Shown: one piece after another, positions 1-64,000 of the stretch
Layout of the letters: the number at the start of each line of letters is the position of its first letter
Position numbering within the stretch: the stretch's first letter is position 1
Assembly: GCF_034555375.1 (NCBI RefSeq)
Contig: NZ_CP140706.1
Coordinates: 5,199,001 to 5,263,000, forward strand
Reading direction: 5' to 3'
Length of the DNA stretch: 64,000 bases
Origin: Pseudomonas sp. B33.4
GTDB taxonomy: Bacteria; Pseudomonadota; Gammaproteobacteria; Pseudomonadales; Pseudomonadaceae
Program-made: the position numbers and the translations under genes
The notes under the pieces: generated by a model
Databases searched by the model: none
Told to the model about the DNA's origin: nothing
What the model saw: the letters and a program-made list of their open reading frames with translations, nothing else

Positions 1-82
1 TCTCTTTGTGCTTGCGCAGGTATTTCTGCGCATGTTGATCGTCGTATTTCTCGGAAAAATCGAGTTTGATCGGGCCGGCCAT
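1..82 (-). CDS. SAM-dependent methyltransferase, N-terminal fragment
   Basis: Only the first 27 codons lie in the window; the gene runs off the left edge. The reading frame opens with ATG at 82, preceded by an AGGAGT ribosome binding site about 8 nt upstream. The visible N-terminus (MAGPIKLDFSEKYDDQHA) resembles the class I methyltransferase encoded next to colRS in Pseudomonas (Orf222/PP0903 type, followed there by an inaA/wapQ-like kinase). A ColR-type operator lies 70 bp upstream, which fits membership of the ColR regulon. The function rests on position and a short N-terminus only. Confidence 0.6.
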   Translation of the reverse strand, partial: MAGPIKLDFSEKYDDQHAQKYLRKHKE

Positions 83-151
83 CACTTGGACTCCTGAATA
101 ACTGATGGCACCACCTTAAGGAGAGGCGTGTCAGCGTCAGGTCATCCATTT

Positions 152-167
152 GTGAAAAAAATGTCCG
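152..167 (-). promoter_or_regulatory. ColR-type operator upstream of the methyltransferase gene
   Basis: Read on the minus strand the site is CGGACATTTTTTTCAC. It matches 15 of 16 positions of the ColR consensus as I recall it for P. putida (YYNASNNYTTTTTSAC); only position 2 differs. It points toward the methyltransferase gene, whose P. putida counterpart operon is ColR-regulated. Confidence 0.6.
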
Positions 168-244
168 GTAAATAGCCAAATTATTACAGCGTTATACAGG
201 ATTTAGACAGGTGAGAGGGAGTAGCATCGAGCCACCCCCGTGCG

Positions 245-1519
245 TCAGATTTTGCCCAGATCCACTTCGAAGCGGCAGCCATTGGGCTCCATCGTGCTGA
301 GACTGACGGTCCAGCCCTGGTTCTCGCAGATGCGCTGAACCAGTGACAGCCCAAGTCCCAGACCTTCACCGCGCTTTTCACTGCCACGTACGAAAGGTTC
401 GAACATGGCTTCGCGCTTTTCTTCCGGAATACCGACACCGGAGTCTTCCACTACAAAGCCGTTGGCAGTGAGTGTCAGGCGAATGAAGCCGTTTTCGGTG
501 TAATGCAGCGCGTTACGCAACAGGTTACCCATCACGGCATTCAACAGGGTCGCGTTGTAACGAGTATCCGACGGATTGCCGGGCTCAAAGACCAGCTTCA
601 GCCCCTTGCTCTCGATCGGCCCGCGCCACAGACATAACAGGCTTTCGGCCACCTGCGAGAGGTCCTGCTGAAGCGCCATGCCCGCATCTTCGTGCTGAGC
701 GCGCGCCAGCATCAGGAAGGTCTGCACCAGCTCGCGCATCTCTTCACTCGCGCGGGCAATGCGCTCGACTTGCGAACGACCGCGCTGGTCAATCCCCGGG
801 TTTTCCAGCAACAGTTCACAGGAACTGGCCAACACCATCAGTGGCGTACGCAACTCATGGCTGACATCACTGGTAAACAAGCGCTCGCGCGTCAGCGCCT
901 GGCGCAGACGCCCCAGCGTGGCATCGAACGCCACCGCCAATTCGCCGACTTCGTCCGCCGCGTAATCCGGAGCCAGCGGTGGTGCCAGCCCGAGCAGTTG
1001 ATCGCGATGACGCACCTGACGCGCCAGGCGTACCACCGGCGCCATCACTTTGCGCGCGAGCACCCAGCCGAGGAACACCGCCAGTGCCAGACTGAGCACG
1101 AAACCCACCAGCACCACGGCAAACAGCACACGCTCGCGCTCTTCGAAATCGCTTTGATCCTGCAGCAATACGTAACGTCGACCGTCGACGATTTCGACCA
1201 TCGCGTGATACGACAGCTGCTCGCGAAACACTTCATGGAAACCTGAATCGAGGTGACGCAGATCCTTGGGCAACTCGAAATCGCCCGGTCCACCGCTGAA
1301 ATAGAACAACTGATCCGGTTCCGGACGATGGCTCCAGTCCGAGACGTTGTCCATCAACAGCAGGCGCTGCAGATCGCCGCCCAGCCCCGCCGAAATCAGT
1401 TTTTCTTCCACCAGGTGTACCGTCGCGACAATGCCCATGGCAAAGGCTCCGGCCACCAATGCGCTCATCAACGCAAAAGCAATAATGATCCGCTGGGATA
1501 GGCTTTGCTTAAACTCCAT
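245..1519 (-). CDS. colS: Sensor histidine kinase ColS
   Basis: Membrane sensor kinase of the ColRS system, which protects envelope function and responds to excess metals in P. putida. The 424-aa protein has TM1 at about residues 9-35, a short periplasmic loop at 36-132, TM2 at about 133-155, a HAMP-like linker, a HisKA box (SHELRTPL, H221) and a C-terminal HATPase domain ending near GLGLGLSLVQ. The loop carries H35, E38, D57, H105 and an ExxE motif at E126/E129, the positions I recall as metal-sensing in P. putida ColS. The ATG overlaps the colR stop codon (TAATG), so the two genes are translationally coupled. Family and neighbours agree fully. Confidence 0.93.
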   Translation of the reverse strand: MEFKQSLSQRIIIAFALMSALVAGAFAMGIVATVHLVEEKLISAGLGGDLQRLLLMDNVSDWSHRPEPDQLFYFSGGPGDFELPKDLRHLDSGFHEVFREQLSYHAMVEIVDGRRYVLLQDQSDFEERERVLFAVVLVGFVLSLALAVFLGWVLARKVMAPVVRLARQVRHRDQLLGLAPPLAPDYAADEVGELAVAFDATLGRLRQALTRERLFTSDVSHELRTPLMVLASSCELLLENPGIDQRGRSQVERIARASEEMRELVQTFLMLARAQHEDAGMALQQDLSQVAESLLCLWRGPIESKGLKLVFEPGNPSDTRYNATLLNAVMGNLLRNALHYTENGFIRLTLTANGFVVEDSGVGIPEEKREAMFEPFVRGSEKRGEGLGLGLSLVQRICENQGWTVSLSTMEPNGCRFEVDLGKI

Positions 1520-2190
1520 TACACATCGGCCAGCCGGTAACCCACGCCGTGCACAGTGTGCAGCAGTGGCTTGGCGAACGGTTTGTCGATCACCTGACGC
1601 AATTGGTGCACGTGGCTGCGCAGGCTGTCACTGTCCGGGCAATCATCGCCCCACAGCGCTTCTTCGAGAATTTCCCGACGCAACACGTGCGGACTTTTCT
1701 GCATCAACACCGCCAGCAACTTGAGGCCGACCGGATTGAGCTTGAGCAGTTTGCCGTCGCGGGTTACTTCCAGCGTGTCGAGGTCATAGCTCAGATCGGC
1801 GACCTGCAACGCACGGCGGCCACCGCCCTGCGCACGGCGCATCACCGCTTCGACCCGCGCAGCCAGCTCGGACAAAGCAAATGGCTTGATCAGATAATCG
1901 TCAGCACCGGACTTGAAGCCCTGCAGACGATCATCGAGCTGATCACGAGCAGTGAGCATGATTACCGGCGTGTCGCGGCGGGCATCTTCTCGCAGGCGTT
2001 TGCACAGCGTGTAGCCGTCGATCCCGGGCAGCATGATGTCCAGGACGATCAGGTCGTAATGCTCGGTGGCTGCCAGGTGCAGCCCCGACAAACCGTCCTG
2101 GGCGCAATCGACGGTATAGCCTTTAAGGCCCAGATAGTCAGCCAGATTGGCCAGGATGTCGCGGTTGTCTTCGACCAGCAGAATTCGCAT
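1519..2190 (-). CDS. colR: Response regulator ColR (OmpR family)
   Basis: DNA-binding partner of ColS. The 223-aa protein has an N-terminal receiver (MRILLVEDN, phospho-acceptor in the VLDIMLPG motif near residue 51, conserved Lys in LIKPFA) and a C-terminal winged helix of the OmpR/PhoB type (SDSLRSHVHQLRQVIDKPF). I chose the ATG at 2190 because AGGAGG sits 5 nt upstream; a GTG two codons earlier would abut the ribosome binding site. The stop overlaps the colS start. ColR-type operators lie on both sides of colRS. Confidence 0.94.
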   Translation of the reverse strand: MRILLVEDNRDILANLADYLGLKGYTVDCAQDGLSGLHLAATEHYDLIVLDIMLPGIDGYTLCKRLREDARRDTPVIMLTARDQLDDRLQGFKSGADDYLIKPFALSELAARVEAVMRRAQGGGRRALQVADLSYDLDTLEVTRDGKLLKLNPVGLKLLAVLMQKSPHVLRREILEEALWGDDCPDSDSLRSHVHQLRQVIDKPFAKPLLHTVHGVGYRLADV

Positions 2191-2307
2191 GGGCACCTCC
2201 TCCGTACGGGGTAACGGCCGTCTTGGCCCGCGCAGCTTACGGTCAAGTGTGGCTCAGGGCTAGGCGTGCGTTGGGTTGTTTAGCGAGAAAAACGTTCATT
2301 GTGCATG

Positions 2308-2323
2308 CCAACGTTTTTTTCAC
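2308..2323 (+). promoter_or_regulatory. ColR-type operator upstream of the PAP2 phosphatase gene
   Basis: CCAACGTTTTTTTCAC agrees at all 16 positions with the ColR consensus I recall (YYNASNNYTTTTTSAC). It lies in the colR-PAP2 intergenic region about 90 bp before the PAP2 start, and the P. putida homologue of that gene (PP0900) is a known ColR target. Confidence 0.7.
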
Positions 2324-2410
2324 TTTCGGTTAACAAATCAGCGACGCAAGCGCGCGCAGACTCCGCGCGGTTGCGCTCCTCAGATACTACTTATGCCCAA
2401 GGAATTGCCC

Positions 2411-3154
2411 ATGGTGTCGACTTCTGCCCGCCCCGCTTCCAGACCGCTAAACTTCTGGCTGTGCCTGGGAATACCCACTGTCGCGGCGATCGTTCTGGTA
2501 CTGCTCGAACTGACCGATCTGGATATGAATCTGGCCCGCTTGTTCTACGACCCGGTCGCAGGCGACTTTATCGGACGCCACAGCTACTTCCTCGAAGACA
2601 TCCTGCATGACCGGGCCAAACAGGTGGTCATCGCCTTTTCGGTGTTTGCCATCATCGGCTTCATCGGCGCGTTCTTCTTTGTTCGACTCAAACCATTCAA
2701 GCGTGAGCTGGGCTGCCTGGTGCTGTCGCTGGGCCTGGCGACCTCATTCGTCACCCCGGTCAAAGCCGTGACGGCGGTGCAGTGCCCCTGGAGCCTGGAG
2801 CAATTCGGTGGGCATGAAACTTACAGCAAACTGATGGAACATCGTCCAGAGACCAACAAGCCCGGCCGTTGCTGGCCCGGTGGCCATGCGGCGACGGGGT
2901 TCACCTTGTTTGCGTTGTTCTTTGTCCTGCGTGATCGCCGTCCGCGTCTGGCGCGTCAGGCGTTTGTCTTTGCCTTTGCGCTGGGTTCGGTGTTTTCGAT
3001 CAGCCGGATGATGCAGGGTGCACACTTCTTCTCGCACAACGTGTGGACGGCGATTTTCTGCTGGTTGATTTGTCTGGGGTCGTATTACTGGGTGCTGTAT
3101 CGCCCGGCGGTGAAAGCCGAGGCCGTGGTCAAGGCACAACCGGTCAGCGCCTGA
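2411..3154 (+). CDS. PAP2-family membrane phosphatase
   Basis: Predicted integral membrane lipid phosphatase of 247 aa, probably removing phosphate from lipid A, an undecaprenyl carrier or a phospholipid; the substrate is not decided by the sequence. Several hydrophobic segments are visible (for example near residues 15-33 and 73-97). The PAP2 core motifs are present in variant form: PGGHAATG instead of PSGH, and SRMMQGAHFFSHN as the third motif, where the usual Asp after HxxxD is His. The start at 2411 has AAGGAA 7 nt upstream; an ATG at 2393 lacks a comparable site. It is divergent from colR and has a ColR operator upstream, as for PP0900 of P. putida. Confidence 0.82.
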   Translation: MVSTSARPASRPLNFWLCLGIPTVAAIVLVLLELTDLDMNLARLFYDPVAGDFIGRHSYFLEDILHDRAKQVVIAFSVFAIIGFIGAFFFVRLKPFKRELGCLVLSLGLATSFVTPVKAVTAVQCPWSLEQFGGHETYSKLMEHRPETNKPGRCWPGGHAATGFTLFALFFVLRDRRPRLARQAFVFAFALGSVFSISRMMQGAHFFSHNVWTAIFCWLICLGSYYWVLYRPAVKAEAVVKAQPVSA

Positions 3155-3166
3155 AACACGGTCCAA

Positions 3167-3255
3167 TGTAGGAGTGAGCCTGCTCGCGATAGCGGTCTGT
3201 CAGTCGCAATCATGTTGAATGACACACCGCTATCGCGAGCAGGCTCACTCCTACA
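3167..3255. repeat. REP/REPIN-type inverted pair
   Basis: Two inverted arms (TGTAGGAGTGAGCCTGCTCG and its complement) about 30 bp long flank a short variable middle between the convergent PAP2 and groEL genes. Near-identical elements lie at 7797, 29877, 45576, 50533 and 63084. Confidence 0.85.
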
Positions 3256-3287
3256 AGGGTTACGTGTGAAGCTGAAACTTGGGCAAT

Positions 3288-3321
3288 AAAAAACCCCGCT
3301 GACTTTCGCCAGCGGGGTTTT
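3288..3321 (-). terminator. Rho-independent terminator of groESL
   Basis: A GC hairpin (CCCCGCTG, loop, CAGCGGGG) is flanked by A and T runs just downstream of the groEL stop. The T-run on the minus strand suits groESL; it could work in both directions. Confidence 0.85.
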
Positions 3322-3343
3322 GCGTTACAGGGGCGAGGCTGGC

Positions 3344-5002
<1,659 letters not shown>

Positions 5003-5040
5003 TTAAATACTTTGTAGTAGCGGGAAAATGAACGGGGATA

Positions 5041-5334
5041 TCAGCCTTCGATAACAGCGAGGATTTCGTTCTCGCTCATTACCAGCAGGTCTTCGCCGTC
5101 GACTTTCACAGTGTTGCTGCCGGAGTAAGGACCGAACACAACCTTGTCGCCTTCTTTAACGGACAGTGCGCGCACTTCGCCGTTTTCCAGAGCTTTGCCC
5201 GGGCCTACAGCGAGAATCACACCGTGGTTGGCTTTTTCAGCAGCCGAACCTGGCAGGACGATACCGCCAGCGGTTTTCTTTTCTTCTTCGCTGCGACGGA
5301 TTACGACGCGGTCATGCAGAGGACGAAGCTTCAT
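5041..5334 (-). CDS. groS: Co-chaperonin GroES (Hsp10)
   Basis: 97-aa lid of the GroEL cage. It carries the typical [14 protein letters not shown] start, the mobile-loop sequence [13 protein letters not shown] and the conserved end [13 protein letters not shown]. It is the first gene of the groESL operon, and a heat-shock-like promoter lies about 140 bp upstream. Confidence 0.99.
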
Positions 5335-5475
5335 TGTCGATCTCTCCTAATTGTGATTTTCATCGGCCGGTGTAGTCCCGGCGGGTTTAACAAATCCGGC
5401 CTGCGCCGGTTGCGGCTCGTCGAGCGAGTCGCGGAAGTCTGTCCGGTGCAAATACCGGAAACCTTGCGGTGACCG

Positions 5476-5508
5476 ATACATAAGGGCGCATAAGCTTATT
5501 ACAAGGGC
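5476..5508 (-). promoter_or_regulatory. Possible sigma-32 heat-shock promoter of groESL
   Basis: Read on the minus strand, CCCTTGTAA is followed after 12 nt by CCCTTATGT, close to the sigma-32 pattern CTTGAAA-N11-16-CCCCATNT. It is the best candidate in the 248-bp region between fxsA and groES. No CIRCE element was seen, as expected for Pseudomonas. Confidence 0.5.
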
Positions 5509-5548
5509 GGGGGCAGAAAATTTTTCACTTCAGCACCCCGAAAATGAA

Positions 5549-5570
5549 CACGGCACCCGAAGGTGCCGTG
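5549..5570 (-). terminator. Hairpin downstream of fxsA
   Basis: A near-perfect hairpin (CACGGCACC, loop, GGTGCCGTG) lies 12 bp past the fxsA stop. The trailing U-run on the minus strand is poor, so termination may be weak. Confidence 0.45.
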
Positions 5571-5582
5571 CAGACAGTGCAG

Positions 5583-6062
5583 TTACTTGGTGTCGCGGTG
5601 TTCGAACTCGCCTTCGATCACATCACCTTCGCGGCCCAGAGGCTGACGCGGTGCAGGACCGCCACGGGGTTGCAGGTCATCGGCGAACGCACGCTGGCGC
5701 ATGGCCTGTTCTTCGGCGCGCTGGCGCATTTTGTTCGCCAGCAGTCGACGACTGAACGGCAGCAGCATGACCAGACCGACCACGTCGCTGATAAAGCCCG
5801 GCAGGATCAGCAGGCCACCGGCCAGAGCCAGCATCAGCCCTTCGAGCATGGTTTGCGCGGGCAGTTCGCCGCGGTTCAGGCTTTCACGGGCACGCAGTGC
5901 CGTGGCCAGACCGGCGACGCGCAGCACGAACACGCCGAACATCGAGCCGAGAATGATCAGCAGCAGGGCCGGGAAGAACCCGATAGCCCCTGCCACTTTG
6001 ACGAATACGAACAGCTCCAGCACTGGAAACAGCAGAAAGAGCAACAGAAAAGGGCGCATCAA
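5583..6062 (-). CDS. fxsA: FxsA-family membrane protein
   Basis: Inner-membrane protein of 159 aa in the FxsA family, named for E. coli FxsA, which when overproduced relieves F-exclusion of phage T7. Hydrophobic segments lie at about residues 3-22, 26-48 and 75-103, followed by a charged cytosolic tail rich in Arg and Gln. The motif GxxxGxxVL in the second segment and LLILPGFISDVVGL in the third are typical. It sits directly upstream of groESL on the same strand with its own hairpin, a common arrangement in Pseudomonas. Initiation could be at either of two adjacent Met codons. Confidence 0.85.
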   Translation of the reverse strand: MMRPFLLLFLLFPVLELFVFVKVAGAIGFFPALLLIILGSMFGVFVLRVAGLATALRARESLNRGELPAQTMLEGLMLALAGGLLILPGFISDVVGLVMLLPFSRRLLANKMRQRAEEQAMRQRAFADDLQPRGGPAPRQPLGREGDVIEGEFEHRDTK

Positions 6063-6124
6063 AGTTTCCTCAACGCAAGAAATGCCTTGCAGTAAGCCTT
6101 AGATGACGTCGCCCTTTCGTGAAT

Positions 6125-6856
6125 TCAAGCGCCGACACCCTCATTTTTTGGCCAGACCTCAGCATGAGCCAATGAAACCAAGGCTTCGCGCACTTGTGTC
6201 GGCGTATTACAAGGTGCCGGGAACGGCAACCAGTAAAGCGCCTGGCCGATGCGCAGATGCAGGCCTTCGGTGTCGATCCCGGCCAGTTGCGCCGGCACGC
6301 TTTTCGGCAGACCGGCGAGGTCGACGTAGTGCGCGATGGCTTTGGCGTGGTCGCTGTTCATGTGCTCGACCATGCTGATTTCAGCCTTGCCGGCAAACGG
6401 GTTGGCCAAGGTCAACTGATCGACCCAGTGAATCGCCCCGAAACCGCCGATGTAGCGGTGACGCACCGGAGTCAGCACCCAGAAATCGAAATTGTGGGCC
6501 TTGTGGTAGTTCTGCGAGTCCGGGAAATAACGGTAGTAACGCTCGGCGGCGGCCTCGATGGCAGCGGCATCTTCAAGCTTCTGCGCTTCGGCCAGATAAG
6601 TCAGGCGACCAACGGCTTGCACGTCATCGGCTTCGCGCTCCCCCACCAACATCGAGCATTTCGGATCTTTTTGCAGGTTGTGGGTGTGCTGGGCGATGCG
6701 ACTGATCAGGATCAGCGGCCGGCCCTGCTCGTCGAGGCAGTACGGCACGACGGAGCCAAAGGGAAAACCGGGCATCGATTTGGAGTGGGTCGACAGCACT
6801 CCACGGTATTCCTTGAGAAGCAATTCTCGGGCATTCTTGGCCACTTCAACGCTCAA
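6125..6856 (-). CDS. HugZ-like pyridoxamine-phosphate-oxidase-fold protein with DUF2470 domain
   Basis: Cytosolic 243-aa protein. Residues 10-150 form a split-barrel FMN/haem-binding fold ([37 protein letters not shown]) and residues 165-240 a DUF2470 domain ([15 protein letters not shown]). This two-domain layout is shared with HugZ-type haem oxygenases and with many unassigned Pseudomonas proteins, so haem binding is inference. It stands alone between fxsA and a divergent SDR gene, with no haem uptake genes nearby. Confidence 0.75.
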
Positions 6857-7020
6857 TTTATGACTCCTTAAATAGAATCCGTCGAAAAAACGGACAGGCG
6901 CCAGGGATTAGGTCCCAGTCACGCCATCGGGAAATTCTCATGTGCAAACCCGCCTCGGCCGGTGCAGATCGAGAGGCGCTGATAACAAAAACAACTCAGA
7001 CCTGCTATCGGGACATGCGA

Positions 7021-7779
7021 ATGCAACTCAACGACAAAGTAATCATTATCACTGGCGGTTGCCAGGGTTTGGGCCGTTCCATGGCCGAGTATTTCGCCAG
7101 TAAGGGCGCGAAGCTCGCCCTCGTCGACCTCAATCAGGAAAAGCTCAACGACGCGGTCGCGGCTTGCAAGGCCAAAGGCGTCGAGGCGCGCAGCTATCTG
7201 TGCAACGTCGCCAATGAAGAACAGGTCGAGCACATGGTCGCCCAGGTTGCCGCTGATTTCGGCGCGATCCACGGCCTGATCAACAACGCCGGGATTTTGC
7301 GTGACGGCCTGCTGCTCAAGGTCAAGGACGGCGAAATGACCAAGATGAGCCTGGCACAGTGGCAGGCGGTGATCGACGTCAACCTGACCGGCGTGTTCCT
7401 CTGCACCCGTGAGGTGGCGGCGAAAATGGTCGAGCTGAAGAACAGCGGCGCGATCATCAACATCTCGTCGATCTCGCGTGCCGGTAACGTTGGCCAGACC
7501 AACTATTCCGCGGCCAAGGCCGGTGTTGCTGCGGCGACCGTGACCTGGGCCAAAGAGCTGGCGCGTTATGGCATTCGTGTGGCGGGTATCGCGCCGGGCT
7601 TCATCGAGACCGAGATGACCTTGGGCATGAAGCCCGAAGCGCTGGAGAAAATGACCTCGGGAATTCCGCTCAAGCGCATGGGCAAGCCGGAAGAGATCGC
7701 CCATTCGGCGGCGTATATCTTCGAGAACGACTACTACACCGGGCGGATTCTGGAGATGGATGGCGGCTTGCGTATCTGA
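7021..7779 (+). CDS. Short-chain dehydrogenase/reductase (FabG-like)
   Basis: NAD(P)-dependent oxidoreductase of 252 aa. It has the Rossmann motif [12 protein letters not shown] near residue 11, NNAG near 90, the catalytic Ser with YSAAK near 160-164, and the C-terminal [10 protein letters not shown] typical of FabG-like enzymes. An acidic residue (VDLNQ) after the second strand suggests NAD preference. The ATG at 7021 was chosen because GGGA lies 7 nt upstream; ATG at 7015 would have no room. It stands alone and the substrate is unknown. Confidence 0.88.
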
Positions 7780-7796
7780 CTGCCAACACAAAACAA

Positions 7797-7888
7797 CTGT
7801 AGGAGTGAGCCTGCTCGCGATAGCGGATCAACATTCAACAAATGTGTTGAATGATCGACCGTTATCGCGAGCAGGCTCACTCCTACAG
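7797..7888. repeat. REP/REPIN-type inverted pair
   Basis: Same arms as the element at 3167 (CTGTAGGAGTGAGCCTGCTC and complement), between the convergent SDR and apbC genes. Confidence 0.85.
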
Positions 7889-7910
7889 GGTTATCGGTGT
7901 TGCTGATGTA

Positions 7911-9005
7911 TCAATCGTCGCTGATGGTGATGTTCGGCATCGCCGGGGTAGCGGCTTCCTGCAACACAATCCGTGCGCCGACGTGGCGGGCCAGTTCCTG
8001 GTAGACCATGGCAATCTGGCTGTCCGGCTCGGCGATCACCGTTGGCTTGCCGCCATCGGCCTGCTCGCGGATCAGCATCGACAGCGGCAGTGAAGCCAGC
8101 AGCTCCACACCGTACTGGGTCGCCAGTTTCTCACCGCCGCCCTCACCGAACAGATGCTCGGCATGCCCGCAGTTCGAGCAGATGTGCACGGCCATGTTTT
8201 CCACCACGCCCAGCACCGGAATGTTGACCTTGCGGAACATTTCCACGCCTTTGCGTGCATCCAGCAATGCCAGATCCTGCGGAGTAGTGACGATCACCGC
8301 GCCGGCCACCGGGACTTTCTGCGCCAGGGTCAACTGAATGTCGCCAGTGCCCGGCGGCATGTCGATAACCAGATAATCGAGATCGCCCCACGCGGTTTGC
8401 GTGACCAGTTGCAGCAAGGCGCCGGAGACCATCGGTCCGCGCCAGACCATCGGCGTGTTGTCGTCGGTCAGGAACGCCATCGACATGACTTCAACGCCAT
8501 GGGCCTTGAGCGGCACGAACCACTTCTGATCCTTGACCTCGGGGCGAGTGCGCTCGGGGATGCCGAACATGATGCCCTGGCTCGGGCCGTAGATATCGGC
8601 GTCGAGAATGCCGACCTTGGCGCCTTCACGGGCCAGGGCCAGGGCGAGGTTGGCCGCAGTGGTCGACTTGCCCACGCCACCCTTGCCGGACGCCACGGCG
8701 ACCACATTCTTGACGTTGGCCAGCCCCGGAATCTGCGCCTGGGCCTTGTGCGCGGCGATCACGCTGTTCACTTCAACCTTGGCGATCACCACGCCGTCGA
8801 GGTTTTCGATGGCCAGTTGCAGCAATTGCGCCCAGCCGCTCTTGAACAGACCGGCGGCGTATCCGATTTCCAGCTGCACGTTGACGCGGTCACCGACGAT
8901 CTCGATGTTCTTCACACAACCGGCGCTGACCGGATCCTGGTTCAGGTAAGGGTCGGTGTATTGGCTGAGGACGGCTTCCACCGCTGCGCGAGTGACGGCA
9001 CTCAT
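7911..9005 (-). CDS. apbC: Iron-sulfur cluster carrier ApbC (Mrp/NBP35 family)
   Basis: Cytosolic P-loop ATPase that binds and transfers [4Fe-4S] clusters. The 364-aa protein has an N-terminal DUF59/MIP18 domain (about residues 5-85), a deviant Walker A ([13 protein letters not shown] near 107), the switch motif [17 protein letters not shown], and the CSNCG cluster-binding CxxC near residue 277. The start at 9005 has GGAG about 7 nt upstream; a longer frame beginning at 9023 lacks one. It is divergent from metG, as in other gammaproteobacteria. Confidence 0.95.
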
Positions 9006-9160
9006 GGGCAACTCCGATAACAAGACTGGGAAAAGATGGCGGGTATCCTACCCCTTCTATCCTCCGGACGGCATGCCCGGCAACGATTTGCAGGGGTGAA
9101 ATATCTTGCCCGGCGCTTTATAGTGGCCGACCTCCGTTTCATCAAGTAGCGAAGCCCCAC

Positions 9161-11212
9161 ATGTCCGAACCACGCAAGATCCTCGTCACCAGCGCCCTGC
9201 CCTACGCCAACGGTTCGATTCACCTTGGCCATATGCTGGAATATATCCAGACCGATATGTGGGTGCGCTTCCAGAAGCATCGCGGCAATCAATGCATTTA
9301 TGTCTGCGCCGACGACGCCCACGGTTCGGCGATCATGCTGCGCGCGGAAAAGGAAGGCATCACCCCGGAACAACTGATCGCCAACGTGCAGGCTGAACAC
9401 AGCGCCGACTTTGCCGAGTTCCTCGTTGATTTCGACAACTTCCACTCCACTCACGCTGAAGAAAACCGTGAGCTGTCGAGCCAGATCTACCTCAAGCTGC
9501 GTGACGCCGGGCACATCGCCCAGCGCTCGATCACCCAGTATTTCGACCCGGAAAAGAAAATGTTCCTGGCCGACCGCTTCATCAAGGGCACCTGCCCGAA
9601 ATGTGGCACTGAAGACCAGTACGGCGACAACTGCGAAAAATGCGGCGCGACCTACGCACCGACCGACCTGAAGGATCCGAAGTCGGCGATCTCTGGCGCC
9701 ACCCCGGTGCTCAAGGATTCCCAGCACTTCTTCTTCAAGCTGCCGGACTTCCAGCAAATGCTGCAGACCTGGACCCGCAGCGGCACCCTGCAGGACGCCG
9801 TCGCCAACAAGATCGCCGAATGGCTGGATGCCGGCCTGCAGCAGTGGGACATCTCCCGCGATGCGCCGTACTTCGGTTTCGAGATCCCGGGCGAGCCGGG
9901 CAAGTATTTCTACGTGTGGCTGGACGCGCCAATCGGCTACATGGCCAGCTTCAAGAACCTCTGCGACCGCACACCGGAACTGGATTTCGACGCGTTCTGG
10001 GGCAAAGACTCCACTGCCGAGCTGTACCACTTCATCGGCAAGGACATCGTCAACTTCCACGCGCTGTTCTGGCCAGCGATGCTCGAAGGCGCGGGCTACC
10101 GCAAGCCGACCGGCATCAACGTGCACGGCTACCTGACCGTCAACGGCCAGAAGATGTCCAAGTCGCGCGGCACCTTCATCAAGGCCCGTACCTACCTGGA
10201 TCATCTGTCGCCGGAATACCTGCGCTACTACTACGCGGCCAAACTCGGTCGTGGCGTTGACGACCTCGACCTGAACCTCGAAGACTTCGTGCAGAAGGTC
10301 AACTCCGACCTGGTCGGCAAAGTGGTCAACATCGCCAGCCGTTGCGCCGGTTTCATTCAAAAAGGCAACGCCGGCCTGCTGGTCGACACCAATGCCGCGC
10401 CAGAGCTGACCGAGGCGTTCCTCGCCGCCGCGCCAAGCATTGCCGACGCCTATGAGGCCCGCGACTTCGCCCGCGCCATGCGTGAAACCATGGCCCTCGC
10501 CGACCGCGCCAACGCCTGGATCGCCGACAAGGCCCCATGGTCGCTGAACAAACAGGAAGGCAAACAGGATGAAGTCCAGGCGATCTGCGCCACCGCCATC
10601 AACCTGTTCCGCCAACTGGTGATCTTCCTCAAACCGGTGCTGCCGCTACTGGCCGCCGATGCCGAGGCGTTCCTCAATGTTGCCCCGCTGACCTGGAACG
10701 ACCACACCACCCTGCTGGCCAACCATCAGCTCAACGAATTCAAGCCGTTGATGACCCGCATCGACCCGGTAAAAGTACAAGCCATGAGCGACGCCTCGAA
10801 GGAAGACCTGACCGCCAGCCAGACCGACACCGGTGCCGCTGCTCCAGCCGGCAATGGCGAACTGGCCAAGGATCCGCTGTCGCCGGAAATCGACTTCGAC
10901 GCCTTTGCGGCCATCGACCTGCGCGTCGCGCTGATCGTCAAGGCTGAGCACGTGGAAGGTGCCGACAAACTGCTGCGCCTGACACTGGATATCGGTGACG
11001 AGCAACGCAACGTGTTCTCGGGCATCAAGAGCGCTTATCCGGATCCGTCCAGACTCGACGGCCGTCTGACCATGATGATCGCCAACCTCAAGCCACGGAA
11101 AATGAAATTCGGTATTTCCGAAGGCATGGTGATGGCGGCCGGCCCTGGCGGTGAAGAGATTTACCTGCTGAGCCCGGACAGCGGCGCCAAGCCGGGTCAG
11201 CGCATCAAGTAA
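9161..11212 (+). CDS. metG: Methionyl-tRNA synthetase
   Basis: Charges tRNA-Met. The 683-aa class I synthetase contains the HIGH signature as HLGH (residues 21-24), a zinc knuckle (CPKCG...CEKCG, about 146-162), KMSKS near residues 330-334, an anticodon-binding domain, and a C-terminal OB-fold tRNA-binding domain from about residue 580 ([15 protein letters not shown]). The length and the C-terminal dimerisation/tRNA-binding domain match E. coli MetG. A possible -10 (TATAGT) lies at 9119-9124. Confidence 0.98.
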
Positions 11213-11231
11213 GCGACGGCAACAAAATCGA

Positions 11232-11268
11232 TCCCACCGACGTGCCCCGCATGCCGGTGGGATTTTTC
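11232..11268 (+). terminator. Terminator after metG
   Basis: Hairpin TCCCACCG...CGGTGGGA followed by TTTTT, 20 bp after the metG stop and 60 bp before rnfA. Confidence 0.85.
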
Positions 11269-11327
11269 ATATCTGGGCGGATACTGCCTAACCTTATGAG
11301 ACACCTGCCCGTTTCGCCGACAGAATC

Positions 11328-11897
11328 ATGACCGAACTCGTGCTAACGCTTGTCAGTGCTGCGCTGCTCAACAACTTCGTGTTGCACTGGCCGCTGGGCG
11401 TCGATCCGCTGTTGGCGGGCAATCGTCGCCAGGTGCACGCGCTGGGTTTGGCGACGTTGTGTCTGATGTTGATCGTTGGCGTGATCGGTTACGTAATCTG
11501 GCATTGGTTGCTGGTGCCGTTTCACCTTGAAGCCCTGCGGTTGTTGGTATTTCTGCCATTGAGCGTTTTACTGATCGCGCCACTGCTGAAAATGCTGGCG
11601 CGCGGGCTGCCGAATCTGCCCTTCGAAGGTTTGTGGCCGTTGTTGCTGGGCAACGCCGGTGTACTCGGGCTGGCGCTGATCAACGCGCAAAACGATCGAG
11701 GCCTGCTGCAGGCCACTGCGCTGAGTCTCGGCGCCGGGCTGGGCTTCTGGCTGGTGCTGAGCCTGTTCTGTGATTTGCGCGAGCGTACGGCCGACAACGA
11801 TATTCCACTGCCCTTTCGCGGCTTGCCGATCGATCTGATCGGTGCCGGACTGATTGCAGTGATTTTTCTCGGATTCAGTGGACTGATCAAAACATGA
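11328..11897 (+). CDS. rnfA: RnfA-like membrane subunit (RsxA), lacking Fe-S cysteines
   Basis: Integral membrane subunit of the Rnf/Rsx electron-transfer complex, 189 aa with about six hydrophobic segments. It aligns without gaps to E. coli RsxA at the start (LLNNFVL, residues 13-19) and end ([14 protein letters not shown]). The two cysteines that hold the shared [2Fe-2S] cluster in RnfA proteins are replaced: the LGLCP position reads LGVDP (D26) and the TNCAVLG position reads GNAGVLG (A110). First gene of an operon with overlapping ends; its stop overlaps the rnfB start by 4 nt. The family is clear, but normal electron transfer through this subunit is doubtful. Confidence 0.85.
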
Positions 11898-13102
11898 GTC
11901 TGATTCAACGCATCGATGCCCTCCTGCCGCAGACCCAATGCGGCAAGTGTGGCCATCCCGGATGCAAGCCCTATGCACAAGGCATCGCCGAGGGCGAGCC
12001 GATCAACAAGTGCCCGCCGGGCGGTGACGAAACCATCGCTGCACTGGCTGAACTGCTGAAAGTGCCGGTGCTGGAACTGGACATCAGTCGCGGTTCGGCG
12101 CCACCTCAAGTCGCCTATATCCGCGAAGCCGAATGCATTGGCTGCACCAAGTGCATCCAAGCCTGCCCGATCGACGCAATTGTCGGCGCAGCGAAACTGA
12201 TGCACACCGTGATCATCGATGAATGCACCGGTTGCGACCTGTGTGTCGCGCCGTGCCCGGTGGATTGCATTGAAATGCACCCGCTGCCGCTCGGCACATT
12301 GCCGGTGGTCGGCGGTCTGGCCTTGAGCCTCGACGAGCAACGCGCCCGCGCCGCCAAACGTGATCACGCGCGTCAGCGCTTCGAGCGGCGCAATGAGCGT
12401 CTGCAACGCGAAGAACAGCACAAACAGGCTGAGCGAGAGGCGCGGGCAAAACGGGCGGCGCAACCTGAAGTGACCGCCACCGATCCGGTGCAGGCGGCGC
12501 TGGAGCGAGTGCGTGCGCAGAAAGCAGCGACCGCAGATGCAGCACTGAAGAAAGCCAAGATCGATGTGGCGATGAGCCGTGCGCAATTGCACAAATCGTT
12601 GAAAGCCTTCGGCCATCCGCCGACATTCGAGCAGCAGTCGCAACTGATCGTGTTGCAGCAGCAGTTCGAAGCGGCAGAACTGGCCTTGGCGAAACTTGAA
12701 AGCAGTGCAACGCCGGCGCCCATAGTGCCCGCTCCCGCCAAAGACGCCGATCTGAAACGCGCGAAGATCCAGTTGGCCATGCGCCGCGCTGAACTGAAAA
12801 AAGCACAAACCGCCGAAGCGGCGCCCGATCAGATCGCCGCGCTGGAACAAGCGCTGCGCGACGCCGAGCAGGCCCTGCACGCCGCCGAAGCCATCAGCGA
12901 GCAGCCATTGCCTGACTTGGTGCGCGTCGAAAAACGTCCGATCGACAGCCAGCTTCGCCAGCTGAAAACCGAATTGGCCTACGCCCGCGCGGACCTCAAT
13001 AAACTCGAACGGCGCGCCGACACGCCCACAGAAATGCTCGACAAGGCCCGCGCCCGCCTGCAAGACGCCGAGCGCCAGGTGCAAGACCATGTCGCCCCTT
13101 GA
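11894..13102 (+). CDS. rnfB: RnfB-like ferredoxin subunit with long C-terminal coiled-coil extension
   Basis: 402 aa, about twice the usual RnfB length. Residues 8-45 form the RnfB-specific 4Fe-4S site (C16, C19, C24, C40) and two bacterial ferredoxin motifs follow (C81-C84-C87-C91 and C111-C114-C117-C121). The N-terminal membrane helix seen in E. coli RsxB is absent: the protein begins eight residues before the first cluster motif, and the upstream frame inside rnfA is not hydrophobic. From residue 155 to the end it is a highly charged Ala/Arg/Lys/Glu/Gln-rich region with heptad-like spacing, with two related blocks starting [19 protein letters not shown] and [19 protein letters not shown]. 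That resembles in composition the tail of E. coli RsxC. It overlaps rnfD by 14 nt, so no rnfC fits in between. Confidence 0.85.
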
Positions 13103-14072
13103 AACGCCGGACAATCGCCTGCAACAGGCGATGAAGCTGGTACTGCTGGCGACGTTGCCGGGGCTGCTGGCGCTGTTCTGGTTTTACGGTTGGGGCGTGT
13201 TGATCAATCTGCTGCTGTCTCTGCTCACCGCGCTGATTGTCGAGGCTGCGGTGCTCCGTCTGCGTCGACAACCCATGCAGCCGACGCTGAGCGACGGCAG
13301 TGCGCTGGTGAGCGCGACGTTGCTGGCTGCCGCCCTGCCACCCTACTGCCCCTGGTGGCTGACGGTGACGGCCATTGCCTCGGGTTTGCTGTTCGGCAAG
13401 CATGTATACGGTGGCGTCGGGAAAAACCCCTTCAACCCGGCAATGCTCGGCTTCGCGCTGGCCATGGTGATGTTCCCGCAGCCGATGACCCATTGGCCGG
13501 CCCACGGCGTGGATCTGACCGCCGCTTTTCAACAGGTGTTCGGCGCAGGTGTGGCACCGGACGCCTGGGCACAGGCCACCGTGCTGGACAGCCTGCGCAT
13601 CAACAAAAGCCTGACCATGGACGAATTGTTCGCCAGCAACCCGGCCTTCGGCCGCTTTGGCGGACACGGTGTGGAATGGGTGAATCTGGCGTTTCTTGCC
13701 GGCGGGCTGTTTTTGCTGAAACGCCAGGTCTTTGCCTGGCACGCTCCAGTGGGCATGCTTGCCAGCCTGTTTGTCGTCAGCCTGCTGTGCTGGAATGGTT
13801 CAGGGTCGAACTCGCATGGATCGCCGCTGTTTCATCTGCTTAGCGGCGCAACCATGCTGGGCGCGTTCTTCATCATCACTGAACCGGTCTCCGGCGCGAA
13901 AACCGCGCTCGCCCGTCTGCTGTTCGGTGTCGGCACAGGGCTGCTGACTTATTTGATCCGCGCCTGGGGCGGATACCCGGATGGTGTGGCGTTTGCGGTA
14001 TTGCTGATGAATCTTGGCGTACCGGCGCTGGAGCGATTTGCCGCTGCTCGTCAGTCAGAGGTGAGCCCATGA
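13089..14072 (+). CDS. rnfD: RnfD-like membrane subunit with covalent-FMN motif
   Basis: 327-aa polytopic membrane subunit of the Rnf complex. The SGAT flavinylation motif in [14 protein letters not shown] and the following segment [13 protein letters not shown] match E. coli RsxD closely, so FMN attachment to the Thr is likely. It starts 14 nt inside rnfB and ends 4 nt into rnfG. Because it keeps the flavin site, the operon is not simply decaying. Confidence 0.92.
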
Positions 14073-14674
14073 ATCGCACGGTCAGCGCGGTGACTGTTGT
14101 CTTGCTGGCCGTCATCGGCATCGCTGCGACGTACGTTGTACAACGCATTAACGCACCGCAGATTGCCGCCGCGCAGCGCTTGATCGAAACCCGCAAACTG
14201 CTTGATTTGCTGCCGCTTCAAACCTACGACAATCAACCATTGGAACAACCTTTGGCCGTGGCCGACATTGCCTTGCGCCATAGCACGTTGACGGGCGGTT
14301 ATCGCGCGACCCTGGGCGGCAAGACTGTAGCGATACTGCTGCGAAGTCAGGCCCAGGGTTATGCGGGCGCCATCGAGTTGTTGATCGCTGTGGATGCCAA
14401 CGGCAGATTGTTGGGTGTCAAAACCCTCAAACAGGCCGAAACGCCAGCACTCGGCGGGCATCTCGGTGACTGGCCGAATGCCTGGCTGCAGACGTTTATC
14501 GGCAAATCGGGCAATGAGCCGACAGAGGCGGGCTGGGCACTGAAAAAAGATCAAGGACAGTTCGACCAAATGGCCGGAGCAACCATCACCTCTCGCGCCG
14601 CAATCAGCGCGATCCATGATGCATTGCGCTATTTCGATGAACATCGTGCGGCACTGCTGGGGAGCGGCACATGA
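14069..14674 (+). CDS. rnfG: RnfG-like subunit with covalent-FMN motif
   Basis: 201-aa protein with an N-terminal membrane anchor (about residues 7-25) and a periplasmic FMN-binding domain. The flavinylation motif is present as AGATIT (residues 169-174; E. coli has TGATIT), and GYAGAIELLIAVD with ETPALGG corresponds to the conserved core of RsxG. It overlaps rnfD and rnfE by 4 nt each. Confidence 0.92.
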   Translation: MNRTVSAVTVVLLAVIGIAATYVVQRINAPQIAAAQRLIETRKLLDLLPLQTYDNQPLEQPLAVADIALRHSTLTGGYRATLGGKTVAILLRSQAQGYAGAIELLIAVDANGRLLGVKTLKQAETPALGGHLGDWPNAWLQTFIGKSGNEPTEAGWALKKDQGQFDQMAGATITSRAAISAIHDALRYFDEHRAALLGSGT

Positions 14675-15252
14675 ACCGGTCGGCGGCTATTTCGAACGCC
14701 TTGATGCTGACCCTGCTGCTTGGCACCAGCGAGTCATTGGCAGGTGCGCTGGGTACATTATTGATGTTCGCCACGGTGGTGAGCCTCTATGGCCTGTGCA
14801 TGTCCGCTTTACGCTCACGACTCACAGGCACAAGTGTATTGCTGGCAAGCCTGCTGCTCGCCGCGACTTTCACCAGTTGCGCAGAGCTTATGGTGCAACG
14901 CTGGTTTCTACCCTGGCAGCAAGCATTCGGCCTCTATACCAGCCTGTTCGCCTTGCAATGCGTGGTGCTGGAGCACAATGGTTTCTGGCACCAGTCGCTG
15001 ACCGCGCGCTTCAAGCTTTGCGTTATGTTCGGCAGTTTAATGCTGATGCTCGCCGGACTGCGTGAGCTCATCGGTCACGGTAGCCTGGGCCGGGGACTCG
15101 CCGAATCATGGCCAGGTATTGTTGTATTCAGCGAAGGGCTGCATTTGATCACCTTGATACCCGGCGCTTTTATTTTGTTGGCACTGCTGCTTGCGGCGCG
15201 CCAGGCGTTGATTCGCCCGAACTCAATTTCCAAGGAAACACATCGTCCATGA
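14671..15252 (+). CDS. rnfE: RnfE-like membrane subunit, one Fe-S cysteine missing
   Basis: 193 aa, shorter than E. coli RsxE (about 230), with about six hydrophobic segments. The first conserved cysteine (LGLCP in RsxE) is replaced by Ser in LGTSE (S20), while the second is kept (LQCVVLE, C97). The PGAF motif near the C-terminus is conserved. Its stop overlaps the nth start by 4 nt, so the Rnf genes and endonuclease III are probably one transcript, as in E. coli. Confidence 0.82.
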   Translation: MNRSAAISNALMLTLLLGTSESLAGALGTLLMFATVVSLYGLCMSALRSRLTGTSVLLASLLLAATFTSCAELMVQRWFLPWQQAFGLYTSLFALQCVVLEHNGFWHQSLTARFKLCVMFGSLMLMLAGLRELIGHGSLGRGLAESWPGIVVFSEGLHLITLIPGAFILLALLLAARQALIRPNSISKETHRP

Positions 15253-15887
15253 ATGCTGCAAAACGTCTGGAGATTTTTCGCCGCCTGCACGAAGACAATC
15301 CGGAGCCGAAGACCGAGCTGGCCTACTCCTCGCCGTTCGAGTTGTTGATCGCCGTGATTCTTTCAGCGCAGTCGACCGACGTCGGTGTCAACAAGGCCAC
15401 GGCGAAGCTGTTCCCGGTTGCCAATACACCGGCCGCGATACACGCCTTGGGTGTCGACGGTCTATCCGAATACATCAAGACGATCGGTCTCTACAACAGC
15501 AAGGCCAGGAACGTCATCGAAACCTGCCGTTTGCTGGTTGAACGCCATGGCAGCGAGGTTCCGCAAACCCGTGAAGAGCTCGAAGCCTTGCCCGGAGTGG
15601 GCCGCAAAACCGCTAACGTAGTGCTCAACACGGCTTTCCGGCAACTGACCATGGCTGTCGACACCCACATATTTCGGGTCAGCAACCGCACCGGCATTGC
15701 CCCGGGCAAAAACGTGGTCGAGGTAGAAAGAAAGCTGATGAAGTTTGTACCCAAAGAATTCCTGCTCGACTCTCATCACTGGCTGATTCTGCACGGCCGC
15801 TATGTGTGTCTGGCCCGCAAGCCGCGCTGCGGCAGTTGCCGCATCGAAGACTTGTGCGAATACAAAGACAAAACTTCGGACGATTGA
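15249..15887 (+). CDS. nth: Endonuclease III
   Basis: Base-excision repair DNA glycosylase/AP lyase that removes oxidised pyrimidines. The 212-aa protein has the helix-hairpin-helix LPGVGRKTANVVLN with the catalytic Lys near residue 120, the catalytic Asp in AVDTHIFRVSNR, and the C-terminal [4Fe-4S] loop with C-x6-C-x2-C-x5-C spacing (ending RIEDLC). The ATG at 15249 gives the standard N-terminus MNAAKRLEIF and overlaps the rnfE stop; the frame upstream belongs to rnfE sequence. Confidence 0.97.
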   Translation: MNAAKRLEIFRRLHEDNPEPKTELAYSSPFELLIAVILSAQSTDVGVNKATAKLFPVANTPAAIHALGVDGLSEYIKTIGLYNSKARNVIETCRLLVERHGSEVPQTREELEALPGVGRKTANVVLNTAFRQLTMAVDTHIFRVSNRTGIAPGKNVVEVERKLMKFVPKEFLLDSHHWLILHGRYVCLARKPRCGSCRIEDLCEYKDKTSDD

Positions 15888-15993
15888 CCGGCTATTGGAA
15901 TAATTGATGAGTCGATTGAAAAAATCTTTTTTACCCGCCGCTGGAATGTCGATATAAGGAGCGCCAAAGGCATTCTTAGCCGGGAGTCAGCTT

Positions 15994-16170
15994 ATGAGTA
16001 GCGACAAAGACCAACTGGATGTAGATGACGATATCGCTGCAGAAACTGATGACGCCGAACCTGTGGTCGAAGTCGCCAAGACCAATCTGAGCAAGCGCCG
16101 CACCATCGATAACCTGCTTGAGGAGCGTCGACTGCAAAAACAATTGGCCGAGTTCGATTTTGATGACTGA
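15994..16170 (+). CDS. PA3496-family small acidic protein
   Basis: A 58-aa protein starting MSSDKDQLDVDDDI, with an acidic N-terminal half and a basic helix (LSKRRTIDNLLEERRLQKQL) before an acidic end. GGGAG lies 9 nt upstream of the ATG. In P. aeruginosa a protein of this size and pattern, PA3496, follows nth (PA3495) in the same way; that family is annotated as a putative envelope-integrity protein, with no role I can confirm here. A terminator follows immediately. Confidence 0.8.
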   Translation: MSSDKDQLDVDDDIAAETDDAEPVVEVAKTNLSKRRTIDNLLEERRLQKQLAEFDFDD

Positions 16171-16177
16171 TATTTGA

Positions 16178-16204
16178 AAGCCTCCCGAACCGGAGGCTTT
16201 TTAC
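16178..16204 (+). terminator. Terminator after the PA3496-like gene
   Basis: AAGCCTCC-CGAAC-CGGAGGCTT hairpin followed by TTTT, 8 bp after the stop codon; it closes the rnf-nth region. Confidence 0.88.
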
Positions 16205-16260
16205 TTTCTGCAGCTAGCTGGATTCGATCGGCCCATGACCCTGTCAGCTACTACAGGTAT

Positions 16261-16887
16261 TCAGACCAGACCATTGCGCTGCGCCAACTCGATCAGGTCA
16301 ACCAGGGAACGTGCATTAAGCTTCAACAACAAGCGTGTCTTGTAAGTGCTCACGGTTTTGTTACTCAAAAACATGCCATCGGCGATTTCCTTGTTGGTCT
16401 TTCCCCGTGCCAACTGCTGTAACACCATCATTTCCCGACCGGACAGACGATCCACCATGTCGGCCTCACTGGCATTGCCCAGACTGGTTCGCACCGTATG
16501 CAAAGCCTGATTGGGGAAATAACTGTAGCCTGACAATACCGCCTTTATTGCACTGAGCAATTCGGTCAGGTCCTGCTGTTTGCAGACATAGCCGGCCGCC
16601 CCCGACTGCATGCAGCGCATTGAAAAATGCCCGGGAGCCTGTGAAGTCAATACCAGGACTTTAACAGGCATGGCCGTCGAAGTCAGACGCGCGATAACTT
16701 CCAGACCATCAAGCTTCGGTATTCCAATATCCAGAATAACAATATCCGGCATTTGTTCTCGAGCCAGTTGTAACGCATCCACACCGTTATCAGTCTCTGC
16801 GATGACTTCGTAGCCATGACGCTCCATCAGCATACGCACCGCAAGACGAATGACAGGATGATCATCTACGATCAGCACTTTATTCAT
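16261..16887 (-). CDS. BvgA/EvgA-like response regulator (NarL/LuxR family), orphan
   Basis: 208-aa two-domain regulator. The receiver domain (MNKVLIVDDHPV, phospho-Asp in IVILDIGIPKLDGLEV, Lys in YVCKQQDL) is followed by a LuxR-type helix-turn-helix (LSGREMMVLQQLARGKTNKEIA...STYKTRLLLKL). It reads remarkably like Bordetella BvgA along its whole length. No sensor kinase gene is adjacent. The ATG at 16887 gives the family N-terminus; the frame continues upstream to 17004 but that part shows no homology. Targets are unknown. Confidence 0.88.
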   Translation of the reverse strand: MNKVLIVDDHPVIRLAVRMLMERHGYEVIAETDNGVDALQLAREQMPDIVILDIGIPKLDGLEVIARLTSTAMPVKVLVLTSQAPGHFSMRCMQSGAAGYVCKQQDLTELLSAIKAVLSGYSYFPNQALHTVRTSLGNASEADMVDRLSGREMMVLQQLARGKTNKEIADGMFLSNKTVSTYKTRLLLKLNARSLVDLIELAQRNGLV

Positions 16888-17371
16888 GGGCAAGTCCAGT
16901 TTCGCTGTTCGAATTTTTAGAACACGCACAATATCCCAGCCACTTGCTCGATGGCATGCCAGGATAATCATGCACTTGCATCGAAAGACATGCCCTACAA
17001 TCATTGCGGATTAATCCTACAAAAAACCGCTACCCCTAGAAAAAACCCACGCCATTGCCTCCTGTGCAAGCAGCAATACTTCCCTGTTTACATTGTTACA
17101 GGCTACTTCCAGCAGCGCTGAAATCGTGACTCGCCACTGCGATCAATAACGCCCGAGCCGCGCTGAACAAACTCAAATGGCGGATCAAAGCAACACGAAT
17201 TCACATTATAAACATCAAGCAATATCAGCTAGAGAGAAACACACCAGCTTAGCCAAAATATAAACACCTGAAACAAGATATTTATACCTGACGATTTGTT
17301 TTTGCTATAAAAACAAACATCTCGGAAAACAACTACCAAACAACAACTCAACACCCACCAACTCGATAACT
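16888..17371. other. AT-rich intergenic region between the BvgA-like regulator and a membrane-protein gene
   Basis: 484 bp with no convincing gene. The composition falls well below the neighbouring GC level from about 17,090 on, with many A-runs. A small inverted repeat (GTTTTTGCTATAAAAAC) lies at 17297-17313. The region must hold the divergent promoters, but I cannot name a specific operator. Confidence 0.5.
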
Positions 17372-18118
17372 ATGAGAAAGACCAGACAGAAGAGCCAAAG
17401 CATGTTGAAAATAAAAAACAAAATCACCAGCCCAATGACCGTCATTGCCATATTTGCCGCTATCTCGGAAACATCAGCCGCGATCTCGCTACCGTTTCTC
17501 GACAATAAGGACCGGGAAATATACGTGTGGTTTTTGATCAGCTTTCCGTTTTACTTGTTATTTCTTTTCTTTATCACACTTAACTTCAACTACCGCTCCC
17601 TCTACTCACCCTCCGACTTCGGTAAAGACAAAAACTTTCTAAAAGTAATCGATAACAACGATCGCGAAAACAAACGACACACCTCGTCCCAGGAACCTGC
17701 CACGCAGGGTGTATTTGGACTATCAAGATGTATCGTGCCAAGTGAGTCAAACACTGCCGATCGGCAAGATTCGTGCAAGATCCACAACGCACCTGACCCA
17801 CCGACGGACATCAACAAAAAGCCGAACCTGATTGTTCAGCACAACATTCAGTTACCTGCATGGATCAGTAACCTGCACCTCATTGATGCGAGGGATGTCG
17901 ATGAGGCGAGGGAGTTAGCCACGATTCTGGAAAACATCCGAACCCTCGACAGAAAAACTGCCCGGGTAGTGGTCTTCCTTTCCAATCACGTGTCGGATGT
18001 TTTACTGACGAAAAACGCACTGCTGCAAAGCAAGCAGGTAAAAAAGGGCTCGAGCAAGACGCTCTGTATCGTCTATAACCTGTGTTCGCAAGCAGTGACG
18101 CTGATGGCACGTACATGA
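17372..18118 (+). CDS. Hypothetical membrane protein, AT-rich gene
   Basis: 248-aa protein of unknown function. Two hydrophobic stretches lie at about residues 22-42 and 50-70 (IYVWFLISFPFYLLFLFF). A low-complexity linker and a soluble C-terminal domain (about 150-248) rich in Asp/Arg and hydrophobics follow. The first 300 bp are clearly more AT-rich than the surrounding genes. The start is uncertain: ATG codons at 17372, 17402 and 17435 are possible and none has a strong ribosome binding site. The TM segment ending in LNFNYRSLYSPSDF is a type I have seen in various small bacterial membrane proteins. It is convergent with argG. Confidence 0.6.
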   Translation: MRKTRQKSQSMLKIKNKITSPMTVIAIFAAISETSAAISLPFLDNKDREIYVWFLISFPFYLLFLFFITLNFNYRSLYSPSDFGKDKNFLKVIDNNDRENKRHTSSQEPATQGVFGLSRCIVPSESNTADRQDSCKIHNAPDPPTDINKKPNLIVQHNIQLPAWISNLHLIDARDVDEARELATILENIRTLDRKTARVVVFLSNHVSDVLLTKNALLQSKQVKKGSSKTLCIVYNLCSQAVTLMART

Positions 18119-18187
18119 AAGATGAGTCTTGGCGACAAGCGCGAAGACCACAAACACGGCTCAATCAGATCCAGACCAGGAATCATG

Positions 18188-18229
18188 CAAAAAGGGCGAC
18201 CTTGTCTCGATGACAAGGCCGCCCTTTTC
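18188..18229 (-). terminator. Bidirectional terminator between argG and the hypothetical gene
   Basis: Long hairpin AAAAGGGCG(A/G)CCTTGTC with loop TCGAT and complementary arm, bordered by A-runs and T-runs on both sides, between convergent genes and 23 bp from the argG stop. Confidence 0.9.
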
Positions 18230-18251
18230 ATTACACGTCAGTCTGCAACGC

Positions 18252-19469
18252 TTAGAACAGCTTGCGGCCCTTGTTGGCAGCAATGCGCATGCGCAGCGCG
18301 TTGAGCTTGATGAAGCCCGCCGCGTCAGCCTGGTTGTACGCACCGCCATCTTCTTCGAAGGTCGCGATGTTGGCATCGAACAGCGAATCGTCGGACTTGC
18401 GGCCGGTAACGATCACGTTGCCTTTGTACAGCTTCAGGCGCACAACGCCGTTCACGTTGACCTGCGAGGCATCGATCATCTGTTGCAGCATCAGACGCTC
18501 AGGGCTCCACCAGTAACCGGTGTAGATCAGGCTGGCGTATTTCGGCATCAGCTCGTCTTTGAGGTGAGCGACTTCCCGGTCCAGGGTGATCGATTCGATG
18601 GCGCGGTGAGCGCGCAGCATGATGGTGCCGCCCGGGGTTTCGTAGCAGCCACGGGACTTCATGCCGACGTAACGGTTTTCGACGATGTCGAGACGGCCGA
18701 TACCGTGAGCACCACCGATCTTGTTCAGCGTCGCCAGCACGGTGGCCGGAGTCATTTCAACGCCGTCCAGTGCAACGATGTCGCCGTTGCGGTAGGTCAG
18801 TTCCAGGTACTGTGGTTTGTCAGGAGCGTTCTCCGGGGAGACGGTCCATTTCCACATGTCTTCTTCGTGCTCGGTCCAGGTGTCTTCCAGCACGCCGCCT
18901 TCATAGGAGATGTGCAGCAGGTTGGCGTCCATCGAGTACGGGGACTTCTTCTTGCCGTGGCGCTCGATCGGGATCGCGTGCTTCTCGGCGTAGTCCATCA
19001 GCTTCTCGCGGGACAGCAGGTCCCACTCGCGCCAAGGGGCAATCACTTTTACGCCAGGCTTGAGTGCATAGGCACCCAATTCGAAACGCACCTGATCGTT
19101 GCCCTTGCCGGTGGCGCCATGGGAAATGGCATCAGCGCCGGTTTCGTTGGCGATTTCGATCAGACGCTTGGCGATCAGCGGACGTGCGATGGAAGTACCC
19201 AGCAGGTACTCACCCTCGTAAACGGTGTTGGCGCGGAACATCGGGTACACGAAATCACGCACGAATTCTTCGCGCAGATCGTCGATGTAGATTTCTTTGA
19301 CGCCCATGGCCTGAGCCTTGGCGCGGGCCGGCTCGACCTCTTCGCCTTGACCGAGATCAGCGGTGAAAGTCACCACTTCACAGTTATAAGTATCCTGCAG
19401 CCACTTGAGGATCACCGAAGTGTCCAGGCCGCCGGAATACGCCAGAACGACCTTGTTTACGTCCGCCAT
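18252..19469 (-). CDS. argG: Argininosuccinate synthase
   Basis: Joins citrulline and aspartate with ATP in arginine synthesis; the substrate comes from ArgF, also in this window. The 405-aa protein has the N-terminal PP-loop [13 protein letters not shown], the [13 protein letters not shown] motif and the RGCYETPGG segment, with full family length. The next upstream gene on the strand, motY, ends 130 bp away, so argG probably has its own promoter. Confidence 0.98.
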
Positions 19470-19598
19470 GCCATCACTCCACGGGGTTCTACGGAAAGCC
19501 GAGGAGTCTACCGCTCAAACGCGATAATTTACAGAGGCGCGACAGCTTAAGACGACAAAGCGACAGAATCTGTCGAGAGCGCGACGATGACCGACGGG

Positions 19599-20522
19599 TC
19601 AGGAAGTCGCTGCAGTGCTGGCTGGCGTGCTCGCTTGAGGCGCAGGTGCGGGGCTGACCGGCGCCACGCGTGCCAGTTTTACATTGACCCGACGGTTCTT
19701 CGCGCGATTGGCCGCATTGGTGTTCGGCACAATGGGATATTGCTCGCCGTGGAAACGCACGGTGATCTGCGATTCCTGAATACCATTGGCCTTGAAGAAG
19801 TCGACCACCGCCAGCGCGCGGCGCCGCGACAGTTCGCGGTTGGTCAGGCGATTACCGCTGTTATCGGAATGGCCGTCGAGTTCGATGTGATTGACCGTCG
19901 GGTCGGCCTTCATGAATTCGAGCATCACTTGCAGCTTGGCCTTGGCGGCGGAATCGAGGTCAACGCCCTCGCCGGGGAAGCCGATCTGCGATTGTTTGAT
20001 CTGCTCGAAATTCTGCGGCAGCAATTTCGCCACACACGTCTGGTAATCGTTGAAGGCCTTGCTGAATTTGACCGGCAGCAAGCGGACTTCCGATACCCGA
20101 CCATCACCCGACGCGCGACGTACTACCGGGCTGCGACCGTCCAGCAGGCCACTGATCAGACCACCGGCCTGGGACTGCGAGCTGTTAAACAATACGTTGC
20201 CGCTGCCGAGCCTCACGGATCCGAGATTGATGTCGCCCCGCCCCGGTTGCCAAGGCGCCGCCGCCGCGAGCAAGGTCGCTGAACCGCCGCCAAGCATGGC
20301 GTTGTAAGCATTCAGACGAAATATCGCCTGCTCACCGGCCTTGCGCACGAACTCACCCGAGCCGAAATCAGTGATCGGCTGGGTCAGACGACATTCGAAC
20401 TTGTCCCCGGCGACCGTCCACTCAATGTTCTCCAGACGGGTCTGGTACGTGAGCGCCATCGCGGGAAGGCTGGCAAACACACTGAGCAAGGCTAAATAAC
20501 GCTGGCGCACGGGAGGCTCCAT
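19599..20522 (-). CDS. motY: Flagellar motor T-ring protein MotY
   Basis: Exported 307-aa protein: signal peptide (about residues 1-21, ending PAMA), a MotY N-terminal domain and an OmpA-like peptidoglycan-binding domain in the C-terminal half (ELDGHSDNSGNRLTNRELSRRRA, then NRRVNVKLA). MotY forms the T-ring that holds MotCD stators in Pseudomonas. Position between argG and pyrC matches P. aeruginosa PA3526. The tail after residue 280 is Ala/Pro/Ser-rich. ATG at 20522 was chosen over a GTG 15 nt upstream. Confidence 0.88.
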   Translation of the reverse strand: MEPPVRQRYLALLSVFASLPAMALTYQTRLENIEWTVAGDKFECRLTQPITDFGSGEFVRKAGEQAIFRLNAYNAMLGGGSATLLAAAAPWQPGRGDINLGSVRLGSGNVLFNSSQSQAGGLISGLLDGRSPVVRRASGDGRVSEVRLLPVKFSKAFNDYQTCVAKLLPQNFEQIKQSQIGFPGEGVDLDSAAKAKLQVMLEFMKADPTVNHIELDGHSDNSGNRLTNRELSRRRALAVVDFFKANGIQESQITVRFHGEQYPIVPNTNAANRAKNRRVNVKLARVAPVSPAPAPQASTPASTAATS

Positions 20523-20670
20523 TGGCTTCTGAAACACAAAGACCGATTCACACTATGTTTACGGCATACCTACGGGATATCGGAAGGTTCTGGCAAAACT
20601 TGATAGCGAGTGCCTGCAAGAGTCTTTTCCGGTAGCATTCGCCTCAGTTTGACCCGCCTGGAATCCCCTC

Positions 20671-21717
20671 ATGTCCGACCGCCTGACCCTGCTGCGTCCC
20701 GACGACTGGCACATTCATCTTCGCGATGGTGCCGTGTTGACCAATACCGTTGCCGATGTTGCGCGCACTTTTGGCCGCGCCATCATCATGCCCAACCTGG
20801 TACCTCCGGTGCGCAACGCCGCTGAAGCCGACGGCTATCGCCAGCGGATTCTCGCTGCCCGCCCGGCCGGCAGTCGCTTCGAGCCGCTGATGGTGCTGTA
20901 CCTCACCGACCGCACCCAGCCCGAAGAAATTCGTGAAGCCAAGGCCAGTGGTTTTGTCTACGCCGCCAAGCTGTACCCGGCCGGCGCGACCACCAACTCC
21001 GATTCCGGCGTGACCAGCATCGACAAGATTCTGCCAGCGATCGAAGCTATGGCCGAAGTCGGCATGCCGCTGTTGATCCACGGTGAAGTCACCCGTGGCG
21101 ACGTCGATGTGTTCGACCGCGAAAAAATCTTCATCGATGAACACATGCGCCGTGTGGTCGAGCGCTTCCCGACGCTGAAAGTGGTGTTTGAACACATCAC
21201 CACCGGCGACGCCGTGCAGTTCGTCAACGAGGCTTCGGCCAACGTCGGCGCGACCATCACTGCGCACCACCTGCTCTACAACCGCAACCACATGTTGGTT
21301 GGCGGAATTCGGCCGCATTTCTATTGCCTGCCGATCCTCAAGCGCAATACGCATCAGGAAGCCCTGCTCGACGCCGCCACCAGCGGCAGCGCGAAGTTCT
21401 TCCTCGGCACCGACTCGGCGCCGCACGCCCAGCACGCCAAGGAAGCCGCCTGCGGCTGCGCCGGCTGCTACACCGCGTACGCCGCCATCGAGATGTACGC
21501 CGAAGCCTTCGAACAGCGTAATGCGCTGGACAAACTCGAAGCCTTCGCAAGCCTCAACGGCCCACGTTTCTACGGCCTGCCGGCAAACACCGATCGCATC
21601 ACCCTGGTTCGTGAAGAATGGACCGCCCCGACCAGCCTGCCATTCGGCGAGCTGACCGTTATCCCGCTGCGCGCCGGTGAAAAACTGCGCTGGCGCCTGC
21701 TGGAGGAACACGCGTGA
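20671..21717 (+). CDS. pyrC: Dihydroorotase
   Basis: Closes carbamoyl-aspartate to dihydroorotate in pyrimidine synthesis. The 348-aa class II enzyme shows the metal-binding HIHLRDG (near residue 14), the carboxylated Lys in [18 protein letters not shown], the His in FEHITT, and the late Asp in GTDSAPH. The stop overlaps the start of rnt by 4 nt, so both are likely cotranscribed. Confidence 0.97.
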
Positions 21718-22391
21718 GTGAAGACCATTTCGACGACGAACTGGACGGTCAAAGTGGCGGCGGCGGTTCTCGTCACCCGATGGCAGCACGCTTTCGCGGC
21801 TACCTGCCGGTTGTCGTCGACGTAGAAACCGGCGGCTTCAACTCGGCCACCGATGCGTTACTGGAGATTGCTGCGACCACCATCGCCATGGATGAAAAGG
21901 GTTTCGTTTACCCCGATCACACCTACTTCTTCCGCGTTGAGCCTTTCGAAGGCGCCAACATCGAAGCAGCAGCGCTGGAATTCACCGGGATCAAGCTCGA
22001 TCACCCGCTGCGCATGGCCGTCAGCGAAGAAACCGCGCTGACCGACATCTTCCGTGGCATCCGCAAAGCGCTGAAGGCCAACGGCTGCAAGCGCGCGATT
22101 CTGGTCGGCCACAACAGCAGCTTCGACCTCGGCTTCCTCAATGCCGCCGTCGCGCGACTGGACATGAAGCGCAACCCGTTCCACCCGTTCTCCAGCTTTG
22201 ACACCGCGACGCTGGCCGGTCTTGCCTACGGTCAAACCGTACTGGCAAAAGCCTGCCAGGCCGCCGACATCGATTTCGATGGCCGTGAAGCGCACTCCGC
22301 GCGTTACGACACCGAGAAAACCGCTGAGCTGTTCTGCGGCATCGTCAATCGCTGGAAACAGATGGGCGGCTGGGAAGATTTCGACGACTGA
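21714..22391 (+). CDS. rnt: Ribonuclease T
   Basis: 3'-5' exoribonuclease that trims tRNA and 5S rRNA ends. The 225-aa DEDDh exonuclease has VVDVETGGF (first Asp/Glu), [15 protein letters not shown] and [14 protein letters not shown]. It is preceded by an acidic leader (residues 1-17) and ends in an acidic tail. It overlaps pyrC by 4 nt and is followed by a strong terminator. Confidence 0.97.
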
Positions 22392-22416
22392 TCCTCGCTA
22401 AGTAAATCCCGCGCAT

Positions 22417-22448
22417 AAAAAAACCGGCCACATGGGCCGGTTTTTTTC
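22417..22448. terminator. Terminator between rnt and the peroxiredoxin gene
   Basis: AAAAAAACCGGCC-ACAT-GGCCGGTTTTTTT is symmetrical and can end transcription from both convergent genes. Confidence 0.93.
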
Positions 22449-22465
22449 TACCTCAACGTTGCGCC

Positions 22466-23068
22466 TTACAGGGCAGCAGCGTTCTCGGTCAGGTAAGCCG
22501 CAACGCCTTCTGGCGAAGCGTTCATGCCTTTGTCGCCTTTTTTCCAGTTGGCAGGGCAGACTTCGCCGTGCTCTTCGTGGAATTGCAGAGCGTCGACCAG
22601 ACGGATCAGCTCTTCCATGTTACGGCCCAGTGGCAGGTCGTTGATGATCTGCGAGCGGACAACGCCTTTGTCGTCGATCAGGAACGCGCCACGGAAGGCT
22701 ACGCCGCCTTCGGATTCAACGTCGTAAGCCTTGGCGATGTCGTGCTTCATGTCGGCAGCCATGGTGTATTTCACCTGACCGATGCCGCCATTGTTCACTG
22801 GGGTGTTGCGCCATGCGTTGTGAGTGAAGTGCGAGTCGATCGACACAGCGATCACTTCAACGTTGCGTGCCTTGAAGTCAGCCATGCGGTTGTCCAGAGC
22901 GATCAGCTCGGACGGGCAGACGAAGGTGAAGTCCAGTGGGTAGAAGAACACCAGGCCGTATTTGCCTTTGATGGCCGAGGACAGGGTGAAGCTGTCAACG
23001 ATCTCGCCATTGCCGAGTACGGCCGGGACGGTGAAGTCAGGGGCTTGTTTGCCTACGAGTACGCTCAT
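22466..23068 (-). CDS. Typical 2-Cys peroxiredoxin (AhpC/TSA family)
   Basis: Cytosolic thiol peroxidase that reduces H2O2 and organic peroxides. The 200-aa protein has the peroxidatic Cys in DFTFVCPSE (C51) and the resolving Cys in HGEVCPANW near residue 172. The GGIG and C-terminal YL motifs, which make enzymes sensitive to over-oxidation, are partly present (GGIG near 94-97; AAYL close to the end). Position next to bfd and bfr suggests a shared role in iron and oxidative-stress control, as in P. aeruginosa PA3529. Confidence 0.95.
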   Translation of the reverse strand: MSVLVGKQAPDFTVPAVLGNGEIVDSFTLSSAIKGKYGLVFFYPLDFTFVCPSELIALDNRMADFKARNVEVIAVSIDSHFTHNAWRNTPVNNGGIGQVKYTMAADMKHDIAKAYDVESEGGVAFRGAFLIDDKGVVRSQIINDLPLGRNMEELIRLVDALQFHEEHGEVCPANWKKGDKGMNASPEGVAAYLTENAAAL

Positions 23069-23382
23069 TGATATCTCCTGGTGTAAAAACTTGAAGTTCA
23101 GGGTCCGCGCCAGCCTGCCACCCTCAGGCGACAGCCCTGTGACACGAACCCCCTTCGCAAGGGCCGACCATCATACACTGCGAATTTGGCCTGTCCTTAA
23201 CGGTTTTTCAAAGCAGGCGCAGAACGGCGCTGCATTTCCGGGGCCAGGCAAATCGCCAGTAATCACCGTTCGTCAGTCACCGCTGTCAATCGGCAAAAGC
23301 CTTCCGAAAGCACTTTGACAATCATTCTCGTTAACATTAAGATCCATCGCAATTGAGTCACAACCAGCGACGGTTCTCACTT
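23069..23382. other. Divergent control region between the peroxiredoxin gene and bfd
   Basis: 314 bp without a gene. It contains a Fur-type box close to bfd (annotated separately). No other motif could be supported. Confidence 0.5.
23320..23338. promoter_or_regulatory. Fur-type box upstream of bfd
   Basis: AATCATTCTCGTTAACATT matches 14 of 19 positions of AATGATAATCATTATCATT. It lies 45 bp before the bfd start, consistent with iron-repressed bfd seen in P. aeruginosa. Confidence 0.65.
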
Positions 23383-23601
23383 ATGTATGTTTGTCTCTGC
23401 ACTGGCGTCACCGACGGACAGATCCGCGAAGCGATCTATGAAGGTTGCTGCAGCTATAAAGAAGTCCGCCAGGCCACCGGCGTCGCCAGCCAATGCGGCA
23501 AATGTGCCTGCCTTGCCAAGGAAGTCGTCCGCGAAACCCTGACGAAGCTGCAAACCGCTCAGGCTGCGATCCCTTATCCGGTAGAATTTACTGCCGCGTA
23601 A
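23383..23601 (+). CDS. bfd: Bacterioferritin-associated ferredoxin
   Basis: 72-aa [2Fe-2S] protein that gives electrons to bacterioferritin to release stored iron. It starts MYVCLCTGVTDGQI and has the cluster ligands in CxCx(31-32)CxxC arrangement (CLC near the start, CGKCAC near residue 42). The ATG at 23383 gives the family start; the preceding ten codons do not belong. The target gene bfr lies 200 bp downstream with a terminator between them, so the two are separately controlled. Confidence 0.95.
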   Translation: MYVCLCTGVTDGQIREAIYEGCCSYKEVRQATGVASQCGKCACLAKEVVRETLTKLQTAQAAIPYPVEFTAA

Positions 23602-23618
23602 TAACCCCTATTTCAAAG

Positions 23619-23643
23619 AACCGGACTTATGTCCGGTTTTTTT
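23619..23643 (+). terminator. Terminator after bfd
   Basis: ACCGGAC-TTAT-GTCCGGT followed by TTTTTT; separates bfd from bfr. Confidence 0.9.
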
Positions 23644-23801
23644 ATGCCTGAAAATCAATTGCTTAGGCTCCAGACGCGGAACACAAACATTCTTATTCCG
23701 ATTAATTTTCATATATTATTCAATAACTTAGGTTTGACACTTATAAGTACGAAGCTCAAACTCTGCCGTATATACAGCGAATACAGGGCAGGACTCCGAT
23801 C

Positions 23802-24275
23802 ATGAAAGGCGACATTACAGTCATCCAGCATCTCAACAAGATCCTTGCCAATGAGCTGGTCGCGATCAATCAGTACTTCCTGCATGCGCGCATGTACGAA
23901 GATTGGGGTCTGAACAAGCTCGGCAAGCACGAATACAAAGAATCCATCGACGAGATGAAACACGCGGACAAGCTGATCAAGCGCATCCTGTTCCTCGAAG
24001 GCCTGCCGAACGTGCAGGACTTGGGCAAGCTGCACATCGGCGAGCACACCAAGGAAATGCTGGAGTGCGACCTGCGTATCGAGAAGACCGGCCACGCTGA
24101 CCTGAAGACCGCGATTGCGCATTGCGAAACCGTCGGTGACTTCGGTAGCCGTGAACTGCTTGAAGACATTCTCGAATCCGAAGAAGAACATATCGACTGG
24201 CTGGAAACCCAACTGGGCCTGATCGATAAAGTCGGTCTTGAGAACTATCTGCAATCGCAGATGGGCGAAGAGTAG
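23802..24275 (+). CDS. bfr: Bacterioferritin (haem-binding, BfrB type)
   Basis: 157-aa subunit of the 24-mer iron store. All ferroxidase ligands are present (E18, E51, H54, E94, E127, H130) and so is the haem ligand M52, so this is the catalytic haem-binding type. The upstream 150 bp are AT-rich. The TAG stop is the first triplet of a dispersed repeat arm (TAGGAGCTGCCGAAGGCTGC). Confidence 0.96.
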
Positions 24276-24430
24276 GAGCTGCCGAAGGCTGCGATCTTTT
24301 CAGATTGCACCGGCAACTTGCAGTAACGTTTCGAACGCACTAAAAAGCCCCGCCCTCTTTCGAGTGGCGGGGCTTTTTATTGGCTGGAGATCAAAAGATC
24401 GCAGCCTCGTTTCACTCGACAGCTCCTACA
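24273..24430. repeat. Dispersed inverted repeat bracketing the bfr terminator
   Basis: Left arm 24273-24300 (TAGGAGCTGCCGAAGGCTGC, then GATCTTTT) and a partly complementary right arm 24392-24430 (CAAAAGATCGCAGCC, then AGCTCCTACA). The same arms occur as a clean pair at 34986-35062. The left arm begins with the bfr stop codon. Confidence 0.75.
24342..24379 (+). terminator. Terminator after bfr
   Basis: AAAAAGCCCCGCC...GGCGGGGCTTTTT hairpin, lying inside the dispersed repeat pair. Confidence 0.88.
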
Positions 24431-24459
24431 CCAGCAGCTGTCGCATGAAACCTCGCTGA

Positions 24460-24801
24460 TCAAGCTTCGGACTTGTTCGCCGCTGCCGCTTCAACAGCAG
24501 ACTTGATGGTGGTTTGCAGCGAACCGTCTGCAGCCATCTCGGTCATGATGTCGCTACCGCCGACCAGCTCACCGCCAACCCACAGTTGCGGGAAAGTCGG
24601 CCAGTTGGCGTACTTCGGCAGGTTGGCGCGGATTTCCGGGTTCTGCAGGATGTCCACGTACGCAAACTTTTCGCCACACGCCATTACAGCCTGCGCAGCT
24701 TTCGCGGAGAAGCCGCACTGCGGGGCATTCGGCGAGCCTTTCATGTAAAGCAGAATGGTGTTGTTGGCAATCTGCTCTTTAATCGTTTCGATGATATCCA
24801 T
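24460..24801 (-). CDS. grxD: Monothiol glutaredoxin (Grx4/GrxD)
   Basis: 113-aa CGFS-type glutaredoxin that carries [2Fe-2S] clusters with glutathione and BolA proteins. The active site PQCGFSAKA has C29; WPTFPQLWVGGELVGG matches the GSH-binding region. ATG at 24801 gives the family start (MDIIETIKEQI) with GAGGTG upstream; the frame upstream to 24831 is not part of the family. It is encoded in the iron block with bfr and bfd. Confidence 0.96.
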   Translation of the reverse strand: MDIIETIKEQIANNTILLYMKGSPNAPQCGFSAKAAQAVMACGEKFAYVDILQNPEIRANLPKYANWPTFPQLWVGGELVGGSDIMTEMAADGSLQTTIKSAVEAAAANKSEA

Positions 24802-24898
24802 GGAGCACCTCGGCTGAACTTTCCGACTCATGGGTCGGCACGGTGACGCATTGTAACGGAATCCCGAGCGCCATGCTCGGTCTCCCCGACGGTCACGC

Positions 24899-27004
24899 TC
24901 AAGCCGCCGCCACAGTGACCGGCACGCCGTTCAGCGCCGCATTGCCGGACAACTCGTCGAGCTGACACTCATCGGTCAGGTCATTGGCACTCGACCCCGG
25001 CTGACCGCTGGCAATCGCCATCTGCACGCCCGGACGCGCATGGCCCCAACCATGCGGCAGGCTGACCACGCCTCTCATCATGTCGAGGCTACCGAGCACT
25101 TCCACCTCGATCTGCCCGACCCGTGAACTGACGCGCACCCGTTGACCATCGTTGAGTCCACGGCTGGCGAGGTCGTCCGGGTGCATCAGCAACTGATGGC
25201 GCGGCTTGCCTTTCACCAGACGGTGATAGTTGTGCATCCACGAATTGTTGCTGCGTACATGGCGACGGCCGATCATCAACAGCTCATCAGCAGCAGGCGC
25301 CTGCAACGCTGCAAACCGTGCGAGGTCGGCAAGGATCTCTGGCGGCGCGGCCTGTACATGCTGGTTTGGCGTATTCAGACGCGGCGCCAGATTCGCTTTC
25401 AGCGCGCCGAGATCGATCCCGTGAGGATGATCAAACAGCGTCGCCAACGAGAGTTTTTGTTCGCACGCGTCACCGTACATACCCATGCGCAGGCCCATGT
25501 CGATCATCTTCGAGGGCGGCATGGTCGGCTTCAGTTCTTTGCCGGTTTTCTCGGCGAAGGCCTTGGCCAGGCCCACAAAGATCTCCCAGTCATGCAACGC
25601 GCCCTCGGGTTTGGCGAGGATTGCACGGTTGAAGCGGGTGACATTGCGCACCGCAAACAGGTTGAACGTGGTGTCGTAGTGATCATTTTCCAGGGCCGAG
25701 GTCGACGGCAGAATCAGATCGGCGTAACGCGTGGTCTCGTTGATGTACAGATCAATGCTGAGCATGAACTCCAGACCGTCCAGCGCCTGCTCCAGTTGCC
25801 GCCCGTTCGGCGTCGACAACACCGGGTTGCCGGCGACGGTGATCAACGCGCGAATCTGCCCCTCGCCTTCAGTCAGCATCTCTTCGGCCAGCGCCGAGAC
25901 TGGCAACTCACCGCCGTACTCGGGACGCCCGGAAACACGGCTTTGCCATTTGTTGAAATGCCCGCCCGAGGTGGATGCCACCAGGTCCACCGCCGGCTCT
26001 GTGCACAACGCCCCGCCAACGCGATCGAGGTTGCCGGTGACGAGATTGATCAACTGCACCACCCAATGACACAGCGTGCCGAAAGCCTGCGTCGACACGC
26101 CCATACGGCCATAGCACACCGCGCTTGGCGCGGCGGCGAAGTCGCGGGCCAGTTGGCGGATCTGTTCGGCAGGCACGGCGCACAGCGGGCTCATGGCTTC
26201 AGCAGTGAAACCTGCGACGGCCGCGCGAACCTCATCCAGCCCATCAACGGGCAAATGGCTTTCGCGAGTCAGGCCTTCGCTGAACAGTGTGTTGAGCACG
26301 CCAAACAGCAATGCAGCATCGCCACCCGGGCGCACGAACAAATGCTGATCGGCTATCGCCGCCGTCTCGCTGCGCCGTGGATCGACCACCACCACTTTGC
26401 CGCCACGCGCCTGAATCGCTTTTAAACGTTTCTCTACATCCGGCACGGTCATGATGCTGCCGTTGGACGCCAGCGGATTACCGCCGAGGATCAGCATGAA
26501 ATCGGTGTGGTCGATGTCCGGAATCGGCAGCAGCAGGCCGTGGCCGTACATCAGATAGCTGCTCAGGTGATGCGGCAACTGATCGACCGAGGTCGCCGAG
26601 AAGCGATTGCGCGTTTTCAACAGCCCGAGGAAATAGTTGCTGTGGGTCATCAGCCCGTAGTTATGCACGCTCGGGTTGCCTTGATAGACCGCCACGGCGT
26701 TCTGCCCATGACGCTCCTGAATCGCCGCCAGCCGCTCGGCCACCAGCGCAAAGGCCTCGTCCCACTCGATTGGCAACCATTCGCTGCCAACCCGGCGCAT
26801 CGGCTGACGCAGGCGATCCGGATCGTTCTGAATGTCTTGCAGCGCCACGGCTTTGGGGCAGATGTGGCCACGGCTGAAGGTGTCGAGCGCATCGCCTTTG
26901 ATCGAGGTGATCGCGACATTGCCATCGGTTTCGGTAGTCTCGATGGTCAGCCCGCAAATGGCCTCGCACAGGTGGCAGGCACGGTGATGGAGAGTCTTGG
27001 TCAT
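24899..27004 (-). CDS. Molybdopterin-dependent oxidoreductase (DMSO reductase superfamily)
   Basis: 701-aa single-subunit enzyme using bis-MGD cofactor and one [4Fe-4S] cluster, with ligands C10, C13, C17 and C49 at the N-terminus (CHLCEAICG ... HICPKA). Central dinucleotide-binding motifs include LGGNPLASNGS and VVDPRRSETA, and the C-terminal domain has LMHPDDLASRGL. Where many formate dehydrogenases carry Cys or SeCys as Mo ligand, this sequence reads SATSVDQLPHH, without Cys. There is no signal peptide or Tat motif, so it is probably cytosolic. No partner subunit is nearby; the substrate is unknown. Confidence 0.85.
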   Translation of the reverse strand: MTKTLHHRACHLCEAICGLTIETTETDGNVAITSIKGDALDTFSRGHICPKAVALQDIQNDPDRLRQPMRRVGSEWLPIEWDEAFALVAERLAAIQERHGQNAVAVYQGNPSVHNYGLMTHSNYFLGLLKTRNRFSATSVDQLPHHLSSYLMYGHGLLLPIPDIDHTDFMLILGGNPLASNGSIMTVPDVEKRLKAIQARGGKVVVVDPRRSETAAIADQHLFVRPGGDAALLFGVLNTLFSEGLTRESHLPVDGLDEVRAAVAGFTAEAMSPLCAVPAEQIRQLARDFAAAPSAVCYGRMGVSTQAFGTLCHWVVQLINLVTGNLDRVGGALCTEPAVDLVASTSGGHFNKWQSRVSGRPEYGGELPVSALAEEMLTEGEGQIRALITVAGNPVLSTPNGRQLEQALDGLEFMLSIDLYINETTRYADLILPSTSALENDHYDTTFNLFAVRNVTRFNRAILAKPEGALHDWEIFVGLAKAFAEKTGKELKPTMPPSKMIDMGLRMGMYGDACEQKLSLATLFDHPHGIDLGALKANLAPRLNTPNQHVQAAPPEILADLARFAALQAPAADELLMIGRRHVRSNNSWMHNYHRLVKGKPRHQLLMHPDDLASRGLNDGQRVRVSSRVGQIEVEVLGSLDMMRGVVSLPHGWGHARPGVQMAIASGQPGSSANDLTDECQLDELSGNAALNGVPVTVAAA

Positions 27005-27138
27005 GGCCAGTCTCTGTCTTGTTCTGGGCGGGCAATCACGCCCGCGGGAACAAAACTATGGCCCCGGCGCAGGTCCGGCGCCAGCGACGTTCGTCTTGTG
27101 AATCGACGGTTATCAGGCGAGCCGATAGACCGCCGCGC

Positions 27139-27429
27139 TCAACTCGATGGAAGCTGCGGAGGTGCTGCCAGCTGGATTTCCTGGATGGTTTCGATCTGCT
27201 CATGGGCGACGTGAACGCCAGTGAGTTCGCCGATCAATCGCCAGTGCTCGTCGAGCCCGGCGCTGATGGTTGCCATGCGATCGATCATGTGGCGGCCGGC
27301 GCTCTTGACGACTTCGTCTTCGCTGCGCAGCAGTTCGAACGACATTGAGGTGACCGACGCGGTGAGATGGGTCAGAGAGCGAGCCGTGTGGCCCAGCAAT
27401 TCCATTAACAGTTTTTCTTTCGATTCCAT
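27139..27429 (-). CDS. Small helical protein of unknown function
   Basis: 96-aa soluble protein predicted almost wholly helical, with many Leu, Ser and Thr. The body pattern (LLGHTARSLTHLTASVTSM) recalls the small DUF6124-like proteins common in Pseudomonas, but I am not sure. The frame has a good coding bias and ends with a Pro/Ser tail. It lies upstream of the molybdopterin oxidoreductase on the same strand with a 134-bp gap. Confidence 0.55.
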   Translation of the reverse strand: MESKEKLLMELLGHTARSLTHLTASVTSMSFELLRSEDEVVKSAGRHMIDRMATISAGLDEHWRLIGELTGVHVAHEQIETIQEIQLAAPPQLPSS

Positions 27430-27691
27430 GCGGAGGCTTCCTGCGTCGCTCGAAACTTATTTATAACCCAGCACTTTGCTTTAGCAAATGTTTCAGCTCG
27501 AGCATCCGACCAAGTGGTGGCATGGCGCCACGGTCGTAAACCGACTCAGCGTGCTCCATCCCCGCCACACCGCATTGCCAAGCCCTGCGAGGCCAGTGTA
27601 CAAAGGGACTCGCTGCTGTCCTGAACCCGGCTTCAAATGCGCGACTGCAACATCCGGTGCGCCCTCCGAATCCCGCAAAAACCGTAGCCTA

Positions 27692-27707
27692 TTGGCGTAA
27701 CGCGACA
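27692..27707 (-). promoter_or_regulatory. ArgR half-site (ARG box) at argF
   Basis: Minus strand reads TGTCGCGTTACGCCAA, an exact TGTCGC-N8-AA, the half-site consensus I recall for Pseudomonas ArgR. A weaker second half (AGGCGC...) lies 21 bp away toward argF. It overlaps the putative -35 of argF, consistent with repression by arginine. Confidence 0.6.
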
Positions 27708-27720
27708 TTTAGTGTCAATA
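27692..27720 (+). promoter_or_regulatory. Putative sigma-70 promoter of argF
   Basis: TTGGCG, 17-nt spacer, TCAATA, about 110 bp before argF and covered by the ARG box. Confidence 0.45.
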
Positions 27721-27829
27721 TCGCGCCTCCCCCTATTTCGTCGCCCCGTGCGGCTTACGCCGCAGGTCTCGCCCGTTGTTCCGTTAAACAAGGCTTTGAG
27801 CATCTGCGGTTTGTAGCAAAAGGTAGTCA

Positions 27830-28753
27830 ATGATGAGCGCAAGGCACTTTCTCTCCCTGATGGATTGCACGCCCGAAGAGCTGGTCAGCGTGATCCGTCG
27901 AGGCGTTGAGCTCAAGGACCTGCGTAACCGCGGCGTACTGTTCGAGCCTCTGAAAAACCGCGTACTGGGCATGATTTTCGAGAAGTCCTCGACCCGTACG
28001 CGCATCTCCTTCGAGGCCGGCATGATCCAGCTCGGCGGTCAGGCGATCTTCCTGTCGCCGCGTGACACCCAACTGGGCCGTGGCGAACCGATCGGCGATT
28101 GCGCCATCGTCATGTCGAGCATGCTCGATGCGGTGATGATCCGTACCTTTGCTCACAGCACCCTGACCGAATTCGCCGCCAACTCGCGCGTGCCAGTGAT
28201 CAACGGCCTGTCCGATGATCTGCACCCGTGTCAGTTGCTGGCCGACATGCAGACTTTCCTTGAGCATCGTGGCTCGATTCAGGGCAAGACCGTGGCCTGG
28301 ATTGGCGACGGCAACAACATGTGCAACAGCTATATAGAAGCCGCGATGCAGTTCGACTTCCAGTTGCGCATCGCGTGCCCGGAAGGCTACGAGCCCAACC
28401 CTGAATTCGTCGCCAAGGCCGGTGATCGCGTGACCATCGTTCGCGACCCGCAAGACGCCGTACGTGGCGCGCACCTGGTCAGCACCGATGTCTGGACTTC
28501 AATGGGCCAGGAAGAGGAAACTGCCAAGCGCCTCAAGCTGTTCGCGCCGTTCCAGGTCAACCGTGCACTGCTCGACCTCGCTGCCGAGGACGTGCTGTTC
28601 ATGCATTGCCTGCCGGCGCACCGTGGCGAAGAAATCAGTCTCGACCTGCTTGATGACCCGCGCTCCGTCGCCTGGGATCAGGCAGAAAACCGTCTCCACG
28701 CACAGAAGGCCCTGCTCGAGTTCCTCGTTGAACCGGCATATCACCACGCATGA
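27830..28753 (+). CDS. argF: Ornithine carbamoyltransferase, anabolic
   Basis: Makes citrulline from ornithine and carbamoyl phosphate in arginine synthesis. The 307-aa protein has the carbamoyl-phosphate motif [32 protein letters not shown] and the ornithine-binding [12 protein letters not shown]. It is nearly identical in pattern to P. aeruginosa anabolic ArgF. Two adjacent ATGs (27830, 27833) are possible; AAGGTAG upstream favours the first in spacing, whereas the family N-terminus MSARHFL favours the second. It overlaps the ABC ATPase gene by 4 nt. Confidence 0.97.
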
Positions 28754-29859
28754 GCCATGAATTACTGCTGAACCTGCGCAACCTCGCTTGCGGTTATCAA
28801 GATCAACGTGTGGTGCAGAACCTCAATCTGCACCTCAACGCCGGTGACATCGGTTGCCTGCTCGGCTCCTCCGGCTGCGGCAAGACCACCACCCTGCGCG
28901 CCATCGCCGGTTTCGAACCGGTGCACGAGGGCGAAATCACCCTCGGCGGCGAAACCATCTCCAGCGCCGGTTTCACCTTGGCGCCGGAGAAACGCCGGAT
29001 CGGCATGGTGTTCCAGGACTACGCGCTGTTCCCGCACTTGAGCGTTGCCGACAACATTGCCTTCGGCATTCGCAAGCACCCGCACAAAGAGCGGGTCACC
29101 GAAGAGCTGCTTGAACTGGTCAACCTGAAAAACCTCGGCAAGCGCTTCCCGCACGAATTGTCCGGCGGCCAGCAACAGCGTGTCGCCCTCGCCCGAGCCT
29201 TGGCGCCGGAACCGCAATTGCTGCTGCTCGATGAGCCATTCTCCAACCTCGATGGCGAACTGCGCCGCAAGCTCAGTCATGAAGTGCGCGACATTCTCAA
29301 GGCCCGTGGCACCAGCGCGATCCTCGTGACCCACGATCAGGAAGAAGCCTTCGCTGTCAGCGACCACGTTGGTGTGTTCAAGGAAGGTCGCCTGGAGCAG
29401 TGGGACACGCCGTACAACCTGTATCACGAACCGGCAACGCCGTACGTGGCCAGCTTCATCGGTCAGGGTTACTTCATTCGCGGCCAGCTCGACAGCCCGG
29501 AATCGGTGCAGACCGAACTGGGTGAGCTGCGTGGCAATCGGGCTTATACCTGGCCGATTGGCGGGGCGGTGGATGTATTGCTGCGCCCGGATGACATCGT
29601 TTATGCGCCGGACAGTGGCTTGAAAGCACGGATTGTCGGCAAGACCTTCCTGGGTGCTTCGACGCTGTATCGCCTGCAGCTGCCGACGGGTGCGCAGCTG
29701 GAATCGATATTCCCCAGCCATGCTGATCATCAGGTGGGGGCGGAGGTGGGGATTCGCGTAGCCGCTGAACATCTGGTGTTGTTCCAGGCATCGGGCAGCA
29801 CCGCCGCACAAATCCCGGCAGTGGAAAACGGCGTCCGCCGCTACAGTACCGCCCTCTGA
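28750..29859 (+). CDS. ABC transporter ATP-binding protein (FbpC/PotA type), orphan
   Basis: 369-aa importer-type ATPase: Walker [10 protein letters not shown] (near residue 37), Q-loop [10 protein letters not shown], signature LSGGQQQR, Walker [14 protein letters not shown]-loop VTHDQEEA, then a C-terminal TOBE-like regulatory domain (about 240-340). Similar to ferric-iron, spermidine and sulfate ATPases. No permease or binding protein is encoded nearby; it overlaps argF by 4 nt, an arrangement also present in P. aeruginosa. The substrate is unknown. Confidence 0.88.
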
Positions 29860-29876
29860 TCCAGCCCGGATCAACA

Positions 29877-29967
29877 CTGTGGGAGCGAGCCTGCTCGCGA
29901 ATGCGATGTATCAGTCACAGATGATTTGACTGACCGACCGTATTCGCGAGCAGGCTCGCTCCCACAG
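29877..29967. repeat. REP/REPIN-type inverted pair
   Basis: Arms CTGTGGGAGCGAGCCTGCTC and complement, between convergent ABC ATPase and phzF-like genes. Confidence 0.85.
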
Positions 29968-29978
29968 GTGTTTTTGAA

Positions 29979-30761
29979 CTAGCCCAACAACAATGTGCCG
30001 CTGGCAACCAGTGTCGCATTGCCGCCAATCTTCACCCGCTCGCCCTCTAGCCGACAAAACAACTCCCCGCCCCGTGCCGAACGCTGGCAAGCAGTCAGGC
30101 TCGACTTGCCCAGACGCTTGGACCAATACGGGATCAGGCTGCAATGCGTCGAGCCGGTCACCGGGTCTTCATTGATACCGATTGCCGGTGCGAAATAGCG
30201 CGAGACGAAGTCGTGCTGATTGCCGCGCGCCGTAACGATCGCGCCCAGCCACGGCAGCTTGGCCAAGGCAACCATGTCCGGCTGGCAATCGAGCACGGCC
30301 TGCTCTGATTCCAGCACCACAAACAGTTCGTTGGAGCCAAGTACATCGACCGCTTCGACACCCAGCGCCCGCTCAACGTCGACAGTCACACCAATCTCAG
30401 ACGGCACGATCGACGGGAAATCCAGCCATAACCGATCACCTTCCCGTGTGACGCTCAGCGGACCGGATTTACAGGTGAAGTCGATACGTTCGGCGCTTTC
30501 CTTGTAAATCTCGAACAGCACATAAGCACTGGCCAGCGTAGCGTGCCCGCACAATGGCACTTCGGTGGTCGGGGTGAACCAACGGATATGCCAGGCCTGA
30601 CCTTCGCGTACCAGAAACGCAGTTTCCGCCAGATTGTGTTCGGCGGCGATCTTCTGCATCAGCTCATCCGCGAGCCAGGCGTCCAGCCGATAGACCATCG
30701 CCGGATTGCCACTGAACGGCCGATCACTGAACGCGTCAACCTGATGAAACTCGAGCTGCAT
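29979..30761 (-). CDS. PhzF-family isomerase/epimerase-like protein
   Basis: 260-aa protein of the diaminopimelate-epimerase fold. N-terminal motif FHQVDAFSDRPFSGNPA, then AEHNLAETAF containing the catalytic-type Glu, CGHATLASAYVLF, and DPVTGSTHCSL in the second half are all family hallmarks. Members outside phenazine clusters mostly lack a known substrate, and no phz genes are here. Confidence 0.9.
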   Translation of the reverse strand: MQLEFHQVDAFSDRPFSGNPAMVYRLDAWLADELMQKIAAEHNLAETAFLVREGQAWHIRWFTPTTEVPLCGHATLASAYVLFEIYKESAERIDFTCKSGPLSVTREGDRLWLDFPSIVPSEIGVTVDVERALGVEAVDVLGSNELFVVLESEQAVLDCQPDMVALAKLPWLGAIVTARGNQHDFVSRYFAPAIGINEDPVTGSTHCSLIPYWSKRLGKSSLTACQRSARGGELFCRLEGERVKIGGNATLVASGTLLLG

Positions 30762-30856
30762 AACCTTCTCCCTAAGTCAGTCGCCAGAGCATGCAACCAC
30801 GAGGCGATCAGCGCCAGTGACAGAACCGGCGAATTTTCTGCATACAGCGATCACGT

Positions 30857-31327
30857 TCACGCGCGGCCGATATCGGCAAATTTCGCCTGGGTATGCTCGG
30901 CGAGCACGGCGGGTGCCAGTTCGACCTCCAGGCCTCGCCGACCGGCGCTGACATAAATAGTCGCAAAACCCTGAGCCGAGTTATCAATGAAGGTGCGCAG
31001 GCGCTTTTTCTGCCCCAACGGACTGATGCCTCCCAACAGATAACCGGTGGAGCGCTGTGCGGCCGCCGGGTCAGCCATCTCGACTTTTTTCACTCCCGCC
31101 GCATGCGCCAGACCTTTGAGATCGAGGCTTCCGACGACCGGCACCACCGCCACCAGCAACTCACCTTTTTCGCTGGCCGCCAGCAAGGTTTTAAACACCT
31201 GCGCCGGCTCCAGCGCCAGTTTCTCAGCGGCCTCCAGCCCATAGGAGGCAGCTTTGGGGTCATGTTCGTAACTGTGCACGCGATGTTCGGCACGAACTTT
31301 TTTCAACAAGTCCAACGCAGGGGTCAT
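30857..31327 (-). CDS. ybaK: Cys-tRNA(Pro)/Cys-tRNA(Cys) deacylase, YbaK/EbsC family
   Basis: 156-aa trans-editing protein that hydrolyses mischarged Cys-tRNA(Pro). Conserved features are the N-terminal [16 protein letters not shown] with the key Lys near residue 46, and [16 protein letters not shown]. The length is normal. It lies alone between the phzF-like gene and glpF. Confidence 0.92.
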
Positions 31328-31689
31328 GGCAGCTCCAGGCTCGGCAGTGACAGAAAAATGCTGCGTCGGATTCTAGGCGATCAGCCCCCAAAAGGCTCTA
31401 TCCCAAGCCACGATTCCCGCGGCTTGCAGGCATTCCACAAGCACCATCTCGCGCCGATGACAGAGGATCATTCACACAGCGAATAGTTTTATTGTGACCG
31501 ACGGTTCACTTTCGACCTTTGACAGGTTTGTTTCTTGTCTATATTTTTTCGAATCTGAATAATGTAAGAATTATCGTCATCGCAGCACCCAGCAGTAAAC
31601 CGGGAACGGAATGGGGATTCCTACTTGGTGAAAATCGCGCCCTGCCCTATCGGCACGACGCCAGACAACAACAAAAACCGAGGTTTTCA
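31328..31689. other. Control region upstream of glpF
   Basis: 362 bp between divergent ybaK and glpF. It holds a good sigma-70 promoter (annotated) and repeated TTTCGA motifs near it (31510-31515, 31547-31552) that could be GlpR half-sites; no further gene was seen. Confidence 0.5.
31519..31547 (+). promoter_or_regulatory. Putative sigma-70 promoter of the glp operon
   Basis: TTGACA, 17-nt spacer, TATTTT, about 140 bp before the glpF start. Confidence 0.6.
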
Positions 31690-32541
31690 ATGACAACTGC
31701 TTTACAGCAACCAACGCTCTCGAGCCAATGCATGGCCGAGTTTCTGGGTACTGCTCTTCTGATCTTTTTCGGCACAGGCTGTGTCGCCGCGCTCAAAGTC
31801 GCGGGCGCCAGCTTTGGCCTGTGGGAAATCAGCATCATCTGGGGCGTCGGCGTGAGCATGGCGATCTACCTCACCGCCGGTGTTTCCGGCGCGCACCTGA
31901 ACCCGGCCGTGAGCATCGCACTCGCCATTTTCGCCGACTTCGAAAAGCGCAAACTACCGTTCTATATTCTGTCGCAGATCGCTGGAGCGTTCTGCGGTGC
32001 ATTGCTGGTTTACACGCTGTACAGCAATCTTTTCTTCGATTACGAACAAACTCACCAAATGGTTCGCGGCTCGGCTGCCAGCCTTGAGCTGGCCTCGGTG
32101 TTCTCGACCTTCCCCAATCCTGTGCTGTCGACCGCCCAGGCGTTCCTGGTCGAGATGATCATCACCGCGATCCTGATGGGCGTGATCATGTCCCTCACCG
32201 ACGACAACAACGGTTTGCCGAAAGGCCCGCTGGCGCCGCTGCTGATCGGTTTGCTGATTGCCGTGATCGGTAGCTCGATGGGCCCGCTGACCGGTTTCGC
32301 GATGAACCCGGCGCGTGACTTCGGCCCGAAACTGATGACTTTCTTCACCGGCTGGGGTGAAATTTCCTTCACTGGCGGTCGCGATATTCCGTACTTCCTG
32401 ATTCCGATTTTTGCACCGATTGTCGGTGCCTGCCTCGGCGCTGCCGGGTATCGCGGGCTCATCGCCCGTCACCTGACCGGCGCCACACCTGCTACAAAGG
32501 ATGCAGAACCGGCCATTGACGGCAAACCAAGAACTTCTTGA
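31690..32541 (+). CDS. glpF: Glycerol facilitator (aquaglyceroporin)
   Basis: Inner-membrane channel for glycerol, 283 aa with six transmembrane helices. The two NPA boxes are GAHLNPAVS (near residue 74) and GFAMNPARD (near 210), with Asp after the second NPA as in glycerol-conducting members. ATG at 31690 has GAGG about 7 nt upstream. It is followed 77 bp later by glpK. Confidence 0.96.
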   Translation: MTTALQQPTLSSQCMAEFLGTALLIFFGTGCVAALKVAGASFGLWEISIIWGVGVSMAIYLTAGVSGAHLNPAVSIALAIFADFEKRKLPFYILSQIAGAFCGALLVYTLYSNLFFDYEQTHQMVRGSAASLELASVFSTFPNPVLSTAQAFLVEMIITAILMGVIMSLTDDNNGLPKGPLAPLLIGLLIAVIGSSMGPLTGFAMNPARDFGPKLMTFFTGWGEISFTGGRDIPYFLIPIFAPIVGACLGAAGYRGLIARHLTGATPATKDAEPAIDGKPRTS

Positions 32542-32570
32542 AACAGTCGGCGCAGGCTCCTGCCCAATAG

Positions 32571-34121
<1,551 letters not shown>

Positions 34122-34216
34122 GCCAACCTGCAGAGACTGACAGGTAACTAACTGGTCGGGAGCGGATTCCTGCGGCATCATGGGCAAATTTTGCACGGCA
34201 GCCCAAAGGAAGCCCC

Positions 34217-34972
34217 ATGAATCTGCCTCCCCGTCAGCAGCAAATCCTCGAGCTGGTCCGCGAACGCGGCTATGTGAGCATCGAGGAAATGGCTACGCTG
34301 TTCGTTGTTACCCCGCAAACCATTCGCCGCGACATCAATCAGCTCGCCGAAGCCAATCTGCTCCGCCGTTATCATGGCGGCGCCGCTTACGATTCCAGCG
34401 TCGAAAACACCGCTTATGCAATGCGCGCCGACCAGATGCGCGATGAAAAACAACGCATCGGTGAAGCCATCGCGGCACAGATTCCCGATCACGCCTCGCT
34501 GTTCATCAATATCGGTACGACCACCGAATCGATTGCCCGCGCCCTGCTCAATCACAATCACCTGAAAATCATCACCAACAACCTGCACGTAGCGTCGATG
34601 CTCAGTGCCAAGGATGATTTCGATGTGCTGCTGACCGGCGGCAATGTGCGCCGTGACGGCGGTGTGGTCGGCCAGGCGAGTGTGGATTTCATCAATCAGT
34701 TCAAGGTTGATTTCGCCCTGGTCGGGATCAGCGGGATCGATGAAGACGGCAGTTTGCTGGATTTCGATTATCAGGAAGTGCGGGTTTCGCAGGCGATCAT
34801 TGCCAATGCGCGACAGGTGATTCTGGCAGCGGATTCGAGCAAGTTCGGCCGTAACGCGATGATCCGGTTGGGGCCGATCAGTCTGATCGATTGCCTGGTG
34901 ACCGATCAGCAGCCGGTGCCGGCGTTGGCGCAGTTGTTGAGTCAGCACAAGATTCGCCTGGAAGTCGTTTAA
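34217..34972 (+). CDS. glpR: Glycerol-3-phosphate regulon repressor GlpR (DeoR family)
   Basis: 251-aa repressor with an N-terminal DeoR winged helix ([20 protein letters not shown]...TIRRDINQL) and a C-terminal sugar-phosphate sensor domain ([18 protein letters not shown]). Set between glpK and glpD, as in P. aeruginosa; GlpR-type operators lie just downstream, before glpD. Confidence 0.95.
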
Positions 34973-34985
34973 AAACCCTCAAGAT

Positions 34986-35062
34986 CAAAAGATCGCAGCC
35001 TTCGGCAGCTCCTACATGGGTTCACTTGACCTGTAGGAGCTGCCGAAGGCTGCGATCTTTTG
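34986..35062. repeat. Dispersed inverted repeat between glpR and glpD
   Basis: Perfect arms of about 30 bp (CAAAAGATCGCAGCCTTCGG, then CAGCTCCTAC) around a short loop. Same family as the repeat at the bfr terminator. It forms a strong hairpin with U-rich flank and may end glpR transcripts. Confidence 0.85.
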
Positions 35063-35067
35063 CTTTT

Positions 35068-35084
35068 AATGTTCGAAAATTTTC
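35068..35084. promoter_or_regulatory. GlpR-like operator, distal
   Basis: AATGTTCGAAAATTTTC contains the ATGTTCG half-site typical of GlpR operators; the second half is weak. Confidence 0.4.
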
Positions 35085-35163
35085 TTTTAACCGCCCTTCG
35101 ATGAGTTTTTTCAATCGAATGCGACTGGCTGCGCGCGTCTTTATGGGCTACCATTTTCGCAAA

Positions 35164-35179
35164 TGAACATTCATGTTCG
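35164..35179. promoter_or_regulatory. GlpR-like operator at glpD
   Basis: TGAACATTCATGTTCG is an almost perfect palindrome made from two ATGTTC half-sites, 40 bp before glpD. It agrees with the GlpR operator pattern of inverted ATGTTCG units, though the halves are closer together than in E. coli. Confidence 0.55.
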
Positions 35180-35218
35180 ATTTCCAATATAGAAAATCAA
35201 AGAGCCCGAGGCCAGCCG

Positions 35219-36754
35219 ATGTCCACCTCTACCTTGCGTACGCCCCCTCTCTCCGAGATCTACGACCTCGCCGTTATTGGCGGCGGGATCAATGGCGTGG
35301 GGATCGCAGCGGATGCCGCCGGTCGCGGGCTTTCGGTGTTCCTTTGCGAAAAGGACGATCTGGCCAGCCACACCTCGTCAGCCAGCAGCAAGCTGATCCA
35401 CGGCGGTCTGCGCTACCTCGAACATTACGAATTCCGTCTGGTGCGTGAAGCGCTGGCCGAGCGCGAAGTGCTGCTGGCCAAAGCGCCGCACATCGTCAAA
35501 CCGATGCGCTTTGTGCTGCCGCACCGTCCGCACCTGCGCCCTGCGTGGATGATTCGTGCGGGCCTGTTCCTGTATGACAACCTCGGCAAGCGCGAAAAAC
35601 TGCCAGGTTCGAAAAGCCTGAAGTTCGGCGCCGACAGCGCGCTGAAAAGCGAAATCAAGAAAGGCTTCGAATATTCCGATTGCTGGGTCGACGATGCCCG
35701 CCTCGTGGTACTCAACGCCATGGCCGCCCGCGAAAAAGGCGCCCACGTGCATACTCAGACCCGTTGCGTCAGCGCCCGTCGTGCCAAAGGCTTGTGGCAC
35801 CTGAATCTGGAGCGCGCCGACGGCAGCCTGTTTTCGATCACCGCCAAAGCGCTGGTGAACGCCGCCGGCCCATGGGTTGCCAAGTTCATCCGTGACGACC
35901 TGAAGATGGAATCGCCGTACGGCATCCGCCTGATTCAGGGCAGCCACATCATCGTGCCGAAACTGTACGAAGGTGATCACGCGCACATTCTGCAAAACGA
36001 AGATCAGCGCATCGTCTTCACCATTCCGTATCTGAACCACTTCACCCTGATCGGTACGACCGACCGCGAATACACCGGCGATCCGGCGAAAGTGGCGATT
36101 ACTGACGGTGAAACCGATTACCTGTTGAAAGTGGTCAACGCCCACTTCAAGAAACAGGTGAGCCGCGACGACATCCAGCACAGCTACTCGGGCGTGCGCC
36201 CATTGTGCAACGACGAATCCGACAACCCGTCGGCGGTCACCCGCGATTACACCCTGGCCTTGTCCGGCAACACGGAAGAAGCGCCACTGCTGTCGGTGTT
36301 CGGCGGCAAGCTGACCACCTACCGCAAACTCGCCGAGTCGGCGATGGCGCAGTTGCTGCCATTCTTCACCCAGATGCGCCCGAGCTGGACGGCCACCGCC
36401 ACCCTGCCCGGCGGCGAAGACATGACCACCCCGCAAGCCTTGAGCGCGCTGATCCGCGACAAGTTCGACTTCGTGCCGACCGAGATCGCCCGTCGCTGGT
36501 CCACCACTTACGGCAGCCGCACCTGGCGCATGCTTGAAGGGGTGGAAACCCTGGCCGACATGGGCGAACACCTGGGTGGCGGGCTTTACACCCGCGAAGT
36601 TGATTACCTGTGCAGCGAAGAGTGGGCGACCACGGCGCATGACATTCTCTGGCGCCGCAGCAAACTCGGTTTGTTCACCACCCCGGCGGAGCAGGAAAAA
36701 CTGGCGGCTTATCTGGGCAAGGTTGAACAGAACCGCAAGACTGAAGCGGCCTGA
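35219..36754 (+). CDS. glpD: Aerobic glycerol-3-phosphate dehydrogenase
   Basis: FAD flavoprotein at the inner membrane that oxidises glycerol 3-phosphate to DHAP and feeds electrons to quinone. The 511-aa protein has the FAD motif DLAVIGGGINGVGIA (near residue 14), KLIHGGLRYLE, and IGTTDREYTGD, as in E. coli GlpD. A CGAGG-type site precedes the ATG. Strong terminator downstream. Confidence 0.98.
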   Translation: MSTSTLRTPPLSEIYDLAVIGGGINGVGIAADAAGRGLSVFLCEKDDLASHTSSASSKLIHGGLRYLEHYEFRLVREALAEREVLLAKAPHIVKPMRFVLPHRPHLRPAWMIRAGLFLYDNLGKREKLPGSKSLKFGADSALKSEIKKGFEYSDCWVDDARLVVLNAMAAREKGAHVHTQTRCVSARRAKGLWHLNLERADGSLFSITAKALVNAAGPWVAKFIRDDLKMESPYGIRLIQGSHIIVPKLYEGDHAHILQNEDQRIVFTIPYLNHFTLIGTTDREYTGDPAKVAITDGETDYLLKVVNAHFKKQVSRDDIQHSYSGVRPLCNDESDNPSAVTRDYTLALSGNTEEAPLLSVFGGKLTTYRKLAESAMAQLLPFFTQMRPSWTATATLPGGEDMTTPQALSALIRDKFDFVPTEIARRWSTTYGSRTWRMLEGVETLADMGEHLGGGLYTREVDYLCSEEWATTAHDILWRRSKLGLFTTPAEQEKLAAYLGKVEQNRKTEAA

Positions 36755-36777
36755 TCTTCGCACCGTCGCTTGAACGA

Positions 36778-36812
36778 AAGCCCCTGAATTGTGAGATTCA
36801 GGGGCTTTTTGT
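36778..36812 (+). terminator. Terminator after glpD
   Basis: AAGCCCCTGAAT-TGTG-AGATTCAGGGGCTTTTT hairpin with T-run, 25 bp past the stop. Confidence 0.92.
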
Positions 36813-36831
36813 TGTGCCAACAAGATCCAGG

Positions 36832-37000
36832 CCCCCCTCCCCCCAGCCCTCTCCCCCCAAGGGGGCGAGGGGAAAAGGGAAAGTCGATCAGGGCTTTTCA
36901 AACTCTGAGGTCGACTCGATATTTCAGGTCGGCGTAACTCGCAAGGACGACGCGGTCAGTCCCCTCTCCCTCTGGGAGAGGGCTAGGGTGAGGGGCTTTT
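36832..37000. repeat. Dispersed 170-bp element with CCCTCACCC-AGCCCTCTCCC ends
   Basis: Inverted ends rich in CCCTCTCCC/GGGAGAGGG enclose about 100 bp of unique sequence. A relative occupies 54256-54444, sharing the ends and short internal motifs such as GTCGGCGTA and CAGTCCCCT. Confidence 0.75.
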
Positions 37001-37009
37001 AGGGCTGCA

Positions 37010-37912
37010 TCACTGCGCCAAATGCAACAACAGAAAATCAATGAACGCCCGCGACTTGTGGGGCAGGTGCGGAGTATTGGGAAACACCACATTGATCGAC
37101 TGCGAAGGCAGCGAATACTCCGGCAGCAAGCGCACCAAACGCCCGGCGGCGATGTCTTCTGCGACCACCCACGCCGGCAAAACCGATACCCCCAGCGACG
37201 ACAACGTCATCGAACGAATCGCCGTCGAAGAATTCGATTCAAAGTGGCTGGTGCCGCCGACCTCGGCACCCTGCCCTTGCCCAAGGCGCAATGTCCACTG
37301 GGTCGGCGCCTGTAAATTGCTGTTGGCAATCCACGGCACATTGTTCAGATCCTGCGGTTCACGCACCGGATGTCGGGCGAGAAATTGCTCGGTGGCCACC
37401 AGCACGATTTCATAATCGGCCAACTTGCGACTCTTGAATGCCGAATCCGCCAAGTTGCCCAGGCGAATCACCAGATCAAGCTTTTCCGCGACAAGATCGT
37501 TCAATGAAGAGTTAAAGTTGTAGCACAAACGAATTTCCGGATAACGCTCGGAGAACAACGGAATCAACGGCAGAATATACTTCTCACCGTACTCACTGGT
37601 CGAACTAATCCGTAACTTTCCGGACACCCGATTATTACCTTTGAGGACATTATCAAAGGCATTGTCGATGTCTGCGACAATGCCCTTGAACTCTTCATAA
37701 AACTCCTGACCTATTTCGGTCAGCGAAATATTGCGGGTATTGCGGATCAACAAGGTTGCCGACAAAACTTCTTCCAGCGCCTTGACATGCAGGCTGGCCA
37801 TGGCTTTGCTGATACTCAGATAATTCGCAGCCTTGGTGTAAGAACCAAAATCCACCACCGCAAGGAAGGTCTGAACCCGATTAAGATGAGAGTGCATGGC
37901 GCTATGGCTCAC
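37010..37912 (-). CDS. LysR-family transcriptional regulator of the adjacent cluster
   Basis: 300-aa LysR regulator: N-terminal winged helix (FLAVVDFGSYTKAANYLSIS...SLHVKALEEVL) and effector-binding domain of the CrgA/AaeR subgroup (GKLRISSTSEYGEKYILP). Divergent from the MFS gene with 90 bp between the starts, the classic layout for control of the neighbouring operon. Start could be at 37912 or at the Met at 37897. The effector is unknown; an aromatic acid or amino acid would fit the neighbours. Confidence 0.85.
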   Translation of the reverse strand: MSHSAMHSHLNRVQTFLAVVDFGSYTKAANYLSISKAMASLHVKALEEVLSATLLIRNTRNISLTEIGQEFYEEFKGIVADIDNAFDNVLKGNNRVSGKLRISSTSEYGEKYILPLIPLFSERYPEIRLCYNFNSSLNDLVAEKLDLVIRLGNLADSAFKSRKLADYEIVLVATEQFLARHPVREPQDLNNVPWIANSNLQAPTQWTLRLGQGQGAEVGGTSHFESNSSTAIRSMTLSSLGVSVLPAWVVAEDIAAGRLVRLLPEYSLPSQSINVVFPNTPHLPHKSRAFIDFLLLHLAQ

Positions 37913-38002
37913 TGTTAAATCCTGTCAAACATTGTTTTAAGCATAGTCGTATCGACACTTCAAGTCCATCGCCCCTATGCTGCGCGGCAAAGGGGATTCA
38001 AC

Positions 38003-39370
38003 ATGAACTATCGCTATAAGATCGCGCTGATCTTTCTGATCGGCTTCTTTATTGACTGTATAAACATATTTATGTCGGCGGTGGCATTGCCGAGTATATC
38101 GGCAACTTTGCAAGTCAGTACTTCATCGGTGGCGTGGGTCGCCAACGCTTATATTCTTGGCCTGACCCTGATTATTCCGGTGAGCACCTGGCTGGCCGGG
38201 CGCTTCGGCAGCCGCGATATTCTTACCGCATCGATGCTGGTATTCAGCGGTTCAGTGTGGATGTGCGGCATGGCCGACAGTTTCCACGAACTGGTGATCT
38301 GGCGTTTCGTTCAGGGCATCGGTGGCGGGCTGCTGATTCCGGTCGGTCAGGCGCTGACCTTCAACCTGTTTCAGGGTGAACAACGCGCCAAAATCTCCAC
38401 ATTGGTGATGGCCGTGGCGCTGATTGCTCCGGCCATTTCACCGACGGTCGGCGGCATCATTGTCGACAGCAGCTCCTGGCGCTGGGTGTTCTACAGCAAC
38501 ATCCCGTTTTCGTTGATCGCGGCCGGGCTGTCGTGGTTGTGGATCAAGGAAAGCAAACCAGCGCACCTGCCACGCCCGGACATCAAAGGTTTGTTGCTGG
38601 TCAGTGCCGCACTCGCCAGCCTGCTGATGGGCATGTCGTTGTACGGCGGCGACTACCCGGCGCTGGCCGCGTTGAGCTGTGTCGCGGCAGGCTTGCTGTT
38701 CATCGTGCTGTACCTGCGGCACTACCGCCGCTGCAGCAACGCGATCATCGAATTGAGCCTGCTCAAAAGCAAAAAGCTCAGCACCTCGATCTTCATCTAT
38801 TACGCGATTCCCGGCGTGTTCACCGGGGTCAACCTGATGAGCATTTTCTTCCTGCAGAACACCCTGCACTTCAGCGCCCGGCTGACCGGGATGTTCATGA
38901 TCCTCTACGCCATCGGCGCGTTCATTGCGATGACGATTTGTGGTCGGGTCTACAACCGCGTCGGCGCGAAACGCCTGTTCACCCTCGGCATGCTCCTGCA
39001 CAGCGCCGGTATCGCCACGCTGATGCTGGTCAATGACCCGGCGGACCTGTGGGTGATCGTCATCGCTTACAGCCTGATGGGCATTGGTGGCGGCATCGGC
39101 GCCAACACCGCGCAGACCACCTCGCTGATGGACTTTGCCGGCGGCGATACGCACAAGGCCAGCGTGATCTGGAACATCAATCGGCAGATGTCGTTCAGCC
39201 TCGGTGCCGCGTTGTTTCTGATGATCTTCAATGTGCTGCTCAAGCAGTTCGATACCACACAGGCTTACCACGCGACCTTCGCGATTGCCGCTCTGGTCGG
39301 GCTGTTCCCGCTGTTTCAGATGAGTCAATTGAACCCTCCAAAGGAATGCCATGAACAACAACCTGGTTGA
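38003..39370 (+). CDS. MFS transporter, DHA2 (EmrB/QacA-like) drug/metabolite exporter
   Basis: 455-aa inner-membrane protein with about 14 hydrophobic segments. Family motifs include LPSISATLQVSTSSVAWVAN at the first loop, the GRFGSRDIL loop, and motif C (APAISPTVGGIIV) typical of antiporters. It is the first gene of the operon and its last 20 nt overlap the NTF2-like gene, so it probably exports a product or substrate of the pathway. The LysR gene lies divergently upstream. Confidence 0.9.
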   Translation: MNYRYKIALIFLIGFFIDCINIFMSAVALPSISATLQVSTSSVAWVANAYILGLTLIIPVSTWLAGRFGSRDILTASMLVFSGSVWMCGMADSFHELVIWRFVQGIGGGLLIPVGQALTFNLFQGEQRAKISTLVMAVALIAPAISPTVGGIIVDSSSWRWVFYSNIPFSLIAAGLSWLWIKESKPAHLPRPDIKGLLLVSAALASLLMGMSLYGGDYPALAALSCVAAGLLFIVLYLRHYRRCSNAIIELSLLKSKKLSTSIFIYYAIPGVFTGVNLMSIFFLQNTLHFSARLTGMFMILYAIGAFIAMTICGRVYNRVGAKRLFTLGMLLHSAGIATLMLVNDPADLWVIVIAYSLMGIGGGIGANTAQTTSLMDFAGGDTHKASVIWNINRQMSFSLGAALFLMIFNVLLKQFDTTQAYHATFAIAALVGLFPLFQMSQLNPPKECHEQQPG

Positions 39371-39767
39371 ACGAGCGCAACACAGTATTCACCACGTGCA
39401 CGAACTGATTCACCGCGTCTTCACCGACGCCGACGGTGCCGGCGCAAACGCCATCGCGCCGCTGATGGAGGTGTTCGCCGAGCACTTCAGCATGGTCACC
39501 ACCTCGGCCGCCGTGGTCGGTCGGGCACAAGTCGAGCAACTGTTCAACGGCGCCGTCGGTGCCCGCAAAGGTCTGGAGATTCTGATCAGCGACCTGCACA
39601 CGGTCTGGCACGAAGGTTCGACCGTGGCCCTGCGCTACAAGGAAACCCATCGCCTGAACCACAGTGAAACCTCACGTATTTCGCTGGCGATCCTGCGTGT
39701 CCAGCACCACGACGTTCAGTGGTTGTACCTGCACGAAACACCGATCAACCAGGAAAAACCTGCATGA
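39351..39767 (+). CDS. NTF2-like (SnoaL/DUF4440-type) protein
   Basis: 138-aa protein of the cone-shaped NTF2-like fold: APLMEVFAEHFSMVTTSAAVVGRAQVEQLF followed by alternating strands (LEILISDLHTVWHEGSTVALRYKET). Such folds serve as small enzymes or binding proteins, and the Rieske beta subunit has the same fold, but this one is a separate protein. It starts 20 nt inside the MFS gene and its stop overlaps the reductase start. The role in the pathway is unknown. Confidence 0.7.
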   Translation: MNNNLVERAQHSIHHVHELIHRVFTDADGAGANAIAPLMEVFAEHFSMVTTSAAVVGRAQVEQLFNGAVGARKGLEILISDLHTVWHEGSTVALRYKETHRLNHSETSRISLAILRVQHHDVQWLYLHETPINQEKPA

Positions 39768-40696
39768 AGTACACCGTCACCCACTGCCGGATGCTCTCGG
39801 CATCGATCAAGGAAGTCACCGTCAGCGGTCCCGCCTCCCTGTCGGACATGACTCATGCCGGTGCGCACTTCAAATGGTTGATTCCGGGCCTGGACGACTG
39901 TCGGCATTACTCGACGGTGCACGTGGACGAGATTGCGGATGGCCGGTTCACCTTCGCCATCCGCCTCTCGCCAGACTCCATCAGTAGCCAGTACATCCGC
40001 ACCTTGGCGGTCAATGACAGCGTGGAACTTGAAGGTCCGTTGAACACCTTCAACTACCCGCTCGACGCTGACAGCGGGCGTGATATCGCGATTGCCGGCG
40101 GCATCGGTATCACGCCGCTGACCGGCATCCTGCGCCACCTGAGCGTGTTGAACCGCCCGGCGCAGTTGCATTATTTCGCCAAGAGCGCCGACGACGCGGT
40201 CTATGCCCGATACCTGCAAGACCAGTTGCAGGAACGCATGCAACTGCACCTCTCCGGCAGTCGCCCGGCGATCAGCGCAGTGCTCGCCGATCTGCGCGCC
40301 GATGACCGTCTGTATGTCTGCGGCCCGGCGGCAATGCTCGGTGAAGTGCTCAGCCACGCCGAAAACGCTGGCCTGGCCCGTGAGCAGATCCATCTGGAAG
40401 TGTTCAACGTTGCCCGCGATGACGCCGCACAAGGCTGTGTCATCGAGGCGGCAGACTCCGGCGTCAGCGTCAATGTCGGCCCGCAACAGTCGTTGCTCGA
40501 AGCCCTGGAAGCGGCCGGACTCGATCCGCTCTATGACTGCCGTCGTGGTGAATGCGGCGTCTGTGCGCTGGATGTACTGGAAGGCGAAGTCGATCACCGC
40601 GACTTCATCATGAGCGAACAGGAAGCGGCCTGCAGTGCACGAATCTACCCCTGCGTCTCGCGCGCAAAAAGCCCGCGCCTGAAACTGGCGATCTGA
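39764..40696 (+). CDS. Phthalate-dioxygenase-reductase-type oxidoreductase (FMN, NAD, [2Fe-2S])
   Basis: 310-aa electron-supply protein for a Rieske oxygenase. Order of domains: flavin-binding barrel (about 1-100), NAD-binding domain (IAGGIGITPLTGIL near 112; YVCGPAAML near 195) and C-terminal plant-type ferredoxin (CRRGECGVCALDV with the last Cys in YPCVSRA). This order is that of phthalate dioxygenase reductase and VanB. ATG at 39764 overlaps the previous stop (ATGA). The Rieske alpha gene follows after 14 nt, which makes it the cognate partner. Confidence 0.92.
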   Translation: MKYTVTHCRMLSASIKEVTVSGPASLSDMTHAGAHFKWLIPGLDDCRHYSTVHVDEIADGRFTFAIRLSPDSISSQYIRTLAVNDSVELEGPLNTFNYPLDADSGRDIAIAGGIGITPLTGILRHLSVLNRPAQLHYFAKSADDAVYARYLQDQLQERMQLHLSGSRPAISAVLADLRADDRLYVCGPAAMLGEVLSHAENAGLAREQIHLEVFNVARDDAAQGCVIEAADSGVSVNVGPQQSLLEALEAAGLDPLYDCRRGECGVCALDVLEGEVDHRDFIMSEQEAACSARIYPCVSRAKSPRLKLAI

Positions 40697-40710
40697 GAGA
40701 GGACACCCCG

Positions 40711-42009
40711 TTGGACAACTATTTCAATGGCAGGGAAGTGCATAAATCTCTGTTCCTTGATCAGGCGCTTTTCGAACAGGAACAGCAGCGCGTGTTCGCC
40801 GCGAGCTGGTGTTACCTGGGTCACGACAGCCTGATCCCCGAAACCGGTGACTACTTCACCACCACCCTCGCACAACAGCCACTGGCGATGGTTCGGCAGA
40901 AGAACGGCACCATCGTCGTGCTGCACAACCGCTGCCCGCACAAAGGTGTGAAAGTCCTCGCCGAAGCGCGCGGCAATGTCGGCCGCTTCATGCGTTGCCC
41001 GTATCACGCCTGGACGTTCAAGACTGACGGCGAGTTGCTGAGCATTCCGGTGAAAAAGGAGTACGACGACTGCGACCTCAGCAGTTGTTCCGCGCACAAG
41101 GGCATGCGCCCGGTGAACGCGGTGCACAACTATCGCGGCTTCGTGTTTGTCCGTTTGACGGAAGACGGCATCGGCTTCGAGGCGTTTTTCGGTGAGTCGC
41201 TGTCGACGCTCGACAACATGGTCATGCGCTCGCCGCTGGGTCAGTTGAAAGTGATCGGCCAGCCGCTGCTGCACCGTCATCGCTGCAACTGGAAAATGGT
41301 CGTCGACAACCAGACCGACACCTGCCATCCGATGATCGCCCACGAATCTTCGGCCGGCGAAGCGATACGCCTGTGGCAGGAATCCGGCGATCAGGGCAAG
41401 CCACCGATGGCCGTCGAACTGTTCTCGCCGTTCATGGCCTCCTACGAGTTTTTCGCCGGCATGGGCATTCGGGTCTGGCCCAATGGCCACGGGCACACCG
41501 GGGTCAGCAATTCGATCCACAAGGCCTACACCGACATCCCCGGTTACTGGGAATTGATGGTCGAAAACTACGGTGAAGAGCAGGCCCGGGCGATCCTCGA
41601 CGACACCCGCCACAACACCGTGTATTTCCCCAACCTGATGGTCAAGGGGCCGATCCAGACCTTGCGCGTGATCAAACCGGTCAGCGCCCGCGAGACCATC
41701 GTCGAGTCGTGGATCTTCGAACTGCAAGGCGCGCCCGTGCAGTTGCTGGAAAGAACCGTGCAGTACAACAACCTGATCAACTCGCCCTGCTCGATGGTCG
41801 CCCACGACGACGTGGAAATGTACGAACGGGCCATGGAAGGCCTGGGCAGCGACGCCAACGAATGGGTCAACGTCGCCCGCCTGTTCAGCCCGAACGAATC
41901 CTACGCGCAGAGCCAAGTGGTGTCCGGCACCAGCGAAATGGCCATGCGTAATTTCTATAACAGTTGGCAGCACTTGATGCGGGACGACCATGCAACACGA
42001 TCAATCTAA
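40711..42009 (+). CDS. Rieske aromatic-ring-hydroxylating dioxygenase, alpha subunit
   Basis: 432-aa catalytic subunit. The Rieske [2Fe-2S] centre is C75-P-H77 and C96-x2-H99 (NRCPHKGVKVL, MRCPYHAW). The mononuclear iron site is in DNQTDTCHPMIAHES, with a late Asp expected in the C-terminal part. The only sensible start is TTG at 40711, with GAGAGAGG 8 nt upstream; the frame upstream lies inside the reductase gene. The end overlaps the beta gene by 20 nt. The substrate cannot be read from the sequence; neighbours point to an indole- or aryl-acetate or its amide. Confidence 0.92.
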   Translation: MDNYFNGREVHKSLFLDQALFEQEQQRVFAASWCYLGHDSLIPETGDYFTTTLAQQPLAMVRQKNGTIVVLHNRCPHKGVKVLAEARGNVGRFMRCPYHAWTFKTDGELLSIPVKKEYDDCDLSSCSAHKGMRPVNAVHNYRGFVFVRLTEDGIGFEAFFGESLSTLDNMVMRSPLGQLKVIGQPLLHRHRCNWKMVVDNQTDTCHPMIAHESSAGEAIRLWQESGDQGKPPMAVELFSPFMASYEFFAGMGIRVWPNGHGHTGVSNSIHKAYTDIPGYWELMVENYGEEQARAILDDTRHNTVYFPNLMVKGPIQTLRVIKPVSARETIVESWIFELQGAPVQLLERTVQYNNLINSPCSMVAHDDVEMYERAMEGLGSDANEWVNVARLFSPNESYAQSQVVSGTSEMAMRNFYNSWQHLMRDDHATRSI

Positions 42010-42475
42010 TCACCACGCCATCGAGCAACTGATCGAGACCGAACTGCACTTGCTCGACCAGCAGGATTTCGCCGCCTGGCAGCAATTGCTCAGCGATGAC
42101 TACCACTACTGGATCCCGATGACCCGCGAACAGGTCAGCCCGTTGCACGAATCATCGCTGGTGTATGAGGACCGCTTTCTGACCACGCTGCGGATCAATC
42201 GGCTGGCCAACGCGCGCAACTTTTCCCAGCAGCCGAAGAGTCGCAGCCTGCACATCGCCCAGCGCCCGCGCATCACCCTCGACGCAGCCTCGTTCAGCGC
42301 TTTCGCCAGCTCCAACATGCTTTATTGCGAAGCGCGCGGCGACAGCGAATGGCACTACCCGGTGACCGTCGAACATCAACTGATCAATATCGATGGCACC
42401 TGGAAGATTCACGGCAAGAAAATCCTGTTGCTCAACCCCGCACGCGCCCTTGAAAGCCTGCAGCTCATTATCTGA
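41990..42475 (+). CDS. Rieske dioxygenase, beta subunit
   Basis: 161-aa small subunit with the NTF2-like fold of the BphE/BenB family: IEQLIETELHLLDQQDFAAWQQLLSDDYHYWIP and VYEDRFLTTLRINRL are characteristic. It pairs with the preceding alpha subunit to form the usual alpha3beta3 oxygenase and overlaps its gene by 20 nt. Confidence 0.9.
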   Translation: MQHDQSNHHAIEQLIETELHLLDQQDFAAWQQLLSDDYHYWIPMTREQVSPLHESSLVYEDRFLTTLRINRLANARNFSQQPKSRSLHIAQRPRITLDAASFSAFASSNMLYCEARGDSEWHYPVTVEHQLINIDGTWKIHGKKILLLNPARALESLQLII

Positions 42476-42494
42476 TCGATCGAGAAGTCCCCCT

Positions 42495-44204
42495 GTGAAA
42501 CCTATTTCCCATGATGTCAGTCAGGCGTCCGCGTGCCTGTCTTTTCCCTACGTCGATCTGCTGTATGACTATGGCCAGTTCCTGCGCAGTGCCGATGAAG
42601 CCATCGGTTACCTGCCAGCGGAAACTGCCGAGAAACACATCGGCATCGTCGGCGCCGGCCTCAGCGGGCTGGTCGCCGCCTACGAATTGCTGCGCGCCGG
42701 GGCACGTCGCGTCACCCTGTTTGAAGCCGAACCTGCGCATGTCGGCGGGCGTCTGCTGACCCAGTGTTTTGATGAGGAACAGCCACAATTCATCGCGGAA
42801 ATGGGCGCCATGCGCTTTCCGCCGAGTGAGGTCGGGCTGTTTCACTACCTTAATCGTTTCGGCATCCAGACCACCGAAGCGTTTCCCGACCCAGGCGTCG
42901 TCGACACCGAAATCCACTACCGTGGCGAGGCTCATCACTGGGCGGCTATGCAGCCGCCGCCGGCGCTGTTCAGCACCGTGCACCAGGGCTGGATCGCCTT
43001 TCTCAGCGAAGGCGTCACCCTCGATGACGGCACGTGCCTGGCGCCACCGCTGTTGATCACCGAATTGCTCAAGCAGCACAATTACTGCGAAGTGCAGCCC
43101 GAGTGGCAACGCTATCTGGACTGCTTCGGCGACAGCTCCTTTTACTCGGCGATGGTGCGCATCTTCACCGGCAAAAACCCGCCGGGCGGCAAGCCGTGGC
43201 GCAAGCCTGAAGACTTCCATCTGTTCGGCTCGCTGGGCATTGGCTCCGGCGGTTTCCAGTCGGTGTACCGTGCCTCGTTCACCGAGATCCTGCGCCTGGT
43301 GGTGAATGCGCTGGAGGTCAATCAGCGTCTGGTGCCCAACGGTATTTCCTCGCTGGCCGAGCGCATTGCCGACACCTCCTTCAACGGCATTCAGGTGCGC
43401 GACATGATCTGTCGCACGCGCATTGAATCGATCAACAAAGGGCCCACAGGCGAAATCCTGCTGGCCGGCAGCAACGGCGAAACCTATGCCTGTGATCGCG
43501 TCATCACCACTACCACGACCCGCGCCCTGCAAGTGAACCTCAAGCTCACGCAGAACCAGGCCTTCGTTAATCGCGACGTGGCGCGGGCGATCAATGAAAC
43601 GCACATGGTCGGCTCATCCAAGCTGTTTATCCTGACCAAGGACAAGTTCTGGCTCAAACATGGCCTGGCGCACAACATCCAGACCGACACCCTGGTCAAG
43701 GGCGTGTATTGCCTCGACTACGCACCGCACGATCCGGACTCCTGGGGCGTGGTGCTGATCAGTTACACCTGGGAAGACGACTCGCACAAGATGGTTTCGA
43801 TGACCGACAAGGTGCAACGCTGCCTGCGTCTGGTCGATGAATTGGCGATGAGCGCGCCGGAATTTGCCAGCCACCTGCTCCCGCTCGACGGCGACTACCA
43901 GCGCTACGTTCTGGAATACGACTGGCTGACCGACAAGCACGCACTCGGCGCTTTCAAGCTGAATTTCCCCGGCGACGACATTTACTCCGAGCGCCTGTTC
44001 TACCAGTTCCGCACCGCCCTCGATCCGAAACAGGACACCGGTTTGTACCTCGCCGGTTGCGGCGCCTCGTTCACCGGCGGCTGGGCCGAAGGCGCGATTC
44101 AAACTGCGCTCAATGGCGCATGTGCGGTGATCAGCAGTCTGGGCGGCGATTTGATTGCCGGTAACCCGCTCGACGACTTGCACTCGCAGTACCGCTACTG
44201 CTGA
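42495..44204 (+). CDS. iaaM: Tryptophan 2-monooxygenase (IaaM-like FAD amine oxidase)
   Basis: 569-aa flavoprotein that converts tryptophan, O2 to indole-3-acetamide, CO2 and water. It reads like P. savastanoi IaaM throughout: FAD motif IGIVGAGLSGLVAA (residues 49-62), GGRLL, MGAMRFPPSEVGLFHYL where R107 corresponds to substrate-binding R98, PDPGVVDTE, the conserved Lys in GSSKLFIL, and DWLTDKHALGAFKLNFPGDD. GTG at 42495 is the start, with GAGAAG 7 nt upstream. A phenylalanine 2-monooxygenase activity is an alternative that sequence alone does not exclude. It follows the Rieske beta gene after 19 nt and precedes iaaH. Confidence 0.88.
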   Translation: MKPISHDVSQASACLSFPYVDLLYDYGQFLRSADEAIGYLPAETAEKHIGIVGAGLSGLVAAYELLRAGARRVTLFEAEPAHVGGRLLTQCFDEEQPQFIAEMGAMRFPPSEVGLFHYLNRFGIQTTEAFPDPGVVDTEIHYRGEAHHWAAMQPPPALFSTVHQGWIAFLSEGVTLDDGTCLAPPLLITELLKQHNYCEVQPEWQRYLDCFGDSSFYSAMVRIFTGKNPPGGKPWRKPEDFHLFGSLGIGSGGFQSVYRASFTEILRLVVNALEVNQRLVPNGISSLAERIADTSFNGIQVRDMICRTRIESINKGPTGEILLAGSNGETYACDRVITTTTTRALQVNLKLTQNQAFVNRDVARAINETHMVGSSKLFILTKDKFWLKHGLAHNIQTDTLVKGVYCLDYAPHDPDSWGVVLISYTWEDDSHKMVSMTDKVQRCLRLVDELAMSAPEFASHLLPLDGDYQRYVLEYDWLTDKHALGAFKLNFPGDDIYSERLFYQFRTALDPKQDTGLYLAGCGASFTGGWAEGAIQTALNGACAVISSLGGDLIAGNPLDDLHSQYRYC

Positions 44205-44234
44205 CCCTGTCCCTTTCCACGCCGAGAATCATCC

Positions 44235-45554
44235 ATGTACAGCCAGCTTTCCATTGAACAGCTCGTCAACGGATTTCGCAGTGGTCAACACTGCCCGGAC
44301 ACCTGGCAGCACGCCCTGCGCGAGCGTCATGTGCACCTGCAACACCTGAACAGTTTCATCACCTTCGACCCGTCAGCGTTCAAGGCGAATGCTGCCGAAC
44401 GCGACAGCGCACTGTATGGCCTGCCGGTGTCATTCAAGGACAACATCAACGTCAGCGGCATGCCGACCACCGCCGGCACCCCCGGGCTGGCCGACTATGT
44501 GCCGCCGGCCGATGCCGGCATCGTTCAGCGTTTCCGCCAATTGGGCGCGCAGATCGTCGGCAAGAACAACATGCATGAACTGTCGTTCGGCGTGACCTCG
44601 GCCAACCATGCTCATGGCGCCGTGCTCAACCCCGCCAACGAGCGCCACAGTGCCGGCGGCAGCAGCGGCGGTTGTGCCGCGGCTGTCGCTGCCGGGCTGG
44701 TGGCGTGCGCGGTCGGCACCGACACCGGCGGCTCGGTGCGTATCCCGGCGGCGTTCTGCGGGATTGTCGGGTTTCGCCCCACCACCGGCGTTTATCCGGT
44801 CGACGGCATCGTCCCGGTGTCGCAAACCAAAGACACCCCGGGCCTGCTGACCCGCACGGTGGAAGATTGCCAGTTCGTTCACACGCAACTGAGCGGCAGC
44901 CTGCATCAGGCAGAAACGCGGGCGTTGCGTATCGGCATTCCCGAGCGTTTCCTCTGGACCGAGCTCGCCGACAATGTGCAGCGTGACTGCCGCGCGGCCA
45001 TCGATACCCTCGCCGATCGCGGTGCGATCATCGTGCCGGTCGACGACGCCATGATTGGCGAGATCAACGAGCGCATCCAGTTTCCGCTGCCGATCTACGA
45101 GTTCTTTATCGACTTTCCACGGTTCCTGATGAAAGCCGGACGCGGTGAACAGTTTTTCGACATCCTCGCGCAGATTCGCGATCCGGCGATCAAGAAAATC
45201 CTCACCGCCCAACTGGAAAGCCCAGCGATTTCCTACACCGACTACGTGCAGGCACTGATGAGCAAGCTGTGTCTGGAGAAGGAGTACCGCGCCCTCTTCA
45301 GCCGCCATCAACTGGATCTGCTGGCTTACCCGACCGTCACGTGCAGCGCACCGCTGCTGAGCGCCTGCGCGGACGAGAGCAACTTTGAAACGTTCGTGCG
45401 CAATACCGACCCGGCGAGCAATCTGGCGGCGCCGAGTATCAGCGTTCCGGTGGCAGCGGCGGATGAGTTGCCAGTGGGTTTGTCGTTCGATGCGTTGCCG
45501 GGGCAGGACGACTTTCTATTGGCCAACGTGCGGCGTCTGCTGGCTATCCGCTGA
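44235..45554 (+). CDS. iaaH: Indole-3-acetamide hydrolase (IaaH-like amidase)
   Basis: 439-aa amidase-signature enzyme that would release indole-3-acetate and ammonia from the IaaM product. Catalytic triad residues are K68 (SFKDN), S143 (AGGSSGG) and S167 ([12 protein letters not shown]). Long stretches match P. savastanoi IaaH, such as [14 protein letters not shown] and [14 protein letters not shown]. The gene starts 31 nt after iaaM and is the last one before a REP element. Together with iaaM it makes a complete indole-3-acetamide route. Confidence 0.88.
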
Positions 45555-45575
45555 CCCGCCATCCTGTACAAAACC

Positions 45576-45667
45576 CTGTGGGAGCGGGCTTGCCCGCGAA
45601 GAGGCCATCAGCATCAACATCACTGTTGACTGAACAACCGCTATCGCGGGCAAGCCCGCTCCCACAG
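45576..45667. repeat. REP/REPIN-type inverted pair
   Basis: Arms CTGTGGGAGCGGGCTTGCCC and complement; a slightly different subtype from the others in the window. It separates iaaH from the permease gene. Confidence 0.85.
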
Positions 45668-45715
45668 GAACCGTGCAACCACAGCCATATAACAATTCAA
45701 ATTGCGGGCCTTGCC

Positions 45716-46975
45716 ATGCGTTCCACCTCAATATCCTCCGTTCCCGCTGTCGAGCGTGCACCATCGATCCTCGGTGGCGCCATGATCATCGGCGGCACCA
45801 TCGTCGGTGCCGGTATGTTTTCGCTGCCGGTGATCATGTCCGGCCTGTGGTTCTACGGCTCGGTCGCCGTGCTGCTGTTTGCCTGGTTCTGCACCTTGCA
45901 CTCAGGCCTGATGATTCTTGAAGCCAACCTCAACTACCGCGAAGGCGCGAGTTTCTCCACGATCACCGGCGATCTGCTCGGGCGTGGCTGGAACCGTTTG
46001 AACGGCTTGAGCATCGTGTTTGTCCTCTACACCCTGACCTACGCCTACATTTCAGCCAGCGGTTCGGTGATTCATCACACCGCGCAATCGCTTGGGTTGG
46101 CGTTGTCATCGCGCGCCGGTGGCCTGTGTTTCACCCTGCTGGTGGCGTTCATTGTCTGGCTCAGCACCACGGCGGTGAGCCGCATGACCACGCTGGTGTT
46201 CGGGGCAAAAATCCTCGCGTTCTTCCTGACCTTCGGCGGTTTGCTCGGCCATGTGCAAAGCACCACGCTGCTCAATCTGAACAACGGCGACAGCCATTAC
46301 TGGCCCTATCTGCTGGTGACCCTGCCCTTCTGCCTGACCTCGTTCGGTTTTCACGGCAACGTACCGAGCCTGATGAAGCATTACGGCAAGGATCCGCAAC
46401 GGATTCGCGCCTGCCTGGTCGGCGGCACCCTGATCGCGCTGGCGCTGTATCTGGTGTGGATGCTGTGCAGCATGGGCAACATTCCCCGCGACGCGTTCAA
46501 GGACATTGCTCAGCGCGGCGGCAACATCGATGTCTTGATCAGCGCGCTGGGTTCACGGCTCAACAGCGCCAACGTAGATCTGCTGCTGACGTTTTTCTCC
46601 AACTTCGCCGTGGCCTGTTCATTTCTCGGGGTAACTCTGGGTTTGTTTGATTACCTGGCCGATGTGCTGAAGTTCGACGACAGCCCCGTCGGTCGTCTGC
46701 AGACGGCGGCCGTGACGTTCGGGCCGCCGATGCTCGGTGGTTTTCTGTGGCCGGAAGGTTTTCTGCATGCCATCGGTTTCGCCGGGTTGGCGGCGACATT
46801 GTGGGCGGTGATCACCCCGGCGCTGTTGGCGCGGGCTTCGCGCAAGCGCTTTGGCAGCCCGCGCTATCGCGTGTGGGGCGGCACGCCGATGATCGTGCTG
46901 GTGCTGTTTTTCGGCGTGCTCTGCGCGGTCGCTCATCTGCTGTTCGTGTTTGATTACCTGCCGGTGTGGCGCTGA
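45716..46975 (+). CDS. Aromatic amino-acid permease (HAAAP family, Mtr/TyrP/TnaB-like)
   Basis: 419-aa proton symporter with about 11 transmembrane helices. The N-terminal [19 protein letters not shown] is the family signature, and [15 protein letters not shown] is also conserved. It likely imports tryptophan, tyrosine or phenylalanine, which suits an IaaM substrate supply. A REP element lies between it and iaaH, so it could be a separate transcription unit. ATG at 45716; a longer frame upstream reads through the REP element and is rejected. Confidence 0.9.
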
Positions 46976-46984
46976 GGCGTCGCG

Positions 46985-46998
46985 TTCGGTTTTCCGAA
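46985..46998. promoter_or_regulatory. AauR-type operator 1
   Basis: TTCGGTTTTCCGAA is an exact match to the AauR motif TTCGG-N4-CCGAA I recall from P. putida aat studies. It lies inside a larger hairpin just after the permease stop and about 110 bp upstream of the sigma-54 promoter, the usual place for an enhancer-binding protein. Confidence 0.7.
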
Positions 46999-47015
46999 CG
47001 CGACCTTGTAGTCGA

Positions 47016-47029
47016 TTCGGATAACCGGA
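47016..47029. promoter_or_regulatory. AauR-type operator 2
   Basis: TTCGGATAACCGGA matches TTCGG-N4-CCGAA at 9 of 10 fixed positions; 31 bp (about three helix turns) from operator 1. Confidence 0.6.
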
Positions 47030-47105
47030 TCAGTCCGGCAGAAAAACACCGCCACAAAAGCTTAATAACGTTATAAAACAACGAGTTAATCATTGGCGAC
47101 TGGTA

Positions 47106-47121
47106 TGGCACGACTCATGCT
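47106..47121 (+). promoter_or_regulatory. Sigma-54 promoter of aatJ
   Basis: TGGCACGACTCATGCT has the -24 GG and -12 GC with exactly 10 nt between, and a full TGGCAC box. It precedes aatJ by 115 bp and fits activation by the sigma-54-dependent regulator AauR. Confidence 0.78.
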
Positions 47122-47236
47122 CTACACTCTCTCGACGAATGCCTGTTGCGCCAACACTTCAGGAGCCGTCAGGCATTCGAAGCACAAAAGGGCCGACGAA
47201 CTGGCTCCATAAAAAAAACAATTCGAGGAAAATTTG

Positions 47237-48163
47237 ATGCGCATCGTTCCCCATATCCTGGGCGCAGCCATTGCGGCCGCTCTGATCAGCACGCCAGTTT
47301 TCGCCGCCGAACTCACCGGCACCCTGAAGAAAATCAACGATTCGGGCACCATCACGCTCGCTCACCGCGACAGCTCCATTCCGTTTTCCTACATCGCGGA
47401 TGCTTCCGGCAAACCAGTGGGCTACTCCCACGACATTCAAGTGGCCATCGTTGAAGCCCTGAAAAAAGACCTGAACAAGCCGGATCTGCAGGTCAAGTAC
47501 AACCTCGTCACCTCGCAAACCCGAATCCCGCTGATCCAGAACGGCACCGCGGATATCGAGTGCGGCTCCACCACCAACAACGCCGAACGCGCTCAGCAAG
47601 TCGACTTCACCGTCAACATCTTCGAAATCGGCACCCGTCTGCTGGTCAAGAAAGACAAGGATGGCAAGCCGTCCTACGCTGACTTTGCCGACCTGAAAGG
47701 CAAAAACGTCGTGACCACCGCCGGCACCACGTCAGAGCGCATCATCAAAGCGATGAACGCCGACAAGCAGATGGGCATGAACATCATCTCCGCCAAAGAC
47801 CACGGCGAATCCTTCAACATGCTGGAAAGCGGTCGCGCCGTTGCCTTCATGATGGACGACGCTCTGCTGGCCGGCGAAGAAGCCAAGGCGAAGAAGCCGA
47901 ACGACTGGATCATCACCGGAACTCCACAGTCCTTCGAAGCCTATGCGTGCATGGTTCGTAAAGACGACCCGGCCTTCAAGAAGGCCGTCGATGACGCCAT
48001 CGTTGCGCTGTACAAGTCTGGCGAGATCAACAAGATCTACAGCAAGTGGTTCGAGAGCCCGATCCCGCCAAAAGGTCTGAACCTGAACTTCCCGATGAGC
48101 GACAAGGTGAAAGATCTGATCGCCAACCCGAGCGACAAGCCGGCGCCTGACGTAAAAATCTGA
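47237..48163 (+). CDS. aatJ: Glutamate/aspartate ABC transporter, periplasmic binding protein
   Basis: 308-aa exported solute-binding protein (signal peptide about residues 1-23, ending VFAA). The pattern GYSHDIQVAIVEAL, IECGSTTNNAER, and FMMDDALLAG matches the GltI/AatJ family for acidic amino acids. GAGG lies 9 nt before the ATG. Gene order aatJQMP-aauSR is that of P. putida. Two hairpins separate it from aatQ, which would leave more aatJ mRNA than permease mRNA. Confidence 0.95.
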   Translation: MRIVPHILGAAIAAALISTPVFAAELTGTLKKINDSGTITLAHRDSSIPFSYIADASGKPVGYSHDIQVAIVEALKKDLNKPDLQVKYNLVTSQTRIPLIQNGTADIECGSTTNNAERAQQVDFTVNIFEIGTRLLVKKDKDGKPSYADFADLKGKNVVTTAGTTSERIIKAMNADKQMGMNIISAKDHGESFNMLESGRAVAFMMDDALLAGEEAKAKKPNDWIITGTPQSFEAYACMVRKDDPAFKKAVDDAIVALYKSGEINKIYSKWFESPIPPKGLNLNFPMSDKVKDLIANPSDKPAPDVKI

Positions 48164-48181
48164 TTACTGACTAACCTTATT

Positions 48182-48207
48182 GCCTGAGGGGCCACTTTCC
48201 CTCAGGC
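48182..48207 (+). terminator. Hairpin in the aatJ-aatQ gap (partial terminator)
   Basis: GCCTGAGGG...CCTCAGGC hairpin 18 bp after aatJ without a strong T-run; likely mRNA stabilising or attenuating. Confidence 0.5.
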
Positions 48208-48274
48208 GTCTGTTACTACCTGCGGGCTGTACTGTGGAACACTCGACCTGGCGGTTTTCGAGCCGATCGCGTGT

Positions 48275-48295
48275 GCCTGACGTTCAACGTCAGGC
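48275..48295. repeat. Second hairpin in the aatJ-aatQ gap
   Basis: GCCTGACGTTCAACGTCAGGC is a perfect inverted repeat 60 bp before aatQ. Confidence 0.5.
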
Positions 48296-48355
48296 GGGAA
48301 AGGATCTTCCCCAAGCGGGTGCTTGTACATCGATCGATCTCGAGGGGAGACCCTA

Positions 48356-49102
48356 ATGAATTACAACTGGGACTGGGGCGTGTTCTTCAAGTCCACCGGC
48401 GTCGGCAGCGAGACTTATCTCGACTGGTACGTCACCGGTTTGGGCTGGACCATTGCCATCGCCATCGTGGCGTGGATCATCGCCTTGCTGCTGGGCTCCA
48501 TTCTGGGCGTCATGCGCACGGTGCCGAACCGCATCGTATCGGGCATCGCGACCTGCTACGTCGAGCTGTTCCGTAACGTGCCGCTGCTGGTTCAGCTGTT
48601 CATCTGGTACTTCCTGGTACCCGACCTGCTGCCGCAAAACCTGCAGGACTGGTACAAACAGGACCTCAACCCGACCACCTCGGCTTACCTGAGCGTTGTC
48701 GTCTGTCTGGGTCTGTTTACCGCTGCCCGCGTTTGCGAACAAGTGCGTACCGGTATTCAGGCGCTGCCACGCGGCCAGGAATCCGCTGCGCGCGCCATGG
48801 GCTTCAAACTGCCGCAGATCTACTGGAACGTGCTGCTGCCCCAGGCCTACCGGATCATCATTCCGCCGCTTACCTCGGAATTCCTCAACGTCTTCAAGAA
48901 CTCCTCCGTGGCGTCCCTGATCGGCCTGATGGAATTGCTGGCGCAAACCAAACAGACCGCCGAATTCTCGGCCAACCTGTTTGAAGCCTTCACCCTGGCC
49001 ACGCTGATCTACTTCACCCTGAACATGAGCCTGATGTTGCTGATGCGCATGGTCGAGAAGAAAGTCGCCGTGCCCGGCCTGATCTCCGTGGGGGGTAAAT
49101 AA
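48356..49102 (+). CDS. aatQ: Glutamate/aspartate ABC transporter, permease AatQ
   Basis: 248-aa inner-membrane permease of the HisM family with the EAA-type loop [34 protein letters not shown] precedes the ATG. Its stop overlaps the aatM start (TAATG). Confidence 0.95.
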
Positions 49103-49773
49103 TGGACTTCGATTTCAGCGGCATCATCCCCGCTATCCCGGGCCTGTGGAACGGCATGGTCATGACCTTGCAGTTGATGGTCATGGGCGTGGTCGGCGGC
49201 ATCGTGCTGGGGACGATCCTCGCGCTGATGCGCTTGTCATCCAGCAAACTGCTGTCGCGGGTGGCCGGCGCTTATGTGAACTATTTCCGTTCGATCCCGC
49301 TGCTGCTGGTGATCACCTGGTTCTACCTGGCGGTACCGTTCGTGCTGCGCTGGATCACTGGCGAAGACACGCCGATCGGTGCGTTCACCTCCTGCGTCGT
49401 GGCGTTCATGATGTTCGAAGCCGCGTACTTCTGCGAAATCGTCCGGGCCGGTGTGCAGTCGATCCCCAAAGGCCAGATGGCCGCCGCGCAAGCGATGGGC
49501 ATGACCTATGGCCAGACCATGCGTCTGATCATCCTGCCCCAGGCGTTCCGCAAGATGACCCCATTGCTGCTGCAACAGTCGATCATCCTGTTCCAGGACA
49601 CCTCGCTGGTCTACACCGTGGGCCTGGTGGATTTCCTCAACTCCGCCCGCTCCAGCGGCGACATCATCGGTCGTTCCAACGAGTTCCTGATCTTCGCCGG
49701 TGTCGTCTACTTCATCATCAGCTTTTCCGCCTCGCTGCTGGTCAAGCGTCTGCAAAAAAGGTTTGCCGTATGA
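49102..49773 (+). CDS. aatM: Glutamate/aspartate ABC transporter, permease AatM
   Basis: 223-aa second permease subunit with the EAA loop [26 protein letters not shown]. Forms a heterodimer with AatQ; both neighbours overlap (aatQ by 1 nt, aatP by 4 nt). Confidence 0.95.
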
Positions 49774-50504
49774 TCTCTATCAAGAACATCAACAAGTGGT
49801 ATGGCGACTTCCAGGTGCTGACTGATTGCAGCACCGAGGTCAAAAAAGGCGAAGTGATCGTGGTCTGCGGCCCATCGGGTTCCGGCAAATCGACCCTGAT
49901 CAAGTGCGTCAACGCGCTGGAGCCGTTCCAGAAAGGCGACATCGTCGTCGACGGCACCTCGATTGCCGACTCGAAGACCAACCTGCCGAAACTGCGTTCG
50001 CGCGTGGGCATGGTGTTCCAGCATTTCGAACTGTTCCCGCACCTGACCATCACCGAAAACCTGACCATCGCGCAGATCAAGGTGTTGGGCCGCAGCAAGG
50101 AAGAGGCGACCAAGAAAGGTCTGCAACTGCTCGAGCGCGTCGGTCTGTCGGCCCACGCCCACAAGCATCCGGGGCAACTGTCCGGTGGTCAGCAACAGCG
50201 TGTGGCGATTGCCCGTGCGCTGGCGATGGACCCGATCGTCATGCTGTTCGACGAACCGACTTCGGCGCTCGACCCGGAAATGGTCAACGAAGTGCTCGAC
50301 GTGATGGTGCAACTGGCCCACGAAGGCATGACCATGATGTGCGTGACCCACGAAATGGGCTTCGCCCGTAAAGTGGCCGACCGCGTGATCTTCATGGACG
50401 CCGGCAAGATCATCGAGGACTGCCCGAAAGAGGAATTCTTCGGCGACATCAGCGCCCGCTCCGAACGCGCGCAGCACTTCCTCGAGAAAATCCTGCAGCA
50501 CTAA
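49770..50504 (+). CDS. aatP: Glutamate/aspartate ABC transporter, ATPase AatP
   Basis: 244-aa polar-amino-acid ATPase: Walker [11 protein letters not shown]-loop [10 protein letters not shown], signature LSGGQQQRV, Walker [14 protein letters not shown]-loop [11 protein letters not shown] at 49770 overlaps the aatM stop. Confidence 0.96.
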
Positions 50505-50532
50505 AACCGAGTACTTGCGCCATCACACTGAT

Positions 50533-50628
50533 CCCTGTGGGAGCGAGCTTGCTCGCGAAAGCGGACTGACATTCAACATTGATGTTGACTGATCCGCCCC
50601 CTTCGCGAGCAAGCTCGCTCCCACAGGG
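50533..50628. repeat. REP/REPIN-type inverted pair
   Basis: Arms CCCTGTGGGAGCGAGCTTGC and complement between aatP and aauS, so the transporter and its regulators are likely separate messages or differ in stability. Confidence 0.85.
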
Positions 50629-50674
50629 ACAGCGGTGAGCCTGCAAGTGTGGTGGTTGACCCAAGGCAACTGTG

Positions 50675-52576
50675 ATGAAATGCGACCCCACTCTCTATCG
50701 CGCCGCGCCGCCATCACTTGCCGTGAAGCCTCGTCTGATTCGCCATCTGTTTCTGCCGCCGCTGGTCATCATCCTGATGATCGGGCTGGGTTACGCCGGC
50801 TTCTGGACCAGTGAGCATTTTGGCATTCGCAGCCTCAGTGAAAACGGTCAGCGCCAGCTCGAACTGAACGCCCGCGCCGTCGAAAGCGAAATCAGCAAAT
50901 ACACCTACCTGCCCAGCCTGCTGGAGCTTGAGACGAGTGTCTCGCAACTGCTGGCCGACCCGACCCCGGAACACCGGCGAACCGTCAACGATTACCTCGA
51001 AGGCTTGAACCGGCGTAGCCGCAGTCGGGCCATCTACGTCATGGACACCACCGGCCGCGTCATGGCCACCAGCAACTGGCGCGATGTCGACAGTTACCTT
51101 GGTGAAGACCTGTCCTTTCGCGCCTATTTCCAGAAAGCCATACGCGGCGAGCCCGGACGCTTCTACGGCATCGGCAGCACCAACGGCGAACCCGGTTACT
51201 ACCTCGCCCATGGCCTCGAAGAGCACGGCAAGATCATCGGTGTGGCGGTGGTCAAAGTGCGCATGGAAGCCATGGAGGAACGCTGGCAACGCGCGCGTCT
51301 CGAAGCCTTTGTCAGCGATGAGAACGGCATCATCATTCTTTCCAGTGATCCGGCGCGACGCCTCAAGTCAGTGATCCCGCTCACCGACGAAATCAAGGAA
51401 AAACTCGCGCGCAGCCTGCAGTACTACTGGTTCCCGCTCAATGAACTGCAACCGCTGGCTCGAGAAACATTGGCGGAAGGCGTGGAAAAACTCACCTTCC
51501 CTGCCAACAGCGAAGTGCAGTCCGATGCAGACAACATCAGCTATCTCGCGCAAACCCGGCAATTGAGCGACACACCGTGGAATTTCACCCTGCTCACACC
51601 GTTGCAGGACCTGCGCCGCGAAGCGATCAATCAAGGCATTCTCGTCGCGGTCGCATTTGCGCTGGTGGCCTTCCTGTTGATTGCCTGGAACGAGCGGCGC
51701 AAGGTCATCGCCACCCGTCTCGCAGCCCGTGAAGCCTTGCAGGAAGCCAATAATCAACTGGAGCGTCGGATTACCGAACGCACCACCGACTTGCGCGCCA
51801 GCAACGAACGTTTGAAGAGCCAGATCCGCGAACGTCGTCAGGCCGAAGAGACGTTGCGCCGCGCTCAGGATGAATTGGTGCAGGCCGGCAAACTCGCCGC
51901 CATCGGCCAGATGTCGACCAGCATCGCCCACGAACTGAACCAGCCGCTGGCCGCCATGCGCACGCTGTCGGGCAACACCGTACGGTTTCTCGAACGCGGT
52001 CAGCTGGATGTGGCCAGCACCAACCTGAAGACCATCAACGAATTGATCGACCGTATGGGCCGGATCACCGCCAGCCTGCGTTCGTTCGCCCGGCGCGGTG
52101 ACAATCAGGGCCAGGCCAGCCTCGGCAAAGCCGTGGAGGCAGCACTGCAGTTGCTGGGTGCACGCCTGGAGAGTTCGGCGCTCAACATTCATCGGCAGTT
52201 CATTGATGTGCAGGTGCAGATCGACCAGACCCGCCTCGAACAGATTCTGGTCAACCTGATCGGCAACGCCCTCGACGCCATGCAGGCGCAACCGCAACCC
52301 GAGCTGTGGCTGGAGGGCGAAGAGTTCAACGGCAAATATCGCCTGCGCGTACGCGACAACGGCCACGGCATCGATGCCGAAGCGCGCAAGCATCTGTTCG
52401 AACCGTTTTTTACTACCAAGCCTGGCGAACAAGGCCTGGGCCTTGGTTTGACCCTTTCCGCCAGCCTCGCGGCCGCCACCGGCGGACACCTGGGTGTTGA
52501 ACACCCGGCCAGCGGTGGCACCACCTTCGTCCTCAGTTTACCGTTGGTAAGCCCTACTCCTGCCGAGCCAATATGA
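50675..52576 (+). CDS. aauS: Sensor histidine kinase AauS
   Basis: 633-aa membrane kinase of the DctB type controlling acidic amino-acid uptake. TM1 about residues 24-45, a large periplasmic double Cache/PAS sensor (46-325), TM2 about 326-345, a coiled coil, the H-box SIAHELNQPLAAMRTL and a C-terminal HATPase (DNGHGI, GLGLGLTLS). A GTG one codon earlier is an alternative start; AAGG lies 8 nt before the ATG. It overlaps aauR by 4 nt. Confidence 0.93.
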   Translation: MKCDPTLYRAAPPSLAVKPRLIRHLFLPPLVIILMIGLGYAGFWTSEHFGIRSLSENGQRQLELNARAVESEISKYTYLPSLLELETSVSQLLADPTPEHRRTVNDYLEGLNRRSRSRAIYVMDTTGRVMATSNWRDVDSYLGEDLSFRAYFQKAIRGEPGRFYGIGSTNGEPGYYLAHGLEEHGKIIGVAVVKVRMEAMEERWQRARLEAFVSDENGIIILSSDPARRLKSVIPLTDEIKEKLARSLQYYWFPLNELQPLARETLAEGVEKLTFPANSEVQSDADNISYLAQTRQLSDTPWNFTLLTPLQDLRREAINQGILVAVAFALVAFLLIAWNERRKVIATRLAAREALQEANNQLERRITERTTDLRASNERLKSQIRERRQAEETLRRAQDELVQAGKLAAIGQMSTSIAHELNQPLAAMRTLSGNTVRFLERGQLDVASTNLKTINELIDRMGRITASLRSFARRGDNQGQASLGKAVEAALQLLGARLESSALNIHRQFIDVQVQIDQTRLEQILVNLIGNALDAMQAQPQPELWLEGEEFNGKYRLRVRDNGHGIDAEARKHLFEPFFTTKPGEQGLGLGLTLSASLAAATGGHLGVEHPASGGTTFVLSLPLVSPTPAEPI

Positions 52577-53901
52577 ACCACGACCTTAGTGTGCTGATCG
52601 TCGAAGACGACCCCCATGTGCTGCTCGGCTGCCAGCAGGCGCTGACCCTGGAAGACATTCCCTGCGTCGGCGTCGGCAGTGCCGAGGAAGCGCTGGAACG
52701 TGTCGGCGACAACTTTGCCGGTATCGTCATCAGCGATATCCGCCTGCCGGGCATCGATGGCCTGGAACTGTTGACCCGCCTCAAGCAACGCGATCGCAGC
52801 CTGCCGGTAGTATTGATCACCGGCCACGGCGATATTTCCATGGCCGTCGGCGCGATGCAGAAAGGCGCCTACGACTTCATGGAAAAACCGTTCTCGCCGG
52901 AGCGTCTGGTCGATGTCGCGCGGCGGGCGCTGGAGCAACGCAGTCTCGCCCGCGAAGTGTCATCGCTGCGCCGGCAACTGGCCGAGCGCGATTCCCTTGA
53001 AGGGCGGATAATCGGCCGCTCGCCAGCCATGCAGAACCTGCGCGAATTGATTGCCAACGTCGCCGACACCTCGGCCAACGTGCTGATCGAAGGCGAGACC
53101 GGCACCGGCAAAGAACTGGTCGCCCGTTGCCTGCACGATTTCAGTCGGCGCCACAGCAAACAGTTCGTCGCGTTGAACTGCGGCGGCCTGCCGGAAAACC
53201 TCTTCGAAAGCGAAATTTTCGGCCATGAAGCCAACGCCTTCACCGGCGCGGGTAAACGGCGGATCGGCAAGATCGAACACGCCGACGGCGGCACGCTGTT
53301 CCTCGACGAGGTGGAAAGCATGCCGCTGCCATTGCAGATCAAACTGCTGCGCGTGTTGCAGGAACGCACGCTCGAACGCCTCGGATCAAACCAGAGCGTG
53401 GCGGTCGATTGCCGGGTGATCGCGGCGACCAAATCCGACCTCGACGAATCGAGCAAGGCCGGCGAGTTCCGCAGCGACTTGTACTACCGCCTCAATGTGG
53501 TGACGCTGGAATTGCCGCCGCTGCGCGAGCGCCGCGAAGACATCCTGCAACTGTTCGAACACTTCACCCAGCAATCAGCACTGCGCTTCGACCGCGCACT
53601 GCCGGAGATGGACAATCAGACCCTGTCGAACCTGATGAGCCATGACTGGCCGGGCAATGTGCGCGAACTGCGCAACGTCGCCGAACGTTTTGCCCTCGGT
53701 CTGCCAGCGTTCAAGAAGTCCGGCACCAGCGCGGGCGGCCAAGGGCTGGCGTTTGCCGAAGCAGTGGAAGCCTTCGAGCGCAACCTGCTCGGCGACGCTT
53801 TGCAACGCAGCGGTGGCAACCTGACTCAGGCCAGTCTTGAGCTGGGCATGGCCAAGACCACGCTGTTCGATAAAGTGAAAAAATACGGCCTGAGCCATTA
53901 A
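52573..53901 (+). CDS. aauR: Sigma-54-dependent response regulator AauR
   Basis: 442-aa NtrC-family activator: receiver (LIVEDDPHV; phospho-Asp in VISDIRLPG), AAA+ domain (Walker A GETGTGKE near 173, Walker [11 protein letters not shown]) and C-terminal Fis helix-turn-helix ([19 protein letters not shown]). The sigma-54-contact loop reads NAFTGA (near residues 220-225) instead of GAFTGA. Its presumed operators and a sigma-54 promoter lie upstream of aatJ. Confidence 0.94.
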
Positions 53902-53912
53902 GCGAGAACGAT

Positions 53913-54251
53913 GTGGACCTGTTTTTCAAAGCCCTGTTGGGCGCCGCGGTGGTGCTGATCATCGCGGCGCTGTCGAAGACCAAAAACTACTACATCGCGG
54001 GGCTAGTGCCGCTGTTTCCGACGTTTGCGCTGATCGCGCATTACATCGTCGGCAAGGGGCGTTCGATTGAGGATCTGAAGACCACGATCGTGTTCGGGAT
54101 GTGGTCGATCATTCCGTATTTTGTGTATCTGGCGACGTTGTATGTGATGGTGGACCGGATGCGACTGGAGGCGTCGCTGGCCGTCGCGGCAGTAGCATGG
54201 TTGATGGCCGCCACTGTGTTGGTGACTGTTTGGGTACGCCTGCACAGCTAA
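53913..54251 (+). CDS. glpM: GlpM-family membrane protein
   Basis: 112-aa inner-membrane protein with four hydrophobic segments (about 5-20, 27-45, 59-81, 88-108). It resembles P. aeruginosa GlpM (PA3585), linked there to alginate production and encoded beside glpD; here it is 17 kb away, after aauR. GTG at 53913 is the only plausible start, 11 nt after the aauR stop, so it may be cotranscribed with aauSR. Confidence 0.8.
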   Translation: MDLFFKALLGAAVVLIIAALSKTKNYYIAGLVPLFPTFALIAHYIVGKGRSIEDLKTTIVFGMWSIIPYFVYLATLYVMVDRMRLEASLAVAAVAWLMAATVLVTVWVRLHS

Positions 54252-54255
54252 GTTC

Positions 54256-54444
54256 AAAAGCCACCCTCACCCCAGCCCTCTCCCAAAGGGAGAGGGGGCC
54301 GACCGAAGTGTCGTTCAAGTTACATCGACCTGAAAAACCGAGTCGATTAAGGATTCAGCGAAGCACTTTCAAGTCGGCGTATCACTCCGGCATCCCCCAA
54401 TCAGTCCCCTCCCCCTGGGAGAGGGTTAGGGTGAGGGGCTTTTG
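54256..54444. repeat. Dispersed element, second copy of the 36832 family
   Basis: Ends AAAAGCCACCCTCACCCCAG and GGGTGAGGGGCTTTTGG are inverted, with CCCTCTCCC/GGGAGAGGG inside each end and about 110 bp of middle sequence; shared submotifs with the copy at 36832-37000. Confidence 0.78.
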
Positions 54445-54504
54445 GCTCCTGACCGATATCAACTAACCGTACCTTCATTCAAACCTTAATCGAATGACCT
54501 AGCC

Positions 54505-54963
54505 CTATTTATTGCATGCGTTTATTGTTAATTCTCCATCACAGTTATTGTATTTGCCGACTTCACTAAGCGGCGCGGTAAAATCTTCATAAACCTTTGA
54601 TGTTTTCACATAGGTCGCTGAATACTCACCTTTTTGGTTCTCCGACTCATTCCAATCATCGGTGGGTGAAGCACTCGTATTCGCGCAGGCGATACTTACA
54701 AACCTGCATTGATCGTTTGGCTCATCCAATATTGTGGAAGAAGTACAGCTATGATTTGCGCTATTGCTTTTCCAGGCGGTTTGACAAGGTGTATCTGGTT
54801 TTGATGTTCGATTAGCCTTCCACGCTTCGATCTCAGCCTCCACTCTAGCGGCTTCCTTATCCCGAACGGCCATGTCATCGTCAAATTCGTCTGCAGTGAC
54901 AAAGCCTGCAAAAAGAGAACATATTGCGATAACCGCTACAAGACTATGGCATTGGCATTTCAT
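54505..54963 (-). CDS. Small secreted Cys-rich protein of unknown function
   Basis: 152-aa protein: signal peptide at residues 1-23 (MKCQCHSLVAVIAICSLF, cleavage after VTA), then an acidic helical stretch (DKEAARVEAEIEAW) and a C-terminal half with six Cys residues, an even number that suits disulfides in the periplasm or outside. GGAGAA lies 5-9 nt before the ATG at 54963; the frame continues upstream but is not needed. The DNA is clearly more AT-rich than its neighbours, which hints at horizontal transfer. No homologue recognised. Confidence 0.65.
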   Translation of the reverse strand: MKCQCHSLVAVIAICSLFAGFVTADEFDDDMAVRDKEAARVEAEIEAWKANRTSKPDTPCQTAWKSNSANHSCTSSTILDEPNDQCRFVSIACANTSASPTDDWNESENQKGEYSATYVKTSKVYEDFTAPLSEVGKYNNCDGELTINACNK

Positions 54964-55169
54964 TTTATTCTCCACTCTATCAATCCCGCTTCGCGAGAAC
55001 ATAAGCCAAGAATATTCTGCCGATCCTTTTTCAACCACTGTCAGAAATTACAGTTTTAAAGACCCATTACAAATATCAATGAATACTTTTATTCCATTCA
55101 ACCCAAACACATACCCTCTATTGAAGCCCATGTATTAATTACAACTCTCCAATTCTATAAGCTCGTTTA

Positions 55170-56204
55170 TTACAACAGACCTGTACCCACCACCGGCTCA
55201 ATCTGCGCCCAATGCGAGGTGTCTTCACGATGCGCCTGCAAGTACGGCAACACCGCCGCCAGCAACGGCTCCTTGAACGCCTCTTGAAAACGATGGGCCA
55301 AACCCGGTATCAGCTTCAACTGGCTGCCACGAATGTGCGCCGCCAGGTGGACGCCGTGCATCACCGGCAACAACGGATCCGCCGTGCCATGCACCACCAG
55401 CGTCGGTACCCGCAATTGATTGAGCAACGCCACTCGACTCGGCTCGGCGAGAATCGCCATGATTTGTCGCTTGACGCCCTCGGGGTTGAACGCCCGATCA
55501 TACGAAAGCGCTGCCTGATGCAACAACGCCTGTCGATCATCGCTGACGGCCGGACTGCCCAGCGCCGCCAGCAAGTCGGCCTGCTGCTCAAGTGCCACTG
55601 CCCGATTCGGTGCGCCACGCCGTGCCAATAATTGCACCAGCGCCGCACTCGGCGCCGGCAAACCCTCGGCGCCGGACGTGGTCATGATCAATGTCAGGCT
55701 CTCGACCCGCTGTGGCGCCATCGCGGCCATGTGCTGGGCGATCATCCCGCCCATGCTCGCGCCCAGCACGTGGAACTGCTCGACGTGCAGTGCATCCATC
55801 AGCCCCAGTGCATCGTCAGCCATGTCGGTCAGGCTGTACGGCGCCGAAACTGGCAGACCGAGCTTGTAGCGCAGCACTTCGAACGTCAGATTGGCTTCAA
55901 CCGGCGCCTGACGCCAGGTCGACAGGCCGACATCGCGGTTGTCGTAGCGGATCACCCGAAAGCCCTGCTGACACAGCGCGATCACCACTTCGTCCGGCCA
56001 GTGGATCAACTGTCCACCCAGGCCCATGACCAGCAACAACGCCGGATCCGAGGCGCGACCAATACTCTGGTAAGCAATGTTCACTTGCTGCAGATCGACA
56101 TGCTCGGTTGGCACATCCACATCGCAGCGCGCTGCTGCCCATGACGACGGACCGAAAAAAATCGCGGCCAACAAAGCCGCGACAGACAGAAAAACCTTAG
56201 CCAT
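55170..56204 (-). CDS. Exported alpha/beta hydrolase
   Basis: 344-aa protein with a signal peptide ([18 protein letters not shown], cleavage near the WAAA site, residue 24), followed by an alpha/beta hydrolase domain. The oxyanion motif [10 protein letters not shown], nucleophile elbow GASMGG, the Asp in [10 protein letters not shown] and His in LAHRFQE complete the triad. The substrate is unknown. ATG at 56204 starts the signal peptide; the longer frame upstream is not supported. It is divergent from the giant toxin-like gene (216 bp between starts). Confidence 0.85.
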
Positions 56205-56420
56205 GAAAAACACCGAAACGCAGAACCCCAGTAGAGCGCGAGTCTGATGAAGTTTGTACAAGCGCGCTGCCACAGTTCCATGACAGTTTGATGAAGAGTG
56301 CCGAGCGGTCACCCTTCTCCGTTGCATACGATATCTATCTACCGCCATCGTCTTGCGCAATTTCTCTTCAATGGCTGGCTCAGGAGCGGATCCGCCGCTC
56401 TTCTTGCGAGCCACGTCACC

Positions 56421-59400
56421 ATGCACGATAGCCTGACTCTCGATTTACCCGCCGCACCCGCACCGTCACTGGCGGCGGCCATACGACTGCCGAAAAACAT
56501 CGATGAAAGTTTATTGCAGCAGGCCGGCAACCGCTGGCGCGATAGCAGCGAAGGCTTGCGTGAGCTGTTTGCGGCCAGCCCTGGGCTGCGCGATACGCTC
56601 AATGAGGTGCTGCAACAACAGCTGAAACTCGACGGCGAAACCGTCGGATTGCGCTTCGCCGCCACGGATGAGCGAGCGGAACACTTCGTCAGCCTCACCG
56701 ATGCCTGCGCATTCGTTGTGCAACATCCGACGCTGGAAACCTCGCTCGATCAGCGCAGCCAGGTCACTGGCCTGGCTGTCAATCACCCGTTGTACACCTT
56801 GAAACCGCTGCAATTGCTCGAAAAACTCAAACGGCTTGAACCGGAGCAAGCCCACGCCACACGCTGGGCGGCTTTCTGGGACGCCCGTGCACCGCGCACA
56901 CCGATGGCGCGACGTGAGCTCGCCACCCAGCTGTACCGCGAGCATTTCGAAGCCGCTGCCAATGTCGCTTTCGCGCGCAAAATCCTGAGCACTGAACAGC
57001 TCAAAGCGCTGCAACATATCATCGACGCCCGCAGCGGGGCGCTAACGCTGAACGATCAACCCATCCATACGGAAAAACTTGCGCTGGTCCTGAGCAACCA
57101 CAGCAAAGTCAAACTCACTGGCGCCTGGGTCATCAGCGTCGGTGATCCGGCAACTGCCAGCCCTCTTCTTTATCTGCCCTCTCGCTCGGTATGCATCCAG
57201 CCCTTCGACTCGCGCCAAGCCATGCAGGACTGGCTGACGGCTCAGGGACTGGTACCCACCGGTTTATCCAGCAAAGCGCTGCGCTTTGAGTACAGCGCAG
57301 ACACGCTCCCGATGGTCACAGGTTCAAGCGATCTGTTCGCGGTGCGCCAACAGGCCCAGATCAGCGCTTTACGCAATGCCAACAGAGGTAAACCCGGACT
57401 GATGGCGCACGGCGCGCAATCGCTGGTGCAGGCCGACCTGATCGATCGCCAACGCGGCAACACGCGCATCGTGGCGGCTGCGCCGGACCCGGCGGCTGCG
57501 CCATCCGAAATCGAGATGGACCAGAAGCCCGTGTTCGGCAGTTTGTCTGCCGGTGTCCCGCTGGCTGTGCGGCATGCGGTGCTCAAGCGCGAGCGCGAGG
57601 CACTCGCACAGTTGCTGGAGAATGACCGCGACGGGACGCGTCAGAAAGACTGCGAAGACGCGCTCGACGCGTTGGAGGCGGCGGAACAAGCCTGCGACAA
57701 AGCGGCCACCATCCTCCTTGAGCAAGAACTCACCTGCGACCTGGTGGCGACCGACAAAGCGTTCATTGCCATGCACCAGGCTCACAAGGACGGTTTGTAT
57801 GCCGAAGCCAAACTGCAACGGACGCTGGGGCATCTGCCGGATGATGAGCACGATCTGCTCAAAGCGCTGCTCGACACGCCCGTCGCGGCCGATCGCGACA
57901 GCGATTTCACCGTGGCCAGCCTGACCCTGTCGATGACAGAAACGGTTAACGCCATCACCACCGCACACACGGAAACACTCAAGGGCCCGTTTGTCATCAC
58001 ACGACAAAATGCGCTGTCCGACAGGGATTCAATCCATAGCCTGATGCTTTACTGGCCTGGCGACGGCGGTGGTTTGCAGCGCTTCGCCAACCGCAAGGCA
58101 TTGGAGCGAGAGGTGTTCATGATTCAGGAAGAGGATACCGAACTCACCCTGAGCCTGAGCAGCATCGCCACCGACCCGGTGCATCACAGCCTCCATGAAC
58201 TGATTTGCGACTTTGCCGCGAAAGCCGCCACGCTGCGTGATAAAACCGAACACGCCGACGCACTGGACATCCTGCGCACAAAAAACCTCGCCATGGTGCA
58301 GGTGCCGGTACACGCCGCCAGAAGCCTGTCGTTTGCCCATTTGCTCGAACAGGACCGTAGCGGCAAGCTCGCCTCGCATCTTCCGGACTGGCTGATCAAG
58401 CTCAAGGGAACCGAGCGTAAACGTCTGAGAGAGAACATCGGGGCGTACATCTCGGCCATGCGCAAGAGTCACAAGCTCATGACCCTCGCGCTGGAGCCCC
58501 GCGACGACTTCACCCGCAAACAGTTGTACGCCCGACTCAGCAAAGACTTCTCGACCGGCGGACATTTTGCCGTGCAGGTCAGCCTGCCCGACTCGACCAG
58601 CACCGAACCCTTTTATGAATCAGGACCCGCCGGAAACAGGAAGACGACTGTCATCGTGCCAAGCGCAAAGCGCAGCACAATGTCGCTCGAAGATCTTGCT
58701 CAGCTCAATATCGATAACGTCCAATCGGTGCTCAATGATGCGCTGTCGCAGCGTCTGGTCTTCATGCGCGCGGAGGTCACCGCGACACAGACAAAGGATC
58801 GCTATCGCCTGCAAAATGGCATCAATCTGACCTACCTGCGCAAAGTCTTGCCAGAGCTGGATCTGCCCAAGGCCTACGAACAAAAGATCCGCGACGCATT
58901 CATAGGCACAGCGAGCGAACCGGTGTTCGTCAAAGAGCATCGCCGCGAAAGTCTGATCGAGCCCTGGCGCCTGATGCTGAAAATACAAGGCGATATCGCG
59001 CGCCTGCAAAAACACCTCAACGATGATGACGTTGAGGTGTTGAACATCGCCATCGACGCGACCACTGCAGAGGCCTGGCTCAGCAAGGGCAAGCGCGTTG
59101 TCCTGCTGCCGGTGTCCCTGACAGTCGGCGGCAAGGACACCCCGCAGGAAGGACCCGTTACTCTGTCGGGCGTCACTTTCATCGAAGAACAGGTCAGCGG
59201 TGTCACCCTGCTGTACCTGCCGGACAGTCCGGATGAGCAGTTTTTCCGCCAGTACGACAACCTGGAAGCGGCGCGCAAAGGGCTTTACACCTTGTGCGGG
59301 AATGACAAGTGGATTGCCTATGTGGCGGGTAAAACCTTGCAAGGTAACGTCAGGGCACATGTCAGTCGTATCAATCAGGCCGTGGAAAAAAATTTCGATG

Positions 59401-61997
59401 CCATGATCGGTGTCGGCGTGCGCTGGCCAGCCAGCACGTCGCTGGCTACCCATCTGCTCGACGCTCATATGGGGCGCCTGATCGAAGCCCATCGCGGCAC
59501 GTCGCGCTCCAACGATGAGCTGTTTTTCGAGCGCCAGGCATTGAAAGGCCCTCGCGCCTTCAATTACATAAAAATGGCTCTAGGCATGGTGCCCTTCGTC
59601 GGTACCGCCGTTGCTCTCTATGATGCCTGGGCTGCAGCCAATCAGGCTGTGACGGCTTTTCTGCGCGGAGATGTGGGGGATGGCCTGGCGGCAATCGAGT
59701 CCATGCTGCTGTCGTTGATCGACGCATTAATGGATTTTCTCCCGGGCGAAGCAGTCGCTTCGACCCTTGCCAAGACCACCCGTGCGCTCACCGTCGCTCG
59801 CCAGCTTCATCGACTGGTCGCCAATGTGGCGGCCCTGCACGGCAAGAGTCAGCGTCAGGTCAGGCATGTGCTGGCACGCTTTGTCGATTACGAATACGAG
59901 CGACCGCTTTCCCTGACCGGCCTGGAACCCGCCACTCACGGGCTCTACCGTGGTGTTTACCGGCACGCCGACGGCGACTTCATCGAACGCCAGGGACGAC
60001 TCTTTCAGGTCGAACTGAGCAAGGATTCGCGCAGCTGGCGCTTGTCCGGCAACTCGCGAAAAACCTACAAACAACCGATCGCCCTGGACGAAACCGGCGA
60101 GTGGGACACCTGGTTCGGGGTCTACGGGACCACGCTGGAGGGTGGCCTGCTCGGCGGTGGCAACATCACCGGGCGTCTGGCCGATGCGCTGGACCCTTAC
60201 TGGCCCCCGGCCGTTCGGCAACGCTTGCCCCATTGGTGGACCGACCGCAATTTGCGTCGCCAGCTTCAATTGACCGCGGAGGCCGACGACCTGGCTGATC
60301 AAATGCAGGCCCGAGGACCGGTAAGCGAGGTCGCGATCAACGCATACGGATCCGCAGTCCCCACGGGCGCGGATGTCTCAGCCCTGCACGCGGCCGCCGA
60401 AGCGGCGTGTCTGGGCGATATCCAAATGGCGACTCGACACTACCAGAAGTTGAGCGAACTGTTGCCTTTGACCCATGGCAACAAAAAGCGGACTTTGCTT
60501 GAGATACAAAGCAAAAACGCCTGGCTGTTGACTGACCGATACTGGCGACGGGCTTACCACGTTTCATACCGTATCCAGACCCTGACGAAAAAGATTGATG
60601 AGCTGAACCTGGCGCTGGACGTTCTACCGCTCGATCGGCTCACTGAGCGTTTGCGAGTCCTTGAAGAAGTCCGCACCTTGCGTGCCGATGTTGTGAAAAA
60701 ACTCGACCAGATCGAGGCGCTCAGAGATCAGCTCAATCAATGGTATGAGCGCATCCGCAGCAAAACCGACCGACAGAAAATTACCGTTTCCGTGATGGAT
60801 ATAAACAGCAAGCACAGCGACACCAAGCTGCTGTTTCAAAGAACCAGCCACCAGCTCGAAATCATCAAACGCTATGGTCAGACGGATGACGCTTCCTGGT
60901 TCTTTCTGATAGACCAGTCGGCGGAATTACGCATCGAAGTCGATCAAGCCCTGCACACGCATTATCACCTGCCGAATATCACCGCGACGCCCGATCAGCG
61001 CAGTCTGATTCTGAAACGTTGCGTAGAGTTGTACGACCGCTTTCGTCTCGAAATGACCATCTGGACGGCCAACTACCCGCAACACTTTCATATGGCTACC
61101 GTTAATCCACTGCTCGACGGCATCGAGCAGATTGCAGATCGGGCGCGCAAAGGCATTGTCGATCCACCTTCGCCCAGGACTGCGGGACAACCGGTGCAAC
61201 GCGTCTTCACGACGGACGATAACCAGTTGTTGTACGGGGTCGAACAATGGGACGCAGCGACCCAGACACGCCGATACAAAATCACAGGGCGAGGCGGACA
61301 CGAACAAATCTGGGAGCAAAGCGCCGATGGCAAGTTTCGTCTGACCAATCCGCGGGCCGCCGCGCCGCCTGAATCCCCGCAAATAAACCTGCCCTCACTT
61401 TTGCACGACGCGCAACGGCGTCTGGATACTTTGACAGCCTACCGAGCCACCGTCGAAAAAAACGCTGACCTGGGGATGCTTCCGGTGGATCTGCAACACA
61501 TGATGGACAGCCAGGCAACCGAACTCAATAGACGCGCAACCCTGATCGAGAGCAGGGCGGCGCAACACCCGCTCATCCAGCAATTGCGCAACAAGGCCAA
61601 CGCACTGACGATCGATGGCCGGGCTATCCGCACCCAACGCTCACTGACCAGCCAGAAGCCGACTGACGGCATGCTCGATGACCTCATTGTTCAGGGTGCA
61701 GTGGAGATCCGCCGGACAAACCCGATCAAGCTTCTCGGCAAACACCAGGGCCGCAATGACTACATGCAAGAGTATGAGATCTGGAACATCACCCTGGAGC
61801 CTGCGCGATTGTTGTGGTACGCCCACTTTCATTACCGCAGCGCCACTGCCGTGTTCCGCCGCTTCGAAACGGGCCATTTGAAACTCCCGGCACATCGCTT
61901 CCTCACCCACGCCGACATCCCCGAACTGCCCTACTCCGGGATGACTCACCAGTCGGTTGTTCTGCGGCATTTCGAAGCCCTGCCATCAACTCGCTGA
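56421..61997 (+). CDS. Giant dermonecrotic-toxin-like protein (DUF6543 type)
   Basis: 1858-aa protein without a signal peptide. The pattern of the N-terminal half ([29 protein letters not shown]) and the C-terminal end ([37 protein letters not shown]) is typical of the large multi-domain Pseudomonas proteins named dermonecrotic toxin. Residues about 1052-1120 hold a hydrophobic, Ala-rich stretch ([29 protein letters not shown]), possibly for membrane insertion, followed by a segment starting [13 protein letters not shown]. Helical coiled regions lie near 1380-1470. No secretion or immunity genes are adjacent. Start taken at ATG 56421; ribosome binding site weak. Target and activity unknown. 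Confidence 0.72.
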
Positions 61998-62146
61998 GGC
62001 CGATACGCGAAAAAACACGGGATGAATCACGGGCATATATCGCTGCCCATGTGAGTAAAAGATGAGTGCTGGTCGACAGCCCGGCGGCCATGAGACAAAC
62101 TCAACACTTTGCTGTTTATCACAAGTTTTTTTCATGGAGCCACTAG

Positions 62147-63064
62147 GTGCTTGAAATCCGTCACCTGAAAACCCTGCACGCCCTGCGCGAAGCCGACAGT
62201 CTGGTGGACGCCGCTGATCGTTTACACCTCACGCAGTCAGCGTTGTCCCATCAGTTCAAGGAACTGGAGGAGCGCCTGGGCATGGCATTGTTCGTGCGCA
62301 AGACCAAACCGGTGCGTTTCACCAGCGCCGGTTTGCGCCTGCTGCAACTGGCTGACGCGACCCTGCCGCTGCTGCGCGCTGCCGAACGCGATATCGGCCG
62401 TCTGGCCGGTGGCACCGCCGGGCGTCTGCACATGGCCATCGAATGCCACAGCTGCTTCCAGTGGCTGATGCCGACCATCGACCAGTTCCGTGATGCCTGG
62501 CCGGAAGTCGAACTCGACCTCGCCTCGGGCTTTGCCTTCGCCCCGCTGCCGGCACTGGCCCGTGGTGATCTGGATCTGGTGGTGACGTCCGACCCGCTGG
62601 AAATCGCCGGCATTACCTATGTCCCGCTGTTCACCTACGAAGCCATGCTCGCGGTGGCCAACCAGCACGCACTGGCCAGCAAGCCGTACATTGTCCCGGA
62701 AGACCTGCTGACGGAAACGCTGATCACCTACCCGGTGGAACGCGACCGCCTCGACATCTTCACGCGTTTTCTCGAACCTGCCGACATCGAACCGGCCCAG
62801 GTGCGCACCTCGGAACTGACGGTGATGATGATGCAACTGGTCGCCAGCGGCCGCGGCGTCTGCGGCATGCCGCACTGGGCGCTGCACGAATACAGCTCGC
62901 GCGGTTACGTGAAAGGCAAACGGCTGGGAGAGAAGGGTTTGTTTGCGACGTTGTACGCGGCGATTCGCACCGACATGCTCGATGCGCCGTACATGCGCGA
63001 TTTCCTGCTGACGGCCAAGGACACGTCGTTCTCGACCCTGGACGGGGTCAGCGCCGTGCGCTGA
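62147..63064 (+). CDS. metR: LysR-type regulator MetR
   Basis: 305-aa activator of methionine synthesis genes using homocysteine as co-effector. The N-terminus LEIRHLKTLHALREADSLVDAADRLHLTQSALSHQ is typical of MetR, as are LHMAIECHSCFQWLMPTID and GRGVCGMPHWALHEY. The start is GTG at 62147 with GGAG 7 nt upstream. Confidence 0.93.
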   Translation: MLEIRHLKTLHALREADSLVDAADRLHLTQSALSHQFKELEERLGMALFVRKTKPVRFTSAGLRLLQLADATLPLLRAAERDIGRLAGGTAGRLHMAIECHSCFQWLMPTIDQFRDAWPEVELDLASGFAFAPLPALARGDLDLVVTSDPLEIAGITYVPLFTYEAMLAVANQHALASKPYIVPEDLLTETLITYPVERDRLDIFTRFLEPADIEPAQVRTSELTVMMMQLVASGRGVCGMPHWALHEYSSRGYVKGKRLGEKGLFATLYAAIRTDMLDAPYMRDFLLTAKDTSFSTLDGVSAVR

Positions 63065-63083
63065 CTCAAGTACAGCGCGACCT

Positions 63084-63175
63084 CTGTGGGAGCGAGCCTG
63101 CTCGCGAATGCAATCGGTCAGTTGCCAATATTGCTGACTGACACATCGCTTTCGCGAGCAGGCTCACTCCCACAG
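63084..63175. repeat. REP/REPIN-type inverted pair
   Basis: Arms CTGTGGGAGCGAGCCTGCTC and complement between the convergent metR and GNAT genes. Confidence 0.85.
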
Positions 63176-63189
63176 GGATCAGTGTGATT

Positions 63190-63693
63190 TCAGATCTCGC
63201 GCCACATGTGGATCTTGTCGAAATAATCTTCGTCCACCCGCACTGCCAGCGGTTCGAGGCCGAACTGGATAAAGCCGCAGCGCTGATAAAGCTTGAGCGC
63301 GGCGTCATTGCCAGCCGTGACGGTCAATTGGATGAGTTTTAACGCCGGGTGGATTTGCGCTTCGGCAATGGCCGCTTGTACCAGTTCGAAGCCCAGACCG
63401 TGCTGACGAAAATCCGCCGAGACGTACATACCGAACAGCGTCACTTTATGGCGGGCCTTTTCGCGCGGCTCGAAAGCCAGGCCGACGATGCCGGCCAACG
63501 TGCCTGCTTCGAACGCGCCAAGCACCACATCGAGTTTGCTGGTCAGACGCCCTTCCCACCAACTCAATGGCATCACCGCGCGTTCGCGCACGCTGGAAGT
63601 GAACGCCTGCGGATGACGGTCGTAGGCTTCGAGCATCAGTTCCCGGTAAGCCAGGGCATGCGTGGCGTCCAGCCTTTCTATCCACATGTTCAA
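63190..63693 (-). CDS. GNAT-family N-acetyltransferase
   Basis: 167-aa acyltransferase. The acetyl-CoA binding motif A is seen as VSADFRQHGLGFELVQAA (RQHGLG in place of RxxGxG/A), followed by LTVTAGNDAALKLYQRCGF. Substrate unknown. Its start overlaps the end of the LysE-type gene by 4 nt, so both are likely cotranscribed. Confidence 0.87.
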   Translation of the reverse strand: MNMWIERLDATHALAYRELMLEAYDRHPQAFTSSVRERAVMPLSWWEGRLTSKLDVVLGAFEAGTLAGIVGLAFEPREKARHKVTLFGMYVSADFRQHGLGFELVQAAIAEAQIHPALKLIQLTVTAGNDAALKLYQRCGFIQFGLEPLAVRVDEDYFDKIHMWREI

Positions 63694-64000
63694 ACCGTCC
63701 TGCGTTGTTCAAGCATCAGGCGCACGGCCAGACCCGCCAGCACAAATCCCATGCAATAGCGCTGCAGCATCAGCCACGTCGGGTTGCGCACGAACCACGA
63801 CGCGATGCCCGCCGCGAACAGCGCGATCAACAAATTGACGCAGAAGCTGACGCTGATCTGGGTCAGGCCTAGAACGATGCTTTGGCTGAACACCGAACCG
63901 TGTTCCGGGGTAATGAACTGCGGAAAAACAGACAGATAAAACACGGCGATTTTCGGATTCAGGGCGCTGGTGAGAAAGCCCATGGTGATCAGCTTTTGCG
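63690..64000 (-). CDS. LysE/RhtB-family amino-acid exporter, C-terminal part
   Basis: About the last 103 codons of a membrane exporter whose start lies beyond the right edge; the frame stays open through the ATG at 63983 to position 64000. The motif MGFLTSALNPKIAVFYLSVFPQF and two later hydrophobic segments are typical of LysE/RhtB proteins. It overlaps the GNAT gene by 4 nt. Confidence 0.85.
   Translation of the reverse strand, partial: QKLITMGFLTSALNPKIAVFYLSVFPQFITPEHGSVFSQSIVLGLTQISVSFCVNLLIALFAAGIASWFVRNPTWLMLQRYCMGFVLAGLAVRLMLEQRRTV

Follow-up and report, generated by a model that had tools for sequence, protein, structure and literature searches.

Three described gene systems come closest to the locus analysed here. 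The iac operon of Pseudomonas putida 1290, which works by IacA and IacE, also joins a Rieske oxygenase pair and a reductase with an amidase-like gene. Auxin synthesis loci with iaaM and iaaH are represented by the Pseudomonas savastanoi type and by Paraburkholderia, Rhizobium and Agrobacterium, and the two genes together are commonly read as auxin production, for example in a BGC definition (passages in PMC8719888 and PMC3390384). The iad operon of Variovorax, Achromobacter, Bradyrhizobium and Ruegeria, finally, oxidises indole-3-acetate (IAA), and its iadDE genes are of low similarity to iacCD in the account that PMC9613470 gives of them. The identity of the IadCDE product is disputed in the literature: it is oxIAA according to PMC10374108 and a different C10H9NO3 isomer according to a section of the preprint PMC12633357.

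How does the locus of the soil bacterium Pseudomonas sp. B33.4 compare with these systems? With the iad operon it shares the reductase-alpha-beta gene order, the family of the oxygenase alpha subunit and the IAA pocket, but it has no IadF to IadJ, MarR regulator or IAA uptake system, and instead adds IaaM, IaaH, the permease Mtr, an MFS exporter, an NTF2-like protein and a LysR regulator. Its IaaM is 53-59% identical to that of the iaaM-iaaH groups (alignment A1), in most of which IaaH is adjacent as well; around their IaaM, however, no Rieske alpha was present in the DNA covered, some of these loci being short and Dickeya being left out. A described system with this gene combination was not found in open-licence PMC papers, some of the searches being loose. 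A match with one of the Pantoea antibiotics already described (PNP-1 to 5) gained no support, as neither PMC11350110 nor PMC7744662 uses the words dioxygenase, tryptophan, amidase, monooxygenase or Rieske in its main text, although the PNP-3 cluster may yet be a counterpart.

Layout of the locus

Within the window, the whole 64-kb stretch of DNA analysed, all nine genes are open and contiguous at the positions given in the preliminary description. The regulator, of LysR type (37010..37912, minus strand; PF03466 and PF00126), is divergent from the remaining genes, all on the plus strand, and is separated from them by an intergenic region (37913..38002) that is partially conserved across full and reduced versions of the locus (alignment A5, 11 loci). 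The run begins with an MFS exporter of DHA2/EmrB-like type (38003..39370; PF07690 with 188 bits, TIGR00711 with 215 bits against a cut-off of 230), followed by the NTF2-like protein (39351..39767), the PDR-type, IadC-like reductase with FAD, NAD and plant 2Fe-2S parts (39764..40696; PF00111 and PF00970), the Rieske oxygenase alpha (40711..42009, with a proposed TTG start) and the IadE-like beta subunit (41990..42475; PF00866). It continues with the IaaM-like tryptophan 2-monooxygenase (42495..44204, with a proposed GTG start) and the IaaH-like indoleacetamide hydrolase of the amidase signature family (44235..45554; PF01425 with 301 bits). The head-to-tail arrangement described earlier is thereby borne out: the MFS and NTF2-like genes overlap by 20 nt, the NTF2-like and reductase genes by 4 nt and alpha and beta by 20 nt, while gaps of 14, 19 and 30 nt precede alpha, IaaM and IaaH. 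The trailing permease seen at that stage likewise stands and is Mtr (45716..46975), 161 nt past IaaH; the gap holds an inverted repeat (about 45578..45672, read from the sequence) which we take to resemble a Pseudomonas REP pair. On the plus strand, the operon leaves too little space for an extra gene such as IacA.

Pfam domain assignments agree with the gene identities except for the NTF2-like protein, which falls below every Pfam cut-off (best match SnoaL_2, E 0.005) and whose assignment relies on its predicted fold. That fold matches PA1314 of Pseudomonas aeruginosa (1tp6), to which the sequence bears a distant likeness, as well as general NTF2, dehydratase, isomerase and CaMKII-hub folds. 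A promoter scan gave 3 sites where shuffled sequence would give 3.3, and a scan for terminator-like sites gave 20 against 10.0, the majority intragenic; neither was used.

An IadD-type oxygenase joined to IaaM and IaaH

The best structure matches of the Rieske alpha are to IadD (9o71 and 7yls, with 486 and 479 bits), the next family reaching 128 bits. By match scores and tree alike it is thus assigned to the family of the Variovorax IAA oxygenase, which rules out an iac-type reading; the comparison with iac drawn in the preliminary description therefore has to give way to one with iad. Alpha is 56% identical to its Sulfitobacter iad counterpart, while the adjacent reductase and beta subunit reach only about 36% to the Sulfitobacter IadC and IadE. 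The residues that contact IAA in IadD, as listed in a section of PMC10374108, are N210, L211, H216, H221, F251, H311, K322, R329 and Y362; eight of the nine are identical here, K322 and R329 corresponding to K314 and R321, and only L211 is replaced (by Q203). This replacement does not mark an altered substrate, because glutamine occupies the position in all 126 aligned alpha rows, including that of Ruegeria pomeroyi, a strain of which is among the IAA degraders tested in the experiments recounted in PMC9613470. The operon alphas nevertheless sit on a long stem of 0.9 changes per column in the alpha tree, and their substrate may therefore have shifted relative to that of IadD.

The presumptive substrate would be made by the IaaM-like and IaaH-like proteins. 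The IaaM-like protein matches tryptophan 2-monooxygenase (4iv9) with 723 bits over residues 15-566 of its 567 and other amino-acid oxidases with at most 189 bits. Its R105, K374, Y422 and W475 are invariant in alignment A1 and align with R98, K365, Y413 and W466 of 4iv9, which we take to be active-site residues. The permease exceeds the curated cut-off for Mtr (NF007789, 697 against 515 bits), and since both IaaM and Mtr point the same way, tryptophan is the likely substrate of the IaaM/IaaH pathway, in support of the logic first proposed for this pair. For the IaaH-like protein, the best NCBIfam model is PRK07488 with 439.5 bits, which lies below the curated indoleacetamide hydrolase cut-off of 532.

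Could the oxygenase instead act on indole-3-acetamide or another tryptophan-derived compound, so that an oxidised amide would be the end product? In Xenorhabdus stockiae, which has the oxygenase and IaaM, an IaaH orthologue was not found (best match 34%), so that the amide may be the substrate in that lineage, and the long stem of the operon alphas would be compatible with such a change. The pocket, with K314 and R321, is nonetheless kept as in the IAA-binding IadD, and an IaaH-like gene is present at the other 18 of the 19 full loci examined, making this reading unlikely for the operon at large.

More improbable still is an entry into catabolism, in which tryptophan would be converted to IAA and oxidised IAA and passed on to central metabolism for growth. 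The gene order and alpha family of the iad degraders, together with the tryptophan permease in the cassette, would suit such a role. However, no match to IadF to IadI was found within the window, and for IadJ only a 28% match to a generic SDR outside the operon. Genome-wide, IadH had no match at 1e-10, although the same query recovers matches of 51-60% at two out of three iad loci elsewhere, and IadF hit only generic ligases (best 29-32%), without a clear orthologue; the genome-wide search covered these two proteins, and IadG to IadI are named by gene order. Nor does the operon encode a MarR-type IadR, its regulator being LysR. An exporter-type MFS within the gene run and, in Xenorhabdus, an added O-methyltransferase are further points against growth on the product. 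The preliminary description had left the choice between a degradation route and an exported oxidised product; with the downstream iad genes missing, the latter fits better.

A putative production cassette and a separable trio

The nine genes recur in identical order at nine named Pseudomonas loci, two Photorhabdus loci, in Pantoea wallisii and on two Pantoea plasmids. In two Xenorhabdus loci the order is unchanged apart from an inserted gene, with Mtr missing there from both and IaaH from one; within both operons a class II O-methyltransferase has been added, a tailoring-type gene whose L017 copy is nearest to Plu4890-4895. The search for the same order in other genomes suggested at the outset thus succeeded, with small variations, and its recurrence in four genera rules out a chance arrangement. 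At E 1e-60, alpha was found in 4 of 369 genomes of a class-level sample, the genome of origin counted, and at E 1e-100 in 2 of 295 genomes of the family of Xenorhabdus, both of them known full loci. Carriage by phages was set aside, as the Rieske pair had no match in 50,697 phage records. One full operon (L013) has a broken, split alpha, and three of five Pantoea plasmids with IaaM lack alpha. Among near-duplicates, L010 equals L181 in its MFS, and L227, a record of L109, was counted once.

Among 398 Pseudomonas genomes, Rieske alpha and operon-type IaaM occur in an identical set of ten, and the two halves of the pathway, which might have been inherited separately, are jointly present or absent, as expected of one unit. 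What does separate is the LysR-MFS-NTF2 trio. The NTF2-like protein is found in 55 of the 398 genomes, 33 of which carry the trio alone (4 loci lack the trio, and 8 matches at 34-39% identity were left unclassified), and among 30 Xenorhabdus genomes 2 have the full operon and 10 the trio alone. For Pseudomonas, the absence of alpha from trio-only genomes holds genome-wide; for most of the Xenorhabdus ones it refers to the surrounding sequence, at most about 9 kb. The reverse state, a cassette without an adjoining NTF2-like gene, was seen in none of the ten alpha-bearing Pseudomonas genomes; MFS and LysR were viewed in three of these (the window, L181 and L182) and in 16 further full loci, giving 19 in all. 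LysR is present at all 19 (with a split frame in L038) and at the 33 and 10 trio-only loci.

Where the trio stands alone at this same site, sequence similarity to the window sets in again at 46981-46985 in 12 of 12 loci, some 5-73 nt behind the NTF2 stop, and besides this flank the gaps contain only matches of 11-21 nt, none of them a convincing cassette remnant. The reductase-to-Mtr block of six genes (39768..46984) therefore comes and goes as one cassette in Pseudomonas, and it very probably constitutes one pathway.

By a simple Nei-Gojobori count on three trio-only sets (19 of 33 loci), the stand-alone trio is mostly under purifying selection: the median dN/dS in nine closely related loci is 0.09 for LysR, 0.11 for MFS and 0.15 for NTF2, and constraint is weaker in five distant loci (0.29 for MFS, 0.47 for NTF2). 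One clade suggested a link between NTF2 allele and cassette (64% between full loci and trio-only ones), but the other (93%) did not, and the idea was dropped. The MFS tree included 14 of the 19 full loci and 28 of the 43 trio-only ones.

These data bear on the possibility, doubtful but deserving attention, that the trio is older than the cassette and serves the general efflux of aromatic acids, that the cassette docked beside it for convenience, and that the cassette's product is irrelevant to trio-only genomes. Trio-only loci outnumber full operons (33 against 10 in Pseudomonas, 10 against 2 in Xenorhabdus) and reach more divergent Pseudomonas, with an MFS 56-70% identical to that of the window. 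Moreover, LysR matches YafC, GcvA and AaeR with 191, 134 and 131 bits, all well under cut-offs; AaeR is part of a pump system for aromatic acids, which in Dickeya is induced by IAA, as recounted in a section of PMC13395407. Against a merely opportunistic docking stand the association of trio and cassette in four genera, the invariable presence of NTF2 beside the sampled cassettes, and the parallel divergence of the nine proteins over 14 full operons, some of them near-copies (Spearman 0.85-0.98; 0.61-0.96 in the Pseudomonas operons alone).

Proposed pathway and its meaning

From gene content, families, pocket conservation, co-inheritance and selection we infer, with a probability of roughly 0.55, a specialised-metabolite operon that makes oxidised indole-3-acetate from tryptophan and exports it, with an export or tolerance trio that is kept by non-producers. 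Mtr would import tryptophan, which IaaM would convert to indole-3-acetamide, a step we consider highly probable, and IaaH to IAA. The IadCDE-type reductase and oxygenase, which probably act on IAA or its amide, would then oxidise the pyrrole ring to a product at the level of C10H9NO3, either 2-oxindole-3-acetate or an epoxide-like isomer. Export through the DHA2-type pump is rather likely, its direction being suggested by the MFS family. LysR would regulate the whole unit, and the NTF2-like protein might, at a guess, bind, hydrate or isomerise the product. Many relatives that lost or never had the cassette keep the trio, which would then serve export or tolerance, the latter having about an even chance. 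The modest similarity of reductase and beta to IadC and IadE, the sub-threshold IaaH and the potentially older origin of the trio count against this pathway.

Alternatively, IAA could be the true signal, its level being capped by the co-operonic oxygenase that turns the surplus into inactive oxIAA. In its favour, oxIAA is biologically inactive according to a passage of PMC10374108, and P. chlororaphis O6 and 30-84 both have iaaMH without obvious mutations, yet free auxin was detected in O6 and not in 30-84, which the authors suggest to result from small sequence differences or expression (as set out in part of PMC3390384). Since the NTF2-like protein of a full operon (L010) shares 95.5% identity with one from P. 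chlororaphis, both strains may carry the operon; if O6 does, oxidation would be incomplete there. Synthesis and destruction are, however, always co-inherited in one cassette, which favours the oxidised compound as the end product, and the exporter trio is retained without this IAA synthesis. Such a rheostat is accordingly improbable.

Returning to the exported oxidised product, its role could, more tentatively, be that of an auxin-derived compound in chemical interactions, released as a signal or antimetabolite that acts on neighbours or on hosts such as plants and insects, with the trio as an immunity module whose spread in Pseudomonas and Xenorhabdus extends far past the producers. If so, genomes scored as auxin producers by iaaMH alone would often make something else. 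If the IAA made here is immediately oxidised and then pumped out, these strains would make a different molecule, with other effects on roots, microbes and insects. Close relatives differ at this site mainly by the presence of the cassette, making the question of the product directly testable, and the stand-alone trio would provide a handle on which bacteria meet the compound.

Layout of the locus and its host

The host is a Pseudomonas with a genome of 6.6 Mb in a single contig. The locus is flanked by glpD (35219-36754) and a gltI-like gene (47234-48163). It comprises a LysR gene and, running away from it in a single direction, eight more genes in the order MFS exporter, NTF2-like protein, PDR-type reductase, Rieske alpha, Rieske beta, IaaM-like, IaaH-like and tryptophan permease. 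The first seven overlap or lie at most 30 nt apart, distances that depend on the start codons chosen, and the permease follows 161 nt beyond the IaaH-like gene, with an inverted repeat in this gap. The head-to-tail seven-gene run with divergent LysR gene and trailing permease of the preliminary description is borne out by these positions. We refer to LysR, MFS and NTF2 as the trio, and to the six genes from reductase to permease (Mtr) as the cassette.

Elsewhere in the window, 16001-18000 has a GC content of 0.477, compared with about 0.59 overall, and a GC skew of -0.158, and is possibly foreign DNA. On the host contig (G000:C1), acyl-ligase matches at 3839304-3866452, 4576029-4585283 and 2126457-2127938 lie within open frames of about 4300-6000 codons, which look like nonribosomal peptide synthetase genes.

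The oxygenase and its partner enzymes

To which family does the oxygenase belong? Its alpha subunit scores 486 bits against the IadD chain 9o71, described as IadDE in the accessible part of PMC12633357, and 479 bits against 7yls, nearly the same sequence as judged from these alignments; the next family, biphenyl dioxygenase, reaches 128 bits. As stated in the available text of PMC10374108, IadDE with IadC oxidizes indole-3-acetate (IAA) to 2-oxindole-3-acetate, while the portion accessible of a preprint gives another C10H9NO3 isomer instead (PMC12633357). Eight of the nine IAA-pocket residues named in that part of PMC10374108 are identical in the window alpha, with positions carried over from IadD by a gapless offset of 8. 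Only Leu211 differs, being Gln in the window alpha and throughout the 126 aligned rows, including Ruegeria pomeroyi, which figures among strains reported as IAA degraders in the available part of PMC9613470. By maximum likelihood, the alphas of the operons group with seven proteins of unknown context in a single clade of 19 rows (support 100/100), and this clade hangs on a long stem within the IadD family (35 rows, 100/100). Judged by this placement, the window oxygenase is an IadD-family enzyme, which may have drifted in substrate.

The window keeps all three oxygenase genes of the IAA-degrading iad operon, but IaaM, IaaH and Mtr replace everything behind them. In four iad-type loci on named plasmids, reductase, alpha and beta are followed by AMP ligase and SDR genes, and in three of the four also by thiolase and cyclase genes. 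An IadH query had no match in the host genome at 1e-10 and gave matches of 51-60% in two of three other iad loci; IadF retrieved only generic ligases from the host genome. One iad locus, on a Paracoccus saliphilus plasmid (L111), carries the IadI-like cyclase-family gene twice (3368-4159 and 15033-15815).

IaaM aligns over nearly its whole length with tryptophan 2-monooxygenase 4iv9 (723 bits; next amino-acid oxidase, 189 bits). The closest NCBIfam model for IaaH is indoleacetamide hydrolase, with a score under the model's cut-off. The permease scores above the Mtr cut-off; this makes tryptophan the likelier substrate and, of the two entry routes originally proposed, favors tryptophan over phenylalanine.

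Distribution and mobility

The IaaM alignment scan yielded at least 80 named loci. The proposed search for a shared gene order in other genomes was successful: among the matches listed, the full set of nine genes with its order intact turns up at nine Pseudomonas loci and two in Photorhabdus, in Pantoea wallisii and on two Pantoea plasmids. Outside Pseudomonas, identity to the window is about 45 to 72%, and only about 30-37% for NTF2. In the available flanking DNA, Rieske alpha is absent near the IaaM genes of Paraburkholderia, the P. savastanoi type, Rhizobium and Agrobacterium. Across 14 full operons, the nine proteins diverge in step with one another, their pairwise distances correlating at Spearman 0.85-0.98 (Pseudomonas alone, 0.61-0.96).

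Some copies are interrupted. In Photorhabdus noenieputensis (L013), a frame break or a stop cuts Rieske alpha in two (8185-9478) in an otherwise complete operon, and the close relative L014 has it whole; in Pantoea wallisii (L038), LysR (126-1012; 129 and 153 aa) and IaaM (5516-7250; 246 and 369 aa) look interrupted, whether because the genes are truly broken or because the sequence is in error. The operon order is also kept, without Mtr at that place, in Xenorhabdus stockiae and X. szentirmaii; in both, a class II O-methyltransferase gene separates NTF2 from the reductase (L016, 6130-7101; L017, 6006-6974), and its presence suggests that a hydroxyl group is tailored, as in the making of a specialized metabolite. 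The L017 enzyme is closest to Photorhabdus Plu4890-4895, which we take to be anthraquinone methyltransferases. In X. stockiae (L016), neither IaaH nor Mtr lies behind IaaM (9995-13076), and the genome's best amidase match to IaaH reaches 34% identity across most of its length.

Full operons L009, L010, L011, L014, L016, L017, L038, L109, L110 and L181 lie outside the glpD-gltI site, and in Pantoea they also reside on large plasmids, which argues that the unit has moved.

A separable trio and the proposed route

Operon-type IaaM and Rieske alpha occur in the same 10 of 398 Pseudomonas genomes, the host's included; two further genomes carry a 57% type of IaaM without this alpha. The NTF2-like gene is found in 55: 10 with full operons, 33 with the trio only, 4 without the trio and 8 of low identity, counted by this gene alone. 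As to separate inheritance of the operon's halves, oxygenase and IaaM thus stay together, and it is the trio that separates. Twelve of the 33 trio-only loci occupy the glpD-gltI site, and in all 12 homology to the window restarts at 46981-46985, a few bases past the Mtr stop. Full and trio-only loci intermingle in MFS trees, with at least six changes forced by well-supported branches; in one clade, where they share mean identities of 97% (LysR), 97% (MFS) and 93% (NTF2), the cassette is the difference at the locus. Of 30 Xenorhabdus genomes, 2 have the full operon and 10 the trio only; of 61 Pantoea genomes, 2 have the full operon and none the trio only. At locus L178 of genome G104 (8449-10192), MFS shares 94% identity with its window counterpart but the adjoining NTF2 only 64%, a hint that the two genes have recombined.

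Median dN/dS is 0.09 (LysR), 0.11 (MFS) and 0.15 (NTF2) in nine close trio-only loci, 0.14-0.16 in five further ones, and 0.13, 0.29 and 0.47 in five distant ones; on these values, selection by and large maintains the trio where the cassette is absent, though the case for NTF2 is less clear in the distant set. The predicted NTF2-like structure (pLDDT 92.9) has one clearly closest solved relative, PA1314, of unknown function. The trio is seen alone and the cassette never is, as expected of a tolerance module; had the cassette joined a general efflux unit, the pattern would look alike.

For the full operon, the most likely route, as read from the genes, would have Mtr import tryptophan, IaaM form indole-3-acetamide, IaaH release IAA, an IadCDE-type system oxidize the ring and the MFS pump export the product, with LysR in control. 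The single steps are already known one by one; in keeping with the preliminary claim of novelty, the accessible open-licence PMC literature yielded no description of their combination with an exporter of its own and a separable trio. In the available parts of PMC8719888 and PMC3390384, iaaMH serve as the marker of auxin production in Pseudomonas, and in the latter P. chlororaphis O6 makes auxin and 30-84 does not, both carrying iaaMH. NTF2 of the full operon L010 is 95.5% identical to a P. chlororaphis protein, so O6 and 30-84 may harbor the whole operon. As far as these accounts go, auxin in O6 counts against complete oxidation, and its absence in 30-84 fits it.
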